Assembly (NCBI GenBank): GCA_934045075.1
Contig: OW203744.1
Span: forward strand, 7,317,795 to 7,381,794
Source of the DNA: Yponomeuta sedellus
Taxonomy: Eukaryota; Arthropoda; Insecta; Lepidoptera; Yponomeutidae
DNA length: 64,000 bases
Direction of reading: 5' to 3'
Program-made: the position numbers and the translations under genes
In this document: piece by piece, positions 1 to 64,000 of the stretch
Numbering within the stretch: position 1 is the stretch's first letter
How the letters are laid out: the number at the start of each line of letters is the position of its first letter
Notes under the pieces: generated by a model
Databases searched by the model: none
The model's input: the letters and a program-made list of their open reading frames with translations, nothing else
Told to the model about the DNA's origin: nothing

Positions 1-2553
1 TAACAACACAGACCTTGCTAGAGGATATTCATTTTCATATCTTGTAGCTAGCTCCATAAGGCATCGTGTAGCTAAATACGACGAACTTTTTAAGCCATAG
101 GTGACTGTATTTAATTGGATACATTGTATCGGCTCGTCCATACTGTCTCGCCAGAGTATGTTTTGTAATGAGCGTTGTTCTTTTTGAATAAATATATTTC
201 GAAACATACGTCTGATGTCGCAAGCAAAAAAATATTTGTGCAGCCTAAAGGACAGCAAAATATCGAACAGCTCCTGTTGAACTATTGGTCCATTGTACAT
301 TAAATCATTTAATTATATTTTGTTGCTTGTTCTCATTGAGCCATCAAATACTGTTCTCAATTTTGTTGTAATTGCATCTTGCCTGATAACAGCATGATGA
401 GGCAAAAAGTATACTGGATCTGTAGAAAGATCATATGAGGAAATGTCCTTGTAAGAGCCATGGCCCAATTCGACATATTCGTGAATAAAATCTTTATAGT
501 CATCATATAATTGGTGATCTTTCTGCAACCTTTTTTCGAGATTAATAAATCTTTTTAATGCTAGACCGAATGAATCTCCTAACGTATTATTCACGTCATA
601 GATAGGTATTTTTAAAGGCAAGGAAACCGTGAATTTGTCTTCATTCAGTTCTACGGTATCCGCAAAAAACTTTTCACAATATTGCTGCTCAGACGTGTGT
701 TCCGCATATATTTCTGGGACCTTTTCTGTTTGCCAAAAGTTACTAATCGTTTGTTTAATGTCTGTCTGACATTCTTGACAGAAAAGAGCAACAGCAGAAT
801 CCTTTTGAAGTGAGCTTGGGACGCTACCTCCTAGTATGTAACCAAACTGGGTGTGGACCAGGCTTGGTTGTGCAGCATCACGGTGTTGGAGCTCAGGCTG
901 GGGAAGCAGCGCCTGGAAAAAGATATCAGCAGCTAGTAAAATACCTATCTCGCTTGTGGAGTGAAATGTGTCATCGGCTAGTTTAATGTTTTTGGGTATT
1001 TGAATACTGGACATATCAATGGCAGTTTGTGGCAAATTTGTAGTAATGTGATCTACTACCAGGAGATTCGCGTTTACTTTATATGGGTAAACACATGAAA
1101 ATATGTCCAATTGAGTTGAAAATTTGACAGATTTTTCTGTATTTGCAATGCCTAAAATATCAGTTGAATTGGGTGTTAACTTTCTACCTACTTCTTTGGC
1201 CACTTTTTCAGTAATTAAAGATGTCTGGCTGCCAGAGTCCAAAAGTGCTTTGACTATAATCTCTTTACCATTTTTGGTAGTGAGTTTTACTTTTGCAGTT
1301 GGTAATAACACTTGATTTTTGACATTGACATTGTTTAATGACACATTTGAAGATTTTTTGTTATGTTTCGCCTCATTTGATGTGTCTTGATCACATTCTA
1401 CATGAAAAAGAGTATTGTGTCCTTGTTTGCAATGTTGACACTTAAAGTGAAACTTGCATCGTCCTCGATGAGAATTTAGGCATGTGTTGCACAAGTCTTT
1501 GTCTTTGACAAAGGCTAGGCGCTCCTTGATGGAGGCCAGCACGAACTTGGGGCATGCAAATAATTTATGATCGGACTTACTGCAGAAGAGACATTTCAGC
1601 TCCTTTACCACAACGTTCGCCACCTTGGACGCAGCTGCTGGTTTGCTGACAGCATAGCCGGAGACCTCTTTGCTCTCACTACTCTCCAAAGCGAGAGCCC
1701 GGTCTTCTAGGAATTTAATAAATTCATTAAAAGTTGGTTGGACAGAATTGTCACGTTCTAGGTGATATGCCCTACCTGTCACAGGATCTAGCTTCCTAAC
1801 AAGCAGGCAAACTAGTATGCTGTCCCAATTATCTATTGGTTCTCCTAAGTTCTTCAACGCAGCTAAGTGCTGTTTGGTGATAGAAATCAAGGAGCGAAGT
1901 GCTGTAGCGTTAGATTTATTCATACATGGCAAGTCGAATAGGCCAGAGATATGCTCATGGACTATTTTGTGCTTATTGTCATAACGCTTATTTAAAATTT
2001 GCAACGCTTCGTCGTAGCTTGACCTTATCACTGGGAGATTTTTTATTAAATCATAGGCTTCACCTTTGAGAAAGCTCCTCAAGTAAAAGAACTTTTGAAT
2101 GTCGTCAATGCCCTTGTCGTTGTGTATTAACGCATTGAACATTTCAATAAACGGTTTGTATTCCGTATATTTGCCACCAAAAGGTTTTAATTGAATATCT
2201 GGCAACTTTAATCTAGACACTGAAAGAGAGTTCGCATTAGAAATCGGTTCGGCCTTCATTGTATCTGATTTCAGACTGATCTGGGTTCGTATGGCGGCCA
2301 CGCACTCATAGAAACACGACTCCGTGGCACCCGGATCTTCACCATCACCTATCTCTAATGTCAGATTCTCGTACTCACCAAAAGAACTGATTGCCTTTTT
2401 CTCGAGTAGCTTTAGCATATGGATTGACTCGTTCTCGAGCCCCAAGCCTATTTTGCCTTTTATTCGGGTCAAAATCCCTTTTAGCGCGCCGCGTCGCGCG
2501 ATCATCTTTTTGTCGCTCAAATCGCCTTTCATGTTTTCTTCTTCGTTCTGCAT
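1..2553 (-). pseudogene. Bel/Pao LTR retrotransposon gag-pol, partial, one in-frame stop
   Basis: The reading frame starts at an ATG at 2553 and runs leftward off the window. The N-terminal part (residues about 115-290) matches the Bel/Pao Gag fold often called DUF1759 (RRY-like run FFYLRSFLKGEAYDLI). Cys/His knuckles follow at about 325-395, then an aspartic protease with LLDSGSQTS (catalytic Asp near residue 439), and the start of reverse transcriptase. A single TAA at 313-315 interrupts the frame, but coding continues in the same frame to base 1 with clear RT content (LNTVTYGLKSSSYLATR). The rest of RT, RNase H and integrase must lie left of the window. Gag packages the RNA and the polyprotein makes and inserts cDNA. 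No env-like frame is visible. The frame is otherwise open for 746 codons, so the copy is fairly young. Family call is firm; whether the stop is real or a sequencing or population variant is not known. Confidence 0.9.
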
Positions 2554-3340
2554 AGCTAATGGTAATAAAATAACACTTCAATTTACAAATTTGCGACGAA
2601 ATTATAAATGCCTCACGTGCTCTAGTCCAGCTTACATTTAGTCATGTAGTACTTACGAGTAATGCCGTTGTTTAGCAATATCTTATTGCTAAAATGTTTC
2701 GTTCGTTACAATGAGTAAGAAAACACCACTCGGTTATACAGCATAAACTTAAAAAATAAAACGAAACAACGAATTTTTTCGAAATGTAAGCAAACACCAA
2801 AATGGCCACATTCGCAGAAAGATAAGTTAGTGAAGCAAGTTTGCGTTGTTAAAAAGTACCATAGAGCAAGTCCGATGCGTATGATCCGATGAAGTGCGGT
2901 GCGATATCATCCGTTGCCAACTTAACCGTCGAACGAAAGCGCGTTCCACTCACAGAATAATTCGACCAAGTTCCACTTAAGAGTAAGCGCCACAGAACAT
3001 TTACGGCCTGTGATAAGCGTCACACTTGCAGATAAAAAATTGCACACCGAACAAGATCCGATCAAGTTAGAAAGAAGCAAGGCAAAGTTGAGAGAGATGT
3101 TTTGACGTGTGAAGGAGACATCAAATGTCTTTTAGCACGTAGTTTGCGGGCTGATGTTGGCAGCTTGACCGACGCCGGCGCTGCGATGTTGGTTGGACTG
3201 CGTAATGGCGTCGCAACCTTGATCAGCTATAAGCTTTTGTAAACCTCACCGCCCGATGAATTTTTGCAGCTTGACTCCGATGCACTATTGACGCACTTGA
3301 TTTTAATAGCACAGACTGACCGCCGAAGGACCATGAAGAA
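2554..3340 (-). other. Presumed leader and 5' LTR region of the Bel/Pao copy
   Basis: This stretch lies directly upstream of the Bel/Pao start codon, where the untranslated leader, primer-binding site and 5' LTR should be. I could not fix LTR ends because the 3' LTR is outside the window, and I did not recognise a clear primer-binding site. No open frame of note is present. The boundary at 3340 is approximate. Confidence 0.35.
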
Positions 3341-3573
3341 ATCACTGGCTTTAGGGTCTGTTTTCCTGTATTAAATTATTTATAAAAATAAAACTCAAAA
3401 TATGCGTGTGCACTTGTAATATCGTCGAAGACAAGAAGGCAGAGAAAAACATAGTGTTGCCACAATAAAAATTAAATCTCAATGTTGGTTTAGATTCCAA
3501 CATATATCGCACCTCAGGTCAATCATGGTAACATCTCTAAAAATTTGGCAATTTTAGTTAAATAAGGTGAGGT

Positions 3574-3966
3574 GGGGTAAGAGGAACATACTTTATTTTC
3601 AGTAAAATATTTTGTGGGTTAGGAAGAACAGTTAAAGACTTACAAGATCTTTGAAACACACAAAACTTACCTTTATGTGTTAGCTTCCCGTGGACTAAGT
3701 TTCATTGCGCTCCTAATAGTTCTTACGATGATATTTGCATAAATGTCCAGATTGTTTAAACGTTCCTCTTCCCCCTCAAATGGGGTAAGAGGGACAGTCA
3801 TTGTATTTCATAAAAATGAAGTTTGAATTTAAATGTTCGATGCTAAATTGTCGTGAAGTTCTGGGTAGAACTATTTCAGTCAATATTGAATCTCACTGTC
3901 ATTGAAATAAGGTATAATTGGGAATGAAAATAAAGAGTAAACCAATTCGGGGTAAGAGGAACATAC
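3574..3966. repeat. Three spaced copies of a GGGGTAAGAGGAACATAC motif
   Basis: The motif GGGGTAAGAGGAACATAC occurs exactly at 3574-3591 and 3949-3966. A variant (GGGGTAAGAGGGACAG) starts at about 3783 and is preceded by its imperfect reverse complement (TTCCTCTTCCCC), making a small hairpin. A shorter trace follows at about 3975. The copies lie just beyond the 3' side of the pogo-like transposase remnant. They could be subterminal transposase-binding repeats of that transposon, but this is inference. Confidence 0.5.
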
Positions 3967-4203
3967 AGGTTCGATCAGGGGTAACAAACTAAAAAGAAAT
4001 GGACCAGTTATTTTTTTTTACTTATTTACTCTCCATACAAATAGTAATAATAAAATTAAACAGAATTATAGTAGTTACAAAAAAAAAACAATGGCACTAT
4101 GTATCGAGATCAATATTGCGAATCAGTCTCTAAATTCTTCTAAAAATTAAAACCTTAAAAAAATCAATTAAATTGCCGTACGGCGCTCCTCATATTTAAG
4201 TAT

Positions 4204-6110
4204 TTAAGAAAAATATAAATGATCTTCTTCATTCAAAAGAAACTCTTTGGAATTACTAGGGTTTTGAGATAGGTGAACTTTCTTGAGTATACAGTACTCT
4301 AAAACAGTATCACGATCTACTTGTTTAGGGAGTTTAAATTTCAATGGCTTTTTGTAAGTTTTGTAAAAGTTTATGTCATAACTAGTATCGCGTCCAGAAA
4401 GTATATTTTCTATGTAACCGACATAATAAACCCACCTTTTCCTATTATAGTAACGAATCAAGACGTTGTCATTTATTTTAGAATTCTCTTTTTCTTAATT
4501 TTTTTTCACATCACATTTATCATTACCTTCTTTTGCCATTGTGTCGTTGTTCCTGTCATCCGATTTCTCAGCAACTTCCTCTGTTGCCTGATTTCTCTCA
4601 TCCAATCTGTCATAAACTTTCTCCACCACATCGTTTCTCTCATCCGTTTTTCCATTGACTTCCTCAGTAAGTCCTTGTTCATTGACATAGTACTCTTCCT
4701 TTTCAACTGTTGTAAGCCCATCCCATTCGCCGTTAAATTCTCCTGCTACCATATTAGTTTCATCTGATTCCTCAGTAATTTTCTCTGTCTTCTTGCTTTG
4801 CTTGTCCAATTTCTCATCATTTCTATTCATCGCACTGCTTTTCTTATCTATGCTAAAGAGGTTATTCTCTTGTTCATAATTTTGGAAATCTTTTGTTATA
4901 TCATATTCTTCATCGGTCTCGTCTACAATATCAGAATCATCATGCACACTCATGCAATCAGATACGCTGGTAGATGACGATGATGATATTCTTCTGGGTT
5001 TTTTATTTTGTGGAACCATTTTTTTTTTGCCTCATTTTCAATTTTCCTCTTTTTGTTACAACCCGATGGACCTGGTAAAGAAATATCCACTCCAGAAACA
5101 TGTATATCAGTCTGCTTTATATTTATTCCGTTCTTGCACCTTTCCTCTCCATTCTTTTTTTTTGCTGTCGTCTTATTATTCTTGCTTGTTCTTTTCCCAA
5201 TTTTTTTCTTTTTTTCTTTATTTGCTTTTTTTTCTTCTTGCTTTTCCAACTTTTCTTTTTTTTCTGCTTCTATTTTTTTATATCTTTCATACACATGATC
5301 CTGAGTGATGACTTCACTGCCTGTTGCTATTTTCGTTCTTTTGGTTGGCAAAGATGGTTTTCCGGGTTTAATTATTTTCAAAAGTAACTATTCAAATGTT
5401 ACATTGATATATACTCGTCGATTGTCAAGAATTTGGACTTTAGGATGCTGTTGAACATTCGCAGTATTTTGCGATGGCGTGACTTTTTCTTCGCTATGTA
5501 AAACTTCCGTTAGTGACGCAGAAGCTTGTACTGAATTACATGGAGGAACACCCTGCTGCATTATATATGTTTTATTTATAACAGTCAGTGCTATTTAACT
5601 CAATTTTTTGGGGGCTATTTGTTTGAAAAGCTGATTTTGTGATTTTTCAAGCTGTTTCGCATTCTTCCATTCTGTTAACTGAACTGGATCAAATTTCTCT
5701 TCAGCAATTGCATTTTTATTTATTGGGTATATCCCTGCTTTACGGAAGCCTGCCTTACATACTTGGGATTCTATTTGAGTCCACACTTGGCCAATAATCT
5801 TAGAAAACTCTTTTTTGGGTAAGACCTTGCCGACATTCAGTCTTTGCCACTTCACCAACGATTCACCGATAGATCCAGAGGCTGCAAAAGGTGACTCGTA
5901 TGTGGTGGGATTTTTAAAATCGCTATGTTGTTTTCTCGTGCCTTTTGTATAATATTAATTCCCACATGAGTAAGAATGGCCATCGTAAAGCAAGAGAATA
6001 GGACGTTTATTTCCCACGGTGGGCAAAAAAACCTTTTCGAAAAAAATTTCGAATACTTTCGCCTCCATCCAACCTTTTTCAGTTGCAGCATAAATTCATT
6101 CAATGCCAGG
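4204..6110 (-). pseudogene. pogo/Tigger-type transposase, decayed (copy 1)
   Basis: Read leftward, the end of the DDE domain is at 6103-5852, with IPPHTSHLLQPLDLSV, a hallmark of pogo/Tigger/jerky transposases (DDE_1). The frame then shifts into 5858-5595, with FRKAGIYPINKNAI, the standard motif after the catalytic domain. Lys/Glu-rich and acidic C-terminal pieces follow at 5381-4950 and 5019-4495. A final segment at 4461-4204 contains RYYNRKRWVYYVGYI, which resembles the C-terminal module of copy 2 (34.3-35.2 kb). These proteins bind and cut the transposon ends; this copy lacks the N-terminal CENP-B-type HTH and most of the DDE core and has several frame breaks, so it is dead. It shares the family with the copies at 29121-35150 and 43746-44030. 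Confidence 0.8.
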
Positions 6111-8690
6111 AAACCAGTTATAATTTGTTTTATGATAGAAATTTGTTGATTTTAATAAAACAGCGATTTTATTGGCATAAGTTGCCAAAATTTGATTTTA
6201 GAAATTTTAGTTTTTCATTTATCATCCATCACCTTCAATGAATAAATACGTCGAACTCATAGCTCTTTGTGTGTTTTCGTTGCTATCCAACCCCATACTC
6301 CCCCTCCTTTTTGCTAACCCCCTTTTCATACCCTAAAAATATCAAAAGACTAAAAAACCCACTTTTGTATTGTATTTTAATTTTTAAATTAAAGTTATTT
6401 ATGAGCGCCCGGTTTTAGCCAGTAAATAGGGGTAGGTAATTGATTCGTTATGGACCTGTACGGCTGAAGTGAATATTAACTTTCCTATTTACGTATACAT
6501 AGTTATTATATGTATAGGTTTTACAGTGAAGAAAGACAACGTGATGCTTGAGAAGAAATTTGAATTTCACATAAGTTCACCATTGCAGATTGGGCCCGCG
6601 CGTGGCAAAACACATGGCCTGTACTTCCTTATGTAGACCTAAGGCTTATTCCCTGGTTGGACTTACATAATTTAGTCCCAAGTGAATTTTAGAACCATTT
6701 CTGTTACCTACTGATGTTGTTTTGGTTTTTTATAGAAGCTAAGCTTGGTCTCAAGTTGCGTGAAAGCGAAACTATTCATGCAAATTAAAAAAAAACTATC
6801 AAAAACTAGTTCGAGTCACTTGCGTTAAAATTGTTTAGAATTGTTCCCAGGTTATTATTTTTAAATTTATAGGGTCAATCTTTCAGAGGGTCTAAATTTA
6901 TGTCTATGATAATTTCTCGAGATCCTGTCTACCTATCTTTAAAACAAATATCAATCATAGTAGGTAAATGATTAACACAAATGTCGCTCAAAACCACGAT
7001 TCTAAAAAAATAATAATAAAAAAGTTATGTCAATAAACGCAATAAAATTGCCAACTTTTGCATGTGTCGCCCCTGCTCACGCGGACCTATATTTTGATTT
7101 TATAAAATAATGTGACATCAATGAGCTTTTTAATATTTGGTGCTGCAATTATAATAGATCAATCTTCATGTTCTTTGTAAAATTACGAATATCCGCTTAG
7201 TTAATAAAGAATAAACTCGTGTTCAAAAATAGTACTTATTTGTCCTGACACATCTTTGTTTTCAAAATCGTATCAAATAAGGGGCGGGAGGGGAGGAAAC
7301 TTGTGGCCGGGCGAACAGTACTCCAGACCCCGCAGTCGAGCGGCGCGATTTGGTGGAGATACACGGGCTTGTTTTTGGCAGGTAAGCCTTTAAATATCGT
7401 TCTCCTAAAAAGTTCATATAACATGTCATTATCGTTTTGATCGATATATTATGTAACAATGCAATGTTAGTTTATTCATTTCACTAAAATTATATAGGTT
7501 TTGTGTACATAATAGGCTATAATAACAACATTTCAATACCATGACGCAAAACATGTTTAAAACAAGATTTTGTTGAAATTGTCATTCTTCTGAATGTCAT
7601 TGTCCAGAATTAGCACTTTCAGGATAATGACTCACGTTCAGGAGAAATACATTATGTGGAAGGACAATGACAAAGTTTCAGAATAATGACGGTAGTTCGT
7701 ATGTGTTTTTGTTTAAGGTCGAGTTTCTGGGACTTGATTATAAAAAATCATGGAGCTCAAGTATTATATTTTAATTATTGATTCAAATCGTCAAATTATT
7801 GACTAAAGACGATTTTTGTATATATTGCAAGATTTTAATGTTGTCTATGCTACATATCAAGGAGGCGTATGCAAAGCCCTATGTGAAGATAGTTTTAATC
7901 TAAAGATGTTTAATATATTTGAATCAAACATGACCAATGCCTACACTGGAGTATATATTGAAAAGCTGGGACAGCTATCCAGTCTATTTGATTATTTGAT
8001 GAATGAAGATGGAAATATTCTCATAGATAAACGTATCCAGTGGTACCTGTGATCTTTTTTAAAATGTTTATTAATATTTATAGGTACTGATATAGGCTTA
8101 TAAAGTGCATGAATTCGATGTAGTAAAGTTATAGGCAGTAGTATCAAATAAATCTTTCTTCTTGTTGTAGAATAGAAGCCTACTTGCGTATGAAATAAAT
8201 TTCCAGAAGAATAATACTTCCTCTTACATTTCAGATTAAGTAATCAATCGTCTTCAAGTTATAATTTTTTTACTAAATGAAAACCCTTAAGAGTGATTAA
8301 TAAAACTGGTAAGTAATTTTTTTTTTACTAGCCCATAGGGTCCCACTGCTGGGCAAGTTATAATTAAATTATAATAATAAAAAGCATTTTATTAAACTCA
8401 ACAAAAAAATTAATAAAAACCCCTAATACTTCTTCCATTATATAGCGTGTAACAGATGGGTGTAGTAATTTTTTAACAGATGAACTTTATTATCAGTAAT
8501 GTATATTTAATTAATTCTAATTTAGTGAAAACAAATAAGTAGTATTTACCTGCTACGCGCTTTACAAAAACAAGCTTTGGTAAAAATGAGTCCCATATCT
8601 TATACTTACTAATAATCGATTTTTATTTTTAGATTAAAAAAGACTGGGCTAAGACTGAATATAAAGAATAATATGTAGCTGTTGTTTAAG
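6111..8690. other. Non-coding AT-rich stretch, no gene recognised
   Basis: Only short frames occur. A 78-codon frame on the plus strand at 7816-8052 resembles nothing I recognise. Around 7590-7690 several near-copies of CATTATGACA-like words alternate on both strands. At 8330-8360 there is a short LINE/SINE tail fragment (CCCACTGCTGGGCA). Otherwise I see nothing definable. Confidence 0.5.
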
Positions 8691-8698
8691 TTAAGAAA

Positions 8699-9647
8699 AT
8701 GCCCCCTAAATCATAAAAAAGCAGAGAAGATAGACTGGCTAAACAAAGACTATGCCAAAAACGACGGTATGGAGAGATAAAAAATGATCCTGAATTGCTT
8801 GCTGTAGAGAAAGAAAAAAGACGACAGAAATATTTAAAAAAGAAAGCGGAAAAAAAATCTGAAAAACCCCCTCGCGCTATTAAAGAGCAACGCAAAAGAT
8901 GGAGAGAAAACACTAAAAGGTAAATAAGTTTCTGTTAATTGGATAGGTAGTCAGTAATTCAGTGTACAATACGTAGAAGGGTATAGTATAACATTTTGTA
9001 GATATGAGTAGGTACTTATCAATAAAAACAACTTTCACTATGGCAGCTACGGTCGCATCATAAAAAAATATTTGCAATTTTATTCAAACCTGCACCTAAA
9101 GCCCAAACACCTACTCCTACATTTAACCTTACTCCTACATCTAAACCACACCTACACTTACCTCTACACCTACTTACTACTTACCTACTACTTGTATTGT
9201 AATGTAATATTAAAAATACATAATGTTAATTTAATTTTAAGGTACAGACAAAAAAAGAAGGAAGAGAAACCAACAACTTTCGAAGCAATTCCAATTCAAG
9301 CTGCTACTTGTGAAGAAGGTGCAAGTACTTCTTCGGATACAAACGTAGAAAAAGAAGACCCCTTAAAAATTAATAGTGCAGCCGAAGTATTAGCAATAAA
9401 GCAAGTTAAATATGAAGAAATAAAGAAAAGAAAACGACTGTTAAGACTACTCATAAGTTTACAGAAAAGGAACAAGGCACAAGCAAAAAAGATACAAAGA
9501 TTACGTCAGCTACTTAAAGATTCCCGAGAGATGATTAAAACTAATTCATTAAATACAGACTCCTTAGATTCACCCGCAAATACATCTGACAAAGCCGAAA
9601 TCGAAAATAACACAAATCAAGCAGAAATAGGCTATTTGACAGTGTGA
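8699..9647 (+). pseudogene. Two-exon basic/coiled-coil protein, early in-frame stop
   Basis: Exon 1 (8699-8919) begins MPPKS, then an in-frame TAA (8714-8716), and continues as a strongly basic segment with RQKYLKKKAEKKSEKPPRA. It ends at a good donor (AAAAG/GTAAAT). Exon 2 starts after the acceptor TTTTAAG at 9242 in the matching phase, giving a junction KR-YRQKKKEEKP, and ends at TGA 9645-9647. The second exon holds a probable coiled coil (KKRKRLLRLLISLQKRNKAQAKK cut here in two parts, residues about 125-165 overall). The basic N-terminus resembles the first exons of DUF7869-type genes common in moth genomes, but no catalytic core follows. Either this is a truncated member or a small independent gene. 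The phase match across the intron is the main support; the early stop argues for a pseudogene or an alternative start. Confidence 0.5.
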
Positions 9648-9816
9648 AAAATAAAGTATTATTTATACATATTCGTAAAAAGAATATTTTTTTAAACTGG
9701 CCTATGCCATTTTAACCGAAAAAAATCGAATGATTTAACCAAAAAATCAAGATAAAACTTTATCATTTCGTATCTGCATCAATTTTATTGAAAACGGCCT
9801 GGATTGGTCGAATCTA

Positions 9817-9890
9817 TTGTGACGTCACAATTCAACAACCTGTACTGTCATCGCTAGGGGTGTGAATTGAATTGTCAAATTGTGACGTCA
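9817..9890. promoter_or_regulatory. Two CRE-type palindromes (TGACGTCA) 63 bp apart
   Basis: TTGTGACGTCACAA, a perfect 14-bp palindrome, is at 9817-9830, and a second TGACGTCA is at 9883-9890. TGACGTCA is the full consensus for CREB/ATF bZIP factors. The block is followed by a CG-rich segment (GCGACGCCATATTGCC, then GGCGGCG) in otherwise AT-rich DNA, which looks promoter-like. No gene start is clear nearby, so the site may belong to a mobile element. Function is inferred only. Confidence 0.35.
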
Positions 9891-10136
9891 CTAATTCCTG
9901 TGCGACGCCATATTGCCAAAGAGAGCGTTTTGGCGGCGTATTTTAAAAGTGAATTTTTGTTTGCTTTTCTATGAATAAATACGGGAAAGATTTTAGAATT
10001 ATCACTTTCTGAAGGCTCATTTAACACTGACGAACATCTGAGATGGTTTTCAGAAACTTGTCAAATAGCCTATTAGTTCAAAAAGTAAGAAGTTATTGTT
10101 ATTGTGATTATGATGTTTGAAGACTGTAATAACGGT

Positions 10137-10493
10137 TGGTACACTTGCCATTCAAAAAGTTCGACACAAACTTATATTTGCAGTCAATGAACAGCATAAA
10201 GCCATTATTTTGTGGGAATCTGTTATCTTACACATGTTTGGGTCCGCAAAGTCAATAAATAAACGTATTTCATACAGAAAACACGCAAAAACGAACTTAA
10301 AAAAAAATCTCATACAATTCGTTTTTAGTTAGTTTTGCGTATTTTTTGTATGAAATACTAAATAAATAATTTGTATATTAATTTTGCGGACTCAAACATG
10401 TGTAAAAAAAATAGATGCCAACAATATTCATGTATTTATGCTGTTCATTGACTGCAAAATATGTATCGGGCTTTTTGTTTCGCAAGCGTACCA
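10137..10493. mobile_element. Foldback (palindromic) MITE-like element
   Basis: The left arm (10137 to about 10290) is the imperfect reverse complement of the right arm (about 10330 to 10493). Ends are TGGTACACTTGCC and GCAAGCGTACCA. Inside the arms, TTTATGCTGTTCATTGACTG on the right mirrors CAGTCAATGAACAGCATAAA on the left. ACACATGTTTG is likewise mirrored by CAAACATGTGT. There is no coding potential. The structure fits a non-autonomous foldback DNA element; a target duplication was not clear. Confidence 0.7.
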
Positions 10494-11660
10494 CCTTAAA
10501 CCATTTTAAGTTTTTGACATTCTTTTTGTTAAGTTGATTGTGAGTTTGAACCAAATAAAAATATAATCTAGGTAAGTTGACTTTTGTTAAGATAAATCAA
10601 GAAATAATGCGTGACTGGTAGTTAACTAGTAGCTCATAAAAAAATACGTTTTTGTACTCATGTAGGTATGTTAAGATCTAAGAAAAATCGGGGGAAATAA
10701 ATATAGTTTGTATTGATCAGTACCTACTATAATTTGTTAAAATCTGACAACACCCTTCTGTTACACGTTGTAGGTTCGTTTTGTTGTAGTGGAATAATTT
10801 TGAATTTTAGAATTGTGTTTTGTTCAGTTGATTGTGATATATTGTATATATTGTGTGCTAAATTCCAAGAAAATCCGTTGAAGTATTTCAACGTGATTGA
10901 GGAACAAACATTATTGAACTAAAACAACCCAAAAACCGTCACAAACTTTCATATTTATATTAGTGCTACTGCGATTGCAAATTCGTCTATAAAATTCTGA
11001 CACCGCTTATGTTAATTAACATTTCATACAAACAACAGCTTTACGTTAAGCTAATTTAGGTATCAAAGTTAAAGTCACCTATTATGCGACTTAGGCGCTG
11101 TTAGAACTACACCGACGAAATGCAGCTTATCTATCTATTGTCAAACAAACAAAACAAGTTCTCAAGGCCGCCCGGTCGGTCCTACCTTCCCGCACCCCTC
11201 AGCAGTGCAGCACGCAATGCTCGAAACGCGCACAGGAAACATACAACTATCTCTTACGCTCATTTTCGCCGTTCATCTTGAACGGAGGGCAAAGTCCAAA
11301 GTGTCTGACTTGCGTGATCTTGAGTGTACATATTTTAGGAATGTCTATTCATTCTATTTAACAACTACATATTACAAAAAAGACAAATGATTGTATATAA
11401 ATAAGCAAGTATCAACATAACTAAGTATCGGTTAATAATCAAACCGTCACTGAACAAAACGCTAGCATAAACATTGCTTAATTTCCATACCAACATGACA
11501 CGCGTAAAGTACGCCAAGTTTTAAATAGCCGATTTTACTTCGGAACAAGGTCAATACCATAAGGACTTTTTAATATAAACTAATATTTAATAAAATGTAA
11601 AGAAGATGAAAGATCTAAGCCCTGTTATGACAAATGATTAAAATATATGAATAAAAAAGC
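10494..11660. other. Non-coding stretch
   Basis: Only short unsupported frames are present. A GC-richer patch lies at 11165-11300. I see no gene, repeat array or splice-supported exon here. Confidence 0.4.
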
Positions 11661-11664
11661 TTAC

Positions 11665-11773
11665 CTTTGTTGCAATTATCACATATTTCTGCATAATTGT
11701 TTTCTTCAGATTTATGTTTTTCCGTAGTTTGTCTTCCCAATTCCACCAAAAGTCGAGCACGATGTTTAGACAT
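11665..11773 (-). CDS. Possible first coding exon of an unidentified gene
   Basis: On the minus strand an ATG at 11773 opens MSKHRARLLVELGRQTTEK, running 36 codons into CDNCNK and then a strong donor (AAAG/GTAAGC, donor at 11664). Short basic N-terminal exons like this precede DUF7869-like and related genes in moths. I found no matching downstream exon between 11660 and 8700. It could be an orphan exon or chance. Confidence 0.3.
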
Positions 11774-12149
11774 GTTAAACAGTTCAAAAGCTACTAATAT
11801 ATCACTTTAAAGCGCAGTATTTATAATAATTAACCGTTGTCATCTGTTTTGATACGCGCGGTCAGCGAACACAGCGCCAAGTAAAAGTTAGAGCGAGAAA
11901 GGGCGATCTCGACGCATTGTTGTACCTAGTGTCAGCAGCTATCTCTTGTTAGCATTTTATACGATTTCTTTTTCAAAAATTCGCTTGAGTTAGCGTCTTG
12001 TTCGTCTGGCTATCTTCGTTATTATTATTAAAAAAATACAATTTTAATTTAGGTAATAAAACACATTATTCTAAGCCGTTTTAGCAAAAAAATATAAAAC
12101 GGCTAACTCAAAGTTAGCCGAGTATTTGTAGATGGTGTCGAAAAGAAAA

Positions 12150-13385
12150 ATCAACGTCACTCAACTCTGTGGATACTTACGTAATAATGTTTTCACCGTC
12201 ACAACCCTACAAACTCCATCAGGTCCTGGATGTAGAGCCACTATGCGAAAATAAGAAATATCTGTGTTATTTCCATTTTTATGTACAAGAAGTGTTCTCT
12301 ATCTATCTATCTATGCGACCTAAAGTCCAATGCAATAGACTCATATGTTCATTTACTATTATTACCAGAGTTCCTACGACAATATTAGATTGAGATTTTG
12401 TCCACTTAATTCGCTGTTGCAGTGTACCTATGTACATACTCCTGCTGCCTACGCCAAAAGTCTTGATGATTTTTTTGAATAAGTTTCCACCTATGCAGGG
12501 GACTTATGCAAAATCTTCCTCTGGAATGGACGGCAAAGGTTCCAAAGTCAGGAAGTGGCCTGGGGTTAGTGCCGAAAAATCATTTGGATCCGAACTAAAT
12601 GAAGTAAGAGGATGCGATTTTAATATGGTCTCTTCTTAAGTCAATCTCTGATTTTCGACAACCCGATGAGGTGAGTTTTGAAGGATTGTATGCCTGCTTC
12701 AGCAAGTCCATTAATGAGGACTGCCCGGAGGACTGAAAGAGAATTTTATTCCCTCAGTAACAGCAGCCGTGTGCATCAGCGATCCGAGGTAATTACTGGC
12801 ACCGACAAAATTGCGCCCCTGGTCAGACACGATATTAGATCATCTACCACGGCAAGCAATAAATCGCTTCAACGCTGCGAGAAAGGCTTCCGTCGTCAAC
12901 TCCATTGCGAGTTCAACATGCACAGCCTTGGTGCACGTACAAATAATTACACAAATATAAGCTTTGTAAGTTTTTAGTCCGTCCGTCGATTGCGACACTC
13001 GAGAAAGGTTTAATGTTATTTACACGATAGGAAGGCAGATTACCCATTAATAGAGCTGGGGCAGGTTTCGGACTTGCGCGAAAACATTGCAAGCAACCTG
13101 ATATCACAGAGCGAAAAGCTGGCTTCGATGAAAGGATCCAAAAGCTTTGCGCAAGAATATTCTGCAGGTACAACACCAGGTACAACTTCTTGTGGTACTC
13201 TTTAATGATTAGGGAGGTGAGGCGATGTGATCGCAGCAAAACAGAGGATGCTTAACATCGAAGGTTACGTGCATGAGCCAACCGACCGCCCACCCTGAAA
13301 AGGCCCGCTCCATCAAGGAAAAGAGATAATTTGCGTAAAATCTTCGGCAAGCTATTATGAGATCGATCTCATGGGAATAGGCACT
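12150..13385 (-). pseudogene. Bel/Pao integrase remnant
   Basis: Read leftward, the segment starts with the RNase H/integrase linker (FLDGAGLFRVGGRLAHARN), then the zinc-binding part (RLTSLIIKEYHKKLY and FWILSSKPAFRSVI, 13239-12990). The catalytic core follows with IVSDQGRNFVGASNYL (second Asp) and FSFSPPGSPH near 12830-12740. The C-terminal DUF5641-like part has DFSALTPGHFLTLEPL and IKWTKSQSNIVVGTLVI, ending near 12190. Several frameshifts and stops break it. It is in the same orientation as the Bel/Pao gag/protease at 17.7-19.4 kb, and the RTE LINE sits between, so the two may be ends of one element whose middle was lost or displaced. Confidence 0.75.
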
Positions 13386-13497
13386 CTGCTGGGTATAAAT
13401 AAAAATAAAATAAAATAGCCTTTAATGCATCTTAGAACACAAAGAATACGCACACTAAATTAAATGAGTATAAAAATAAATTAAACATTGATGCCCC

Positions 13498-15047
13498 TTA
13501 TTGGGTAAAGGCCTCCTCCAGGTTTTGCCATTGCTCTCGGTCTTGAGCTGTCTTCATCCAGTCTTTTCCCGCGACTTTCACTATATCGTCGGCCCATCGC
13601 TTAGAAGGTCGGCCAATTCCTCTTTTTCCGTCTTCCGGACTCTTCCACTGTGTGATTTTTTTTGTCCATCTTTGGTTTTCCATCCGTGCGACGTGGCCGG
13701 CCCATTTCCATTTTATTTGTTTGAGATGTTTGCGTACATCTTTAATATTGGTGCGATATCTAATATTTGTATTACTAATTTTGTCTTTTAGTTTTATCTT
13801 AAGAATACTGCGTTCCATGGCTCTTTGGCATATTGCAAGTTTCTCTATATTTTTTTCTGTGAGAGACCATGTTTGACAGCCGTATGTTAGTGGTGGAAGG
13901 ATACAAGTATCCATAACTTTTCTCTTTAGGTGCATCGGTAAATCGCTCTTTAGGACTTCCTTGTAAGACCAAAACTTTTTCCAGGAAATATTAATCTTTC
14001 TTTCTATTTCTTCGGTACTTACATCTCTATATGATATTAATTTTCCTAGATAAATATACTCGCTGACGTATTCTAGTGTATTGCCGTTAATATGTATTGA
14101 TGTTTGAGTATGATTTGTAATTATTTTTGTTTTTTCTAAATTCATTAGCAATCCCACTTTTTCACTTTCTGTGTGTAGAGTTTGTAGCATGTTTTCTAAT
14201 TCTGTAGGTGTATCCGCGAAGAGAATAATGTCATCTGCAAATCGTAAGTGATTTAGTTTTTCATTGTGAATTTGAATCCCCATGTCACTCCAGTTGATTT
14301 TTGCAATCACGTATTCCAAAACTGCTATAAATAGTTTTGGAGAGAGAGGGTCACATCACAGTGTGCCCCCCTGGCTATTTTAAAGAAGGGTCCAGGTTTT
14401 TCTAGTTTGACTCTACTTTCGCAGTATTTGTAAATATTTTTCAGTATTGTAATATAATTGTCGTCTATTCCATGAGCTTGTAAAGCGGTCCATATTGCAT
14501 TATGTGATATGGTATCAAATGCTTTAGCATAATCGACGAAAGCGATGTAGATGGCTTTTTTGAATTCTTTATATTTTTCTATCAGTAGGTGACGTGAATA
14601 TGATCCATCGTAGAGAACCCACTTCTGAATCCCGCTTGCTCTACAGGTTGCACTGCGTCGATAGTGCCCTTAATTCGATTTAAAAGGCACGTTGAGAATA
14701 GTTTGTAGCAACTTCGCATGAGACTAATTGGTCTATAGTTTGATATATCGCACGGGTTTCCTTTTTTGTATATTAGTATTATGTCTGATTTCGTCCACTG
14801 ATTCGGTGTTTTTTTTTTGTTCTAAAATCATGTTAAATAGGATACATAAAACGTCAGCCAAAGATTTTTCTTCTAGTTTTAGTGCTTCGCTAATAATTTG
14901 GTCTGGTCCTGGGCTTTTTTCGTTTTTTAATTGCCTTAAAGACTGAATAATTTCTTTCACACAAAATTGTTGAACTTGATTTTTACTATTCAAATCGTTA
15001 TATTTGGTTGTTTGGTCTTCTGTAGAGATGGTTGCAGTTTTTTCCAT
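13498..15047 (-). pseudogene. RTE-type LINE reverse transcriptase domain, broken
   Basis: The RT begins at 15047-14733 (LRQLKNEKSPGPDQIISEAL, the N-terminal RT signature), is disrupted by frameshifts between 14730 and 14320, and resumes at 14319-13498. The last part has LRFADDIILFADT (catalytic FADD, near residue 26 of this frame) and a thumb/connection. The tail HVARMENQRWTKKI and GRPSKRWADDIVKVAG is typical of RTE elements. The middle holds palm segments in other frames (about 14560-14340). It terminates at 13498. Confidence 0.75.
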
Positions 15048-15254
15048 GTTTAATGTTTTATAGAAGTCGGTGGCTATTTGAAGGATCGTGTCTCTATTTC
15101 CTGTAGTTTCTTTCTGATTTCTTAGTTTCGTTATCCAGTCCTTTGTGCATTTTAGCTTTTTTTGTCCTCTTTTTATACTGCTGTGACTATTTAAATATTT
15201 TTCATAGATTTGGATTCGGTGAGACTCATATTCTTTTTTAATTTTTGTATTGAT

Positions 15255-16266
15255 TTATTTGTAGAGGCTGCCTAGTTCAGTTTTTTCTTGAATATTTAGA
15301 GGTTTAATACTTTGTAAGTTATGTCTCCGTTCCATGAGGTCCTTTATTTCTTTTGTTAGATGAAATCTAAGTGTTACTGTATCTTTACATGATTTTGCTT
15401 CGGTTATGCTTCTTATGAGTGTAGTTTCAATTTGGTTGTAGAGTTCTTGAACTGTAGAACAGTTTTCTAAATTTTTTGGTAGATTATTCGATAATCTGTC
15501 GATGTAGATTTTCTTTTCATTTTCTTTTTGTAATGTACTTTTTGGTTGAAACGCTTTCCGATTTTTCTTAGTTTGTTTTATAGCAAATGTGCTTCTAACA
15601 AGTCTATGGTCTGATGGGTACTGGATTTTTCTGATTACTTTAATATTCAGAGCGTATTCTCTTCTATTTGTCATTACATATTCGGTCTCGTTTTTCGTTT
15701 TTCCGTCCGGAGACATTCAGAATAGAAAGTTCGTTTTCTGATGCAAATTGGATCAACTTGTCTCCTCTCTCATTTCGTATATTAGAACCGTAGAGTCCGA
15801 TAATTTTATTTGAAGTTCTTGATATTCCAATCTTAGCGTTAAAATCTCCCTGTAGAATAATATTTGTATTCGAGATTTTTAGGGCTTTGTTGACGTCTTG
15901 GTAGAAGTTGTCAGTTTTTTCTTCGTTTGTCGAGAGATTTGTTGGAGCATAAGCTTGAATTATAGTTAGAGAGGTTTTGTTGATCTCTATTTTTAGAACT
16001 GCTACTCGGTCTGATATCTCTACAAATTCTTTAATGTCGTTTTTGTATTTCTTTTTAATAATGAATCCAACACCTTTCTGACTTTTCTTAGAGCTTGTAT
16101 AGCAGAATATGCACCAATCTGTGTCCTCTATTTGATACAATGGCCGTCGTACTTCTGATATTCCAATAATATCCCATTTAAGATGTTTAATAGACTGTTG
16201 AAATTGTATCAATTTTGTTGGTGATAATAAAGATCTTACGAGTAATCTCGTACATTGTATGAACAT
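15255..16266 (-). pseudogene. RTE-type LINE endonuclease domain, broken
   Basis: The 16266-15664 frame carries apurinic-type endonuclease motifs: DIIGISEVRR, GVGFIIKKKY, IIQAYAPT and ILQGDFNAKIG, then LNVSGRKNEK. It passes through a frameshift near 15700 into 15716-15255, which includes EYVMTNRREYALNIKVIRKI and YPSDHRLVRSTF, the final His-containing motif. The enzyme nicks target DNA to prime reverse transcription. The catalytic landmarks are readable, but at least one frameshift and an early stop at 15255 separate it from the RT. Confidence 0.75.
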
Positions 16267-16624
16267 ATGTAGAAATTTTCAGCGATATTTTCTGGAGGGT
16301 TATGGTCTCTTTCTCCCGCAGCGACCACCTGTGTTGGGAGAGATGATGATTTGTCGTTTATATTTGTTGCGTAAATATTTTTGGTTTCCTGGCTTTTTGA
16401 GAGATTACTGTGGGAGGCAGCGTTATGTTATGCCTTATGTGCCTGATTTGTATTTGATTGCGTCGGCGTTTGGTACGATGATGCGCTTTCGTTATTATAC
16501 TCTTTTCTTGGAACAGTCATATATGTAGAGATTTTGTTCTTTTTTGGGGCTTGTTTAAATATAGTGGAAGTTTGAGCAGGAATTTGCGGAGATTCTGATA
16601 GAGTTCTTTTAGTAAACTGGCGTG

Positions 16625-17236
16625 TCATCGTAGACGTTGTTTGGATTGATACTTGCCAAGAATAACGATTTTATCATATTTCAGTACAGCATTTTTACCT
16701 TCTTCTACATGTTGGGCCAGTTCTTCCTTCAGTTGTCGTCTCTTTTCCAATATTTTTGCAGGAAAATCTTCTTTAATATAGATTGAAGTAGTCTCTAAAG
16801 ATTTCTTATTTTTCAGTATTTGAATTTTCTTCCCCAAAGACGACCACGTTACAACAACTTGTCTTACTTTATTTTCTTGTTTCTTGCCCAGTCTTCTAAC
16901 GGTATCAATTTCTGATTTGGCACAGTTTATGTTCATTTTAATGGTTACTATATCCAAAACAGACTGCTCTAGTTGGTCGTAAGATCTTTCTGATTCTTCT
17001 ACTCCGAAAAAGATAACTTTTTTTCTTCGAGAGTTCCTCTCTATGGTATCAATTCGTTTCTCTTGTTCTTCTATTTTTTGTTCCAGTTCCTTGGTTTTTT
17101 GGTCGAGAATGGAAAATTTTTCATTTATGTTCTTATTAATTGTTTTTGTTATGTTTTCTTCCATCGACCTCATTTTTATGTCCTGTTGTGCAATATCGGA
17201 CTGTATTTTTACTAGCATTTGTTTTATTTCTTCCAT
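16625..17236 (-). CDS. RTE-type LINE ORF1, coiled-coil RNA-binding-like protein
   Basis: The 203-codon frame is intact. Residues about 1-75 are a heptad-rich coiled coil (KTKELEQKIEEQEKRIDTIE), followed by a basic stretch (RNSRRKKVIFFGVEE). The remainder resembles the LINE ORF1 RNA-binding type (SIYIKEDFPAKILEKRRQL). Such proteins trimerise and coat the element RNA. It ends four bases into the next frame (ATGA overlap at 16625-16628), where a 66-codon Ser/Thr/Gln-rich frame (16628-16428) starts. That overlap suggests translational coupling or a former single protein now broken. Confidence 0.65.
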   Translation of the reverse strand: MEEIKQMLVKIQSDIAQQDIKMRSMEENITKTINKNINEKFSILDQKTKELEQKIEEQEKRIDTIERNSRRKKVIFFGVEESERSYDQLEQSVLDIVTIKMNINCAKSEIDTVRRLGKKQENKVRQVVVTWSSLGKKIQILKNKKSLETTSIYIKEDFPAKILEKRRQLKEELAQHVEEGKNAVLKYDKIVILGKYQSKQRLR

Positions 17237-17699
17237 GTTTACCTTCTCAGCGATAGATGGGGTATATCTTGTAAGTGCTATCTAGCGGTCGAAGGCAGAA
17301 TTATTGTCACTGATCAAATATATATTTGCGTTTTGGTATGACTATTCTCCGACAGATGGCGTTGTTTAGTAATATTCTAATAACTTTAGTTACCGTGACT
17401 ATGCAATATTTTTTAGGTTATGTTTTGGAACATAGATTGAATAATTCCAGCTAGTATTCACTTTTTAGTAGATTAACATCAATCCACGCAAGGTTTAAAT
17501 AAGTCTTTGTAACACTGAGTGCACAGGAATCCTGTTTTTAAGCTTTTTGCATGAGATTTAGATTCGCTTATAACAAAAACCGTTTTTCACACTTTGATCA
17601 TTGTTTCGATCGAAATCTTCACTTGCACTACTTTATTTTTCGTTTATTCACTTCTTTTTACACAGAGGAAAATTTATTAAGATTAAAATTGTAACGAAC

Positions 17700-19440
17700 T
17701 GATGTTGACGTTGCGCGCAGCGCCCTCTAGATCGACAGATTGGGTTGGCTGATCAGCATAATATATCGATGGCAACAACAAAGCTCCAATTTTAAAATTG
17801 TGAAATTCCTTTTTTGAAAGCAAACTTCAAACTGTATGTGACCAAGTGGTGAAGTAGTAGTTCGACCTATGTCATGAATCGCCAGCTGACGGGTCCCAGC
17901 TGATGTCCAGTCCCAAACGTTAAGCACAAGGCTCAGTCATGAAATTGCAAGCACAATCCAATAATCCAATAGTTCTCTTAAAAGGTCATATTCACCAAAT
18001 TTATCTTTAACTAACACCTGAACCGCTGAGTATAGAATAGAACAGTATTATGTTCATGTGTCGATGAAGTCAGAACAGTAGCTTCTGGCTTGACCTTCTC
18101 TGCCTCCAAAACGGGTGCAGGTAGGGCCGCTTTACCAAAATGTAATAAGGTGTGATGTGAGTAATTGCATAGACCACAACGAGAGCGATTATTGCAGGAT
18201 CTGACACTATGGTCATCCGAAAAACAGAGGACACAAAGTCCTTTCTCTTTAAGTCCTTTGTCTTTGATAAATTTAAACCGAGAGTATACGTTTAATTTCA
18301 AGAAACGGTCGCAGTTTGATAACGGCCCATATCCGTTGAGACAATGTCATCCGCCCCCAGACAATGAGGGCAGGTTAAGGACTGAGTTATGAAAACAGCT
18401 TTGTTTTATTTTTATAAGTGTTGCTACTACCGATATTCCTGGGAACAGAAACGCTGACATTTGGCATTGTAGAATTGGCCATTTCTAAAGCCCTATACTG
18501 GTTCTTAATGAACGCCTGAATGTTTTCAAACACAGGTATTTAGTTGGTATTATGTTCCAAACTCCCAACTGGAAATGTTCCCAAGTTGATATATCTTATT
18601 TAGACCTCAATAAGTAAGACATCATGAAATTTTTATCAGGCAAGTTATATTTCTCTAAGACTGAAAACTTTTCTGAGAAAGTCCTATAAACCCGCTCAAG
18701 TTCACATCCAGACTTGAATTTGACAGGATCACAATTTAAAAAAACCTATTTAGAGGCTAATAATTCCACCCGTGCCGGGATTCGAACCCACGACCTCTGG
18801 CTATCCGTGCCAGCGCTCTATCCTACTGAGCTGATGGGCGACTCACCGGCATCAGTGAAATTTCAAACCTCTTTACACTATTCTCTGTATTACGTACAGG
18901 CAGCGACACCTGGCTGAAGCAGATTGCATCACTTACAGCCCCGACTACCTTCTTTGCAGTTAGGACCTAACAGAGGTCGCGGGTTCGAATCCTGGCATGG
19001 GTGGAATTTTTAGCCTCTAAACAGGTTTTTTTAAAATTGTCCTTAGCACGGGTTAGTGCATTAAAAATAAAAATAGTAGGATCACAATTCACAAATTTGC
19101 CAAAATACGTCATGGCAACCTGGCACATTTTATTGTAGTGTTTCGACAAAGCATCATAGGCCGAAGCATAACTTTCGTCCGTAAGAGAAATGTTCTTGAT
19201 TAAGTCACATACTGCACCTTGAACGTTCGACAGCAAATAATGGTAGTTTTTGTACGTTGGGAATGTCCTTCTGATGTATCGATGAATCATATAGTTCCTT
19301 GAAGGAAATCCAGTTCTCCAAATGGCCATCAAAATTTTGAATAGACATTATTGGCAATTTAGCGGGAATATCGTAGTTATTTGTTATGGAAGTATTAGAC
19401 TTATCTGGTTTTACCTCCTTCATTTCCATCCTACGACGCT
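17700..19440 (-). pseudogene. Bel/Pao gag and protease remnant, split by a SINE
   Basis: From 19429 leftward the frame reads Gag (PIMSIQNFDGHLENWISFKE, then NYHYLLSNVQGAVCDLIKN after a frameshift near 19330). It is interrupted by the SINE at 18737-19077 and resumes at about 18725 with SGCELERVYRTFSEKF. Cys/His knuckles follow at 18301-18011 (LCVLCFSDDHSVRSC, CGLCNYSHHTLLH). Further left a degraded protease-like region runs to about 17700 (17927-17727). The target duplication of the SINE shows that Gag was continuous before the insertion. Confidence 0.75.
18737..19077 (-). mobile_element. tRNA-derived SINE, copy A (inside Bel/Pao gag)
   Basis: The insert is flanked by a 12-bp target duplication AGGATCACAATT (18725-18736 and 19078-19089). 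A complete 73-nt tRNA-like unit lies on the minus strand at 18767-18839: box A-like CAGCTCAGTAGGA and a perfect box B GGTTCGAATCC. The other end holds only the 3' half of a second tRNA-like unit in the opposite orientation (18972-19010) with its AATTTTTAGCCTCTAAA tail. The outer parts are therefore mutually inverted. The linker (18850-18970) matches the linker of copies B and C. The duplication length suits LINE-driven retrotransposition. The tail encodes the odd peptide FIFNALTRAK that appears in host frames near several copies. Confidence 0.8.
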
Positions 19441-20029
19441 AAACCTCTTTGAACTTTCTTTCGAATATATTAATGGCTTGGTAGTTCGTGTTTATAATGG
19501 CTAAAATCAACGGAATACAATAGTTTTATTTGATTTGTTTTCGTGAAAATCTGAGGAAAGATTTCGTAAGTCTTGTTCCGAGTATCCTAAAAGATCGGAA
19601 GCCTCCATAAACTCAATACCCTGGCATAATTCCTTGCAACGCGTTGGAGTCGGCAGCAATATCGCCTCTTTTTACCTGCTTTTACAGGCATCGCAATATC
19701 ACCTTCTTCTACAGATATCGCAATATTCTTCTTTGAATAACATTTGTAGATTAGATTCTCATAACTGTTTCCTAACCTGGGAATTAATTGCAAGAGTGGT
19801 ACCAGACAGCTGTTACATGACCATCGCTGTTGTGCAATGATGGGTAATGGTTTACTTACTGGTTTAGTTGCCAATTTATTAACTGACCCTTTAGTTTTGA
19901 CCTTATTATTACCTATACCATAAATATTACTGCTAGACTGTTGATGCAAATAAAAATACTCGATCTGACCCTGATAATTATACTTACCGTTTGCTGATCT
20001 GACCCTAAGCAGTGCCGTGGGACGTATGG
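19441..20029. other. Unassigned stretch, possibly LTR or leader of an LTR element
   Basis: Two near-copies of ATCGCAATAT followed by CTTCTT lie at 19688-19732, and a 120-codon minus frame (19949-19587) has no recognisable domain. Position between two Bel/Pao gag remnants suggests LTR or leader sequence. I cannot prove it. Confidence 0.25.
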
Positions 20030-20960
20030 TGACTGTTAGATGCCCCGTGTCTGCGTCAACAGCACCTTTATTTTAGAAGGGCTTCTGATGACCTGGTCTT
20101 CTGCCAAATCGAAGCGTCTCGAACGCTTGACCTGCCCATTTGACACGATCGCATATGGGAGGTCTCGGTTGGTAATCAGTAGCAGCCATCTGCTCTGGTT
20201 GTTATGTAGTCAGCTCCCTTGAAGCCGGTGTGACGGTTAAGTGACCGCAACGGTCCCTGCCCGATGAACTTGGCACGGTCTGCACCGGAACATGTCGATC
20301 GGGACGTTGACGTGGACGCGATGGCGTCTGAGTGCGCGGCGGAGTACGCTGGCGCAGCGACCTTGATGGCCCTGGATGCTGAATACTCACTGGCGTCTTT
20401 AGGCTCTTCACCTAAAGGACGTCCACGCAGCTGTGGTGAACGCACCTGCTGCTGAGTCGTCTCTGGAGTGGTGGAGACTGCCAGCTGCATCCTGCAGTGG
20501 TCGTCCAGCACCTCCAGAAGTTGATATATGGTCGGCAACCTCTCCGGGTCCCTTCCGAAGCGCTCCTCATATGTGATCCTGATGTGGACCGGCAGCTTCT
20601 GTAGAACAATGTATAGGACGAAGTACAACCACTCGCACCAGTTGCCCCAGTTTTTCCAATACCCGCAAGCTCTCACTCAGCGGCTCATAGCACGCGGGTC
20701 GTAATGTGCTAACACTAGTAAAAAACTGCAGGCAAATTAACAATTCGCCCTATGTGTACAGGTGTACAGAAGAAGCCTGCTGTTCTGATACCGTGCCTTC
20801 AGTAACCCTAATGCTGCTGAATAGTTGGCCTCATCCATAGGCTGCTGTCTGACAACCGACAGTGCCTCCCTGGTTAGTGAAGACCGAAGATAGTAATGCT
20901 TTTCAGCATCTGAGATCTCCCACCTACCAATGAAACAAATAAGTCGAAGAATGGCAACCA
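20030..20960 (-). pseudogene. Second Bel/Pao gag remnant
   Basis: On the minus strand 20940-20770 reads DAEKHYYLRSSLTREALSVV and ANYSAALGLLKARYQNSRLL, the conserved DUF1759 core. The segment at 20676-20410 continues with KLPVHIRITYEERFG and LPTIYQLLEVLDDHCRMQL, the next Gag block. A Ser/Arg/Ala-rich linker follows. A frameshift separates the two blocks near 20700. This copy is more GC-rich than its neighbours and belongs to a different Bel/Pao lineage from the one at 18-19.4 kb. Confidence 0.7.
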
Positions 20961-20974
20961 GTCTTCGATTGTCC

Positions 20975-21290
20975 TTAAAAATTTAGAGAGAAACCTGACA
21001 CGCCACTCAAAACTTGATTTTTATAACCCCACTTGTGTGGTTTTGCAGGATTGTACTGCTTGAATTCGTGGTGACATTTAGTAGGAATAATTTGCTCATC
21101 CATTGCTAGAAATTCTTCCTTTGGCACTAACAACAAGCGCTCATGGATTTTCTCCAGACAGTTTGTCGGGACCACCAGTGCCACATGGCTTGATATTTTC
21201 ATTATTATTGAAGTGAAAAAACCTTTTTACAATTTTAAATTTGTTGCACATCATAATCTCGTAAACATCATCATTTAGTCGGCCTAGCCC
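20975..21290 (-). pseudogene. piggyBac transposase fragment
   Basis: The minus strand encodes VYEIMMCNKFKIVKRFFHFN at 21286-21225 and, after a frameshift near 21170, FLAMDEQIIPTKCHHEFKQY and NPAKPHKWGYKNQVLSGVSG (21115-20980). DEQ plus PHKWGYK is the signature of the piggyBac DDE domain (DDE_Tnp_1_7), including one catalytic Asp. Only about 100 residues remain. Its 5' side is cut by a SINE/LINE-tail sequence at 21296-21520. Confidence 0.75.
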
Positions 21291-21295
21291 ACAGG

Positions 21296-21530
21296 AAAGA
21301 CTAGTCAGTACATCGGAGCCAACCAAGGCGCGGCTTTCCTCACGATGTTTTCCTTGACTGTTAGCGTGTGGTATTGACGATCTCTGTGGCGTAGCTGTAG
21401 CACATCTATCTACCATGCAAAAGGTCCCGGGTTCGAAGCCCGGCTGGGAACAAAAAAAAACCTCAGGTCTTTGATGTTTACATGTTTTTGATGTCGCTGT
21501 TTCTGGTTCCCACGACACAGGGTATCCTAG
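21296..21530 (+). mobile_element. tRNA-derived SINE/LINE-tail composite in piggyBac
   Basis: A tRNA-like unit at about 21383-21451 contains GGCGTAGCTGTAGCAC (box A-like) and GGTTCGAAGCCC (box B). The left part includes CCTCACGATGTTTTCCTT, a very common moth retroposon tail seen in reverse orientation at 54333-54350. A short A-run (21452-21460) follows the tRNA unit. It truncates the piggyBac frame. Exact ends were not determined. Confidence 0.55.
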
Positions 21531-21643
21531 TGTGGGGCCAGAAGCAATATATGTGCCTGTATGTAAATGTTACGTTACGTTAAATTGCACTACAAATTTG
21601 AAAATGTACGTAACTTTGAAATTAAACAAAGTCGTTAGTACAT

Positions 21644-21710
21644 GCCCGCACTGGGGATCGAACATGGGTCTCTCGCTTGCGAGTCCATTGTTCTACCCAC
21701 TGACCTATCA
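21644..21710 (-). mobile_element. tRNA-derived SINE fragment of another family
   Basis: The minus strand shows TAGGTCAGTGGGTAGAAC (box A region) and GTTCGATCCCC (box B) in tRNA-like spacing, ending GCGGGC. The anticodon stem is distorted, so it is a SINE relic rather than a working tRNA. It differs from the SINE family at 18.7, 35.9, 38.1 and 60.4 kb. Confidence 0.55.
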
Positions 21711-22141
21711 CCGTTGTAAAAATACTCGTAGAAACCAAAACAGTAATTTTTCAATGATTATTCTTATCACAAAAAACAATCTAAATAACAACGAATAATT
21801 GTTTATCATACAGGTACAGTCAGTATTGTCATGACACAAATTCCTAAGATTAGTACAAAAAGAAATCCGTAATGCCCCAAATTTTGGTGAACTGCTATTT
21901 CTGACTGCTTTTTGGTTACTGTTTTGTAATTCTTTTAGATAATATTATTACTTGGTTAAGTATGGGATACATATGCACATATTCCAGATGAAGAATATAG
22001 AACTAAAATCATACGTAAATTAGAAAAGTTACAGCAGTGTTAAGAACTTGAGGTAGGCGCCGCGATCAAAATCTGTTTCGAATTCGCGTTCTCGACAGCA
22101 TAGCGAAAATCTTCAAAATGATAAACAATCATATCTTTTTT

Positions 22142-22560
22142 TTATGGTTCTTGTGGTGAAATGAGTTCGCAGACATAAGAGTATGTCACAGCCCAAAATA
22201 CTTTTGAAGCGGCTATGTCAGCACTATTAATAATGCCGATGAAATATGTTTGTGAGGCACCAGTTTCGTTCTGTTCTGAATTTTCGAGCCATATTGAAAT
22301 TATTTCAGTATTTCTTTGGCTGATAAAAAACACCCGGAAAGCACTCACTAAGTCTTCTTGTCTCCGTTCAGAAATTGCTAAGTGCCATTTCGCAGCATAA
22401 ACGGGATTACAACACTTTTCTGGGCCAGAATAAAACCATTTTGAACTACTCTAATCTCTGAAGCATAATCATTTTCTGGAGATCTACAAAGACATGAACG
22501 TCGTTTTCTTTCGGGGCTTTCTTGGTATCAATATTATAATGCTTTCGCACTTTTATACAT
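22142..22560 (-). pseudogene. DUF7869-like DDE-type protein fragment (copy 4)
   Basis: The minus strand reads DVHVFVDLQKMIMLQRLE near 22500-22440, then after frame breaks AAKWHLAISERRQEDLVSAF, FFISQRNTEIISIWLENSEQ and a degraded end (22348-22142). The order (D..QK motif, W..D(N)..Q motif) matches the family I associate with DUF7869, in which acidic residues suggest an RNase-H-fold transposase. The catalytic-looking D of the second motif is E here (WLENSEQ). Only the core survives. Confidence 0.45.
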
Positions 22561-23700
22561 TTTGCTGTATGTTTTCTATTTACGCCTGTTTAAACTAACA
22601 AGACGCCTTGGCGGTTCCGGAAACTCCGGCTATTCTTCGTCCAGTTCATTTTCTGCGGTTGCAGCTGCAGTAAAATCAACTTCAGTGAATACTTCTGGGT
22701 TTAAGGTGCATATAGATGATTTGGAAGATCCCTTGATTGCATTTGTTGGGATTGCAGTTTTTTAGGTAAACCTCTCCAATTTTTGTGCAATTTGAAACAC
22801 TGTCACTGGTCTTCCTGGGTTATTCATCCATATTTCCAGTTATTGCTTGTGATAAACACTCAAGGATTACATCACACTTATAGTCAGTGGTTGCATTTTG
22901 TATGTGCAGTATGGCAGAAACCAAAAAATTGTAACGAGATGTGACAGTTACATGGATAGGTGGTGGAAGCTTTGGTAAAATATTAGGCATAATTACAAAA
23001 CACTTGTCATCTTTATCAGAGAAATAGAATTGGTTCACCCTCCCTTTCTTTTTCAAGAACGCAACCATTAAGATTCCTCGCCCATGACATTCTATGGCTT
23101 TTCCAAAAAAAGTCAATGTCATCTACTTTCCCTTAACCCTTTTTAATCTTATTTATTTTGTTCCCAACGTAGGAAAATGTGATTATCTCATTTTTTTTAT
23201 TTGCACAGTCTTTAATGTGGTTTTGGAAAGCCCAAAATAATACTGAAAAAAACATATACATATTATGTACATGTAGTGTTGAAAATACTTAACGTTGCGA
23301 ATCGTGCAAAGATTTTATCTGTAGTTTTGATATGCGTTTTTTTGTCAAAATAAAACTCTGAATCCCTTTGTAATAAGCCAATTTGTCGTCGTCCAAGCTG
23401 GAGAACTTTCCGCTCTGTGTAGTTAGGCTGGTACTTTCGGCGTTAAATCTTTGGCCGAAGTCGAGAGCCGATGTTATCTTGTCCAACAGATCGGCAACCA
23501 CTCCGATAGTAGTATTGACGTGCACAGCGTTAGGAAATCGTTTACGTTCCGAATAAGTTCCGATTCCGGGATTTATGAAATTCTTCAAAGTTTCGCGAAC
23601 TTCACCTTTACGCGCTTTAATTGCAAAAGGAATTCTATGAGCGACTGTTAAACACCGGAGCAAGTCTATTATAGTCACAACAGATTGGGTAGCAATTATC
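22561..23700 (-). other. Two open segments with no recognised family
   Basis: Minus-strand frames at 23122-22820 (100 codons) and 23678-23289 (129 codons) are longer than most random frames here but match no domain I know. They lie between the DUF7869-like scrap and the hAT remnant and may be parts of either. No splice signals or repeats explain them. Confidence 0.25.
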
Positions 23701-24179
23701 TCTTTCGCAGGATCCCAGGGGCGGAAGCCGCACCTTCGACTGCCATTTCTTGGTCCAGGTTTTTGACCAATTCGAAATTCACTAAGTTATAAGAATGAGG
23801 CACGTGCCTTGATGTTCTCGCCGCAGATGAGGCTGATTCGTAGGTCGGTGTATTATATTCTACAGAAATATAACTTTTTAGGCCACCAAGATAGACGTGC
23901 GTAGATAAGCCCAGTAGTGTTTCCTTGCTAAGTTGCAGCTCGCACTACCTAGTTTATAGACTTGCTGCTGCAGCCAGGCGTTAGATCATTAATAGGAAAA
24001 TTTCTTTCAATATCCTTTTCATATCTTAATGACATCCTAGGTCTTTTTTAAAAAACTTGTTTAGGAAAGATCAATTATCAATTTTATTAGATGAATATCG
24101 TACTTAACATCAGCCTGCCTGATTTCCTGGGGGATCGGTGAGCACTTGCCTGTTTCAAGTCAATATCGTCAATAGTGAT

Positions 24180-24840
24180 TAGCTTCTTTTCTTTAACACG
24201 AATTAACATTTTAACCAATTCGGTGGTTCAGACAATTTTTTTGCTAAACCGGTCGTGCCACCCTTCTAAATGTTGGGGTGCGATATTTTTCATCTGAAGT
24301 TCCAAATAGATTTGCGGTAAAGGCGTCTTTTATTTTTAATATTCGGTCCAGCATATCAAAGCACGAATTCCAGCGCGTTGGATATTCTTGATTTAAATTA
24401 AGGCAATACATGCTCATTTCTTTTTACGTTGCTTCGAGCTTCGTTTGTGTAATGCAGTAAAAAAATCTCCAATTTCTTTTATTTTCGCCTCTGTATCAGA
24501 TATCTCTTTGATGCCAGCTCTCCACAGATCTCCATTCGCCTAGTCTGACGGCTGCAAGGATATTTGCTGCGTTCTCACTGACGATACAAGTGACTTTATT
24601 TATTTGCATATTGGATTACTTGTATCATAAAAGCTGTTAAATTAGCACTGGTGTTTTTTTCATTGTACTGGATGCAGCCTAGCTGTAAATATGGCATATC
24701 CATATTCTTGTCAATGTAATGAGCTATCTCTGCAATATAGCTCTGGTTGGCACTTGATGTCCATCTATTGGTACATAGGCAAACGGCATAGATTTCTTAA
24801 TTTTGGTTAGTGATTTTTCAAAAATCCGTCGGTTTATGTT
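24180..24840 (-). pseudogene. hAT transposase remnant (ZBED type)
   Basis: In the minus strand, 24610-24540 encodes INKVTCIVSENAANILAAVR, the block after the second catalytic region of hAT transposases. At 24410-24330 it encodes LNQEYPTRWNSCFDMLDRIL, the strongly conserved TRWNS block. Stops and frameshifts occur every few dozen codons. The C-terminal dimerisation block was not found. The element is old and inactive; its outer borders are unclear. Confidence 0.7.
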
Positions 24841-25713
24841 TTTGGTATCAGTGTATTTCATAGCGTTTTTCTACTAGGGCAAGTAAAAACCAATTCGATC
24901 AGCTTTCTGAATTCCGGTTTATCAACCACTTGAAACGAATAGTTACCATTGCAACTACTTGACTCTTGGTCACCGTTGCAACTACTTGCCTATCGACTTG
25001 CTCAACAGTACGCATAGGCAATGGTCTCTTAACATAACTACCTACCTAGTGATTTTTTGCTGTGTTGGGGATTCTATATGTTGCTGATTGTGGGAGTTTT
25101 AGGGCCAGCAGAGTTATTTTCTTCTGTTGTTAGAACTTCTACTTCTCAGACAAACCTTATATCAGGCAGCAGTGTTATTATGTGGGATGTTATTTGTCAT
25201 GTGTCGTTATAAATTACCAAGCGATCCGCTTTTTGTGCTTAAGTTCAGCGAGTGAATCGAGCGAGTCAAAAATTACACTTTCCTTGGTCAGTTTGACTCT
25301 TTTTTGCGCCATTTTCAATGCAGGTCTCACACTCAAACCTTATACAGAAAGGAATAACCGAAAATGGCCATCACCTCAGCAACGTCTTAAAAATATTGAC
25401 CTAACTAATACTAAAAAACCCTTAACTAATTATTTAAAAAGAACAAAAGTCACCCGCAGCACAAGATTACTCGCACAAAAATAAGCGTCCCAAACCGCAC
25501 AAAACGGAAATCTCCTATCCTATAATAATATACTATGGCAACTCTGAGTGAAAATAATATGTTATATTTCCAGGCCAAAATCTTAAAAAAAAATATATAT
25601 GTTATATTCGTTAGACATGGGAACATGAAAAAGAAAATAGGAAATAGTATCTGTAGACGTGACCGTCCTGGAATGAATATTGAAACCCTTCAGAGTTTTT
25701 TATTATTTCCATC

Positions 25714-26325
25714 TTACGAACATATTTTTCTATTAACCCTATCTGGAGGAATGAAGGAATGTCCCACCACTGGAAATATTAATTGTATTTCTTTTACACT
25801 ACTTGGAGCTTTATTTGTGAGCCACTTGGCTAGCATGGCAACCATAGTGGAGTTTTTGTTTTGGCCCCCACAGCCGTCCGCTATCAAACGAACTTTAGTA
25901 ATATCTGTCCAATCAGTCGAACAAAGCCAATGATATACAGCTGACGCTATTTCATTTGAGCTTTTTGCGAATGTATCTGTAAAATTGTTTTGGATTTGGA
26001 TTTGTAAAATTGTATAAATATAACTGTCTCGAGTAGTACGTGCTTTGATCTGGTAATTTTGGCATAGGGCAATTTTTTTGACAATCAAAACAAAAGGTTA
26101 TCATACTATCTCCTCCTGAACTAATTCGAAGAAAGCTTTGGCGCGTAATTTGTGTACTCTTTTATGTATCATGGCATCCGATTTTTTTTCAACATCTTTG
26201 TTTTTTTCGTGAGTTTTTATCAATTCATCATGCTGGAGACATGTCGAGCACACGTCGGTTCTTGGTGAGTCAAATCCTAAATTATAAAAATTGTTAAAGA
26301 TGCTTCTGAAATATCCTTTTTTTAA
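25714..26325 (-). pseudogene. DUF7869-like DDE-type gene, core exon (copy 3)
   Basis: Read leftward, the segment begins GFDSPRTDVCSTCLQHDE (Cys pair), then HKLRAKAFFELVQEE. A frameshift leads to the FDCQK motif and NYQIKARTTRDSYIY, then ASAVYHWLCSTDW, VRLIADGCGGQNKN and IFPVVGHSFIPPDRV. The block order equals copy 1 at 44.7-46.5 kb. The upstream exon at 27331-27425 fits as its N-terminus, so a Penelope fragment lies where the missing middle should be. Stops and at least one frameshift make it a pseudogene. Confidence 0.65.
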
Positions 26326-26329
26326 TTAA

Positions 26330-27235
26330 AACTGTTTTTATACGGATTTATGCTCGTTTATTACATTTTTTACAATTTTCCAACGTTTCGGCACTTTTTT
26401 AGGTGCCGTGGTCCCGGATGACTGAGGTGACAGGTGTCTTTTAGAAATCATTAACGGTTAGTTTACTACCCTCGGCAAAAATTACAAAAGTTAATTATGA
26501 AGTTATGTTCCAAAATAGACAAACCAATTATTTTTTATATAAAGTCAACAATATTGATTATTAGTAATTGAAGTTAAAATTAAATTTATAAACAAATTAC
26601 TTTATATGAACTTAAAGATACTGATTATTAATTGAAATTAAATTTATTTTTATTATTTATTCTACAGTCACACTTCTAGCAAGGGGGTCTCATGCACTAA
26701 AGCACTGGTTCCCATGCTACTGGTATGTTCCAACCACGATCTCTATTAAAATTTGGATAGCGGCGGATCTCTATTGCCTCGCGTATCATTCTAGGGAAGA
26801 AACGGTCTTCTCGGGCTAGAACTTTAACTTTATTGAAATGTATAAAGTGGTTGGTACCGCTAAGTGTATGCTCGCTGACTGCAGATCTACCTGAGCGCTT
26901 ATGTTTCACATCAGCGATATGTTCCTTCACCCGCTCAGCTATGGTACGCTTCGTTAGACCAATGTACGAGGAACCTCATTCACAGTCAAGCTTGTATACT
27001 CCTGCCTCTTGTAAGGGAATCCTGTGCTTGACACTTCGCATGAATTGGTGTATCTTTCTTGGCGGCTGGTAGATGGTTCTGATTGAGGCGCGTTTCAAAA
27101 TACTCCCAATTTTGTCAGTCACTCCTCTCACGAAAGGCAGGTAGGCAACTGACCTCTTATAAGTTTGTGTCAGTCGGTTAGTTACATTATTTTTAATTTT
27201 ACAACAAAACTCCTCTGTCACCATCGGGTAACAAA
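26330..27235 (-). mobile_element. Penelope-like element 3' part with GIY-YIG endonuclease
   Basis: The minus strand from 27224 reads an RT C-terminal linker (YLPFVRGVTDKIGSILKRAS), then the GIY-YIG endonuclease as GVYKLDCE, an in-frame TGA at 26976-26978, GSSYIGLTKRTIAERVKEHI and SAVSEHTLSGTNHFIHF, ending EIRRYPNFNRDRG near 26720. The downstream tail at 26375-26460 has the CAACGTTTCGGCACTTTTT and GGTGCCGTGGTC signature common to Penelope ends. RT itself is missing. Apart from one stop the endonuclease is readable. Confidence 0.8.
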
Positions 27236-27330
27236 AGATTATGCAAATTTCAGAAAATTTTAAAACTCAAACGCACGTAAAATACTTTTACTAACGACAA
27301 GTATCAAAACTTGTTGAACGTGGTACATAC

Positions 27331-27425
27331 CTGTCCCTTTTCTGCACATTTCGTTTCCAATTTTTTTTATCTCTTTTTCTTTTTCTTGACTGTTTTGGTG
27401 AACAGGGCTGAACTAGATTATCCAT
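27331..27425 (-). CDS. First exon of the DUF7869-like gene (copy 3)
   Basis: The ATG at 27425 starts MDNLVQPCSPKQSRKRKRDK and continues NWKRNVQKRDR to a strong donor (GGGACAG/GTATGT at 27330). The basic motif with KNWKRN is typical for the first exon of this gene family in moths. The following exon's 5' part is absent, replaced by Penelope-derived sequence. Confidence 0.5.
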
Positions 27426-27754
27426 AGTTACTGTTTTGCATACGTTACAGCAGTTTTGACTTGAAAATCACAGTATAAAACTATTTAAACCTCATACAGT
27501 TCTATGTTCTGAGAGAACAGACGCCATACTAAATGCTGCGCTCTGATTGGTCAGAACGGAGACTGCCATGTTTGAAAGAAACATTTTGGAGACTGCCGAT
27601 TTTGTTACAAACACTTTCATTCAGATCGCTTTTTCTAAGGGAGAATGCCACTTTTGAAGTGAATGCTCATTTACAATATGGAGAATTAACCATAGAGAAA
27701 ATTTTCACATCGTTACATTTTCTTCTACCAATATTTATATTTATACGCTGTGAT

Positions 27755-28020
27755 ACGCTGTGTGGTGTCGGCCTAGAGAATAGCACCAACCCAAATTCTT
27801 CCCGCGGGTGTCGTACAAGGCGACTAACGGATACAAACCGGAGGGTCGGCAGCAGCGCCCCCTGCAGTACAATTCCACCAAACTGCGATCCCCAACCCGC
27901 ATGCCCAGCGTGGGGATTATGGGCATCACCCCCCAATGATGGCACAACCTTGCGCTATGGCGCTCATCAGGATAGGGCTATGTCCAGCAGTGGACTAATA
28001 TAGCCTTAAGAAGAAGAAGA
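27755..28020 (+). repeat. Dispersed moth retroposon 3' end, copy 1
   Basis: The segment GGTGTCGGCCTAGAGA ... GGGCTATGTCCAGCAGTGGA followed by a GAAGAAGAAGA tail is nearly identical to 52722-52990. The CAGCAGTGGAC word with a simple-repeat tail marks the 3' ends of many lepidopteran LINEs and SINEs. It includes a GGCGACTAA(C/G)GGA block and CGCAGCGCCCCCTGCAG. No open frame of its own. Confidence 0.65.
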
Positions 28021-28079
28021 TACCAATATTGGAAATTGCCGGCTTTGATACTATATGACTCAATTGATATCTGCTTTGT

Positions 28080-28345
28080 TCAGCGTGCGCGATGCGTATG
28101 CTATAGGGTGATCTTCACCCACGGGGCTTTGAGAGAATATAGCAGATATTGCGAATTTGCTGGCGGCGCAAGTGAGTATAAATGGTTTTGTAAAGTCGGG
28201 GTACGCAAGTATGGGTGCTGTGATAAGCCTCTCTTTGAGAGTTTCAAATGCGAGTTGTTGTTCATTTTGCCGTACGAATTTAACATCCTTCTTTGTGAAG
28301 TGAAGTTAGGGATTTGGCTGTCTTCGGGTATGAACCTTCAGCTGT
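28080..28345 (-). pseudogene. Gypsy RT/RNase H remnant
   Basis: Translating the minus strand across a frameshift gives the RT connection block (QLAFETLKERLITAPILAYP in one frame) and the RNase H start (KFAISAIFSQSPVGEDHPIA). The first RNase H catalytic block, normally TDAS, reads CAAS, so activity is lost. It is unrelated in sequence to the intact Gypsy copy at 29.2-34.2 kb. Fragment only. Confidence 0.6.
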
Positions 28346-29110
28346 AATAATAATAAAAAAAAAAATTATAAAACACCGTTCAGAAAAGACAGACCAGCTG
28401 AAAGAAGGAAGACCAAACGTAATATCATCTGTGAATGTGTGATTTGTTCGCCGCTCTCGGCCATGTTCGTTGTTCCGGTTATTTTATTCATTCAGCCAGC
28501 CCGGGATCGCGAGAGCAGTGAACGAATAGACCAAATGTCCGATTAGCACTGGGAAACGTTTCCTTTGATTCATTGCTTGGTAACGTGTCATATTCGTACT
28601 TCGTACACAACCGACACTATACTAACGTCAAACATCATAATGTAAATCACTTGTACGGTGCCATTCTTTTATAACAGCGATACTATTGGATCGTGTGGGC
28701 GGTTTGATCTTACGTGCGGAATGATAACTAGCATTATCCATAACAATTAATGAAGGTCGTCAAAATCTTAAAGCTAGAATATTTTGTACAATCATTTTCT
28801 TAACTAGGTGCACGAGTAATTGTTAAGGTAAAATGTGGTCTTAGAGAGTAGAGAGAGATGTATGTCACCCATTTTGTAAAATTGTCTAGTCGGTAGTGGT
28901 ACATTGAACCAGGCAGCCACTATGAACCACCACAATGTTTACGAAACGCGACGCTGCCAAACCGTGCTTACACCGGCGTAGGATACGTGCCTACACTCCC
29001 CTCCCGCACACTAGTCTGGGACGCGACTCCATGCGAGACTGTGCTGTGAGCGAGGATTTTGCAAAAAAACCGCTGTAAAAGTAAGTTTTAATTCCAGGTT
29101 TGTGTGATTT
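28346..29110. other. Non-coding flank of pogo copy 2
   Basis: No supported gene. Some GC-rich patches (28490-28510, 28965-29040) are present. The stretch may hold decayed pogo N-terminal sequence, but I could not read it. Confidence 0.35.
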
Positions 29111-29120
29111 TTAATCGTTA

Positions 29121-29155
29121 TTCAAAAAGTGTGGCATTTTTCCATATAACCCTAG
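29121..29155 (+). pseudogene. pogo/Tigger copy 2, left part at the Gypsy insertion
   Basis: In the frame that continues at 34235, bases 29121-29155 encode FKKCGIFPYNP, the motif that follows the pogo DDE domain. A TAA lies just upstream at 29112-29114. The host frame resumes right after the Gypsy element's 4-bp target duplication, which shows the insertion split this motif. Confidence 0.75.
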
Positions 29156-29551
29156 TGTAGCAAGCATGCATAGAATGGAACGCAACTACAACACATTGAT
29201 GCCCTACTGTGCCTATACGGCAGCCCGCACACAGCTACACGCGAGGAGCGTATATAAACGGGCGCACGGCAGCAGAGATTCATTCGATAGCCAGCTGGCA
29301 ATGAGTACGATAGCTCCGCAGTCTGCTCAAAGTCAGGTCGCTGCATCTGTGCGATAGCTCCGCATGTCCTCAGGTGTTAGCAAGCTAGGAGAACATCAGG
29401 GTGCGATAGCCACGCAGTCAGCCCTAGGTTCTATACTAGGTTACCTATCCTATTACTATAACAATACCATGTTACTTAAGTTGAGTGTTACCATAGAATA
29501 AATCTACCAGTTCTTATGATATTGGAGTTTTCATTCACTGGCCACACTCCA
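29156..29551 (+). repeat. Gypsy 5' LTR
   Basis: 396 bp with TG start. A TATA box CGTATATAAAC lies at about 29249-29259, and two GCGATAGC(T/C)(C/A)CGCA words lie further down (29350 and 29402). AATAAA at about 29499 could serve as a polyadenylation signal. It differs from the 3' LTR at about 29518 (T versus C) and four bases from the end (C versus A). Confidence 0.95.
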
Positions 29552-29554
29552 ATC

Positions 29555-29567
29555 TGGCGCCCAACGT
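29555..29567 (+). promoter_or_regulatory. Primer-binding site, tRNA-Lys type
   Basis: TGGCGCCCAACGT begins three bases after the 5' LTR. It is complementary to the 3' end of a lysine tRNA of the CTT type (acceptor ...ACGTTGGGCGCCA), which would prime minus-strand cDNA synthesis. A second GCGCCCAACG at 29590-29599 is an extra partial copy in a duplicated leader. Confidence 0.8.
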
Positions 29568-29759
29568 AAATTAATTATTGCTGGCCATACTACAATAGCG
29601 CCCAACGATTACAACGTAGTTGGATAAAAATACAAATACCCACACTACAATCTGGCTATAATCTAAATCGTCCAGCGTCTACAGTAAAAGACAGCAACAC
29701 TGTTGGTTGAAGAAGCCTGACTACCTGCATCAAGAAAATCAAACTACCCTAAATCAAGA

Positions 29760-32700
29760 ATGTCGGTTGTCATGACAGAAGAACAGTTAAGTCGCTTGAT
29801 AGAATCCCTCATGTCAGCATCTATTGAAGAAATGAGCCGAAAAAGTTTTGCGAAGTGTACATCCCGTTTCAACGGAGAGCGGAATCATGACCGCGTGGAA
29901 GAATTCATCGCCGCCATAACGATATTCAAAAAAATCGAAAATATCAGCGATGACGACGCCCTCGAAGGTCTGGGTCTACTTTTGGTAGACACCGCATCAA
30001 CATGGTGGCAAGGCGTCAAACAAGAAGCGAAATCCTGGCCTAGTGCATTAAACCTGATTCGAGCCGCCTTCGCTCCGAAAAAACAACCCCACGAAGTTTA
30101 TGTCGAGTTGTTTTCCTCACAACAGCTCGACCACGAACCTATAGACGACTTCCTTTGTGCCAAGAGAGCCCTGTTGGCACAACTTCCAACTAAAAGACAT
30201 AAAGAAGAAGAGCAGATCGATCTTATATATGGTCTCTTGAATAAAGAACTGAAGAGACAAGTGCCACGAACGGACATAAAAACATTCTCGGATCTGTTAT
30301 CCAAGTGTCGCCATTTTGAAAATCTGCGTGAGACACCTACATTAAAGGAACTGGAAACAGAAAAACCAAAATTAAAACGATGTTCTTATTGCAACAAAAG
30401 AGGACACGTAATAGAAGAATGCAGAAAACGCATTGCTGCCGAACAAAAAGTGACAAACTTACCGGAACCTGTCAAGTGCTACGGTTGTGGAGCACCAGGC
30501 GTGTATCGCAGCAACTGTACCAACTGCAAAAATCAAGAAACACCGCCGAAGCCGGTTCACTTCTACTCGATGATTCCAACGCCAATGCAAGGAGGCGTTA
30601 AAATCCCAACAATAGAAGTGACAATCAACGATTGGGTAGGTTACGCCTACTTAGACTCAGCTGCACGAACCAGCATTGCAGGAGCAAAACTCTACAAAAT
30701 GCTGCTAAAAAGTGGTGCAAAATTCACTCAAAGTGCTGCTAAAATAAACCTAGCTGATGGTAGTTCGAAGATGATGACGCTAATGTCTACAACCACCAAT
30801 ATCAATATTGGAGATCGCACACTACCTATTACAATAGCTGCTATCCCAGAGGCAGAGGAGACCCGTACTTTCTTGGGAATTGACTTCTTAGAGTCCGCCG
30901 GTATTGTGCTCAACCTACCTCAACGATGCTGGTCATTCATTGATAATCCTAGGAAAGCATATCAATTCCTTCAACTAAAAACGGAAACCGTTGTATCACC
31001 ACCAATGGTAGGCAAGCATTTGGCCATGAAAATGGACTTTACAAACGCGGCCACCGAGAATGAACATGACAAGGAGATGTCGGATTTCATGAAGTGGGCA
31101 CAAGAGTTGGCTATGCTGTCGCCGATGCCTGAAACGCCACCACTCACAACCCAGGCATCACCCCCGAAGAAACCAAAATGGAGCTTGATAAAATTGGATT
31201 CTCCACCACCGATCGTCCGTCCTCGAGAACCGTGGGCAGAAAATGAAGAAGAAGTGCGTCGTAAAGACCCTCGGGTTATTTATGTCCCAATAAATTCTAC
31301 GCAATTGTATTCTCTTGATGTTTTATTTAATAGTAACGTAGACATCTTACTAAGAGATGATGAAGGAACACAACTTACTTCTGCTGAGCGAGCACAATTA
31401 AACAACTTATTGACAGAATATAAGCACATATTTGCTGAACACGGTGAGGCCACATCGTATGCAGTACATAAGATTGATACAGGTGACCACCAACCTATTG
31501 CAATCAAACCCTACCGCATGTCACCTTTACGCCAGCAACAGCTTAAAATTAAAATCGATGATATGTTAGGCAATGACATAATTGAAGAATGTGACTCACC
31601 TTGGGCTTCTCCCGTCATATTAGTAGCAAAAGAAAACAAAGATGTCAGAGTTTGCGTAGATTATCGCCGGATAAATGAGATCACAAAACCAGATCGATAC
31701 CCACTACCAAGAATGGACGACTTGTTACACCAGGCAAAAGCTATGCCATTCATGTCAACCTTGGACCTGAAGTCAGGATACTGGCAAATTGAGGTTGATA
31801 CCATAGACCAAGATAAAACAGCTTTCGTTTCACCTTTCGGTACTTACAAATTCAAACGTATGCCCTTTGGACTACGCAATGCGCCTGCTACCTTCCAAAG
31901 ATTAATGGATAGATTGATAAGATGCCTGAAGTCAAACTTCGCACTAGCATACCTTGATGATCTACATATCCGTTCAATAAGTTTTTCGCAACACCTAGAA
32001 AACCTTCGTGAAATCTTCGAAAAACTGGAGGAATACAACTTGCGAGCCAACAGGAAGAAATGTTATTTTGGTCGATCAGAAATAAAATATCTTGGGCACA
32101 TCATAGTCCCAGAAGGATTGAAAGGAGACCCCGAAAAAATTTCAGCAATTGCCAACTTGTCAGCACCAAAAACCGAAAAACAACTGATATCATTTATACA
32201 AACAGCATCATGGTATCGAAGATTCATAAAAAATTATGCTGAAATCTCTCGACCATTGACAAAACTGACCAAGAAATCAGAACCATGGCAATGGAGCATT
32301 GAGCAGGAACGAGCATTTCAGCAAATCAAAATAGCCCTAACCACAGCACCAATACTAAGTCAAGCTAACAGTAATATACCCTTCGTGTTAAAAACTGACG
32401 CCAGTCAATACGCAATAGGAGCAGCCTTACTCCAGGGGGAGGGTGACAATGAACACCCAGTAGAATATGCAAGTAGGCTACTCACTAACGCCGAACGCAA
32501 CTATTCTGTAACAGAAAAAGAAGCTCTTGCAATTGTATGGGCTATATCAAGATTCCGCGGTTACATAGAAGGAACAAAATTTATCACCATAACTGACCAT
32601 CAACCCTTAAAATGGTTAATGAGCTTAAAAACGCCAACCGGCCGTTTAGCCCGATGGGCGTTACAACTACAGCCATATGAATTTGAAATTCAGTATATGC

Positions 32701-34040
32701 CCGGCCGCACAAATGTTTTAGCAGACTTACTCTCACGACCTCAATGTGAGAACCATAATGATGATTGCACTGTATGTTTAATAGAAGTTGAGTTACCAAA
32801 ACGCAATGAAAAATCTATTAGGGAAGAACAAATGAAAGATCAAGAAATATTAACAATTATAAATTCCCTCGAAAAAGATGTAGAGAAAGAAGACCATATT
32901 GAATGGTTAAAAAAGGGATATATAATACACAGAGGTGTCTTGTATCGTTACAGTCCTGATCAAGACGACGATAATGCTAGACTAGTAATCCCAAAGCATG
33001 AAAGAGAAAACATACTGAAATCATGCCACGATCTACCCACTGCTGGACATCAAGGAGTCGATCGTACTACAAACCGAATTTCCAATAGTTTTTATTGGAA
33101 CGGACTTCGAAAAGACGTCATCAAGTATGTCAAGTCTTGTATTGAATGCCAACGTTATAAACCTACAAATCAGAAACCTGCAGGATTGTACCAATCTATA
33201 GCAAACACGCAAAGGTTTGAAGTACTTTCTATTGATCTATTTGGACCATTGCCAAAAGCATCAACCAATGAAAAATGGATCTTCATTGTGGAAGACACTG
33301 CATCCAGATGGATCGAGATATTCGCGATCAAGGAAGCAACAGCTGCTACATGTGCCACTGTACTCTTAAATCAAATCTTCCTGAGATATGGCTTGCCACG
33401 AAAAATTTCGAGTGACAATGGTGTGCAATTCGTATCAGCAGTAATGCAAAAGCTCACATACTGCCTCGGCATACAGCAAATTTTCTCACCAGTATACCAC
33501 CCAGAGCCTAATATGGTAGAAAGACGAAATCGAGACATGAAAACTCAGATAGCTATAATGGTGAAAAATCAACATGACTTATGGCCAAGAAGAGATGGCC
33601 CTTACCAGATCATAAATAAAGTAGGTTCAACCATATATGAAGTTTGTTTGCCCGAATCACCATATCAATCCATAGGAAAGTTCCACACTTCCGCTATTAC
33701 GAAATTCGAGAAAAGAGATAACGATGAAAAACTGCATAGCCCCATGAATGCCATCAAAACGCAGGGGAAGACCCAAGAAAATTTCCAACTGATTCTGTTA
33801 CTCTCTCGAGACGATATACGAGTACCAGAGGGGGAGAATGTAGCAAGCATGCATAGAATGGAACGCAACTACAACACATTGATGCCCTACTGTGCCTATA
33901 CGGCAGCCCGCACACAGCTACACGCGAGGAGCGTATATAAACGGGCGCACGGCAGCAGAGATTCATTCGATAGCCAGCTGGCAATGAGTACGATAGCTCC
34001 GCAGTCTGCTCAAAGTCAGGTCGCTGCATCTGTGCGATAG
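29760..34040 (+). CDS. Gypsy gag-pol polyprotein, single frame of 1426 codons
   Basis: Gag occupies residues 1 to about 200. Zinc knuckles follow at about 208-260 (CSYCNKRGHVIEEC, and CYGCGAPGVYRSNC). The protease region has YLDSAARTS with Asp near 299, where the usual triad Asp-Ser/Thr-Gly reads DSA. Reverse transcriptase spans about 560-800 with AYLDDL (YLDD at 731-734). RNase H starts at KTDASQYAIGAALL (Asp 880). Integrase has the HHCC finger (about 1090-1130), Asp near 1159, SDNG near 1219 and Glu in MVERRN near 1254. Directly after MVKNQHDLWP the sequence jumps to RRDGPYQIINKVG, the GPY module, so around 80-100 residues expected between are missing. The frame runs 201 bases into the 3' LTR, giving 67 LTR-encoded residues. 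Gag and Pol share one frame with no frameshift site. I chose the ATG at 29760 because it starts the gag domain. Confidence 0.92.
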   Translation: MSVVMTEEQLSRLIESLMSASIEEMSRKSFAKCTSRFNGERNHDRVEEFIAAITIFKKIENISDDDALEGLGLLLVDTASTWWQGVKQEAKSWPSALNLIRAAFAPKKQPHEVYVELFSSQQLDHEPIDDFLCAKRALLAQLPTKRHKEEEQIDLIYGLLNKELKRQVPRTDIKTFSDLLSKCRHFENLRETPTLKELETEKPKLKRCSYCNKRGHVIEECRKRIAAEQKVTNLPEPVKCYGCGAPGVYRSNCTNCKNQETPPKPVHFYSMIPTPMQGGVKIPTIEVTINDWVGYAYLDSAARTSIAGAKLYKMLLKSGAKFTQSAAKINLADGSSKMMTLMSTTTNINIGDRTLPITIAAIPEAEETRTFLGIDFLESAGIVLNLPQRCWSFIDNPRKAYQFLQLKTETVVSPPMVGKHLAMKMDFTNAATENEHDKEMSDFMKWAQELAMLSPMPETPPLTTQASPPKKPKWSLIKLDSPPPIVRPREPWAENEEEVRRKDPRVIYVPINSTQLYSLDVLFNSNVDILLRDDEGTQLTSAERAQLNNLLTEYKHIFAEHGEATSYAVHKIDTGDHQPIAIKPYRMSPLRQQQLKIKIDDMLGNDIIEECDSPWASPVILVAKENKDVRVCVDYRRINEITKPDRYPLPRMDDLLHQAKAMPFMSTLDLKSGYWQIEVDTIDQDKTAFVSPFGTYKFKRMPFGLRNAPATFQRLMDRLIRCLKSNFALAYLDDLHIRSISFSQHLENLREIFEKLEEYNLRANRKKCYFGRSEIKYLGHIIVPEGLKGDPEKISAIANLSAPKTEKQLISFIQTASWYRRFIKNYAEISRPLTKLTKKSEPWQWSIEQERAFQQIKIALTTAPILSQANSNIPFVLKTDASQYAIGAALLQGEGDNEHPVEYASRLLTNAERNYSVTEKEALAIVWAISRFRGYIEGTKFITITDHQPLKWLMSLKTPTGRLARWALQLQPYEFEIQYMPGRTNVLADLLSRPQCENHNDDCTVCLIEVELPKRNEKSIREEQMKDQEILTIINSLEKDVEKEDHIEWLKKGYIIHRGVLYRYSPDQDDDNARLVIPKHERENILKSCHDLPTAGHQGVDRTTNRISNSFYWNGLRKDVIKYVKSCIECQRYKPTNQKPAGLYQSIANTQRFEVLSIDLFGPLPKASTNEKWIFIVEDTASRWIEIFAIKEATAATCATVLLNQIFLRYGLPRKISSDNGVQFVSAVMQKLTYCLGIQQIFSPVYHPEPNMVERRNRDMKTQIAIMVKNQHDLWPRRDGPYQIINKVGSTIYEVCLPESPYQSIGKFHTSAITKFEKRDNDEKLHSPMNAIKTQGKTQENFQLILLLSRDDIRVPEGENVASMHRMERNYNTLMPYCAYTAARTQLHARSVYKRAHGSRDSFDSQLAMSTIAPQSAQSQVAASVR
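33829..33838 (+). promoter_or_regulatory. Polypurine tract
   Basis: A purine-only run (AGGGGGAGAA) ends exactly where the 3' LTR starts. It would prime plus-strand DNA synthesis. It lies inside the gag-pol frame. Confidence 0.85.
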
Positions 34041-34234
34041 CTCCGCATGTCCTCAGGTGTTAGCAAGCTAGGAGAACATCAGGGTGCGATAGCCACGCAG
34101 TCAGCCCTAGGTTCTATACTAGGTTACCTATCCTATTACTATAACAATACCATGTTACTTAAGTTGAGTGTTACCATAGAATAAATCTACCAGTTCTTAT
34201 GACATTGGAGTTTTCATTCACTGGCCACACTACA
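33839..34234 (+). repeat. Gypsy 3' LTR
   Basis: 396 bp, matching the 5' LTR except at two positions. Bases 33839-34040 are still within the gag-pol frame. Followed by the CTAG target duplication at 34235-34238. Confidence 0.95.
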
Positions 34235-35160
34235 CTAGTATTTTTACGGACATTGATTTCATGCCAGCGGATGTTACTGATAGACCACTACCACCAGAAC
34301 TCGATATGAAAAACTATGACGCAGAAGCAGCTAAAACAGATTCGGACCTTACTGACTGTGAAGATCTGGATATGGCGCCAAGCCTAACCATTTTAGGGCC
34401 TACTACTGAAAATCCGGATGAGAGCCAATTATTGAACGAGCCAGTTTCTACTGCACAAACATCTAGTCCTGGGGTTCAAAAAACTTTTGTCAAAACTGGA
34501 AATGACAGTGGCATAATTGATCCAATTTCTCCAACTATCACAACCTCTGCAGAGAAAAAAATCATATCCCCTAGACAATTTATGCCACCTTTGAAAGCGG
34601 GACCTCGGAAAAACGCCAGAAAAAACAGAAAGAAGGGAAAAAGTAGAATAGCAACCGGCACTCCCGAAAAGATTAAAATTGCGAATGACAGATAGAAAGC
34701 GCGTGACAAAAAAGCTAAGGTCGAAGAAGTGAAACGTTCTGTTTTGACGTTGGACAAAAAGAATGAACCGATCAGGATGAAACCAGCTAAAAGAGCAAAA
34801 ACTGGGGCTGCGGTTAAAAATGTCACCAAGAAAAAGAAACTGAAGAGAGAAGTTTAATCTGCATCCAGCTCGGAAGAAGACATTGAAAAAATCGAACTAT
34901 TAAGTGAAACAGATATCAGTGAGTGCCAGGATTCTGAAGACGAAGACATGTTCCCTATTATCAGTGGAAATTTCCCAAAGCTGCCTAGACAACCAGTGGT
35001 CGATGACTACATCTTAGTTGCGTTTGATACCAAAAGAATAAAGTTTTCTATGTTGCTCAAATTATCGAAGAGAGTGGCGCAAATGCTTTTGGAGCTTCAT
35101 TTATGAGGATAAAGAATAAGGAACAAATGAAGTTTATTATGCCGTTAGAACCTCCCTAAC
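34235..35160 (+). pseudogene. pogo/Tigger copy 2, C-terminal part after the Gypsy insertion
   Basis: The frame restarts with FTDIDFMPADVTDRPLP, the pogo motif that continues FKKCGIFPYNP of 29121-29155. It carries an acidic/Ser-Pro segment and a basic stretch (PRKNARKNRKKGKSRI), with stops at 34693-34695 and 34855-34857. The C-terminal module has an acidic run then DDYILVAFDTKRIK. A frameshift near 35040 moves the sequence to the frame with FYVAQIIEESGANAFGASF and KNKEQMKFIMPLEP, ending about 35158. It is the same module as 4461-4204 in copy 1. The gene was thus already decaying, or decayed after, the Gypsy insertion. Confidence 0.8.
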
Positions 35161-35231
35161 CACTCCTTATGTGAAGAGTCTTTCCGATGTATGACCTCCC
35201 TATTCATTATATTTAGATTTCATATGTATGG

Positions 35232-35378
<147 letters not shown>

Positions 35379-35646
35379 TATATACTATTATTTTAATATA
35401 TACGTTTAGTGTATTATATGTGTAAGTATATAATAATGTGGAAGGTTGTCTTTTTCCTTTTTTTTTTTTTTGCACGCCTGCCAAGTTTTCGTTCCACCTC
35501 CTGCGGTTGACTGGTAGAAAATGCTTATGGCATTAAGTTCGCCGCATTGTACAATTTTATGGTGCAAAAAAGTATTAATAATAATAATAATAACCTGATA
35601 TGGCAGAAGTTAATCTGAAGGACATAATAGTAGATTATGCATTAAG

Positions 35647-35833
35647 GGAATAAAACCATGTATTACGTCATGGGCGGTATATTGAACCCTGAGCGGAGCG
35701 AAGGACTCCGAGTTAACTCCCGAGCGCAGCGAGGGAGTTAAATTTAAACTCCTGAGCGAAGCAAGGGAGTTATGTAGAGTCCTGAGTGAAGCCAGGGGTT
35801 CATACCGCCCGAGACTAAGACATGTTTTATTCC
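35647..35833. repeat. Hairpin cluster with GAGCGNAGC loops inside an outer inverted repeat
   Basis: Outer imperfect arms are 35647-35680 (GGAATAAAACCATG ... GGGCGGTAT) and 35802-35833 (ATACCGCCC ... CATGTTTTATTCC). Between them four short hairpins follow one another. Two are AACTCCC-GAGCGCAGCGA-GGGAGTT at 35715-35739 and AACTCC-TGAGCGAAGCAA-GGGAGTT near 35747-35771; weaker ones have loops GAGCGGAGCGA (about 35691) and GAGTGAAGCCA (about 35783). Stems differ but loops keep GAGYGNAGC. This could be a non-autonomous DNA element or a conserved RNA-like motif. There is no open frame to explain it. Confidence 0.7.
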
Positions 35834-35889
35834 AGAGGTGAATACTCTACTTTTCACACCATCTGGGAGACAATAAAAAGACAGGGCTG

Positions 35890-36408
35890 CCCGTGCTAAG
35901 GAACAAATTTAAAAACCTATTTAGAGGCTAAAATTTCACTGATGCCGTGATTCGCCCATTGGCTCAATTGGTAGAGCGCTGGCACGGATAGCCAGAGGTT
36001 GCGGGTTCGAATCCCGGCATGGGTGAAATTTTTAGCTTCTAAATAGGTTTTTAAATTTGTTCCTTAGCACGGGTTAGTGCATTAAAAATAAAAATAGTAT
36101 AATCATGTGGTACAGTGATATCGTTCCGACGTTAAAACCTAACTGCAAAGTAGGTAGTCGGGGCTGTAAGTAATGCAATTTGCTTAAGTCAGATGTCGCT
36201 GCCTGTACGTAATACAGAGAATAGTGTAAAGAGGTTCGAAATTTCACTGATGCCGTGAGTCGCCCATTGGCTCAATTGGTAGAGCGCTGGCACGGATAGC
36301 CAGAGGTTGCGGGTTCGAATCCCGGCATGGGTGAAAATTTTTAGCCTCTAAATAGGTTTTTAAATTTGTTCCTTAGCACGGGTTAGTTCATTAAAAATAA
36401 AAATAGTA
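35890..36408 (+). mobile_element. Dimeric tRNA-derived SINE, copy B
   Basis: Two identical 72-nt tRNA-like units lie at 35954-36025 and 36262-36333, each with box A (TGGCTCAATTGG) and perfect box B (GGTTCGAATCC). The predicted anticodon is GGA, but the base before it is C instead of the invariant T, and one acceptor pair is lost, so these are not working tRNAs. Each is followed by a TTTTTAGC(C/T)TCTAAATAGG tail ending ATTAAAAATAAAAATAGTA. A shared linker (about 36096-36261) joins them. The 5' end (35890-35933) is the reverse complement of the tail. No clear target duplication was seen. Confidence 0.8.
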
Positions 36409-37267
36409 TTAGCTTTTATTAAGAAATATTTCAAGGAAATTAACATTCTTTATAATATAGATATCTTATCTTAAATCTTAAGAATTACATTGTTGAGATC
36501 AATTGCTTAAAGTTGAATAGTATTAATAAAATAATAACGAATACCTACTCAAGAGTCCTTAGTTTAGTTGCAGTCTTTAGTGATTGCTGTGCATCTGAAA
36601 AAAAGAATGACAATTAGATGGCAATACACTTTTTAAGTCTTGCAAATCTTGATACCTTCGCTTTGTAATTGGTATTGTAGCTGCGTACAATTTTTGCAAG
36701 CTGTTTATTTGTTTAATGCTGTTAATTGACGTGGGACGATGTGGTAACGGGTGAAAAGGCTCGTCATCAAAACTAACTTTATACCAAATTGTGCTATTTG
36801 GTCTGTATTCTAGCATACGTAAATCTGTGACGACAGGGTCACCTGCTTTTTTTCCAGGCCTTATAGATTTATAAATTAATTCTTTCGAAAAGTCTAAAAA
36901 GTATAGTTTAAATAACGAGCTTCGTAAGGCATAGGATCACTCGTAGCAGTTTTACTTACAGCCATGTATTGTTGTGGAAGGGAAATTTCTTTACCTTTTA
37001 ATTTACACTCTATGGCACTATGTAACGAATCACATTCCATGTGAGTATGGCTTTTTTCCAGGTACTTTTGAGTAATCATAATATTTTTTTCAATCGCTAA
37101 ACGTAATAAAGCATTGCTTAAGGTGACATTGCGATTTTGAGCACAACAACCATCGGAATCTAAAACCACAGGCAATAATTTCCGACTCAAAATCTTCTCT
37201 AGATGGTCTAAGCTTGAAGCAAAAACAGAGGCTTCAAGCGTACTATTTGACTCACCGAAACACATTA

Positions 37268-37376
37268 CTTCCTTAGATTAGATTAGAAAATTCTTTATTG
37301 CACAATAAGCATATTTGTACAAAGGCGAGCTTAATACTAATGAGTATTTTCTTCCAGCTAACCTTAGTTGCTATAT
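37268..37376. mobile_element. Short LINE-tail insertion in the DUF7869-like gene
   Basis: The word TTCTTTATTGCACAATAAGC and the following stretch break the gene between NFTLYNIATK and the block beginning MCFGESNSTLEA. TTTATTGCACAATAA recurs at 53802-53816, another dispersed element. The insertion is about 100 bp and adds a stop. Confidence 0.5.
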
Positions 37377-38117
37377 TGTATAATGTAAAATTATGGACGC
37401 ATAATTTAGTTTTATAATAAATTGCACTAGCTTGAAGATTCGGGGCCAATTTTACCGATTCAACATCCTGTGTGAACACGTGACAAGCTCCGGACTGTGC
37501 AATTCCTTTGTCAGTATCTTTCTGTTTCCTGGCTGTATCTTTCTCTTTCCTGGCTGGATCTTTCTTCAGAACATGTTGAGCGTATTCTTCATCAGTAATG
37601 TTTCCAGTTTTATGACTGCAACAAACGTCGCATTGATCTTTATTTATCGTTATCATCAAAAATAATTTGTCAAATAATTTACGGCCAAGGCATTCTCTAC
37701 CCTCTAATTCACAATTATCTTTATATGGGTGATAGAGCTGTGTCATGTTCGAGAAAATTGGTTCTAAATATTCTCGCGATGTTTTAGCACGACAGCAATG
37801 TGACGGCATCTTTGGAAGATCTGCTAAAAACTTTTCAAAATGTTTGTAGTCTTCAATTTTCCCTGGATTTCTGCGATTACGGGTTGAAGTAGACAGACAC
37901 ATCGGGATGCATAGCACAATCGGTTTTTGTCAACCAATATCTTATAAACCAATCTTTAATTCCAAGAGTGGCCAGAACATTTTTTTGCAGACTTGGTGAC
38001 GTACATTATCAATCGTCGAAACGTAAGTTCGACTATCAGTTCTTTTGGATGATTCTAGATTTTTTGTAACTGTCTTTGGTACTTTGTTAACGTGAGAAGT
38101 TATAAATGATCTTCTCT

Positions 38118-38582
38118 GCCGTGAGTCGCCCATTGGCTCAATTGGTAGAGCGCTGGTACGGATAGCCAGAGGTTGCGGGTTCGAATCCCGGCATGGGTGA
38201 AATTTTTAGCCTCTAAATAGGTTTTTAAATTTGTTCCTTAGCACGGGTTAGTGCATTAAAAATTAAAATAGTGTAATCATGTGGGTACAGTGATATCGTT
38301 CCGATGTTAAACCTAACTGCAAAGTAGGTAGTCGGGGCTGTAAGTAATGCAATTTGCTTAAGTCAGATGTCGCTGCCTGTACGTAATACAGAGAATATTG
38401 TAAAGAGGTTAGAAATTTCACTGATGCCGTGAGTCGCCCATTGGCTCAATTGGTAGAGCGCTGGTACGGATAGCCAGAGGTTGCGGGTTCGAATCCCGGC
38501 ATGGGTGAAATTTTTAGCCTCTAAATAGGTTTTTAAATTTGTTCCTTAGCACGGGTTAGTGCATTAAAAATAAAAATAGTGT
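38118..38582 (+). mobile_element. Dimeric tRNA-derived SINE, copy C
   Basis: tRNA-like units at 38128-38199 and 38436-38507 differ from copy B by GGTACGGATA instead of GGCACGGATA in the anticodon arm. The linker (38275-38435) and tails are nearly identical to copy B, so both come from one dimeric source. No inverted 5' segment here: the element begins directly at TGCCGTGAGTC. It interrupts an exon of the DUF7869-like gene on the other strand. Confidence 0.8.
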
Positions 38583-39499
38583 AAACTTGTAGATTGTGAA
38601 TGTCAATGTTTTCAATATTATCCAAGTCTATGTTCTGGTCAAATATTGTGTTTACGTTATCCTGGCTACTTATAATACTTTTTATGGACACCCCGAAGTT
38701 TTGATCATTTATTAGTGTTGCAATAGTTTCATATTTAGTAGGAGAATTGCATGCTTTGGTGTCAGAAGAACTAGTGTTATCTTTTTGATTCACATCTAAA
38801 ATAGGAAATATTGCATTAAAAACATAAATAAGAAAAAAATAAATTCGGACCTCAAAACAAACCCGTACTACTAACCTAGTTTAATTATTTCTTTATCTTC
38901 TTTGCAACTTTGTTTACGCCGTTTATGTTTTGACATCAATCCTGATTTTTGTAATTGGGCACATAACCATTCATCAACTGAACTCAGATCACTCCAGGAA
39001 TCAATTTCTTCTCCATCCATAGCGCATTGAATTGCAATTATTGAGTTTCCTAAAAAAATAAAATAAATTTTGAAACACCGCCTAAGTTAAGAAAAAATTG
39101 TTAGTAAACACCGCCTAAGTAAGTAAAGATATTATTTATTCATTTATTTCTAAATTAATACGCGTAAATCAATAAACTTTACTTTATTCTATAGTTTACT
39201 TCTTAATCTTCTATTAAAACTTCTTGCATAGACGTTTCAGTGATAAAATTCACATAAAAATTGAATAACCACGGAGCGCAAAGTATTTTCGCGCGAAAAT
39301 TAGGACAGACTAACGACTTGTGCGGTGTTGCGACGCCAACCGACTTGAGCGCTGTCACTATTTTTTGAATTACGGCTTCTGATTGGCTGAAATCTATTTC
39401 ATGAGACCAATGGTTCGACGCGCAATGCGCAACTTCATCCAATGGTATTAAAATGTAAAAACCGCCAATTTTCGACTTGAGCGGTGTTGTTAGCTAAGG

Positions 39500-41760
39500 G
39501 TCTTAGTAGAACTACTTGTGGTCGTCAATTTCTAAGGGGTTTCTCGAGGCTGTATGGCCAAATAAAAGTTCGTGGGGTGTATCCTGTTGTCGATTGAAAT
39601 TTCTCAATTGGAGAGTTAAAGTTTTCTTCCAAAAGTATGTAGATATTAAAAGGTCTTTACAAAATCATCCTAAAGACTTTTTAATAAGATAAGATAGATA
39701 AGATAATTGTTTATTTGAACTCAAAAAGATTGGACTTTCTAATCTTTTTGAGTTCAAAGTGAACACAAAGTGAGGATACCTTGTGGAAAAGGCAGTCTTT
39801 TCTTTGTCGTTTGGGTGCATTTCCACTTGGTTATAGGCGCTAGCTAAATCGAGGGTAGTAAAATACTGGGTCCTGCCCAACTTATCTAGAATTGTGTTTG
39901 TGTTAGGTAGTGGGTATTTATCCTTCACTATACGATCGTTGAGCCTTTGGTAGTCTATCACAAGTCTCCATTTTATATTTCCAGATGCATCTGCATTTTT
40001 GAACAATCTGCACTAGGGCACGCAATCTGCAATAAGACCAAAGGTTAGATGCTCTCCCGGATGATATCCTGTTTCAATAACATAGCATAACATTTACATA
40101 CAGGGTGGGGTCAGAAGGAATGTATTTCTGCGCTACCGCTGCGCCACAGAGGTCGGTCTATAGGTTATTGATTTGATTTTGTATTTCCTTGCGTTATTTA
40201 GGGAGTTGTCTATAATTTCTTATGAAAACAGGGGTGTCGTCTGAGTGTCGGCTCGTGTTTCACTGCATGGGTGAAAGTTAGGGGGATGTTTTCTAAGTGA
40301 ACGACTTTTCTATGCTGATAGCACACACGCTTTATCTCCCTTATCTCTTCTTGGTTCATGTGCTGTATCCTAAGTGGTTTTAAGTTGTTACAAATCTCTT
40401 TATCGATGTCCAAGGTAACAACATTGGAATTAAACTCGTGCTGTTGTAGCGCCGTCGAGTCATCAAAAGGCTCTAATTCGATCGGTTCTTTGATACTTAC
40501 GACTTTTTTCTCTTCGGTAAAGTTTGTTATGGTTGTCATAAACGAAACTTTTTTCACCGAAACAATCGCGCCTTAGTCCATCAGTCCAACAGTAATCGTA
40601 GTGGACGTAGTACCAGAATTGAAGTCCGGTGGTAGGGGTAGGTAAGCTACACTTCCGTGCCTGGTTACTGAGTACGCTGTTTTAACTTCGAAGGGTTCAT
40701 ACTCTACAAATTGCTGGAGATCTGTACCTTCAATCACGTGACGTGAAATCCTCGAGTAGGAAGCACCGGTATCAATAAGGAACTTACCTTGAAATACGGG
40801 CAGATCGATGTAAGTTACATGTTCTTTTTAATGATAATTGAGTTTTGTTAGCTGTTGTTGTCTGGGTTCTGGTCCAGACGAAAATCCTCGTTTTGGTTGT
40901 GGTCCTGCTGTTTCAGCCTGCTGATGTCCGTAGTAATAGGAATACGACGGCTTGTAAGTGTCCTGGGGATCCTGGGCTGTGTAGAACTCTTCACAGGCGA
41001 AGTCCTGTTTTGGTGGCCTGCCTACTGTTTGCATACTTACGTCTGAGTTTCGTTTGGGTAGATTTACCAGTTGCGCCATTTGCAGAGGTATATTTTGCTG
41101 CGGTTTGACTCTCTGTGAGCCCCAAAAATTTCCGGAAAAGTTACTTTTTCACGGCTGGGTGTTTTGAGCCCACTGCGGTCGCTCCTTAGTTAAACAGCCT
41201 TGGAGGGTTTGTCTTAAATGGGCGCGGGTTGGGTCTTCGGATCTGGTGTAATTTACCTTGGAAGGTTGAGGGTTGGGTAAAACGGTTGCTGTTCAACCTC
41301 GCTTAAGGAATCTAAGCTAAGAAAGCTTAATGGCTAAGGAGCCATTTCTAGAAATTCTGGCTTAGCTATTGCAACACGTATAGATACTTGGAACTCCAGT
41401 TAGATTGTATATTGTTCTATAGCAATACTTTCGTAATACGATTTGTCAGTGTTCGTGCCCACGGTGTTCAAATAATCTAATATGTTATAATTCGCGTAAG
41501 CGGCTTTCGGATGCTTCCGCATCATTCGACTTTTTTTTAACACATTCCTGTTAATTCCTGCTTTAACTAAATCTCTTTACGGGGTTCGCCTAACAGCCTT
41601 TGCAATGCGTGTTTTTTTGCGGGCCAATCGTTAATGCTACCTTCGTTAGCTACAGCGTCGATAGCCGCACCACTTAGTCTTCTTTTTATAAGGCAAACTA
41701 AGGCATTTCTTGAAATCATGCCTAGAAGTGTTTCGGCCTTTCTGATATAATAATTTAAGG
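39500..41760 (-). pseudogene. Gypsy retrotransposon remnant, gag to RT
   Basis: Read leftward, Gag is near 41720-41560 (MISRNALVCLIKRRLSGAA). A Gln/Pro-rich end of Gag follows at 41079-40828. Protease is at about 40800-40700 (FLIDTGASYSRISRHVI, an intact DTG). The segment up to 40210 leads into RT at 40006-39665 (WRLVIDYQRLNDRIVKDKYP, YFTTLDLASAYNQVEMHP). A palindrome is inserted at 39714-39758. Stops at about 40573 and elsewhere, and loss of the RT catalytic part, RNase H and integrase, mark it as dead. It is a 17.6/297-like lineage by its Gag and RT words, different from the intact Gypsy copy. Confidence 0.7.
39714..39758. repeat. Perfect 18-bp hairpin in the Gypsy RT remnant
   Basis: Arms 39714-39731 and 39741-39758 are perfect reverse complements with a 9-nt loop. 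The hairpin replaces RT sequence after FVF, so it arose after the element was inserted. Confidence 0.85.
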
Positions 41761-41865
41761 TCTTGCGGTTTGCGGACTCGCTGTTTCACACTATTCTGTC
41801 ACACCAGTGTGGCACAGAATAATATTTTTATTTACATTCACACCATATATTACCATAGATTTCAT

Positions 41866-42420
41866 CTTACCTACTTATACAACTATCACAGGCATCTCGA
41901 AAGTTGTCCCTTAAAGTTTATGAACTGTGACAGCCCAGCTTAAAATCAAAGGCAGCATCCTATTTTCAACATTGCCATATCCTCTTATCGCTTGAAATGT
42001 TTAGCAAATTGGTAGTCTAGCTGATGCAAACGTTGTGCAACTTGGTAGTATAGCTGATACAAACGTCAGCGTCTTTCATTATAGGAACAATAGTGTCATC
42101 ATCAAATTTGACAAGAACGGCTTCAGGCAGTTCCCCTTCCTCTAATTGATCCCGGCGTATTGCTAACCACTTTATTTTTTTTACTATGCCCATAACACCA
42201 TCAACTAGTCCTTCAGACACACACATATTGCGCCTCAACATTACGCTTGAGTCGACCCCTAGTTTGATCGACTGCAATAAGCCTCCACAGTTGTTTACGT
42301 CTTTCGGAATAGCCTAGCCCTTCAGCAAACTCGCCTGTTAGGGGTACGTGTAGTCTTTCACACAGCAATTCCAATTGAGTTGTTTACTGACCCACGCGCA
42401 GGTTATTTGGTAGGTCAATA
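41866..42420 (-). pseudogene. PIF1/Helitron-type helicase C-terminal remnant
   Basis: The minus strand at 42277-42080 encodes SIKLGVDSSVMLRRNMCVSE, GLVDGVMGIVKKI and EAVLVKFDD, the conserved run before the last helicase motif. At 41990-41880 it encodes LPLILSWAVTVHKL, a stop, then GTTFEMPVIVV, which is PIF1 motif VI with its Gln codon replaced by TAA. Such helicases unwind DNA in Helitron rolling-circle transposition. The N-terminal Rep domain is absent. Confidence 0.7.
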
Positions 42421-43430
42421 AATTCGGTGTCATTGCGCCGTCGCATATTTATGGTAAATTCGCAAAAGGAGAACTGCTGCCATAAGTACCTCTAACAGGA
42501 GGCAGCAGCAAACGGTCTCTGAAAAGCAAAATGTTAACACCGCCAAATTACTTGTCGTTGTTCTTTATTTCCTAGAGGCGAAGATAAATCTATCTTCTAT
42601 CATCTATGATTCTTAAATTGTCATATCGCACTTACGCTACGATATCACAACACTTATGCAAAATGCTGTTTTCACAGGAGGAGCACTTGAAATTTTTAAA
42701 GCCCATAAAATTATGAATTTTCATGTTTTATATTAAATTAGTGTATCATATTATTACTATTACCTTTGACGTTACATTGAAATAAAATTTATTATCCACA
42801 AGTACCGTACTAGAAAGTTATACTTTTTAAATCACACAATACCCTCAGAAGTGACATTGACATTATGGCGCTAGACTACATTAAAAAGGTTTGTGACATG
42901 ATGAAAAGAAAACCAAATTGATGAAGTTATAAGAATTTCATTCAAAACAAGGCTCTAAAAGTTTTGTTTATAATAATGATACAGAATACAATTTAATAAC
43001 AGCTTGTTACTTTTAATTGTATTTACCCTAGTTTAATTAGTCTTTTGATAATTATTAGTCGAATATTTATAATCAGACTTCTTAAATCACATCAGTCTAT
43101 CATTGCCTCTTATTTCTAGTTCGTACTAAGTACTTATGTAACTTTTTTTGTTAACATTAAATAACTCTAAAAAGGAACTGTTACTTAATTCTTGCAATAA
43201 ACTTTTTATAAATCAACATTGTATCAAAAATTTGACTTACTGCAACGTGCATACTAGGACAACAAAAACAATATTAAATATTTATGTAGTGTAAATTAAA
43301 TGAGATCCTTGTAGAACTTTTCATAGTACCTTTGCACAATATTTGCAAGAGATCGCGTTTTTTGCGTTCTTTAATAGGAATCGAAGTATACGCTGGTTTA
43401 AAAGAAATTTCGCTAGTATTTTGAACATTT
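42421..43430. other. Non-coding AT-rich stretch
   Basis: No gene, repeat array or foldback recognised. Base composition is very AT-rich from 42700 to 43320. Confidence 0.4.
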
Positions 43431-43439
43431 TCACGAGAA

Positions 43440-43700
43440 CTATTTCCACGTAAAGTTTTTCCTCTTGGTTGGGTTACAGATTTTGCTTCTTTCCAATTTT
43501 CAGTCTTTAACGTTGTCCGGTATAGGTAAGTGTCGGAATTTTTTGTGAACTTAATATTTTTATTTCACTTACTTTGATGACATTTCCATCAATGTTTTTT
43601 GTCATGTTAAAGTGGACATTTTCTTCCAGATACTTCAGATCGTAGAAATTGTCGTAATTCATTTCTTTTACTACCAATGGTTTACCAGACTTTTTTTTGC
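43440..43700 (-). pseudogene. Possible DUF7869-like C-terminal fragment
   Basis: The minus strand reads SGKPLVVKEMNYDNFYDLKY, then NMTKNIDGNVIKVSEIKIL, which resembles the C-terminal end of the DUF7869-like subfamily at 36577. It is followed by stops. It abuts a pogo fragment at 43746. Weak call. Confidence 0.3.
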
Positions 43701-43745
43701 CTTGCGTATGATGGATTAGGCCGCTCTGGCTCTCATGGCCTCAAT

Positions 43746-44030
43746 TCAAAGTACCAGATGTTGAAGAGAGCTCGAGCACAGTTGGAGTTGAACGGGTGGC
43801 GTCGTCGCATTCAAAGTTGGGTTGCGAGATGTGGTATTGAACAAAGACGGAGATTCGAGTGCTCTCTCATCGTAAGCACCGTTCTCGTCGTCAACGATTA
43901 CAAGCTCATTGTTTTTTATAAATTCAGCTGGTAGGAAATCGTCATCAGTGAAGATATTTGGGTTGTAAGGATATATGTGTCGTTTAGAAACAAAACTGGT
44001 CAAATCCATCCGGTGGTATTTATGGGAATC
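43746..44030 (-). pseudogene. pogo/Tigger fragment (copy 3)
   Basis: KRHIYPYNPNIFTDDDFLPA at about 43990-43930 is the same post-DDE motif as in copies 1 and 2. An acidic tail (ELVIVDDENGAYDERALESP) and a Ser/Thr/Pro-rich end follow. No catalytic domain remains. It has the same orientation as copy 1. Confidence 0.7.
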
Positions 44031-44490
44031 GACGACTTTCCGTTCTGAGGTCGTTGCACAAGCGGTCTATAGAGTTTGTATCATTATGGCTTCTGTGAAG
44101 TTGGTTGTACTGATTTAAAAAAAAACATCTATGACCATAGAACTAAAAAATAATGATAATTGGGATTAAATTTTGGATTTGACCTATTTCGAAACTAAGC
44201 TATGGATTTGACTAGTTTTGTTATTGATGTAGCCGGATTTTTGAACTAAAACTTTCGTAAGCACAACACATTGTAGACTTTTAGTCCGGATTTACTTACG
44301 GGTGTTGTTATATCGGAAAAGTCCGACCAGGTTTCGCTCCGATTCGCAGAGCTTAATCATGGTGAGCAGAGACGGAGCTCGCGTCGTCGGTTGCTTGTCT
44401 CACACTTGACCATATTTGATTCTTTGTCGGATTTGACCATATTTGATTCTTAGCACCATGGATATGACTGATTTTGATACAGAAACAATA

Positions 44491-44735
44491 TCAGGTCAGA
44501 GGTTCCCAACATTTCGGGTTGGTTGGGTAATAAAAATAAATAAGTAGGTACATATTATAAAATATAGTTGCTTTATTTGAAAAACTTTTACCTATCATAA
44601 TTATTACACCTACATACTTATGTCTGAATTCTGGTAATTCTTTAGTGAAATCACATTCTTCAACAACCTGTTCATGAGCAGTTAATGATTTATGTCTTGA
44701 GGCACTTTTATTTATCATCATTATTACATTAATAC
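44491..44735 (-). repeat. Duplicate of the 3' end of the DUF7869-like pseudogene
   Basis: Bases 44600-44735 repeat 44765-44840: both encode TAHEQVVEECDF on the minus strand (with T/A and KE/EE differences), in tandem 130-160 bp apart. The copy ends PEFRHKY instead of PALVV. It looks like a local tandem duplication or an alternative last exon. Confidence 0.6.
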
Positions 44736-44750
44736 TTACGTCTAAATTTC

Positions 44751-46460
44751 TTAAACAACTAAAGCTGGTAATTCTTCAGCAAAATCACATTCTTCAACAA
44801 CCTGTTCATGAGCAGTGGATGATTTAGGTCTGGAAAATACTCTTTTATAATAACATAAATCTAAAATTTCCTCCCATTTCTCTCCGAAATGTGTGATTAA
44901 TAATTTTTTCACATCATTTAATTTTTCTTGTTTTACATCAACATATAATTTTGTCACATCTGGGTTTATAGCGGACACAGTTTTCTTTGCTTTGCAAATA
45001 TTTTGATACTTATTTATAGTATTTTGATAAGACTCTTCCGCCCGAACATAAACATTTTGTTTGTCACGAGTCTTTTTGAGAAAAAATCTTTTCTTTTTTT
45101 TGTATTGAAAAATGCATGTTGGCTGTAGATTTTAAGACTTCAGCTGATGAACGTTTCCAGTCGTGAACTTTTACATCAATACCTCAGTAATACACGGTTC
45201 CGTGGTCGACAAAATTTCGTAATAATCATCAGGGCTAGTCATTACCTCACGTTTTTTAATTTCTTTTTCAATTTTTGCGAAAACCCTGTCAGGGGGCAAA
45301 AACGAATGCCCAACGACTGGAAACAAAATTTCGAGGCCCATAATATGTTCCGGTGCATAATCTTGTAACCATTTAGCCGCCATACCAAGAACAGATTGGT
45401 TTTTATTTTGGCCGCTGCAGCCATCTGCTACCAAACGAACTTGTGTGATGTGATCTAAGCCAGGACTCAGGAAAATGGTATTCAAGCAATGAAACACTGC
45501 GCTAGCAATTTCATTCGATGCCTTTGGTAAAACATCTTCTGTCCACGTGTAGATGAACGTGTTATTAACAGTCAATTGTGATTTTCAGTTTCCGACAACC
45601 ACTGTAAAATTGTATACATACAACTGCCTTGTGTAGTAAGCACTTTGATCAGGGACCTTTGGACACGGTTGATTCTTTTGGCAGTCAAAACTTAGAATCA
45701 AAACATTTTCGCTGCTGTCTTTTAATAAACCATAAAATGTTTTAGCTCGCAGCTTGTGAATTCTACTCTCAATCATTAACTGACTTTTTACTTCATTGCT
45801 TTTTTCATGTTTTAGTCGTTCTTGTAAAACTATGCAAGTGGAGCACATATCTGTGTGAGGGGATCCAAAACCAATGTTAAATTTGGTTTTGAAAATCTGT
45901 CTGACGTAAGATGCTTTAATATTTTTATATTCATCAGCTGTTTCTGCAATAAACATTCTATAAAGTTTATTGATGCTGAGCTCCGATGACAAATATTGTC
46001 TGCTTTTTACTTTACTTCGGCAGTAATGTATTTCTAAGGGCACAAGCTTTTTAATAAAGTCTTCGACGGCTTTTCTCTTCGGTGCATATTTTTGTGTTTT
46101 ACGCTTTCCTCCTCTATTTTCTTGTGCAGATTCACCGATTCCTTTGAAATGACGATTAAGTACACCAGTAACTCTTCCTTTCTTGATAGCCAAAATTTAC
46201 ATAAATGTCCGTTTGCAAACAGGAATCAAAACGCGTCGCCGTCGTGCAAAGTAAGTTACCGCCATTTCTTTTTTATTGCCACGATTATTTACCGGCCGAT
46301 GTCGTTGAGTCGTCTTAACTTTCGTGTGAATAATTATAAAATAATCCTGGTAAATTTTGTCAGGTTTTTTGTAAAATGCTTTATTGAAAGCTATTATGTC
46401 AGCATGCCTTAGTGAAGAGCACCTGTATGCCTTTGTGTAGTGGTTACAAGGCAGCGTCAA
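44751..46460 (-). pseudogene. DUF7869-like DDE-type gene, nearly full length (copy 1)
   Basis: The frame starts near 46460 and is interrupted by TAA at 46197-46199 and TGA at 45585-45587, yet the coding frame is kept through both. N-terminal VPVCKRTF and KKGRVTGVLNRHFKG are followed by EIHYCRSKVKSRQYLSSELS and TDMCSTCIVLQERLK, a Cys-pair block. Then come HKLRAKTFYGLL, LSFDCQKNQPCPK (first Asp), YYTRQLYVYNFTVV, WTEDVLPKASNEIASAVF, LVADGCSGQNKN (second Asp), FPVVGHSFLPPDRVFAKIEK (His, Asp and Glu). The tail continues after TEVLM to KLYVDVKQEKLNDVKKLLIT and EILDLCYYKRVFSR. The three acidic blocks suggest an RNase-H-fold transposase. No introns are visible in 1.7 kb, so it may be a retro-copy. 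Nonsense codons make it inactive. Confidence 0.75.
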
Positions 46461-46499
46461 ATTCGGAGGCTCTTTAGGAGTATACCTAAAATAAAAACA

Positions 46500-46680
46500 A
46501 AATAATTATTATAGAAAAACCAAGAAAGACCTGACTGCGTGCTAAATGTTTAGGTAGTAGTTACGAGGAAACATTGGAATTGATATAGCTAGGTAGGTAC
46601 ATTATTGTATTCTTCAGCTTCAGCTTCAAGTTCTTGTTTGTCCTTTTTATCTCCACGAGCATATTTAGTGCATATTACAC
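46500..46680. other. AT-rich spacer before the satellite
   Basis: No feature recognised. Confidence 0.3.
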
Positions 46681-48245
46681 TGAAAAAAATAATCAGTAAA
46701 TCCTAATGAAATATCAGTAAACTTAACTGAAAAAATCAGTTAAAATGGAGCCAACTGTGAAAATGAGTAACTTAAACTGTAACAAAACAGTAAGGGTATA
46801 ACAGTAAATTTTACTGAATAAGTCCGTTATGGAAAACAGTAAAATATAAAACAGTTGAGGAAAACAGTTGAGGAAAACAGTTGAGGAAAACAGTTGATGA
46901 AAACAGTTAAAGAAAACAGTTAAAGAAAACAGTAACTGGAAACAGTAACTTAAGACACCGGATTTAACTGAATAAATACATAAAGGAAAACAGTTAAAGA
47001 AAACAGTTAAGGGAAACATTAATTGCTACTGTTCCACAACAGTAGATCTTACTGATTAGCTACAGTGGCTACTACTGTTTGGAAACAGTAGCAGCTACTG
47101 TACAGTATGTAGTTGCCACTGTTACACAACAGTAGATCTTACTGATTACCTACAGTTGCGAGAGCTGTTCGGGAACAGTAGCAACTACTGTTAGGTATGT
47201 AGTTGCTACTATTACACAACAGCAGATCTTACTGATTACCTACAGTTGCGACAACTGTTCGGGAACAGTAGCAACTACTGTACGGTATGTAGTTGCTACT
47301 GTTACACAACAGTAAATATTACTGATTACCTACAGTTGCGACCACTGTTTGCGAACAGTAGCAACTACTGTACGGTATGTAGTTGCTACTGTTACACAAC
47401 AGTAAATATTACTGATTACCTACAGTTGCGACCACTGTTTGCGAACAGTAGCAACTACTGTACGGTATGTAGTTGCTACTGTTACACAACAGTAAATATT
47501 ACTGATTACCTACAGTTGCGACCACTGTTTGCGAACAGTAGCAACTACTGTTAGGTATGTAGTTGTACTGTTACACAACAGCAGATCTTACTGATTACCT
47601 ACAGTTGCCACAACTGTTCGGGAACAGTAGCAACTACTGTACGGTTTGTAGTTGCTACTGTTACACAACAGTAGATCTAAATGATTACCTACAGTTGCGA
47701 CAACTGTTTGCGAACAGTAGCAACTACTGTTAGGTATGTGGTTGCTACTGTTACACAACAGCAGATCTTACTGATTACCTACAGTTGCGACAACTGTTCG
47801 GGAACAGTAGCAACTACTGTTCGGTAGGTAGTTGCTACTGTTATACAACAGTAGATCTTACTGATTAGCTACAGTGGCTACTACTGTTCGGGAACAGTAA
47901 CAACTACTGTTAAGTGTGTAGTTGGTACTGTTCCACAACAGTAGATCTTACTGATTACCTATAGTTGCGACTACTGTTCGGGAACAGTAGCAACTACCTA
48001 CTGTTAGGTATGTAGTTGCTACTGTTCCACAACAGTGGATCTTACTGATTAGTTACGGTTGCTACTACTGTTGGGAAACAGTGCCAGCTACTGTTAGGTA
48101 TGTAATTGCTACTATTCCACTACAGTAGCTCCTGCTGTAGTTGAACAGTAGCAACTACATACCGAACAGTAGCTGGTACTGTTGCTCAACAGTAGCAGCA
48201 ACTGCGTATGAGCTAAAGGTATTGCTATTGTTGAGGAACAGTGAA
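46679..48245. repeat. ACAGT/ACTGT-rich satellite block with 90-bp palindromic repeat
   Basis: The block opens CACTGAAAAAAATAATCAGT and ends GAGGAACAGTG. From 46857 to 46930 a 13-bp unit GAGGAAAACAGTT repeats. From 47031 to about 48130 there are about 12 units of 90 bp: the word ACTGATTA recurs at 47051, 47141, 47231, 47321, 47411, 47501, 47590, 47680 (as ATGATTA), 47770, 47860, 47950 and 48044. Each unit contains CAGTAGATCTTACTG, ACAGTTGCGACAACTGT, GTTCGGGAAC and ACAGTAGCAACTACTGT, all dyads, plus a 15-bp inverted pair AACAGTAGCAACTAC / GTAGTTGCTACTGTT. Nearly every base is in a palindrome. The plus-strand frame through it is an artefact of 90 being divisible by three. Confidence 0.9.
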
Positions 48246-48361
48246 GAAATATACACAAGTGTTACATAGTAAACATTATTTATTGATGGAACTGAATCTA
48301 TATAAATCAAATACAAATAAACATGAATGTTAAAAAGTAAAAGTTATTCAGTCATTATATG

Positions 48362-48417
48362 TAACTAAATCCAATCAAAATAAACACACTCTTGTTTATT
48401 TTGATTGGATTTAGTTA
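48362..48417. repeat. Perfect 24-bp hairpin
   Basis: Arms 48362-48385 and 48394-48417 are perfect reverse complements, loop ACACTCTT (8 nt). It ends at the stop region of the exon at 48415-48702. Confidence 0.9.
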
Positions 48418-48760
48418 GTTACAAATAAACAATGTATAATTGTCTGCAGATGAACGGAGCCACTCGAAGCATTCTTTTATTTCAGTGTTCTTTGAATCTA
48501 GTTCCACTTCGCTCTCAGACATGATCTCAGGGTGTTCTATATCCGGTGCTGTCCTTTTGTTAGTGGTAGCATACTGCACTGATGCTGTTATCGTTTTTTC
48601 TAAGGAACGACGCGCTCTTGGCTGGTATATTTTATTTCGGCGATACTTAGCCTTCAGATTAGTTAGGTACTGCGTCAAACAGCCGACCATGGGCTCGCCC
48701 AAACACTTCAGGTCCTCTAGTGTAATAAATGGAGATATTTTCTGCTGTAACAGACTAATA
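48415..48760 (-). CDS. Possible last exon of a host-type gene (SAM-like gene)
   Basis: The minus strand reads KISPFITLEDLKCLGEPMVG from about 48745, then LTQYLTNLKAKYRRNKIYQP, a charged segment and SEVELDSKNTEIKECFEWLR, stopping near 48415. This resembles the C-terminal exon of a family of insect multi-exon genes. I could not match its phase to the exon ending at 49088, so an intervening exon may be missing. The stop falls in a hairpin at 48362-48417. Confidence 0.4.
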
Positions 48761-49087
48761 ATTGTTTAAAGACAAATAATTAAACTAATATTAGAGGAAA
48801 ACAATGCGACCCATTGAAACATTTTTTGTTTTGTAGTAGATTAGTAAGCCTTTCACAACACTACCTTATCGAGTAGCAGAATTCGGCCATTATTGCTCAC
48901 TATACTTTCATCTAAATCGGTTCAGCAATTTAGGAGTGAAAAAGTAACTGACATACAGACAGATAGACAGTCAGTCAGACCGACAGACAGAGCCACATTT
49001 ATTTTATTTATAATATTTACCATGGAAGTGTACTTTATAAATGGGACACAGGGTGATGTCATTTAGAAATATAAATTTTAAAACTTA

Positions 49088-49281
49088 CTAATTTCTCGAA
49101 TCCAATGGACATATACGTAATTTGTTATTGGTGCCTTCGGATCATGTTTTACTATTTCTGTCGCAATCTCTCGGGTTAAAGTTCTTCGTAGTTGATCCCC
49201 CAAAGGATTTAGACGCTGTTTAAGAAGCAGTTTGCCCTCTTGTGTACTGTTGAGTAGTGAAATTAAGTCCTGGCATTTGTT
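49088..49281 (-). CDS. Internal exon of the SAM-like gene
   Basis: Bounded by TTTCCAG (acceptor, 49282) and GTAAGT (donor, 49087). It encodes NKCQDLISLLNSTQEGKLLL, then GDQLRRTLTREIATEIVKHD and ITNYVYVHWIREI. Both splice sites are canonical and the frame is fully open. Not a transposon domain that I recognise; it may be a host gene. Confidence 0.5.
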
Positions 49282-49484
49282 CTGGAAAGTAAAAATGTGA
49301 CATTTATTATATTTATTGGAAAGTAGCAATGTGGCAGAAGAAATAAAATGTTATCTAAATCTAGGTCTAGTAACAATATTAGTAGAAATTATGCTTTCAC
49401 GACCGCTGCGAAAGCGGGACTCAGGTATATGTATAGGTTTAATGTCTAGGTCTATGTGCTTTTCTGTAGAATAGGTACACTTAC

Positions 49485-49619
49485 ATTCAATTCTTGCAAG
49501 CTTGAAATTGTTGAACTTGGTGAAGATACTGCAGAGTTGATTGGTGAAGTTAAGCTTGGCGTGAGCCCGTCGACATCTTCTCCGTATATTTCTATTAGTT
49601 TTTCTACACCGCTATCAAT
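49485..49619 (-). CDS. Internal exon of the SAM-like gene
   Basis: Bounded by CTTTCAG (acceptor, 49620) and GTAAGT (donor, 49484). It encodes SGVEKLIEIYGEDVDGLTPS and INSAVSSPSSTISSLQELN, a Ser/Thr-rich linker. 135 bp, open, same strand and order as the exons at 49088 and 51780. Confidence 0.45.
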
Positions 49620-49899
49620 CTGAAAGATCATCAATGAGTAAATTAATTTATAATACCTGTTGCGTAAATTTTTATCGAGCAGGGTAGCGAGCATGATAGG
49701 TTCGAGACTTTATTTACTATATACGATTCTGACAAAAAATTTAGTATAATGAGACTAATGTTGAGTCGATGAATACAGACAATAATTATTTTTAGATACC
49801 TGGAAACTTGTAGTAGATTTCCAATCAGACAGACATTTTTTAAATTTGGCCTGTGGGCCAATTGGAGAGACCAATTATTATTTAATTTGGTCATCGTCC

Positions 49900-51779
49900 A
49901 ATAAAGCCAGGGCTGTTATGTCCACTTCGTTTTCTAGAATAATCGAAAAAAGAATGCAATGATGACTAGCTAACGTTTATTAAGAAGATAAGTAAACAAA
50001 CACCCAGTTAAAAGGTTAACAGCAGGCAACATAACATAAAAATCAAGAGTTTAGGTTAGATTTAGTTTTTTTAGTCCCAAAAGTTTAACAAGAATATGAA
50101 AATCATAGTATTTAACATTTTAGATTTTCATACAGTCTTTAAATAGTACCTACAGTCACCAGCACAAATAAACAGCCTGTCAAATATTTATGCTGGTCAC
50201 TGTACATATTATTGTCGAGGTTTGAGCAATTGAAGGCAGAGTAATATTGGTAGTACAAGGCTAAGCCAAGCCCTTTTTAACTAAACAACGGCATGAATTG
50301 CTATTTTGACCAAAACTTTTATGGTTTATCTCTCTTATTTGCGGATAAACAATAAAAAAATAATTAAAATGTACCTAAAAACACCCAATTTATGTAAATA
50401 TTACAAAACTCAAAGGAATAGTTTATAAGTTACTGTCAAAATAAAAATTTTTTGTACATGCCGACTGTACTTTTCTGTATACCGTCACCAACTATTCAAT
50501 GAGACGGTTCTAACGAGCCCAAAGTCAATGGGCTTATGTCGGTTAAGTACTGAATTCCCATGGCTATCTTCTGTCTCCATCATTAGATCAGCTTGATGGT
50601 ACCATAATATTGAATAGTCACCAAACTATACCTTTACCAAAAATTGGTTGAAGATATCTGCTTCAAAATTGAGTTGAAAGATTCCACCCAAACATAGTTA
50701 CATACATACCTACATACATAGTTAGGTACATACATCGCAAGTTAATACAAAGCTTGTAAAAAGCAAAAAGCAGTTTCTATTACATACTGTAGTCTTGAAA
50801 ATTCATGGCTTATATTGTTACTTACATACCAAAGAGATTTTATTTTTTTCAATTTTATAGACAAAAAAAAGCCACTTAAATACCACAGCATACCACAAGC
50901 AAAGATCACACATTGCAACATTCACTTAATATAAATTTTACCATGATTAACTGTACCATATTATGTTATTAATAATATGTAGATCCGCTTAAATTGGTAA
51001 AATTTGACTATGCAGTTACAGGTGCATATTTTCTGAAATAAATTTGATTGCATGAATAAAATGGTATTTTGTTGGAGTAACAGACAGGTTATAGAAACTT
51101 GGTTTCGGTTATAAAATAAGTGTCAACATAATAATCACACTAAGATTTTTTGAGGTCTTTCGGGGATCTGGGTTGGACTAAAGTAAGGGGGCACAAACAC
51201 TTGAAAAAAATTATCAAGAGTGATGTTATTAAGATACCTATTTTTCTTCATGTTATCGTTGAGCTGTCAGGATGGTATAGGTGCTGGGCAAGCCTACTAC
51301 ATCTAAACAATGTCCCAGGCACTGCAGCGTCTGAGTGGTCTCTTCACCCATCTAGTGTGAGTGAAGGTGCCACTGGACGCTGTATAAATCATCTCATTAC
51401 GTAGATGCAAAGGCCATTCTTTCTTTTATTGTTGAGAATATGCTAAAATCCCTTCGTAAGCACGTTTTGTAAAGTGCGTTTCAACGAATAGTAATTATGC
51501 CACTATGTTGGCAGCAATGCAGCCAACATTATGCGCACCAAAATTAGACAGTTACGGTCTTATAGACTTATTTATAAAAACTCAATTCCTTAAACACTCC
51601 AAAATCGCCGTTAATCGGCGTGGTCAATAGTCTGTGGTGGAGGTTTTACAAGGAAAAGATGTAGCCACAGATTAAATAAACAAAGTCTTTGATTGGTTTT
51701 AGAGGAATGGTGTTTTTATAAATTAGACCGTATAGAACTGTTGGACCAACTCATAAATAGCAGGACATGAACAACTTAC
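49900..51779. other. Presumed intron sequence with repeat scraps
   Basis: No coding recognised. It contains a small palindromic element at 50151-50204, an ancient moth repeat around 50480-50630 (ATCAGCTTGATGGTACCATA), and a further repeat near 51260-51410. If the exons on either side belong to one gene, this is an intron of about 1.9 kb or more. Confidence 0.4.
50151..50204. repeat. Small inverted-repeat element
   Basis: TACAGTCACCAGCA (50151-50164) and TGCTGGTCACTGTA (50191-50204) are inverted with one mismatch, 26-nt spacer. This CACCAGCA word with ATTTATGCTGG is widespread in moth genomes. Confidence 0.5.
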
Positions 51780-51847
51780 CAAGAAATGCCTCAGCGTATT
51801 TGTCGAAGCCCCATGTTTTCAGAAGTTCACCTACATCGTTAAATGAG
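51780..51847 (-). CDS. Exon with SAM-domain-like start
   Basis: Between TTTGCAG (acceptor, 51848) and GTAAGT (donor, 51779) lies FNDVGELLKTWGFDKYAEAF, which fits the first helices of a SAM domain (LL..WG....Y...F). Such domains mediate protein or RNA binding. The rest of the SAM domain should be in a further exon that I did not find before 49619. Only 22 residues, so uncertain. Confidence 0.4.
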
Positions 51848-51943
51848 CTGCAAACAATACAAATCCTCCATAAAATTACAGAAATCAAAGAACGGCAAGT
51901 ACCTACCTATGAAATGAAAGAATGCCAACATTATGCCTGTGCA

Positions 51944-52065
51944 ACCATCACAAACGACAATTCCTGTGTCGATCAACACGCTTGGAGCTCGGCCGTGTAG
52001 GCAAAAAGAGCGTGTCGATCGACACGGACGGGGTGAGGAAGGAACCATCACAAACGACAATTCCT
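51944..52065. repeat. Direct repeat of 22 bp, 100 bp apart
   Basis: AACCATCACAAACGACAATT begins at 51943 and again at 52043, followed by CCT in both. Between them GTGTCGATC(A/G)ACAC occurs twice (51967 and 52014). It looks like a local tandem duplication. Confidence 0.6.
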
Positions 52066-52156
52066 CTGCAAGTAGGTATTAAATTACTTACCTCATCGTC
52101 CTCAGAAAAAGCACGCACGCACGCGGGTACAGAACCAGATAGGTACAAAATCAAAA

Positions 52157-52227
52157 TGGAAAATGGTCAGTGACGCGACGAGCGTGACACGCCATGTCTC
52201 GCTCGTCGCGTCACTGACCATTTTCCA
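52157..52227. repeat. Perfect 28-bp GC-rich hairpin
   Basis: Arms 52157-52184 and 52200-52227 are perfect reverse complements with a 15-nt loop. The stem includes GTGACGCGACGAGCG. Strong GC content in an AT-rich setting predicts a very stable stem. Confidence 0.9.
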
Positions 52228-52721
52228 ACATGGCAACAGCAGTGTTGCCAGAGCCCGCACGTCATAAATTATACGAGCAACGTCAAAAAGTCACAAAATT
52301 TATCCAAAAGTTACAATTTCATACCAAATATTGTTCCTGTGATGCAACCACTTGAAAGTAACTTTAAATCATTCGTATCCTCATTTTTGTTTGGAATGAC
52401 TTGAAAAATGAAAAAGAAAATGTACAAAAAAGACACCGGTTAGAATAAGTATCTACGTTTTTTTTACATTTTCTTTTTCATTAATAGTCTATTTTTCCAA
52501 ACTTGTGTTGTTTTGTATAACTAAATCCCAAATAAATGGCCCGCTTTCTTTAAGAGTTAAAAGATGAATTCAAAACACTTCATACATGGCACTTATAGGC
52601 TTGCGTGCCGTTAGAAAAATCGTGTTGCTTTTGGAACGCGGCTGTCAAATTTCGCTTGCACAGATAATTATAATTATAAAAAAAACAGAGTTTTGAGTTT
52701 TATTATAATAAGTCCCGGCTG

Positions 52722-52990
52722 TGTGGTGTCGGCCTAGAGACTAGGGCTGTGTGGTATCGGCCAGCACCAATTCAAATTCTTCCCGCGGGTGTCGTAAAAG
52801 GCGACTAAGGGACACAAACCGGAGGGTGGGCCGCAGCGCCCCCTGCAGTACAATTCCTTTAAACTGCGATCCCCAACCCGCATGCCCAGCGTGGGGATTA
52901 TGGGCACTACCCCCTAATGATGGTACAACCTTGCGCTCATTAGGGGAGGGCTATGTCCAGCAGTGGACTAATATAGTCTGAAGAAGAATA
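52722..52990 (+). repeat. Dispersed moth retroposon 3' end, copy 2
   Basis: Nearly the same as 27755-28020, including GGCGACTAAGGGA, CGCAGCGCCCCCTGCAG and GGCTATGTCCAGCAGTGGAC with a GAAGAA tail. The first 20 bp (GTGTGGTGTCGGCCTAGAGA) are partly duplicated (52716 and 52747). Confidence 0.65.
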
Positions 52991-53049
52991 ATAAGTCCCA
53001 CAATCACACCAAGTTTAATGCCTATGTGTACTACCAAAAACAAAAACAC

Positions 53050-53585
53050 AGGCCAAGTGCGAGTTGGACTCGGGCACGAAGAGTTCCGTACAATCTATAA
53101 TATAAAAATGAATACCTATTTCCCTTGGTCATGCCATCACGCGTGAACGGCTGGACGGATTTCACTAATTATTTTTTGTTTTATTTGTTGTCACTGTTTG
53201 TTATCACTTATTATAAGGAGAAGGTTCTTATAAAAGAAAAAAAATAAGAAAATAGCGCAAAAAATAATTAGAAAATTTTAGAATACGGGACGCAGATGAT
53301 CGCTGGCACCAGCTAGTTATCTACACAATATTAGACACAAAGATAAAAAAACGGCAAAAAAGTCTCGTTTGTTGTATAAGAGCCCCCTTAAATATTTATT
53401 TTTGAAGTGAATATACAACTAAATACTCTGTGAATATTTCAAGCGTCTGCCTGTTGCCGTTATTAATAATATGTTGCAAAAAACGGCAAAAAACGACGAT
53501 CAGACAAACCGCGTAGGCGCGGAGAGTAATAGGGTTTGACAAGGGTTTGACACCCTTGGGGTATAGAACCCTAAAAGACATAATA
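53050..53585. repeat. Composite dispersed repeat (Helitron- or MITE-like)
   Basis: The left end GGCCAAGTGCGAGTTGGACT with CGAAGAGTTCCGTAC (53051-53092) and the right end GGGTATAGAACCCTAA (53560-53575) are the two conserved sides of a repeat abundant in Lepidoptera. In between, GTGAACGGCTGGACGGATTT (53143) and ACCAGCTAGTT (53311) belong to another known dispersed repeat, inserted inside. Confidence 0.5.
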
Positions 53586-53628
53586 CAGTCCATTTTTTAT
53601 GGGTTTCCCTCTCTCCCCACAGAGGCAG

Positions 53629-53698
53629 ACAATTATTCCTTCCTTGCATAAGAATAGAAAGATGTTATTCTATTCTTATGCAAGGAAGGAATAATTGT
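53629..53698. repeat. Perfect 31-bp hairpin
   Basis: Arms 53629-53659 and 53668-53698 are perfect reverse complements, loop AGATGTTA (8 nt). It is the longest perfect short-loop palindrome of the window. Confidence 0.9.
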
Positions 53699-54256
53699 TT
53701 AACCATTTTGGTTCTGAGCTCTCCCTGGTTGGCAACCACAGATAGATGGAATCCAACATAGTTCATAATTTGTGAATCTAACAAACGTTTGTTTGTTACA
53801 CTTTATTGCACAATAAAAACGTTATTAAAAATAAAACTTATGTAAGGTAAGTTCTTATTAAAGTTAGAATAAGAATAAAAATGCCCTACCCAGCGGGACT
53901 TTTTTGTGACAGAAGTAAATTTCCCTGGGGTCCTGGAAAATCCTGGGGTTCGAGCTGATTTAAAAAAAGCGAAACCGCGAAGCCTAAAGCGGAAATAGGA
54001 TCCATTGTCAAAAAAGCGGGATAAAAAGCGGAAAAGCGGTGTACCTGGCAACCCTGAATGGAGTGGCCGCGTGGCGCAACAATCGGTTATGGGTGGGGAA
54101 ACAGAGATCACGAACATTTTTATTTGATTGGCAAAATAAGTGATCGCTAGAAAAGTGTTAATCATATTGAGGGAAAACGTATTCTGTTAAAATAAGCCCG
54201 TTTGCTTGTAATTACCTAAATGTTATTTTTTAGATGGATTGAACAATTGAACTTAC

Positions 54257-54299
54257 ATACGATTTTTTACTTTTGATGGTTGAAAGTAAAAAATCGTAT
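54257..54299. repeat. Perfect 17-bp hairpin
   Basis: Arms 54257-54273 and 54283-54299 are perfect reverse complements with a 9-nt loop TGATGGTTG. Confidence 0.9.
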
Positions 54300-54324
54300 T
54301 AGGTTAAAGTAACGATACCACTTG

Positions 54325-54490
54325 CTAACGTGAAGGAAAACATCGTGAGGAAACCTGAGTGCCTGAGCTACCACATATCTCACTCAGCGCTTGAAATCGC
54401 TAATCCGCGGTGGGCATGCGTGGTGTTAAGCCCATACTCTCTCTCTGACAGAAGGCCTGTGCCCTACAGTGGGACGTACTTCCTTGTACC
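54325..54490 (+). repeat. Moth LINE/SINE 3' tail
   Basis: GTGAAGGAAAACATCGTGAG, CGCGGTGGGCATGCGTGGTG and GCCTGTGCCCTACAGTGGGA are the standard blocks of a lepidopteran retroposon 3' end. The first block occurs inverted at 21333-21350. Confidence 0.65.
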
Positions 54491-54650
54491 TAGATTGCGT
54501 TACAAACAGCTATCTACTGTACTTAAATTTCTTTTTCTCGGGTTATACCTTGAATATTGTATTGTTCCCGCTTTTGTTGACGCAACCATACACAAAACAA
54601 TATGATAGTCCCATCTTGCCAGTAGTCTTTTTTTTTTTTTTTTTTTAATC

Positions 54651-54656
54651 TTTATT
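54651..54656 (-). terminator. Polyadenylation signal of the LINE
   Basis: AATAAA on the minus strand, four bases plus a short spacer before the A-tail. It defines the 3' end of the LINE transcript. Confidence 0.8.
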
Positions 54657-54749
54657 AGTTTAAAAGGGTTTGGTACACAAGTGACCATGTCACCCTCGTA
54701 AATTCTATGCTATAAAGTTATGTACAATATCCAGGACTACAAACTAAAT

Positions 54750-57700
54750 TTATTCCATCCTTGCCTTTAAACCAAACCTTACTAACTTATACAGCATTTT
54801 AGCTTCTTCGGAATTTGGAAGCGCTAAAATGCGGTTACAACCACCGACCGTGGACAAAATTACGTTATCATAAATTTGTTCCCTCACACTACTATTACGC
54901 AGACATTCTGTGAGTATGTGCTGTACATCTTCAACCACCCCGCACACAGAGCAGTTTGGAGAGTTTGTTTTTCTCATCAAAAAAGCGAACTTATTGAGAG
55001 GTAAATGGCCTGATCTTAACCGTAAGGCAGTCACAATATCTCGCCTAGCCAAATCCGATGAATCGAACCAGGGTGACCGAGTTGGATGCGATTGAATTGT
55101 TTTATACCATATGCCCATTGTCAATGACCGCTCATCAAAATACTCTTTCCACAAGGAGTGACAATCATTTTTAACCGTGGGTAAAATATCTGTATAAAAC
55201 GGTAAAAGTTTTGTCGGGTCACCATCAGACTTGGCTAGGTCCGCCAGGCGGTCGGCTTCTTCATTGCCATAAATACCAATATGGGATGGTATCCACTGCA
55301 AGGCTAGAGTTCTTTTACATTTCGCAAATTTTATGATCATATCCAGAATAGAATAGGCTATCGGTGAACATCTAGTGCTAGAGGTACATCGAGCCACATG
55401 CTGGAGAGCGCTCTTAGAATCAGTAAGTACAACACATCTCTCAACATTCAAACTAAAACAATATGAAATTGCTTCTGCCAATGCAAAAAGTTCAACAAAC
55501 ATTATTGACAAATTTGTTGTGATCTTGAACTTTACTGAAATATTATCTTGCAAGTCAAGAAATGCTGCACCTATACCGTCAACCCCTCTAGAACCATCTG
55601 TATATACCTTATAATAGTCTAAATAATTATCAGCTAAAAATTTATCACATATAATATATAGTTCTGTCGTTTTGTATCCCCTTTTCCCTTTATCAATACC
55701 ATCAATAGAACTATTTACAACATTATTAACATCAATATTGCTCACCCAGGTCTCTAAGGAAAACATCTCCAACTTTTCGGACTGATGAATTGAACATTTT
55801 TCCAGTATTTGGTGGACCTTTGCCAATACCGGGGTCTTTTTGTTTCTCCAGTATAGGTTGTCATTACAAGACGCAGAGAGTTTACACAGTAATTCTATGT
55901 TAGAGTTATCTTGAAACGACCGAGACTTAAGCCAGAATTTGCTTGCCAAATACTGACGTCGCAAGTGCAATGGTGTAAGGGCAAGCTCACTTTCCATAAC
56001 ATGTATAGGAGATGATCGGATAAAACCACCTATTACTCTCATTGCAGAGTTTTGGATCTTGTCTAGCTTGTATAGGTGGCTTTTGATAGCGCTGTCGTAC
56101 AAATAGCTGCCATAGTCTATTCGGCTACGAATGATAGCTATGTACAGTCTCCTCAAGTGTCTAGGGTGTACCCCCCATTTAGAACCAGCCAGTACCTTGA
56201 GAATATTAACAAATTTAGAGGTCCTTTCAACTATCTCATTGATGTGTTTACCCCACTTTAACGCACAGTCGAGCCACATTCCCAAATATTTGACAGATTC
56301 TACCAGTGGTATCGATTGACTACCTATCTTAATTGCAACCCTTTGCCGTCTGTACCCCCTACTAAAAAGGCAAACGTGAGTTTTTCGAGGTGATATATCT
56401 AAACCTACTTCATATATAAGCATACATAAGGAATTTAATGCGTGTTGGATTATGGCTTCCGCCTCAGAAATGTTTTTGCATGATGTATAGATAACAAAGT
56501 CATCCGCGTACTGCGAAATCTTGGAGTTTGTCGATTTACAAATGTGGAGTGTGGCTATGTTAAACAAAATAGGAGATAATGGATCTCCCTGTGCGAGTCC
56601 TTTACCGGTTTGTCTTGATATTTTATTATCATCAGCTGTACTTATAGAGAGATTTCTAATGCTTAAGAATTCGTATACATACCTACAGATCTTGCTACCA
56701 ATGCCAACATTATTGAGAGTTTGCACTAAAGTAACCACATTGACATTATTATAGGCACTTTCAATGTCAACGAAACAAGCCAAAGTTACTTCTTTATTTG
56801 CAAAGCTAAGCTGGATGTTACAAACAAGTTGGGTGAGATTATCTAAACATGATTTTGTTTTCCTGAACCCAACGGTATCTTGAGAAAAAATACCATTTTT
56901 CTCCAGATACCATTCGATTCGATTTTTAATTACTGAGTGAAATATTTTACATGGGCAAGATAGCAACGCAATTGGTCTTACTTGAGAAGAGCTCGAGTTG
57001 GAACTGCTATTGGACTTGGGGATTGCAACTAATTTAACCTCTCTCCATTGATATGGAACGAATCCAAGCGCCAAGAAACTATTATATATCTGTACCAAAT
57101 ATTGCTTGCCAACAACAGGGATATTTTTTAACATGGAAAATGTAATCCCGTCCTCACCCGGCGCGGTATCTTTAATTTTAATGGTATTTTCTAGTTCAGC
57201 TAGGGAAATTGGTGTCTCTAGTGCGTCATTGGCCGAATAATTTATTGGTGGTTCCGGGGTTACAAAATCCGGGCACAGACTTTGCATCAAATTTTCAGCT
57301 GAACCATAATCTATTTGTGTTCTTTGTTGAAGATAACCTTTCAGCCACCGCATACGTTTCCACATTTCCCCTGCACTAACGTTTACATCCATACCACTAC
57401 AGAACTCTTGCCAAGCTTTATCCTTGGCTTTACGTATGATTCTCTGAGCATTCGATATTCTGTCTTGCAATCTCTCCAAGTTTTCTGGCGTGGGGTTTCC
57501 TCTAAAAACTGCTAATGCCCGCCTTCGCTCTGCGACTGCTTGGGAAATGCTTGCACTCCAGTAAAACTTAGGTTTAAATTTCTGTGCACGAAGGGGATTA
57601 TTGCAAATTTTCAGTTTAGGGATACACTCATCCGCGGCTTTGTTGACAATATCAAGAAACATATTATAATTACATTGAGGGTCATCACTAAGTGAAAAGT

Positions 57701-58478
57701 TATTGGAAAAACATTGTTGGAGTGTATTTTTGTAGGAAACCCAGTCCGCCTTCTTAAAATTTCTTCTAAAGGAATTACTGGACATTTCGTTCGCATTTAT
57801 ACCTATACTATACATAATAATAAGGTGGTCACTGCCCAGACTTTCATTTGTGACTCTCCATTTAAATCTCAATGCGATATCTGCCGACACAAACGTAATG
57901 TCCGGGGAGCTACTCTGCATTCGACCATTGACGAGCTTGATCCGCGTAGGTGAGCCATCGTTTAGGGAGACAAAATTTTTATCAATTAAACAGTCAAATA
58001 AATGAGATCCCCTTGCATCTGTTCGGCTGGACCAATTAGAATGGTGTGCATTGAAGTCACCTGCAATAATTGTTTTATTTGAACACAAGGAAAAGATAGT
58101 ATCCCAGTCATTTTGCCTGGTATGCACAGAAGAAGGACAATACAGAGACAGTACGTCCTCAATACATTCACAGTTGAATAATTTTAAATGGACCAGTTGA
58201 ATACCGGTGTTTGACAACTCAGTATTAAGACATTGAAATTTGATAGACGTGTGTATAATTATTGCCACTCCACCGTAAGAGTCACATCTGTCTTGGCGGA
58301 TGATGTTATATCCACTAATTCTCAAGGTACTGCCTGGTTCCAGCCAAGTTTCTGACAAGATACAAATATGGATTTTCTCTTGGGCTAACAACAATTCTAA
58401 TTCTCTTAACTTCGGGCGAGCACTTTGTGCATTCCATTGAATAATATTTAACTCAATTAACCTACTATTATTAGCCAT
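54750..58478 (-). CDS. LINE ORF2: endonuclease, reverse transcriptase, RNase H
   Basis: A 1242-codon intact frame. The AP-type endonuclease (about 1-235) shows NIIQWNAQSARPK, ILSETWLEPG (Glu), GDFNAHHSNWS (about 139) and SDHLIIMYSI (about 215). RT spans about 430-700 with TAPGEDGITFSML, GFRKTKSCLDNL, LAQGDPLSPILFNIA and QYADDFVIY (YADD at 657-660). RNase H begins at VYTDGSRGVDGIGAAF (Asp 961), continues ELFALAEAI and LTDSKSALQH, and ends WIPSHIGIYGNEEADRLADL (about 1063). A C-terminal CCHC finger CSVCGVVEDVQHILTEC starts at 1176. It makes a target nick and primes cDNA there. The start overlaps the ORF1 stop by eight bases, ATGGCTAA, pointing to termination-reinitiation. A Ser/Asn-rich insert (KSNSSSNSSSSQV) sits in the RT fingers. 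Confidence 0.95.
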   Translation of the reverse strand: MANNSRLIELNIIQWNAQSARPKLRELELLLAQEKIHICILSETWLEPGSTLRISGYNIIRQDRCDSYGGVAIIIHTSIKFQCLNTELSNTGIQLVHLKLFNCECIEDVLSLYCPSSVHTRQNDWDTIFSLCSNKTIIAGDFNAHHSNWSSRTDARGSHLFDCLIDKNFVSLNDGSPTRIKLVNGRMQSSSPDITFVSADIALRFKWRVTNESLGSDHLIIMYSIGINANEMSSNSFRRNFKKADWVSYKNTLQQCFSNNFSLSDDPQCNYNMFLDIVNKAADECIPKLKICNNPLRAQKFKPKFYWSASISQAVAERRRALAVFRGNPTPENLERLQDRISNAQRIIRKAKDKAWQEFCSGMDVNVSAGEMWKRMRWLKGYLQQRTQIDYGSAENLMQSLCPDFVTPEPPINYSANDALETPISLAELENTIKIKDTAPGEDGITFSMLKNIPVVGKQYLVQIYNSFLALGFVPYQWREVKLVAIPKSNSSSNSSSSQVRPIALLSCPCKIFHSVIKNRIEWYLEKNGIFSQDTVGFRKTKSCLDNLTQLVCNIQLSFANKEVTLACFVDIESAYNNVNVVTLVQTLNNVGIGSKICRYVYEFLSIRNLSISTADDNKISRQTGKGLAQGDPLSPILFNIATLHICKSTNSKISQYADDFVIYTSCKNISEAEAIIQHALNSLCMLIYEVGLDISPRKTHVCLFSRGYRRQRVAIKIGSQSIPLVESVKYLGMWLDCALKWGKHINEIVERTSKFVNILKVLAGSKWGVHPRHLRRLYIAIIRSRIDYGSYLYDSAIKSHLYKLDKIQNSAMRVIGGFIRSSPIHVMESELALTPLHLRRQYLASKFWLKSRSFQDNSNIELLCKLSASCNDNLYWRNKKTPVLAKVHQILEKCSIHQSEKLEMFSLETWVSNIDVNNVVNSSIDGIDKGKRGYKTTELYIICDKFLADNYLDYYKVYTDGSRGVDGIGAAFLDLQDNISVKFKITTNLSIMFVELFALAEAISYCFSLNVERCVVLTDSKSALQHVARCTSSTRCSPIAYSILDMIIKFAKCKRTLALQWIPSHIGIYGNEEADRLADLAKSDGDPTKLLPFYTDILPTVKNDCHSLWKEYFDERSLTMGIWYKTIQSHPTRSPWFDSSDLARRDIVTALRLRSGHLPLNKFAFLMRKTNSPNCSVCGVVEDVQHILTECLRNSSVREQIYDNVILSTVGGCNRILALPNSEEAKMLYKLVRFGLKARME

Positions 58479-59967
58479 TGCAATTAAATACAGATTTCAA
58501 CAAGGGTATTTCTGACACGTAATCGACTGCTGCACACATGATATACTCAATCACATACTTAGCGCATAACTTAAACTTTTCCTCCCACGAAACGTTCTGT
58601 ACAAAGATCAGGTCTTTCAATTTTCCCAGTAACTCATTGAACGTACTTCCTTTGCTTTTGTTGGTATGTTCTATCTCCTCTTGTGAATCACTTGAGTCCT
58701 CCGATCCTTCAGATAAGCTACCCATCATAAAATCATCCCATTGTAATTCGTGTCTTTCTCGTTGTTTCTTACTCTTACGTCTTTTTCTTTTATTATTCTT
58801 CGCAGAGTGGGAGGCTGGCTGGTGAGACTTAACTGTATTGTCAGACACCTGTTCTGGTATTTCCGGTGTATCCGGTAAAGTTACTTTAACGAAACCATCC
58901 GAGTTTCTTGACTGCCCAGGAAATAGAGACTCGTCCATCATTTGGGTGGTTTGAGCGAGAGCAGGAAATTGTTGGTGATCCCCCAGGTTTATATTTCGCG
59001 GTGATGGTGGAACATAGACCGTCAGTGCTCTCTTATAGGAACAATTAAACTCTGCCATGATTTCTCTCACTCTTTTCTCTTTCACAAACAATGGACAAGT
59101 TCGTGATAATGCCATGTGGTTACCAGCGCAGTTAGGGCATCTGAAGACGGTTGCTTCACAGTTAGCGTGGTTTTTTCCACATTTAGGGCATCTGAGTCTC
59201 ATAGGACAAAGTTTCACAGTGTGTCCGAACTTCCAGCACTTTGAGCATTGAGTGACAGGAAAGACGTAAGGAGTCACTTTTATTCTTGTGTCATAGGTTA
59301 AGACATACCGCGGTAGCAATGGGCCACTGAAGCAAACTTGAACCACCTCTGTCAATTCCCACTCATTCGTCTCGTAGTTTCGTCTTTTTTGCCTCCTAAC
59401 ACTTAGAATAGGGATGTCACAGTGAATACTCTCCATTATTTGTTCTTCCGTCAGTTCCAGATCTATGTCACGTATAACTCCGAAAGATTTGCTAATATCA
59501 TACGTTTTCTGGCAACGAAAGCCCTTGGCAATTAAGCCTTCGCAAGTCAACAGACTATCTGCACTACTTTCTTCCTGAAATTGAATCAGGGCTTTGTATG
59601 GACTCACATATTTTACACGAGTGATATTTTTGATATTTTCTGCCTTCAACATTCGAGCCAGTGAGATCTGCTTCGGCAACTTCTCCTTTGAAAAAATGCT
59701 AACTTCAACATTCTCCTTAGGTATAATCACCTCACTGTCATTACTATCTGCTCGAGCCCACCGCTTACCATTCCGCCCGACCATAGTCCAAACTTCATTC
59801 TGGTCCATGTCGCGAGTACGTTTCTCGGCACGAATTTTGTTACTACCCTCGTTCAGCGCCTCCGCCGAATTACATGTAAAATCAACGCCGTCCACAACAC
59901 AAGTATTTTCTCCACAATTTACGTCTATTTCAACGTCGGAACATTGTTTATCGCTATCCATTTTCAC
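58471..59967 (-). CDS. LINE ORF1: Gag-like nucleic-acid-binding protein
   Basis: A 498-codon intact frame. Residues about 60-240 form an RNA-recognition-like region before the zinc knuckles (KENVEVSIFSKEKLPKQISL, RVKYVSPYKALIQFQ). Three CCHC knuckles lie at about 240-293: CSKCWKFGHTVKLC, CPKCGKNHANC and CPNCAGNHMALSRTC. The C-terminal part is acidic and Ser-rich with a bipartite basic motif KNNKRKRRKSKKQRERH (about 385-402) that may be a nuclear localisation signal. It would coat the LINE RNA. The ATG at 59967 is the first in frame after the 5' UTR. Confidence 0.92.
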   Translation of the reverse strand: MKMDSDKQCSDVEIDVNCGENTCVVDGVDFTCNSAEALNEGSNKIRAEKRTRDMDQNEVWTMVGRNGKRWARADSNDSEVIIPKENVEVSIFSKEKLPKQISLARMLKAENIKNITRVKYVSPYKALIQFQEESSADSLLTCEGLIAKGFRCQKTYDISKSFGVIRDIDLELTEEQIMESIHCDIPILSVRRQKRRNYETNEWELTEVVQVCFSGPLLPRYVLTYDTRIKVTPYVFPVTQCSKCWKFGHTVKLCPMRLRCPKCGKNHANCEATVFRCPNCAGNHMALSRTCPLFVKEKRVREIMAEFNCSYKRALTVYVPPSPRNINLGDHQQFPALAQTTQMMDESLFPGQSRNSDGFVKVTLPDTPEIPEQVSDNTVKSHQPASHSAKNNKRKRRKSKKQRERHELQWDDFMMGSLSEGSEDSSDSQEEIEHTNKSKGSTFNELLGKLKDLIFVQNVSWEEKFKLCAKYVIEYIMCAAVDYVSEIPLLKSVFNCNG

Positions 59968-60090
59968 ACCATAAGAACTGCATAATGTTACGGAGAATAT
60001 CGAACGCTTAGATTATTAATACCACAGCGAAACACGTTTGTGCGTCTGGTGCGTTTGGTTTGTAAGTATTAGTTTTGTTGCCAGTAGTCT

Positions 60091-60380
60091 TGCTTGAGCG
60101 ACGTGCGTTCAGCCTTGCATGTCACGCGCAAGTTGATTGAAATCGAGTTCGGGGCGGGTGCGCCGCTGCCGCCGCAGGCCGAGCGAGCCCGTCTGAAGCC
60201 GACCGGTCACGGCTTATATTCGCCTGTGTGCGGCGTGTACCAACGCGGAACGGAATGAGGCTCATGTGTGCGGCTGCGCTCGCGTCGTTCTATGGAGATT
60301 ACCTAGTGTGACACTACGCTGGCGCAGTGTGTAACGTGAGCGCAACGAGATCGCATTTGAATATCGAAAAAAAGTGTTTG
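60091..60380. promoter_or_regulatory. CpG-rich block beside the LINE insertion
   Basis: Unlike its surroundings, this stretch is GC-rich with many CG dinucleotides (GGGGCGGGTGCGCCGCTGCC near 60151, TGCGCTCGCGTCG near 60275). It could be a promoter of a gene lying to the right or the body of another repeat; no gene start is visible. The LINE target site is at its left edge and a SINE lies 40 bp beyond its right edge. Confidence 0.35.
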
Positions 60381-60423
60381 TGTTGATGTTTAAAAAAGTC
60401 ATTAAAAAATAAGTATTACTTTA

Positions 60424-60552
60424 AAAACCTATTTAGAGGCTAAAAATTTCACCCATGCCGGGATTCGAACCCGCAACCTCTGGCTATCCGTGCCAGAGGT
60501 TGCGTTAAATTTGTTCCTTAGCACGGGTTAGTGCATTAAAAATAAAAATAGT
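60424..60552 (-). mobile_element. tRNA-derived SINE, copy D, short snap-back form
   Basis: Flanked by a 15-bp duplication ATAAGTATTACTTTA (60409-60423 and 60553-60567). The left part is the reversed tail and the 3' half of the tRNA-like unit (box B at about 60462-60475 on the minus strand). At the anticodon arm the sequence turns back on itself: CGCAACCTCTGGC, then TATCCGT, then GCCAGAGGTTGCG (13-bp perfect inverted repeat, 60470-60503 region), and then jumps to the forward tail TTAAATTTGTTCCTTAGC. The whole insert is 129 bp. It looks like an aborted copy of the SINE family. Confidence 0.8.
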
Positions 60553-61145
60553 ATAAGTATTACTTTACTTTTTTTATCTGGCCCTATCTCGGATTTATAT
60601 TACACTACGTGTGTGTAATATGAATCCGTGGGCTCTACAGACTGGCTGGAGATAAAAGATTGGATAACCGATTACAGTTTGTCTTATAATCTATGGCAGG
60701 TGTAGAATATGAACTCAAAACTTGTCACAAATCGATGAAAAACGTGTCGAGTGGAGCCCCTTCAAACGCATATATTATTATTAAAATGCGAATAAGATAT
60801 TTTTTGGCAAACACAACAAAACTGTTAATTGTGTCAGTTCATCAATCAGTCATGACTCGGTTGTTGCCGGTTGACTGTGAAATCTGACGGTCGATTGCGC
60901 GTTTACAACCGCCTGGCGGCATTCCGCCTGTCCTGATGTCCTAGGACAAAGGACCCAGGACAGGCAACAGGCAACCGCGTTTTCTCCTGAAAACGCACGT
61001 GTTTTGTCAGGTGGATCTATATTACCGTACGTCGTTGCCAGCAATTTGATTGTAAAACATTTTAACTTTGCATTTTGCTTTGCAAAACAGGAATGAACTA
61101 AAATGGTTTGCGACCTATGCCTTGGCTTCGCCAATTCGCCAGCGA

Positions 61146-61225
61146 CGTTAATGTTTCGGTCAGTAAAAATCACTGTTTCTGATGAAAGTCAGACAGTAAA
61201 AAATAATGTTTCGGTCAGTGAAGAC
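61146..61225. repeat. Stray satellite-like monomer pieces
   Basis: AATGTTTCGGTCAGTAAAAA (61149) and AATGTTTCGGTCAGTGAAGA (61204) match the TAATGTTTCGGTGAGTAAAA word of the satellite array starting near 62590. They lie about 1.4 kb before it. Confidence 0.55.
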
Positions 61226-61639
61226 TACTGTGCTGTGGCGCTACCACGAAAATCGAAATGCGAATATAGTTTTCGAAAAACGAAAATAGACATACAAGAA
61301 CTAAACGTACGAAGCATTTCATAGTAGCCGTTAGCCGCTGTTGGCTTGTCAAATAAAAATAAACGGAGGACTATATTGGTGTAGGTAATTTAGATAGATA
61401 GATCAGGTACCCAAAAGCATTAGGTACACTCCTTTTTTTAGCAGATGTAACACACACATGCATATTTCGATTGCATATTTCGATGTAGTTGCAGAGTATA
61501 TGCGATGGTAATTTTGACCCGTGGTCCTATTGACCCCGGTCTATCCTAATAATAAAAAACAAAGTGGGAGGACGAGTGTTAATTGGCCCAAAATGTGGCG
61601 CCAAGTAACCCTACCTACCCACCTAATCTTTGGCAGACG

Positions 61640-61692
61640 ATCTGCCGATCGGCCTATGTCCTGCAATGGGCGTCAAATGGCTGATGCTGATG
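61640..61692 (+). repeat. Moth retroposon tail fragment
   Basis: GGCCTATGTCCTGCAATGGG followed by CTGATGCTGATG is the common 3' tail with a simple repeat end. Confidence 0.5.
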
Positions 61693-61895
61693 TTCTTAAT
61701 TATTTGAATATTTACCTTGTATTTTATTATGCGACCGAAAAGTACAAGTTACAACCAAAATCACTAACAGTATTAGATTGTACCTAGGTACTTTATTACG
61801 CTATAGACCAGTCTATGTTTTTATAATAAATAGAATAGAATGACTTGGCGATCGCACAGGACCATAGAAGATACAAGCAATAAATCTATCAAATA

Positions 61896-62400
61896 CCGCC
61901 TCTAAACGATGGCCCATGTCGGGCATATACCAAGCATGCAAGCTCACTACGACAATGAATATATATATGCAGAATGGGCCATGATTGCCACTTAATTTTT
62001 CCACGAATGCTTTAATTAGCAACATTTGGCATGTGGACATCTAACGTGTGTCACCATAAACCAACGTTGAAACAGTAGCAGCTGCCGCTGTTTATTTATT
62101 TAGTGTATATAACCACTAACCCGCGTTAAAATCGTAGGTCTCAAAGGCAGGTTAGCTACAAAAACATACAATATAGCACGCGTCTGCACCGCACCGTAAG
62201 CAATACGAACTGAGTGATCGGCGATCGTCTGGACACGCTTACAATCATGGCCACGATTTCCTTTGATGTTTGTCCGAAAAACCGACACAGCGGCGATTGC
62301 ACGCCAACGTCGCCCATCATGGGCCAATGCAGACGATTATGCCCTCTACACGTTCGTAATCGCCTGTATTTGTCCATCATGGGCCATCGTTTAGAGGCGG
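61896..62400. mobile_element. Foldback-type element with 23-bp perfect inverted ends
   Basis: Ends 61896-61918 (CCGCCTCTAAACGATGG...) and 62378-62400 are perfect 23-bp reverse complements. The interior has no coding domain but more ATGGGCCA words (61973, 62318), which suggests subterminal repeats. Flanking duplication was not clear. Confidence 0.65.
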
Positions 62401-62589
62401 CATAACAATATCATATTATGTAATGCAATATGCCATTGATGTTTACCTAGCGAGTTCCATATACATAGTGCTGTGCGATGGCCAGTTAATTCCAGTTATT
62501 ATAAAAATTTAGATAATATCTAATATTTGAAGTGTCACAGTGAAATGTTGTACCTACTAAACTCCAGTGGAGATTGAGTTCTATCTATA

Positions 62590-64000
62590 AAATTTAAAAA
62601 TAACCTTTTTGCTATCAATTAAGTTAAACCGTTCTCATTAGAAATACAGACTCAGTGAAAATAACTATTTCTAAACATTAAATTTTAATGTCTTGCTATC
62701 GATTACGGTAAACCGTCAGAAATACTAAGTCAGTCAGTAAACACGACAGTTTTGGTCAGTGAAAATAACTATTGTAGTTAAACATATAATTTTACTGTTT
62801 AGTAAGATGTTAGAAATTCTGAGTCAGTCAGTACAAAACTAATGTTTCGGTGAGTAAAAATAGCTATTCTTATCATTAAATTTTACTGGTTTGCTGCTGA
62901 CTGAGACAAACTGTTAGAAATACTGATTCAGTCAGTAAAACCTTATTTTTCGGTGAGTAAAAGCAACTATTCTAATCATTAAACTTTACTGTTTGGCTTT
63001 TGACTGCGGTAAACCGTTAGAAATACTAAGTCAGTCAGTAAACACGAAAGTTTTGGCGAGTGAAAATAACTATTGTAGTTAAACATTTAATTTTACTGTT
63101 TAGTAAGCCGTTAGAAATACTGAGTCAGTCAATCCAAAACTAATGTTTCGGTGAGTAAAAATAACTATTCTTATCATTAAATTTTACTGGTTTACTGTTG
63201 ACTGAGACCAACCGTTGGAACTACTGACTCAGTCAGTTCAACCTAATGTCGCAGTGCGTAAAGATAACTATTCTAATAATTAAATTTTACTGTTTGGCTT
63301 TTGAGTGCGGTAAACCGTTAGAAATACTGAGTCGGCCAGTAAAATCTAATGTTTCGGTGAGTGAAAATAACTATTCCAATCATTCAATTTTACTGTTTTG
63401 CTTTTGATTACGCTAAACCGTTGGAAATACTGAGTCAGTCAGTAAAATCTATTGTTTCGGTGAGTGAAAATAACTATTTCAATCATTTAAATTTGCTGTT
63501 TTGCTATTGATAACGCTGAACCGTTGGAATTACTGACTCAGTCAGTACAACCTAATGTTTCAGTGCGTAAAAATAACTATTCTAATCATAAAATTTTACT
63601 GGTTTCCTATTGATCACGCTAAACCGTTGGATATACTGAGTCAGTCAGTAAAACCTATTATTTCGGTGAGTGAAAATAACTATTCCAATCATTTAAATTT
63701 GCTGTTTTGCTATTGATAACGCTAAACCGTTGGAATTACTGACTCAGTCAGTACAACCTAATGTTTCAGTGCGTAAAAATAACTATTCTAATCATTAAAT
63801 ATTACTGGTTTCCTATTGATTACGCTAAACCGTTGGATATACTGAGTCAGTCAGTAAAACCTATTGTTTCGGTGAGTGAAAATAACTATTCCAATCATTT
63901 AAATTTACTTTTTTGCTATTAATAACCCTAAACCATTGGAACTACTGACTCAGTCAGTACAACCTAATGTCGCAGTGCGTAAAGATAACTATTCTAATAA
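62590..64000. repeat. Satellite array with about 103-bp monomers and higher-order repeats
   Basis: Monomers are anchored by CCGTTRGAAATACTGAGTCA. Anchors fall at 62714, 62808, 62912, 63015, 63109, 63213, 63316, 63419, 63522, 63625, 63728, 63831 and 63934. The first six alternate 94/104/103 bp, so the array repeats every 301 bp as a trimer. From 63419 two monomer types (AATTACTGACTCAG with CAGTGCG, and AATACTGAGTCAG with GGTGAG) alternate, making a 206-bp dimer. The array continues past the window edge. The last monomer almost equals the one at 63213, 721 bp (seven monomers) earlier. Confidence 0.9.

What the first reader, a model, noticed from the sequence alone, without database searches (positions are those of the whole stretch)
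47031..48130. A 90-bp satellite made almost entirely of nested palindromes
Each of about 12 units holds four consecutive dyads (CAGTAGATCTTACTG, ACAGTTGCGACAACTGT, GTTCGGGAAC, ACAGTAGCAACTACTGT) plus a 15-bp inverted pair. Direct repeats that also fold into strings of small cruciforms are unusual; most satellites have at most one dyad. Possible roles include protein docking, strand-symmetric transcription or a transposon internal region.
Basis: seen in the sequence. Interest (0 to 1): 0.75.

Follow-up and report, generated by a model that had tools for sequence, protein, structure and literature searches.

The report
Palindromic repeat array at transposon end
The palindrome-rich 90-base repeat is one end region of a large, apparently recently mobile DNA transposon in what is probably a moth genome, and is likely a row of docking sites for a transposition protein; plant transposons of the CACTA type have comparable end regions, so it is a well-ordered example of a known kind.

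Summary
The array is real: Tandem Repeats Finder gives 47023-48128, period 90, 12.3 copies, and its dyads far exceed shuffled controls. It is not a free-standing satellite. It is the left subterminal region of a transposon running from 46678 to 518 bp beyond the window's right edge (17,841 bp, including a LINE insertion). Eight complete copies were found in the genome; all eight have identical terminal 20 bp, inverted ends CACTGAAAAAAATA and a 2-bp target duplication. The second satellite (period 103, from about 62654) is the right subterminal region.

Both ends are dense in one short word, CAGT (4.0-7.1 per 100 bp; 0.57 and 0.61 in two control stretches). In the 90-bp unit seven such words alternate orientation every 11 or 12 bp; the dyads follow from that lattice. 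A three-site lattice pattern occurs 159 times in the genome, 158 of them inside these eight copies.

Ends, duplication and inverted subterminal repeats match CACTA/CMC-type transposons; soybean Tgmt* has comparable stem-loop-forming ends. No transposase was found in the copies. Best explanation: a young, non-autonomous CACTA-like element whose end lattice binds a TNPA-like protein or transposase. Binding is inferred, not shown.

The parts
46678..64000 (+). Whole transposon copy; continues 518 bp beyond the window (L030:1-518), 17,841 bp in all including a 5.5-kb LINE insertion
   Evidence: Seven other copies share this first base and the last base at L030:518; TIRs and 2-bp target duplication
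46678..46691 (+). Left terminal inverted repeat CACTGAAAAAAATA; its partner TATTTTTTTCAGTG lies at L030:505-518, outside the window
   Evidence: Identical terminal 20 bp in 8 of 8 copies; the 23-bp left end occurs exactly 8 times in the genome
46676..46677 (.). 2-bp target duplication TA (second copy at L030:519-520)
   Evidence: TA, TG, TT, TG, TA, TA, TG, CA in the eight copies, matching on both sides in 8 of 8
46692..47022 (.). Left outer subterminal region; CAGT words, partly as a 13-bp direct repeat AAAACAGTTGAGG
   Evidence: 6.67 CAGT per 100 bp, measured on 46678-47022 with the TIR; TRF period 13 at 46848-46933; 7 of 11 same-orientation neighbours spaced 13 bp
47023..48128 (.). 90-bp array, 12.3 units; CAGT lattice, neighbours mostly of opposite orientation every 11/12 bp
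48129..48260 (.). Inner tail of the left subterminal region with degenerate lattice
   Evidence: 6 CAGT sites, 3 of 4 alternating neighbours spaced 11 or 12 bp
48400..49631 (-). Broken, probably captured gene fragment in at least three exon pieces (about 48400-48748, 49084-49284, 49476-49631); the first-named piece holds a stop and changes of frame
   Evidence: 66% identity over 95% of a two-piece query to an uncharacterised protein of Leguminivora glycinivorella; relatives with open exons at C25:6294543-6298106 and C25:6343593-6347156; homology to the first of these stops at 48433
54630..60091 (-). LINE (non-LTR retrotransposon) inserted in the element; 14-bp target duplication 54616-54629 / 60078-60091
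   Evidence: No match of 250 bp or more to this stretch in the other seven copies; endonuclease, reverse transcriptase and RNase H domains; duplication
62654..64000 (.). Right subterminal array, period 103, continuing to L030:328
   Evidence: TRF; CAGT 4.0 per 100 bp, measured on 62600 to L030:325

Best explanation
The array is the left subterminal repeat block of a large, low-copy, non-autonomous DNA transposon of CACTA/CMC type. Shown: the element's ends, inverted repeats, 2-bp target duplications, eight dispersed copies, a different second array at the other end, and one short word (CAGT, in the left array mostly AACAGTAG) concentrated at both ends. In the 90-bp unit that word occurs seven times in alternating orientation about every 11.5 bp, with a decayed eighth site in the remaining gap, so neighbouring sites form palindromes of about 23 bp and four of these make the 90-bp unit. 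Inferred: the word is the binding site of an element-type DNA-binding protein (TNPA-like) or transposase, supplied in trans, which coats both ends, probably as dimers on inverted pairs, and helps pair them for cut-and-paste transposition. The palindromes would then be the geometry of paired sites, not cruciforms in their own right. Unit number drifts by unequal exchange or slippage because several site counts work.
For: Eight copies share exact ends, TIRs and 2-bp duplications. The flanks of the window copy, joined with one TA, keep one open frame across the joint; the part on the right is related to the neighbouring DUF7869-type gene (34% over 111 aa, E 7e-14), so the element split an exon. 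CAGT density is 6.67, 7.05, 4.00 and 4.64 per 100 bp in four end segments against 0.57 inside and 0.61 outside the element. In the window array 61 of 77 neighbouring sites alternate, 57 of those at 11 or 12 bp; 14 of the 16 same-orientation neighbours lie 21 or 23 bp apart, that is, one site missing; the other seven copies show the same pattern. The pattern ACAGT-7N-ACTGT-6N-ACAGT occurs 159 times in the genome (reversed-pattern control: 3), 158 of them in the eight copies. CAGT columns are more conserved than the rest of the unit (0.971 against 0.914, one-sided p = 0.025). Unit number is 10.3 to 15.2 while the outer units stay alike between copies. Precedent: CACTA ends with direct and inverted subterminal repeats bound by TNPA (PMC2613891, PMC8195511, passages); CMC-type termini CA..TG with 2-5 bp duplications (PMC12730594, passages).
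Against: No transposase was found in the copies: five ORFs of the window element gave no CMC-type hit in Pfam (one bacterial IS66 TnpB match far below cut-off), and the one Transposase_21 protein that the family search found in the genome has no convincing match in the eight copies (best E 0.85). The 2.3 and 2.6 kb read on either side of that gene show no CAGT-rich block, and no other place in the genome bears the exact lattice beyond chance, so no autonomous partner is in sight. The Pfam scan of the flanking exon piece alone gave no family. The plant CACTA duplication is typically 3 bp, here it is 2 bp. The conservation test is weak, treats columns as independent and takes its core columns from the same consensus. 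One site of the lattice is lost in 33 of 94 units. No binding data exist. The right array does not show the 11/12-bp lattice (3 of 33 alternating neighbours at 11 bp), only its tip does (3 of 3), and dyads are not enriched in the outer tips.
Confidence: 0.65

Rival explanations
1. Passive minisatellite: the element is CACTA-like, but the arrays grew by slippage and unequal exchange and have no binding function.
For: Unit number varies between copies, with locally amplified identical monomers (window copy) or dimers (C8 and C3 copies); CACTA elements can carry captured satellite arrays (PMC8978399, passages).
Against: The same word is enriched at both ends in two different repeat units and in the non-repetitive tips; orientation and spacing are regular.
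Confidence: 0.15
2. The element belongs to another, perhaps undescribed, transposon superfamily with CACTG ends and 2-bp duplications; the arrays still serve as transposase-binding ends.
For: No CMC transposase found in the copies; 2-bp rather than 3-bp duplication.
Against: CA..TG ends, duplications of 2-5 bp and inverted subterminal repeats are all within the CMC-type range; insect TRC-type CACTA elements have 2-bp direct repeats at their ends.
Confidence: 0.15
3. The palindromes act as DNA or RNA structure (cruciforms, hairpins), for example blocking transcription or marking the ends for repair.
For: Two units fold better than shuffles as single strands (z -2.43 and -4.01).
Against: The one right-array unit folded does no better than chance (z -0.25) although it serves the other end; the best stems are 7 to 9 bp; dyads follow automatically from alternating sites.
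Confidence: 0.05
4. Independent satellite array or piRNA-like locus unrelated to a transposon.
For: Tandem arrangement.
Against: In this genome it was found only at the same place within eight copies of one element with sharp common ends; the lattice pattern has one match outside them.
Confidence: 0.01

Closest known systems
Soybean Tgmt* and Tgm1 (CACTA/EnSpm; PMC2613891, passages)
   Same: Very large element (Tgmt* 20.5 kb), short CACT. inverted ends, asymmetric subterminal regions of direct and inverted motifs that can form strings of stem-loops (12 and 2 in Tgmt*); a DNA-binding protein is thought to bind them.
   Different: Tgmt* makes a 3-bp duplication (ATA), encodes a transposase, has a 17-bp motif in 159 and 732 bp of DNA, and no 90-bp higher-order array is reported in the passages read.
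Maize En/Spm (as described in PMC2613891 and PMC8195511, passages)
   Same: TNPA recognises the subterminal repeats, which are cis-determinants of excision and transposition.
   Different: 12-bp motif of different sequence; 8.3 kb with its own genes.
TRC elements of animals (SmTRC1; Tribolium and Aedes copies; PMC1636069, passages)
   Same: Animal CACTA superfamily, 2-bp direct repeats at insertions; SmTRC1 also has a region of tandem repeats.
   Different: Ends begin CCC; Transposase_21 is encoded; the words subterminal and sub-terminal do not occur in the held text.
Chenopodium Jozin CACTA elements with an internal satellite (PMC8978399, passages)
   Same: CACTA-type element that carries a tandem array and captured gene fragments.
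   Different: 171-bp monomer, 32.5 copies near one end, read there as captured satellite; no palindromic binding-site lattice described in the passages read.

Membership tests
CACTA/CMC-type DNA transposon | Terminal inverted repeats with CA..TG ends (CACTR) | tested here: met
   CACTGAAAAAAATA / TATTTTTTTCAGTG in 8 of 8 copies
CACTA/CMC-type DNA transposon | Target duplication of 2-5 bp (range given in PMC12730594) | tested here: met
   2 bp, matching in 8 of 8 copies; range from passages
Plant-type CACTA/EnSpm in the narrow sense | 3-bp target duplication | tested here: not met
   2 bp in 8 of 8; a third matching base is absent (flanks printed)
CACTA/CMC-type DNA transposon | Subterminal short repeats in direct and inverted orientation at both ends | tested here: met
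   CAGT density and orientation
CACTA/CMC-type DNA transposon | Encodes, or is moved by, a CMC transposase (Transposase_21 with C2C and H motifs) | tested here: inconclusive
   None found in the copies, by Pfam on five ORFs and tblastn with one transposase; expected for a non-autonomous element; one Transposase_21 gene found elsewhere in the genome, no link shown
Pack-type (gene-capturing) transposon | Carries a fragment of a gene that exists elsewhere in the genome | tested here: met
   Pieces of a gene with open exons at two places on C25; the direction of transfer is inferred from the broken state and the homology boundary, and the donor may itself belong to a mobile family
Tc1/mariner | TA target site only (recalled) | tested here: not met
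   TA in 3 of 8, otherwise TG, TT, CA
Helitron | No terminal inverted repeats and no target duplication (recalled) | tested here: not met
   Both present

The most novel reading that the evidence does not exclude
The element's end is a one-motif nucleoprotein track: a single short site laid down about once per helical turn with alternating orientation over more than 1 kb, on which a dimeric end-binding protein polymerises. The tandem 90-bp order is then the by-product of selection for an unbroken lattice plus local duplication, a form of transposon end that I did not find described for animals in the searches made.
Probability: 0.3. Interest if true: 0.55.

Novelty: new member of a known kind. 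Interest (0 to 1): 0.36.

Why it matters
It turns an odd satellite into an interpretable part: the end of a young, gene-carrying, CACTA-like transposon in an insect, probably a moth. Subterminal site arrays and their binding proteins are known mainly from plants; an insect element with so regular a lattice, natural variation in unit number (10 to 15) and near-identical copies would let one ask how many sites an end needs. It also shows how tandem arrays can grow inside transposon ends. If the gene fragment is a true capture it is of some interest in itself, since one survey identified no gene-capturing TIR transposon in the insects it examined (PMC8277862, passages).

Tried and rejected
Free-standing satellite: rejected. 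The DUF7869-type gene at about 44751-46196 as the element's transposase: rejected, because it lies outside the left end shared by all eight copies. Two extra left-end matches (C18 with 1 mismatch, C34 with 2): taken as chance, since no array follows in the 2 kb read. C36 right end: a right-end fragment with the 103-bp array; the 6.1 kb next to it do not continue the element. One right-end match with 2 mismatches on C10 was not read. One lattice match outside the eight copies, on C11, is within what the control pattern gives and was not read. The only Transposase_21 gene found (C20) as autonomous partner: no CAGT-rich block in the flanks read and no similarity to the element. An empty site elsewhere in the genome: none found with the joined flanks. 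Literature: no paper in the library holds DUF7869; none holds all of CACTA, subterminal repeats, transposase, insect; the listings of searches (10 of 65 shown in the last), seen as titles and starts of abstracts, show no description of this array. That is not proof that it is unpublished.

Not answered: a search for the TIR with a nearby CAGT and a search of the genome with the C20 transposase met a busy machine every time. Structure prediction, fold search, Rfam, PHROGs and PADLOC were not used; NCBIfam was used once, without a match over cut-off.

Full report
What was checked. Tandem Repeats Finder reports an array at window 47023-48128 with period 90 and 12.3 copies, in agreement with the finding. 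Dyads with a stem of 6 or more and a loop of up to 7 number 42, against a mean of 5.9 and a maximum of 15 in 100 dinucleotide shuffles. Because a tandem array multiplies any dyad of its unit, a second control shuffled the 90-bp unit and tiled it: four tiled copies of the real consensus hold 16 such dyads, shuffled units 1.77 on average, with 1 of 300 reaching 16; at stem 5 or more 2 of 300 reach the observed number, at stem 7 or more none. The right array is slightly enriched (14, mean 6.7, maximum 13 of 60 shuffles); the outer tips, the interior and two flank stretches are not.

What it is part of. A search of the whole genome from which the window comes (657.5 Mb, 57 contigs, unnamed) found the array at eight places on C25 (the window), C3, C8, C24, C19 (twice), C6 and C12 (only the best candidates are scored there). 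Aligning these places to the window shows a common left boundary at 46678 and a common right boundary 518 bp beyond the window's right edge. In all eight copies the terminal 20 bp are identical, the ends are CACTGAAAAAAATA...TATTTTTTTCAGTG, and the two bases outside match on the two sides: TA, TG, TT, TG, TA, TA, TG, CA. Exact matches to the left 23 bp occur 8 times in the genome (10 with up to 2 mismatches; the two extra are followed by no array); exact matches to the right 24 bp occur 9 times (10 with up to 2 mismatches), the ninth being a right-end fragment on C36. Element lengths are 12.3 to 20.5 kb; the window copy is 17,841 bp because a LINE has inserted at 54630-60091 with a 14-bp duplication. 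In four interior blocks copies differ by 0.32-1.08% within two groups (C25, C12, C19 at 6.97 Mb; and C3, C6, C8, C24, C19 at 11.58 Mb) and by 2.68-3.38% between them; block B is missing for C3. I infer a young element.

Where it landed. The flanks of the window copy, joined with the TA once, keep an open frame across the joint on the minus strand. The part to the right of the element is related to the neighbouring ORF 45585-46196 of a DUF7869-type gene (38 of 111 residues identical, E 7e-14; the DUF7869 hit itself is on the adjoining ORF 45171-45584); Pfam gives no family for the right part alone. The element therefore appears to have split an exon of such a gene. That stretch has no uninterrupted relative in the genome within reach of the search.

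Anatomy of the two ends. The word CAGT (either strand) occurs 6.67 times per 100 bp in the left outer region, 7.05 in the 90-bp array, 4.00 in the right 103-bp array and 4.64 in the right tip, against 0.57 in the interior stretch 48300-54600 and 0.61 in the flank 40000-46670. The two arrays have different units (90 and 103 bp) but share this word. In the consensus of 94 units from the eight copies, seven CAGT sites lie at positions 5(-), 17(+), 28(-), 40(+), 51(-), 63(+) and 74(-): alternating orientation, spacing 12, 11, 12, 11, 12, 11. A decayed eighth site lies in the remaining 21-bp gap; in the outermost unit of all eight copies it reads ACAGTA. In the window array 61 of 77 neighbours alternate, 57 of them at 11 or 12 bp, and 14 of the 16 non-alternating ones lie 21 or 23 bp apart; the other seven copies behave alike. 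The basic unit is thus a palindromic pair of sites of about 23 bp, four to a 90-bp unit, which is why TRF also reports period 23 here. A three-site pattern of the lattice, ACAGT-7N-ACTGT-6N-ACAGT, occurs 159 times in the whole genome, against 3 for the reversed pattern; 158 matches lie in the eight copies, all within their first 2 kb, and the one other listed, on C11, is within the control's number. The right array lacks this lattice: 3 of its 33 alternating neighbours are 11 bp apart, while in the right tip 3 of 3 are 11 or 12 bp apart.

Turnover. Unit number in the eight copies is 10.3, 10.3, 11.2, 11.2, 12.2, 12.3, 13.2 and 15.2. The first three units differ by 0.9% between copies at the same position and the last three by 4.7%, while units within a copy differ by 11.1%. 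The middle turns over: the window copy and the C19 copy at 11.58 Mb have neighbouring identical units, the C8 and C3 copies identical next-but-one units, that is, amplified dimers. I read this as unequal exchange or slippage after the copies separated.

Interior. No transposase was recognised: five ORFs of the window element were scanned with Pfam, without a CMC-type hit, and the one Transposase_21 gene that the family search found in the genome (C20; Pfam confirms Transposase_21) has no convincing match in the eight copies (best E 0.85). On the minus strand at about 48400-49631 lie pieces of a gene whose nearest hit is an uncharacterised protein of the moth Leguminivora glycinivorella (66% identity, 95% of the query; Tortricidae). 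The same gene has open exons at two places on C25 (6.29 and 6.34 Mb), and the genome holds further, more distant relatives, several with open frames; homology with the first C25 place stops inside the last exon at window 48433, and no CAGT array is there. I read this as a genomic gene fragment captured by the element, introns included, and since broken; the gene may itself belong to a mobile or multi-copy family.

How it most likely works. Shown: ends, duplications, dispersal, arrays at both ends with a shared word, and a regular arrangement in the left one that is found nowhere else in the genome beyond chance at this sensitivity. Inferred: the word is a binding site and the arrays collect an end-binding protein. 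The basis is the published plant systems: TNPA recognises the subterminal repeats of En/Spm and is required for transposition, proteins may be supplied in trans, and Tgmt* of soybean has asymmetric direct and inverted subterminal motifs able to form 12 stem-loops at one end and 2 at the other (PMC2613891, passages); [quoted passage not shown] CMC-type elements mostly share CA..TG ends and make 2-5 bp duplications (PMC12730594, passages), and animal TRC elements have 2-bp duplications (PMC1636069 and PMC4298943, passages). Columns of the CAGT cores are somewhat more conserved than the rest of the unit (0.971 against 0.914, p = 0.025), which agrees with selection on the word but is weak evidence. 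Dyads as extruded cruciforms are less likely: stems are short, and the one unit of the right array folded does no better than chance.

Verdict. Strings of palindromes at CACTA ends have precedent in plants; the alternating 11/12-bp lattice organised into a 90-bp tandem array in an insect element is a distinctive variant. I file it as a new member of a known kind; kinship rests on ends, duplication and end structure and not on a transposase.

Noticed in passing
window 45171-45584 (-), 36894-37277 (-), 25714-26097 (-): Three pieces with DUF7869, a domain of unknown function (the last below its curated cut-off), within remnants or genes at about 44751-46196, 36577-37929 and 25714-26097; with the related gene split by the element this suggests a mobile or multi-copy family. 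No paper in the library names DUF7869.
   Followed up: partly
window 29156-34234: Ty3-type LTR retrotransposon with one long open frame (1439 aa) between direct repeats 29156-29551 and 33839-34234 that are 99.5% identical.
   Followed up: no
window 54630-60091 (-): LINE with endonuclease, reverse transcriptase and RNase H domains and a 14-bp target duplication, inserted in the transposon; no match of 250 bp or more in the other seven copies.
   Followed up: yes
C12 copy: L015 and L028, between the places that match window 52142 and 52139: A 4.7-kb insertion with a stretch whose translations are highly repetitive (QQRSAAARVSAR-like); nature unknown.
   Followed up: no
window 18725-19084, 35890-36418, 38117-38591, 60420-60557: A dispersed composite repeat in direct and inverted copies, also present in flanks of other element copies; not identified.
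   Followed up: no
L034-L035 (C36:1918501-1924600 and 1926901-1927200): Right end of the element with its 103-bp array (about 2.5 kb, C36:1924506-1927010) but without the rest in the stretch read: a truncated copy.
   Followed up: partly
C24, C19 (11.58 Mb) and C6 copies, repeat of the stretch matching window 48809-50094: Three copies of the second group carry a duplication of about 1.3 kb that repeats part of the gene fragment.
   Followed up: no
C25:6294543-6298106 and 6343593-6347156: Two similar places, 49 kb apart, with open exons of the gene whose broken pieces lie in the element; weaker relatives with open frames without stops on C1, C8, C13, C19, C21 and C24.
   Followed up: partly
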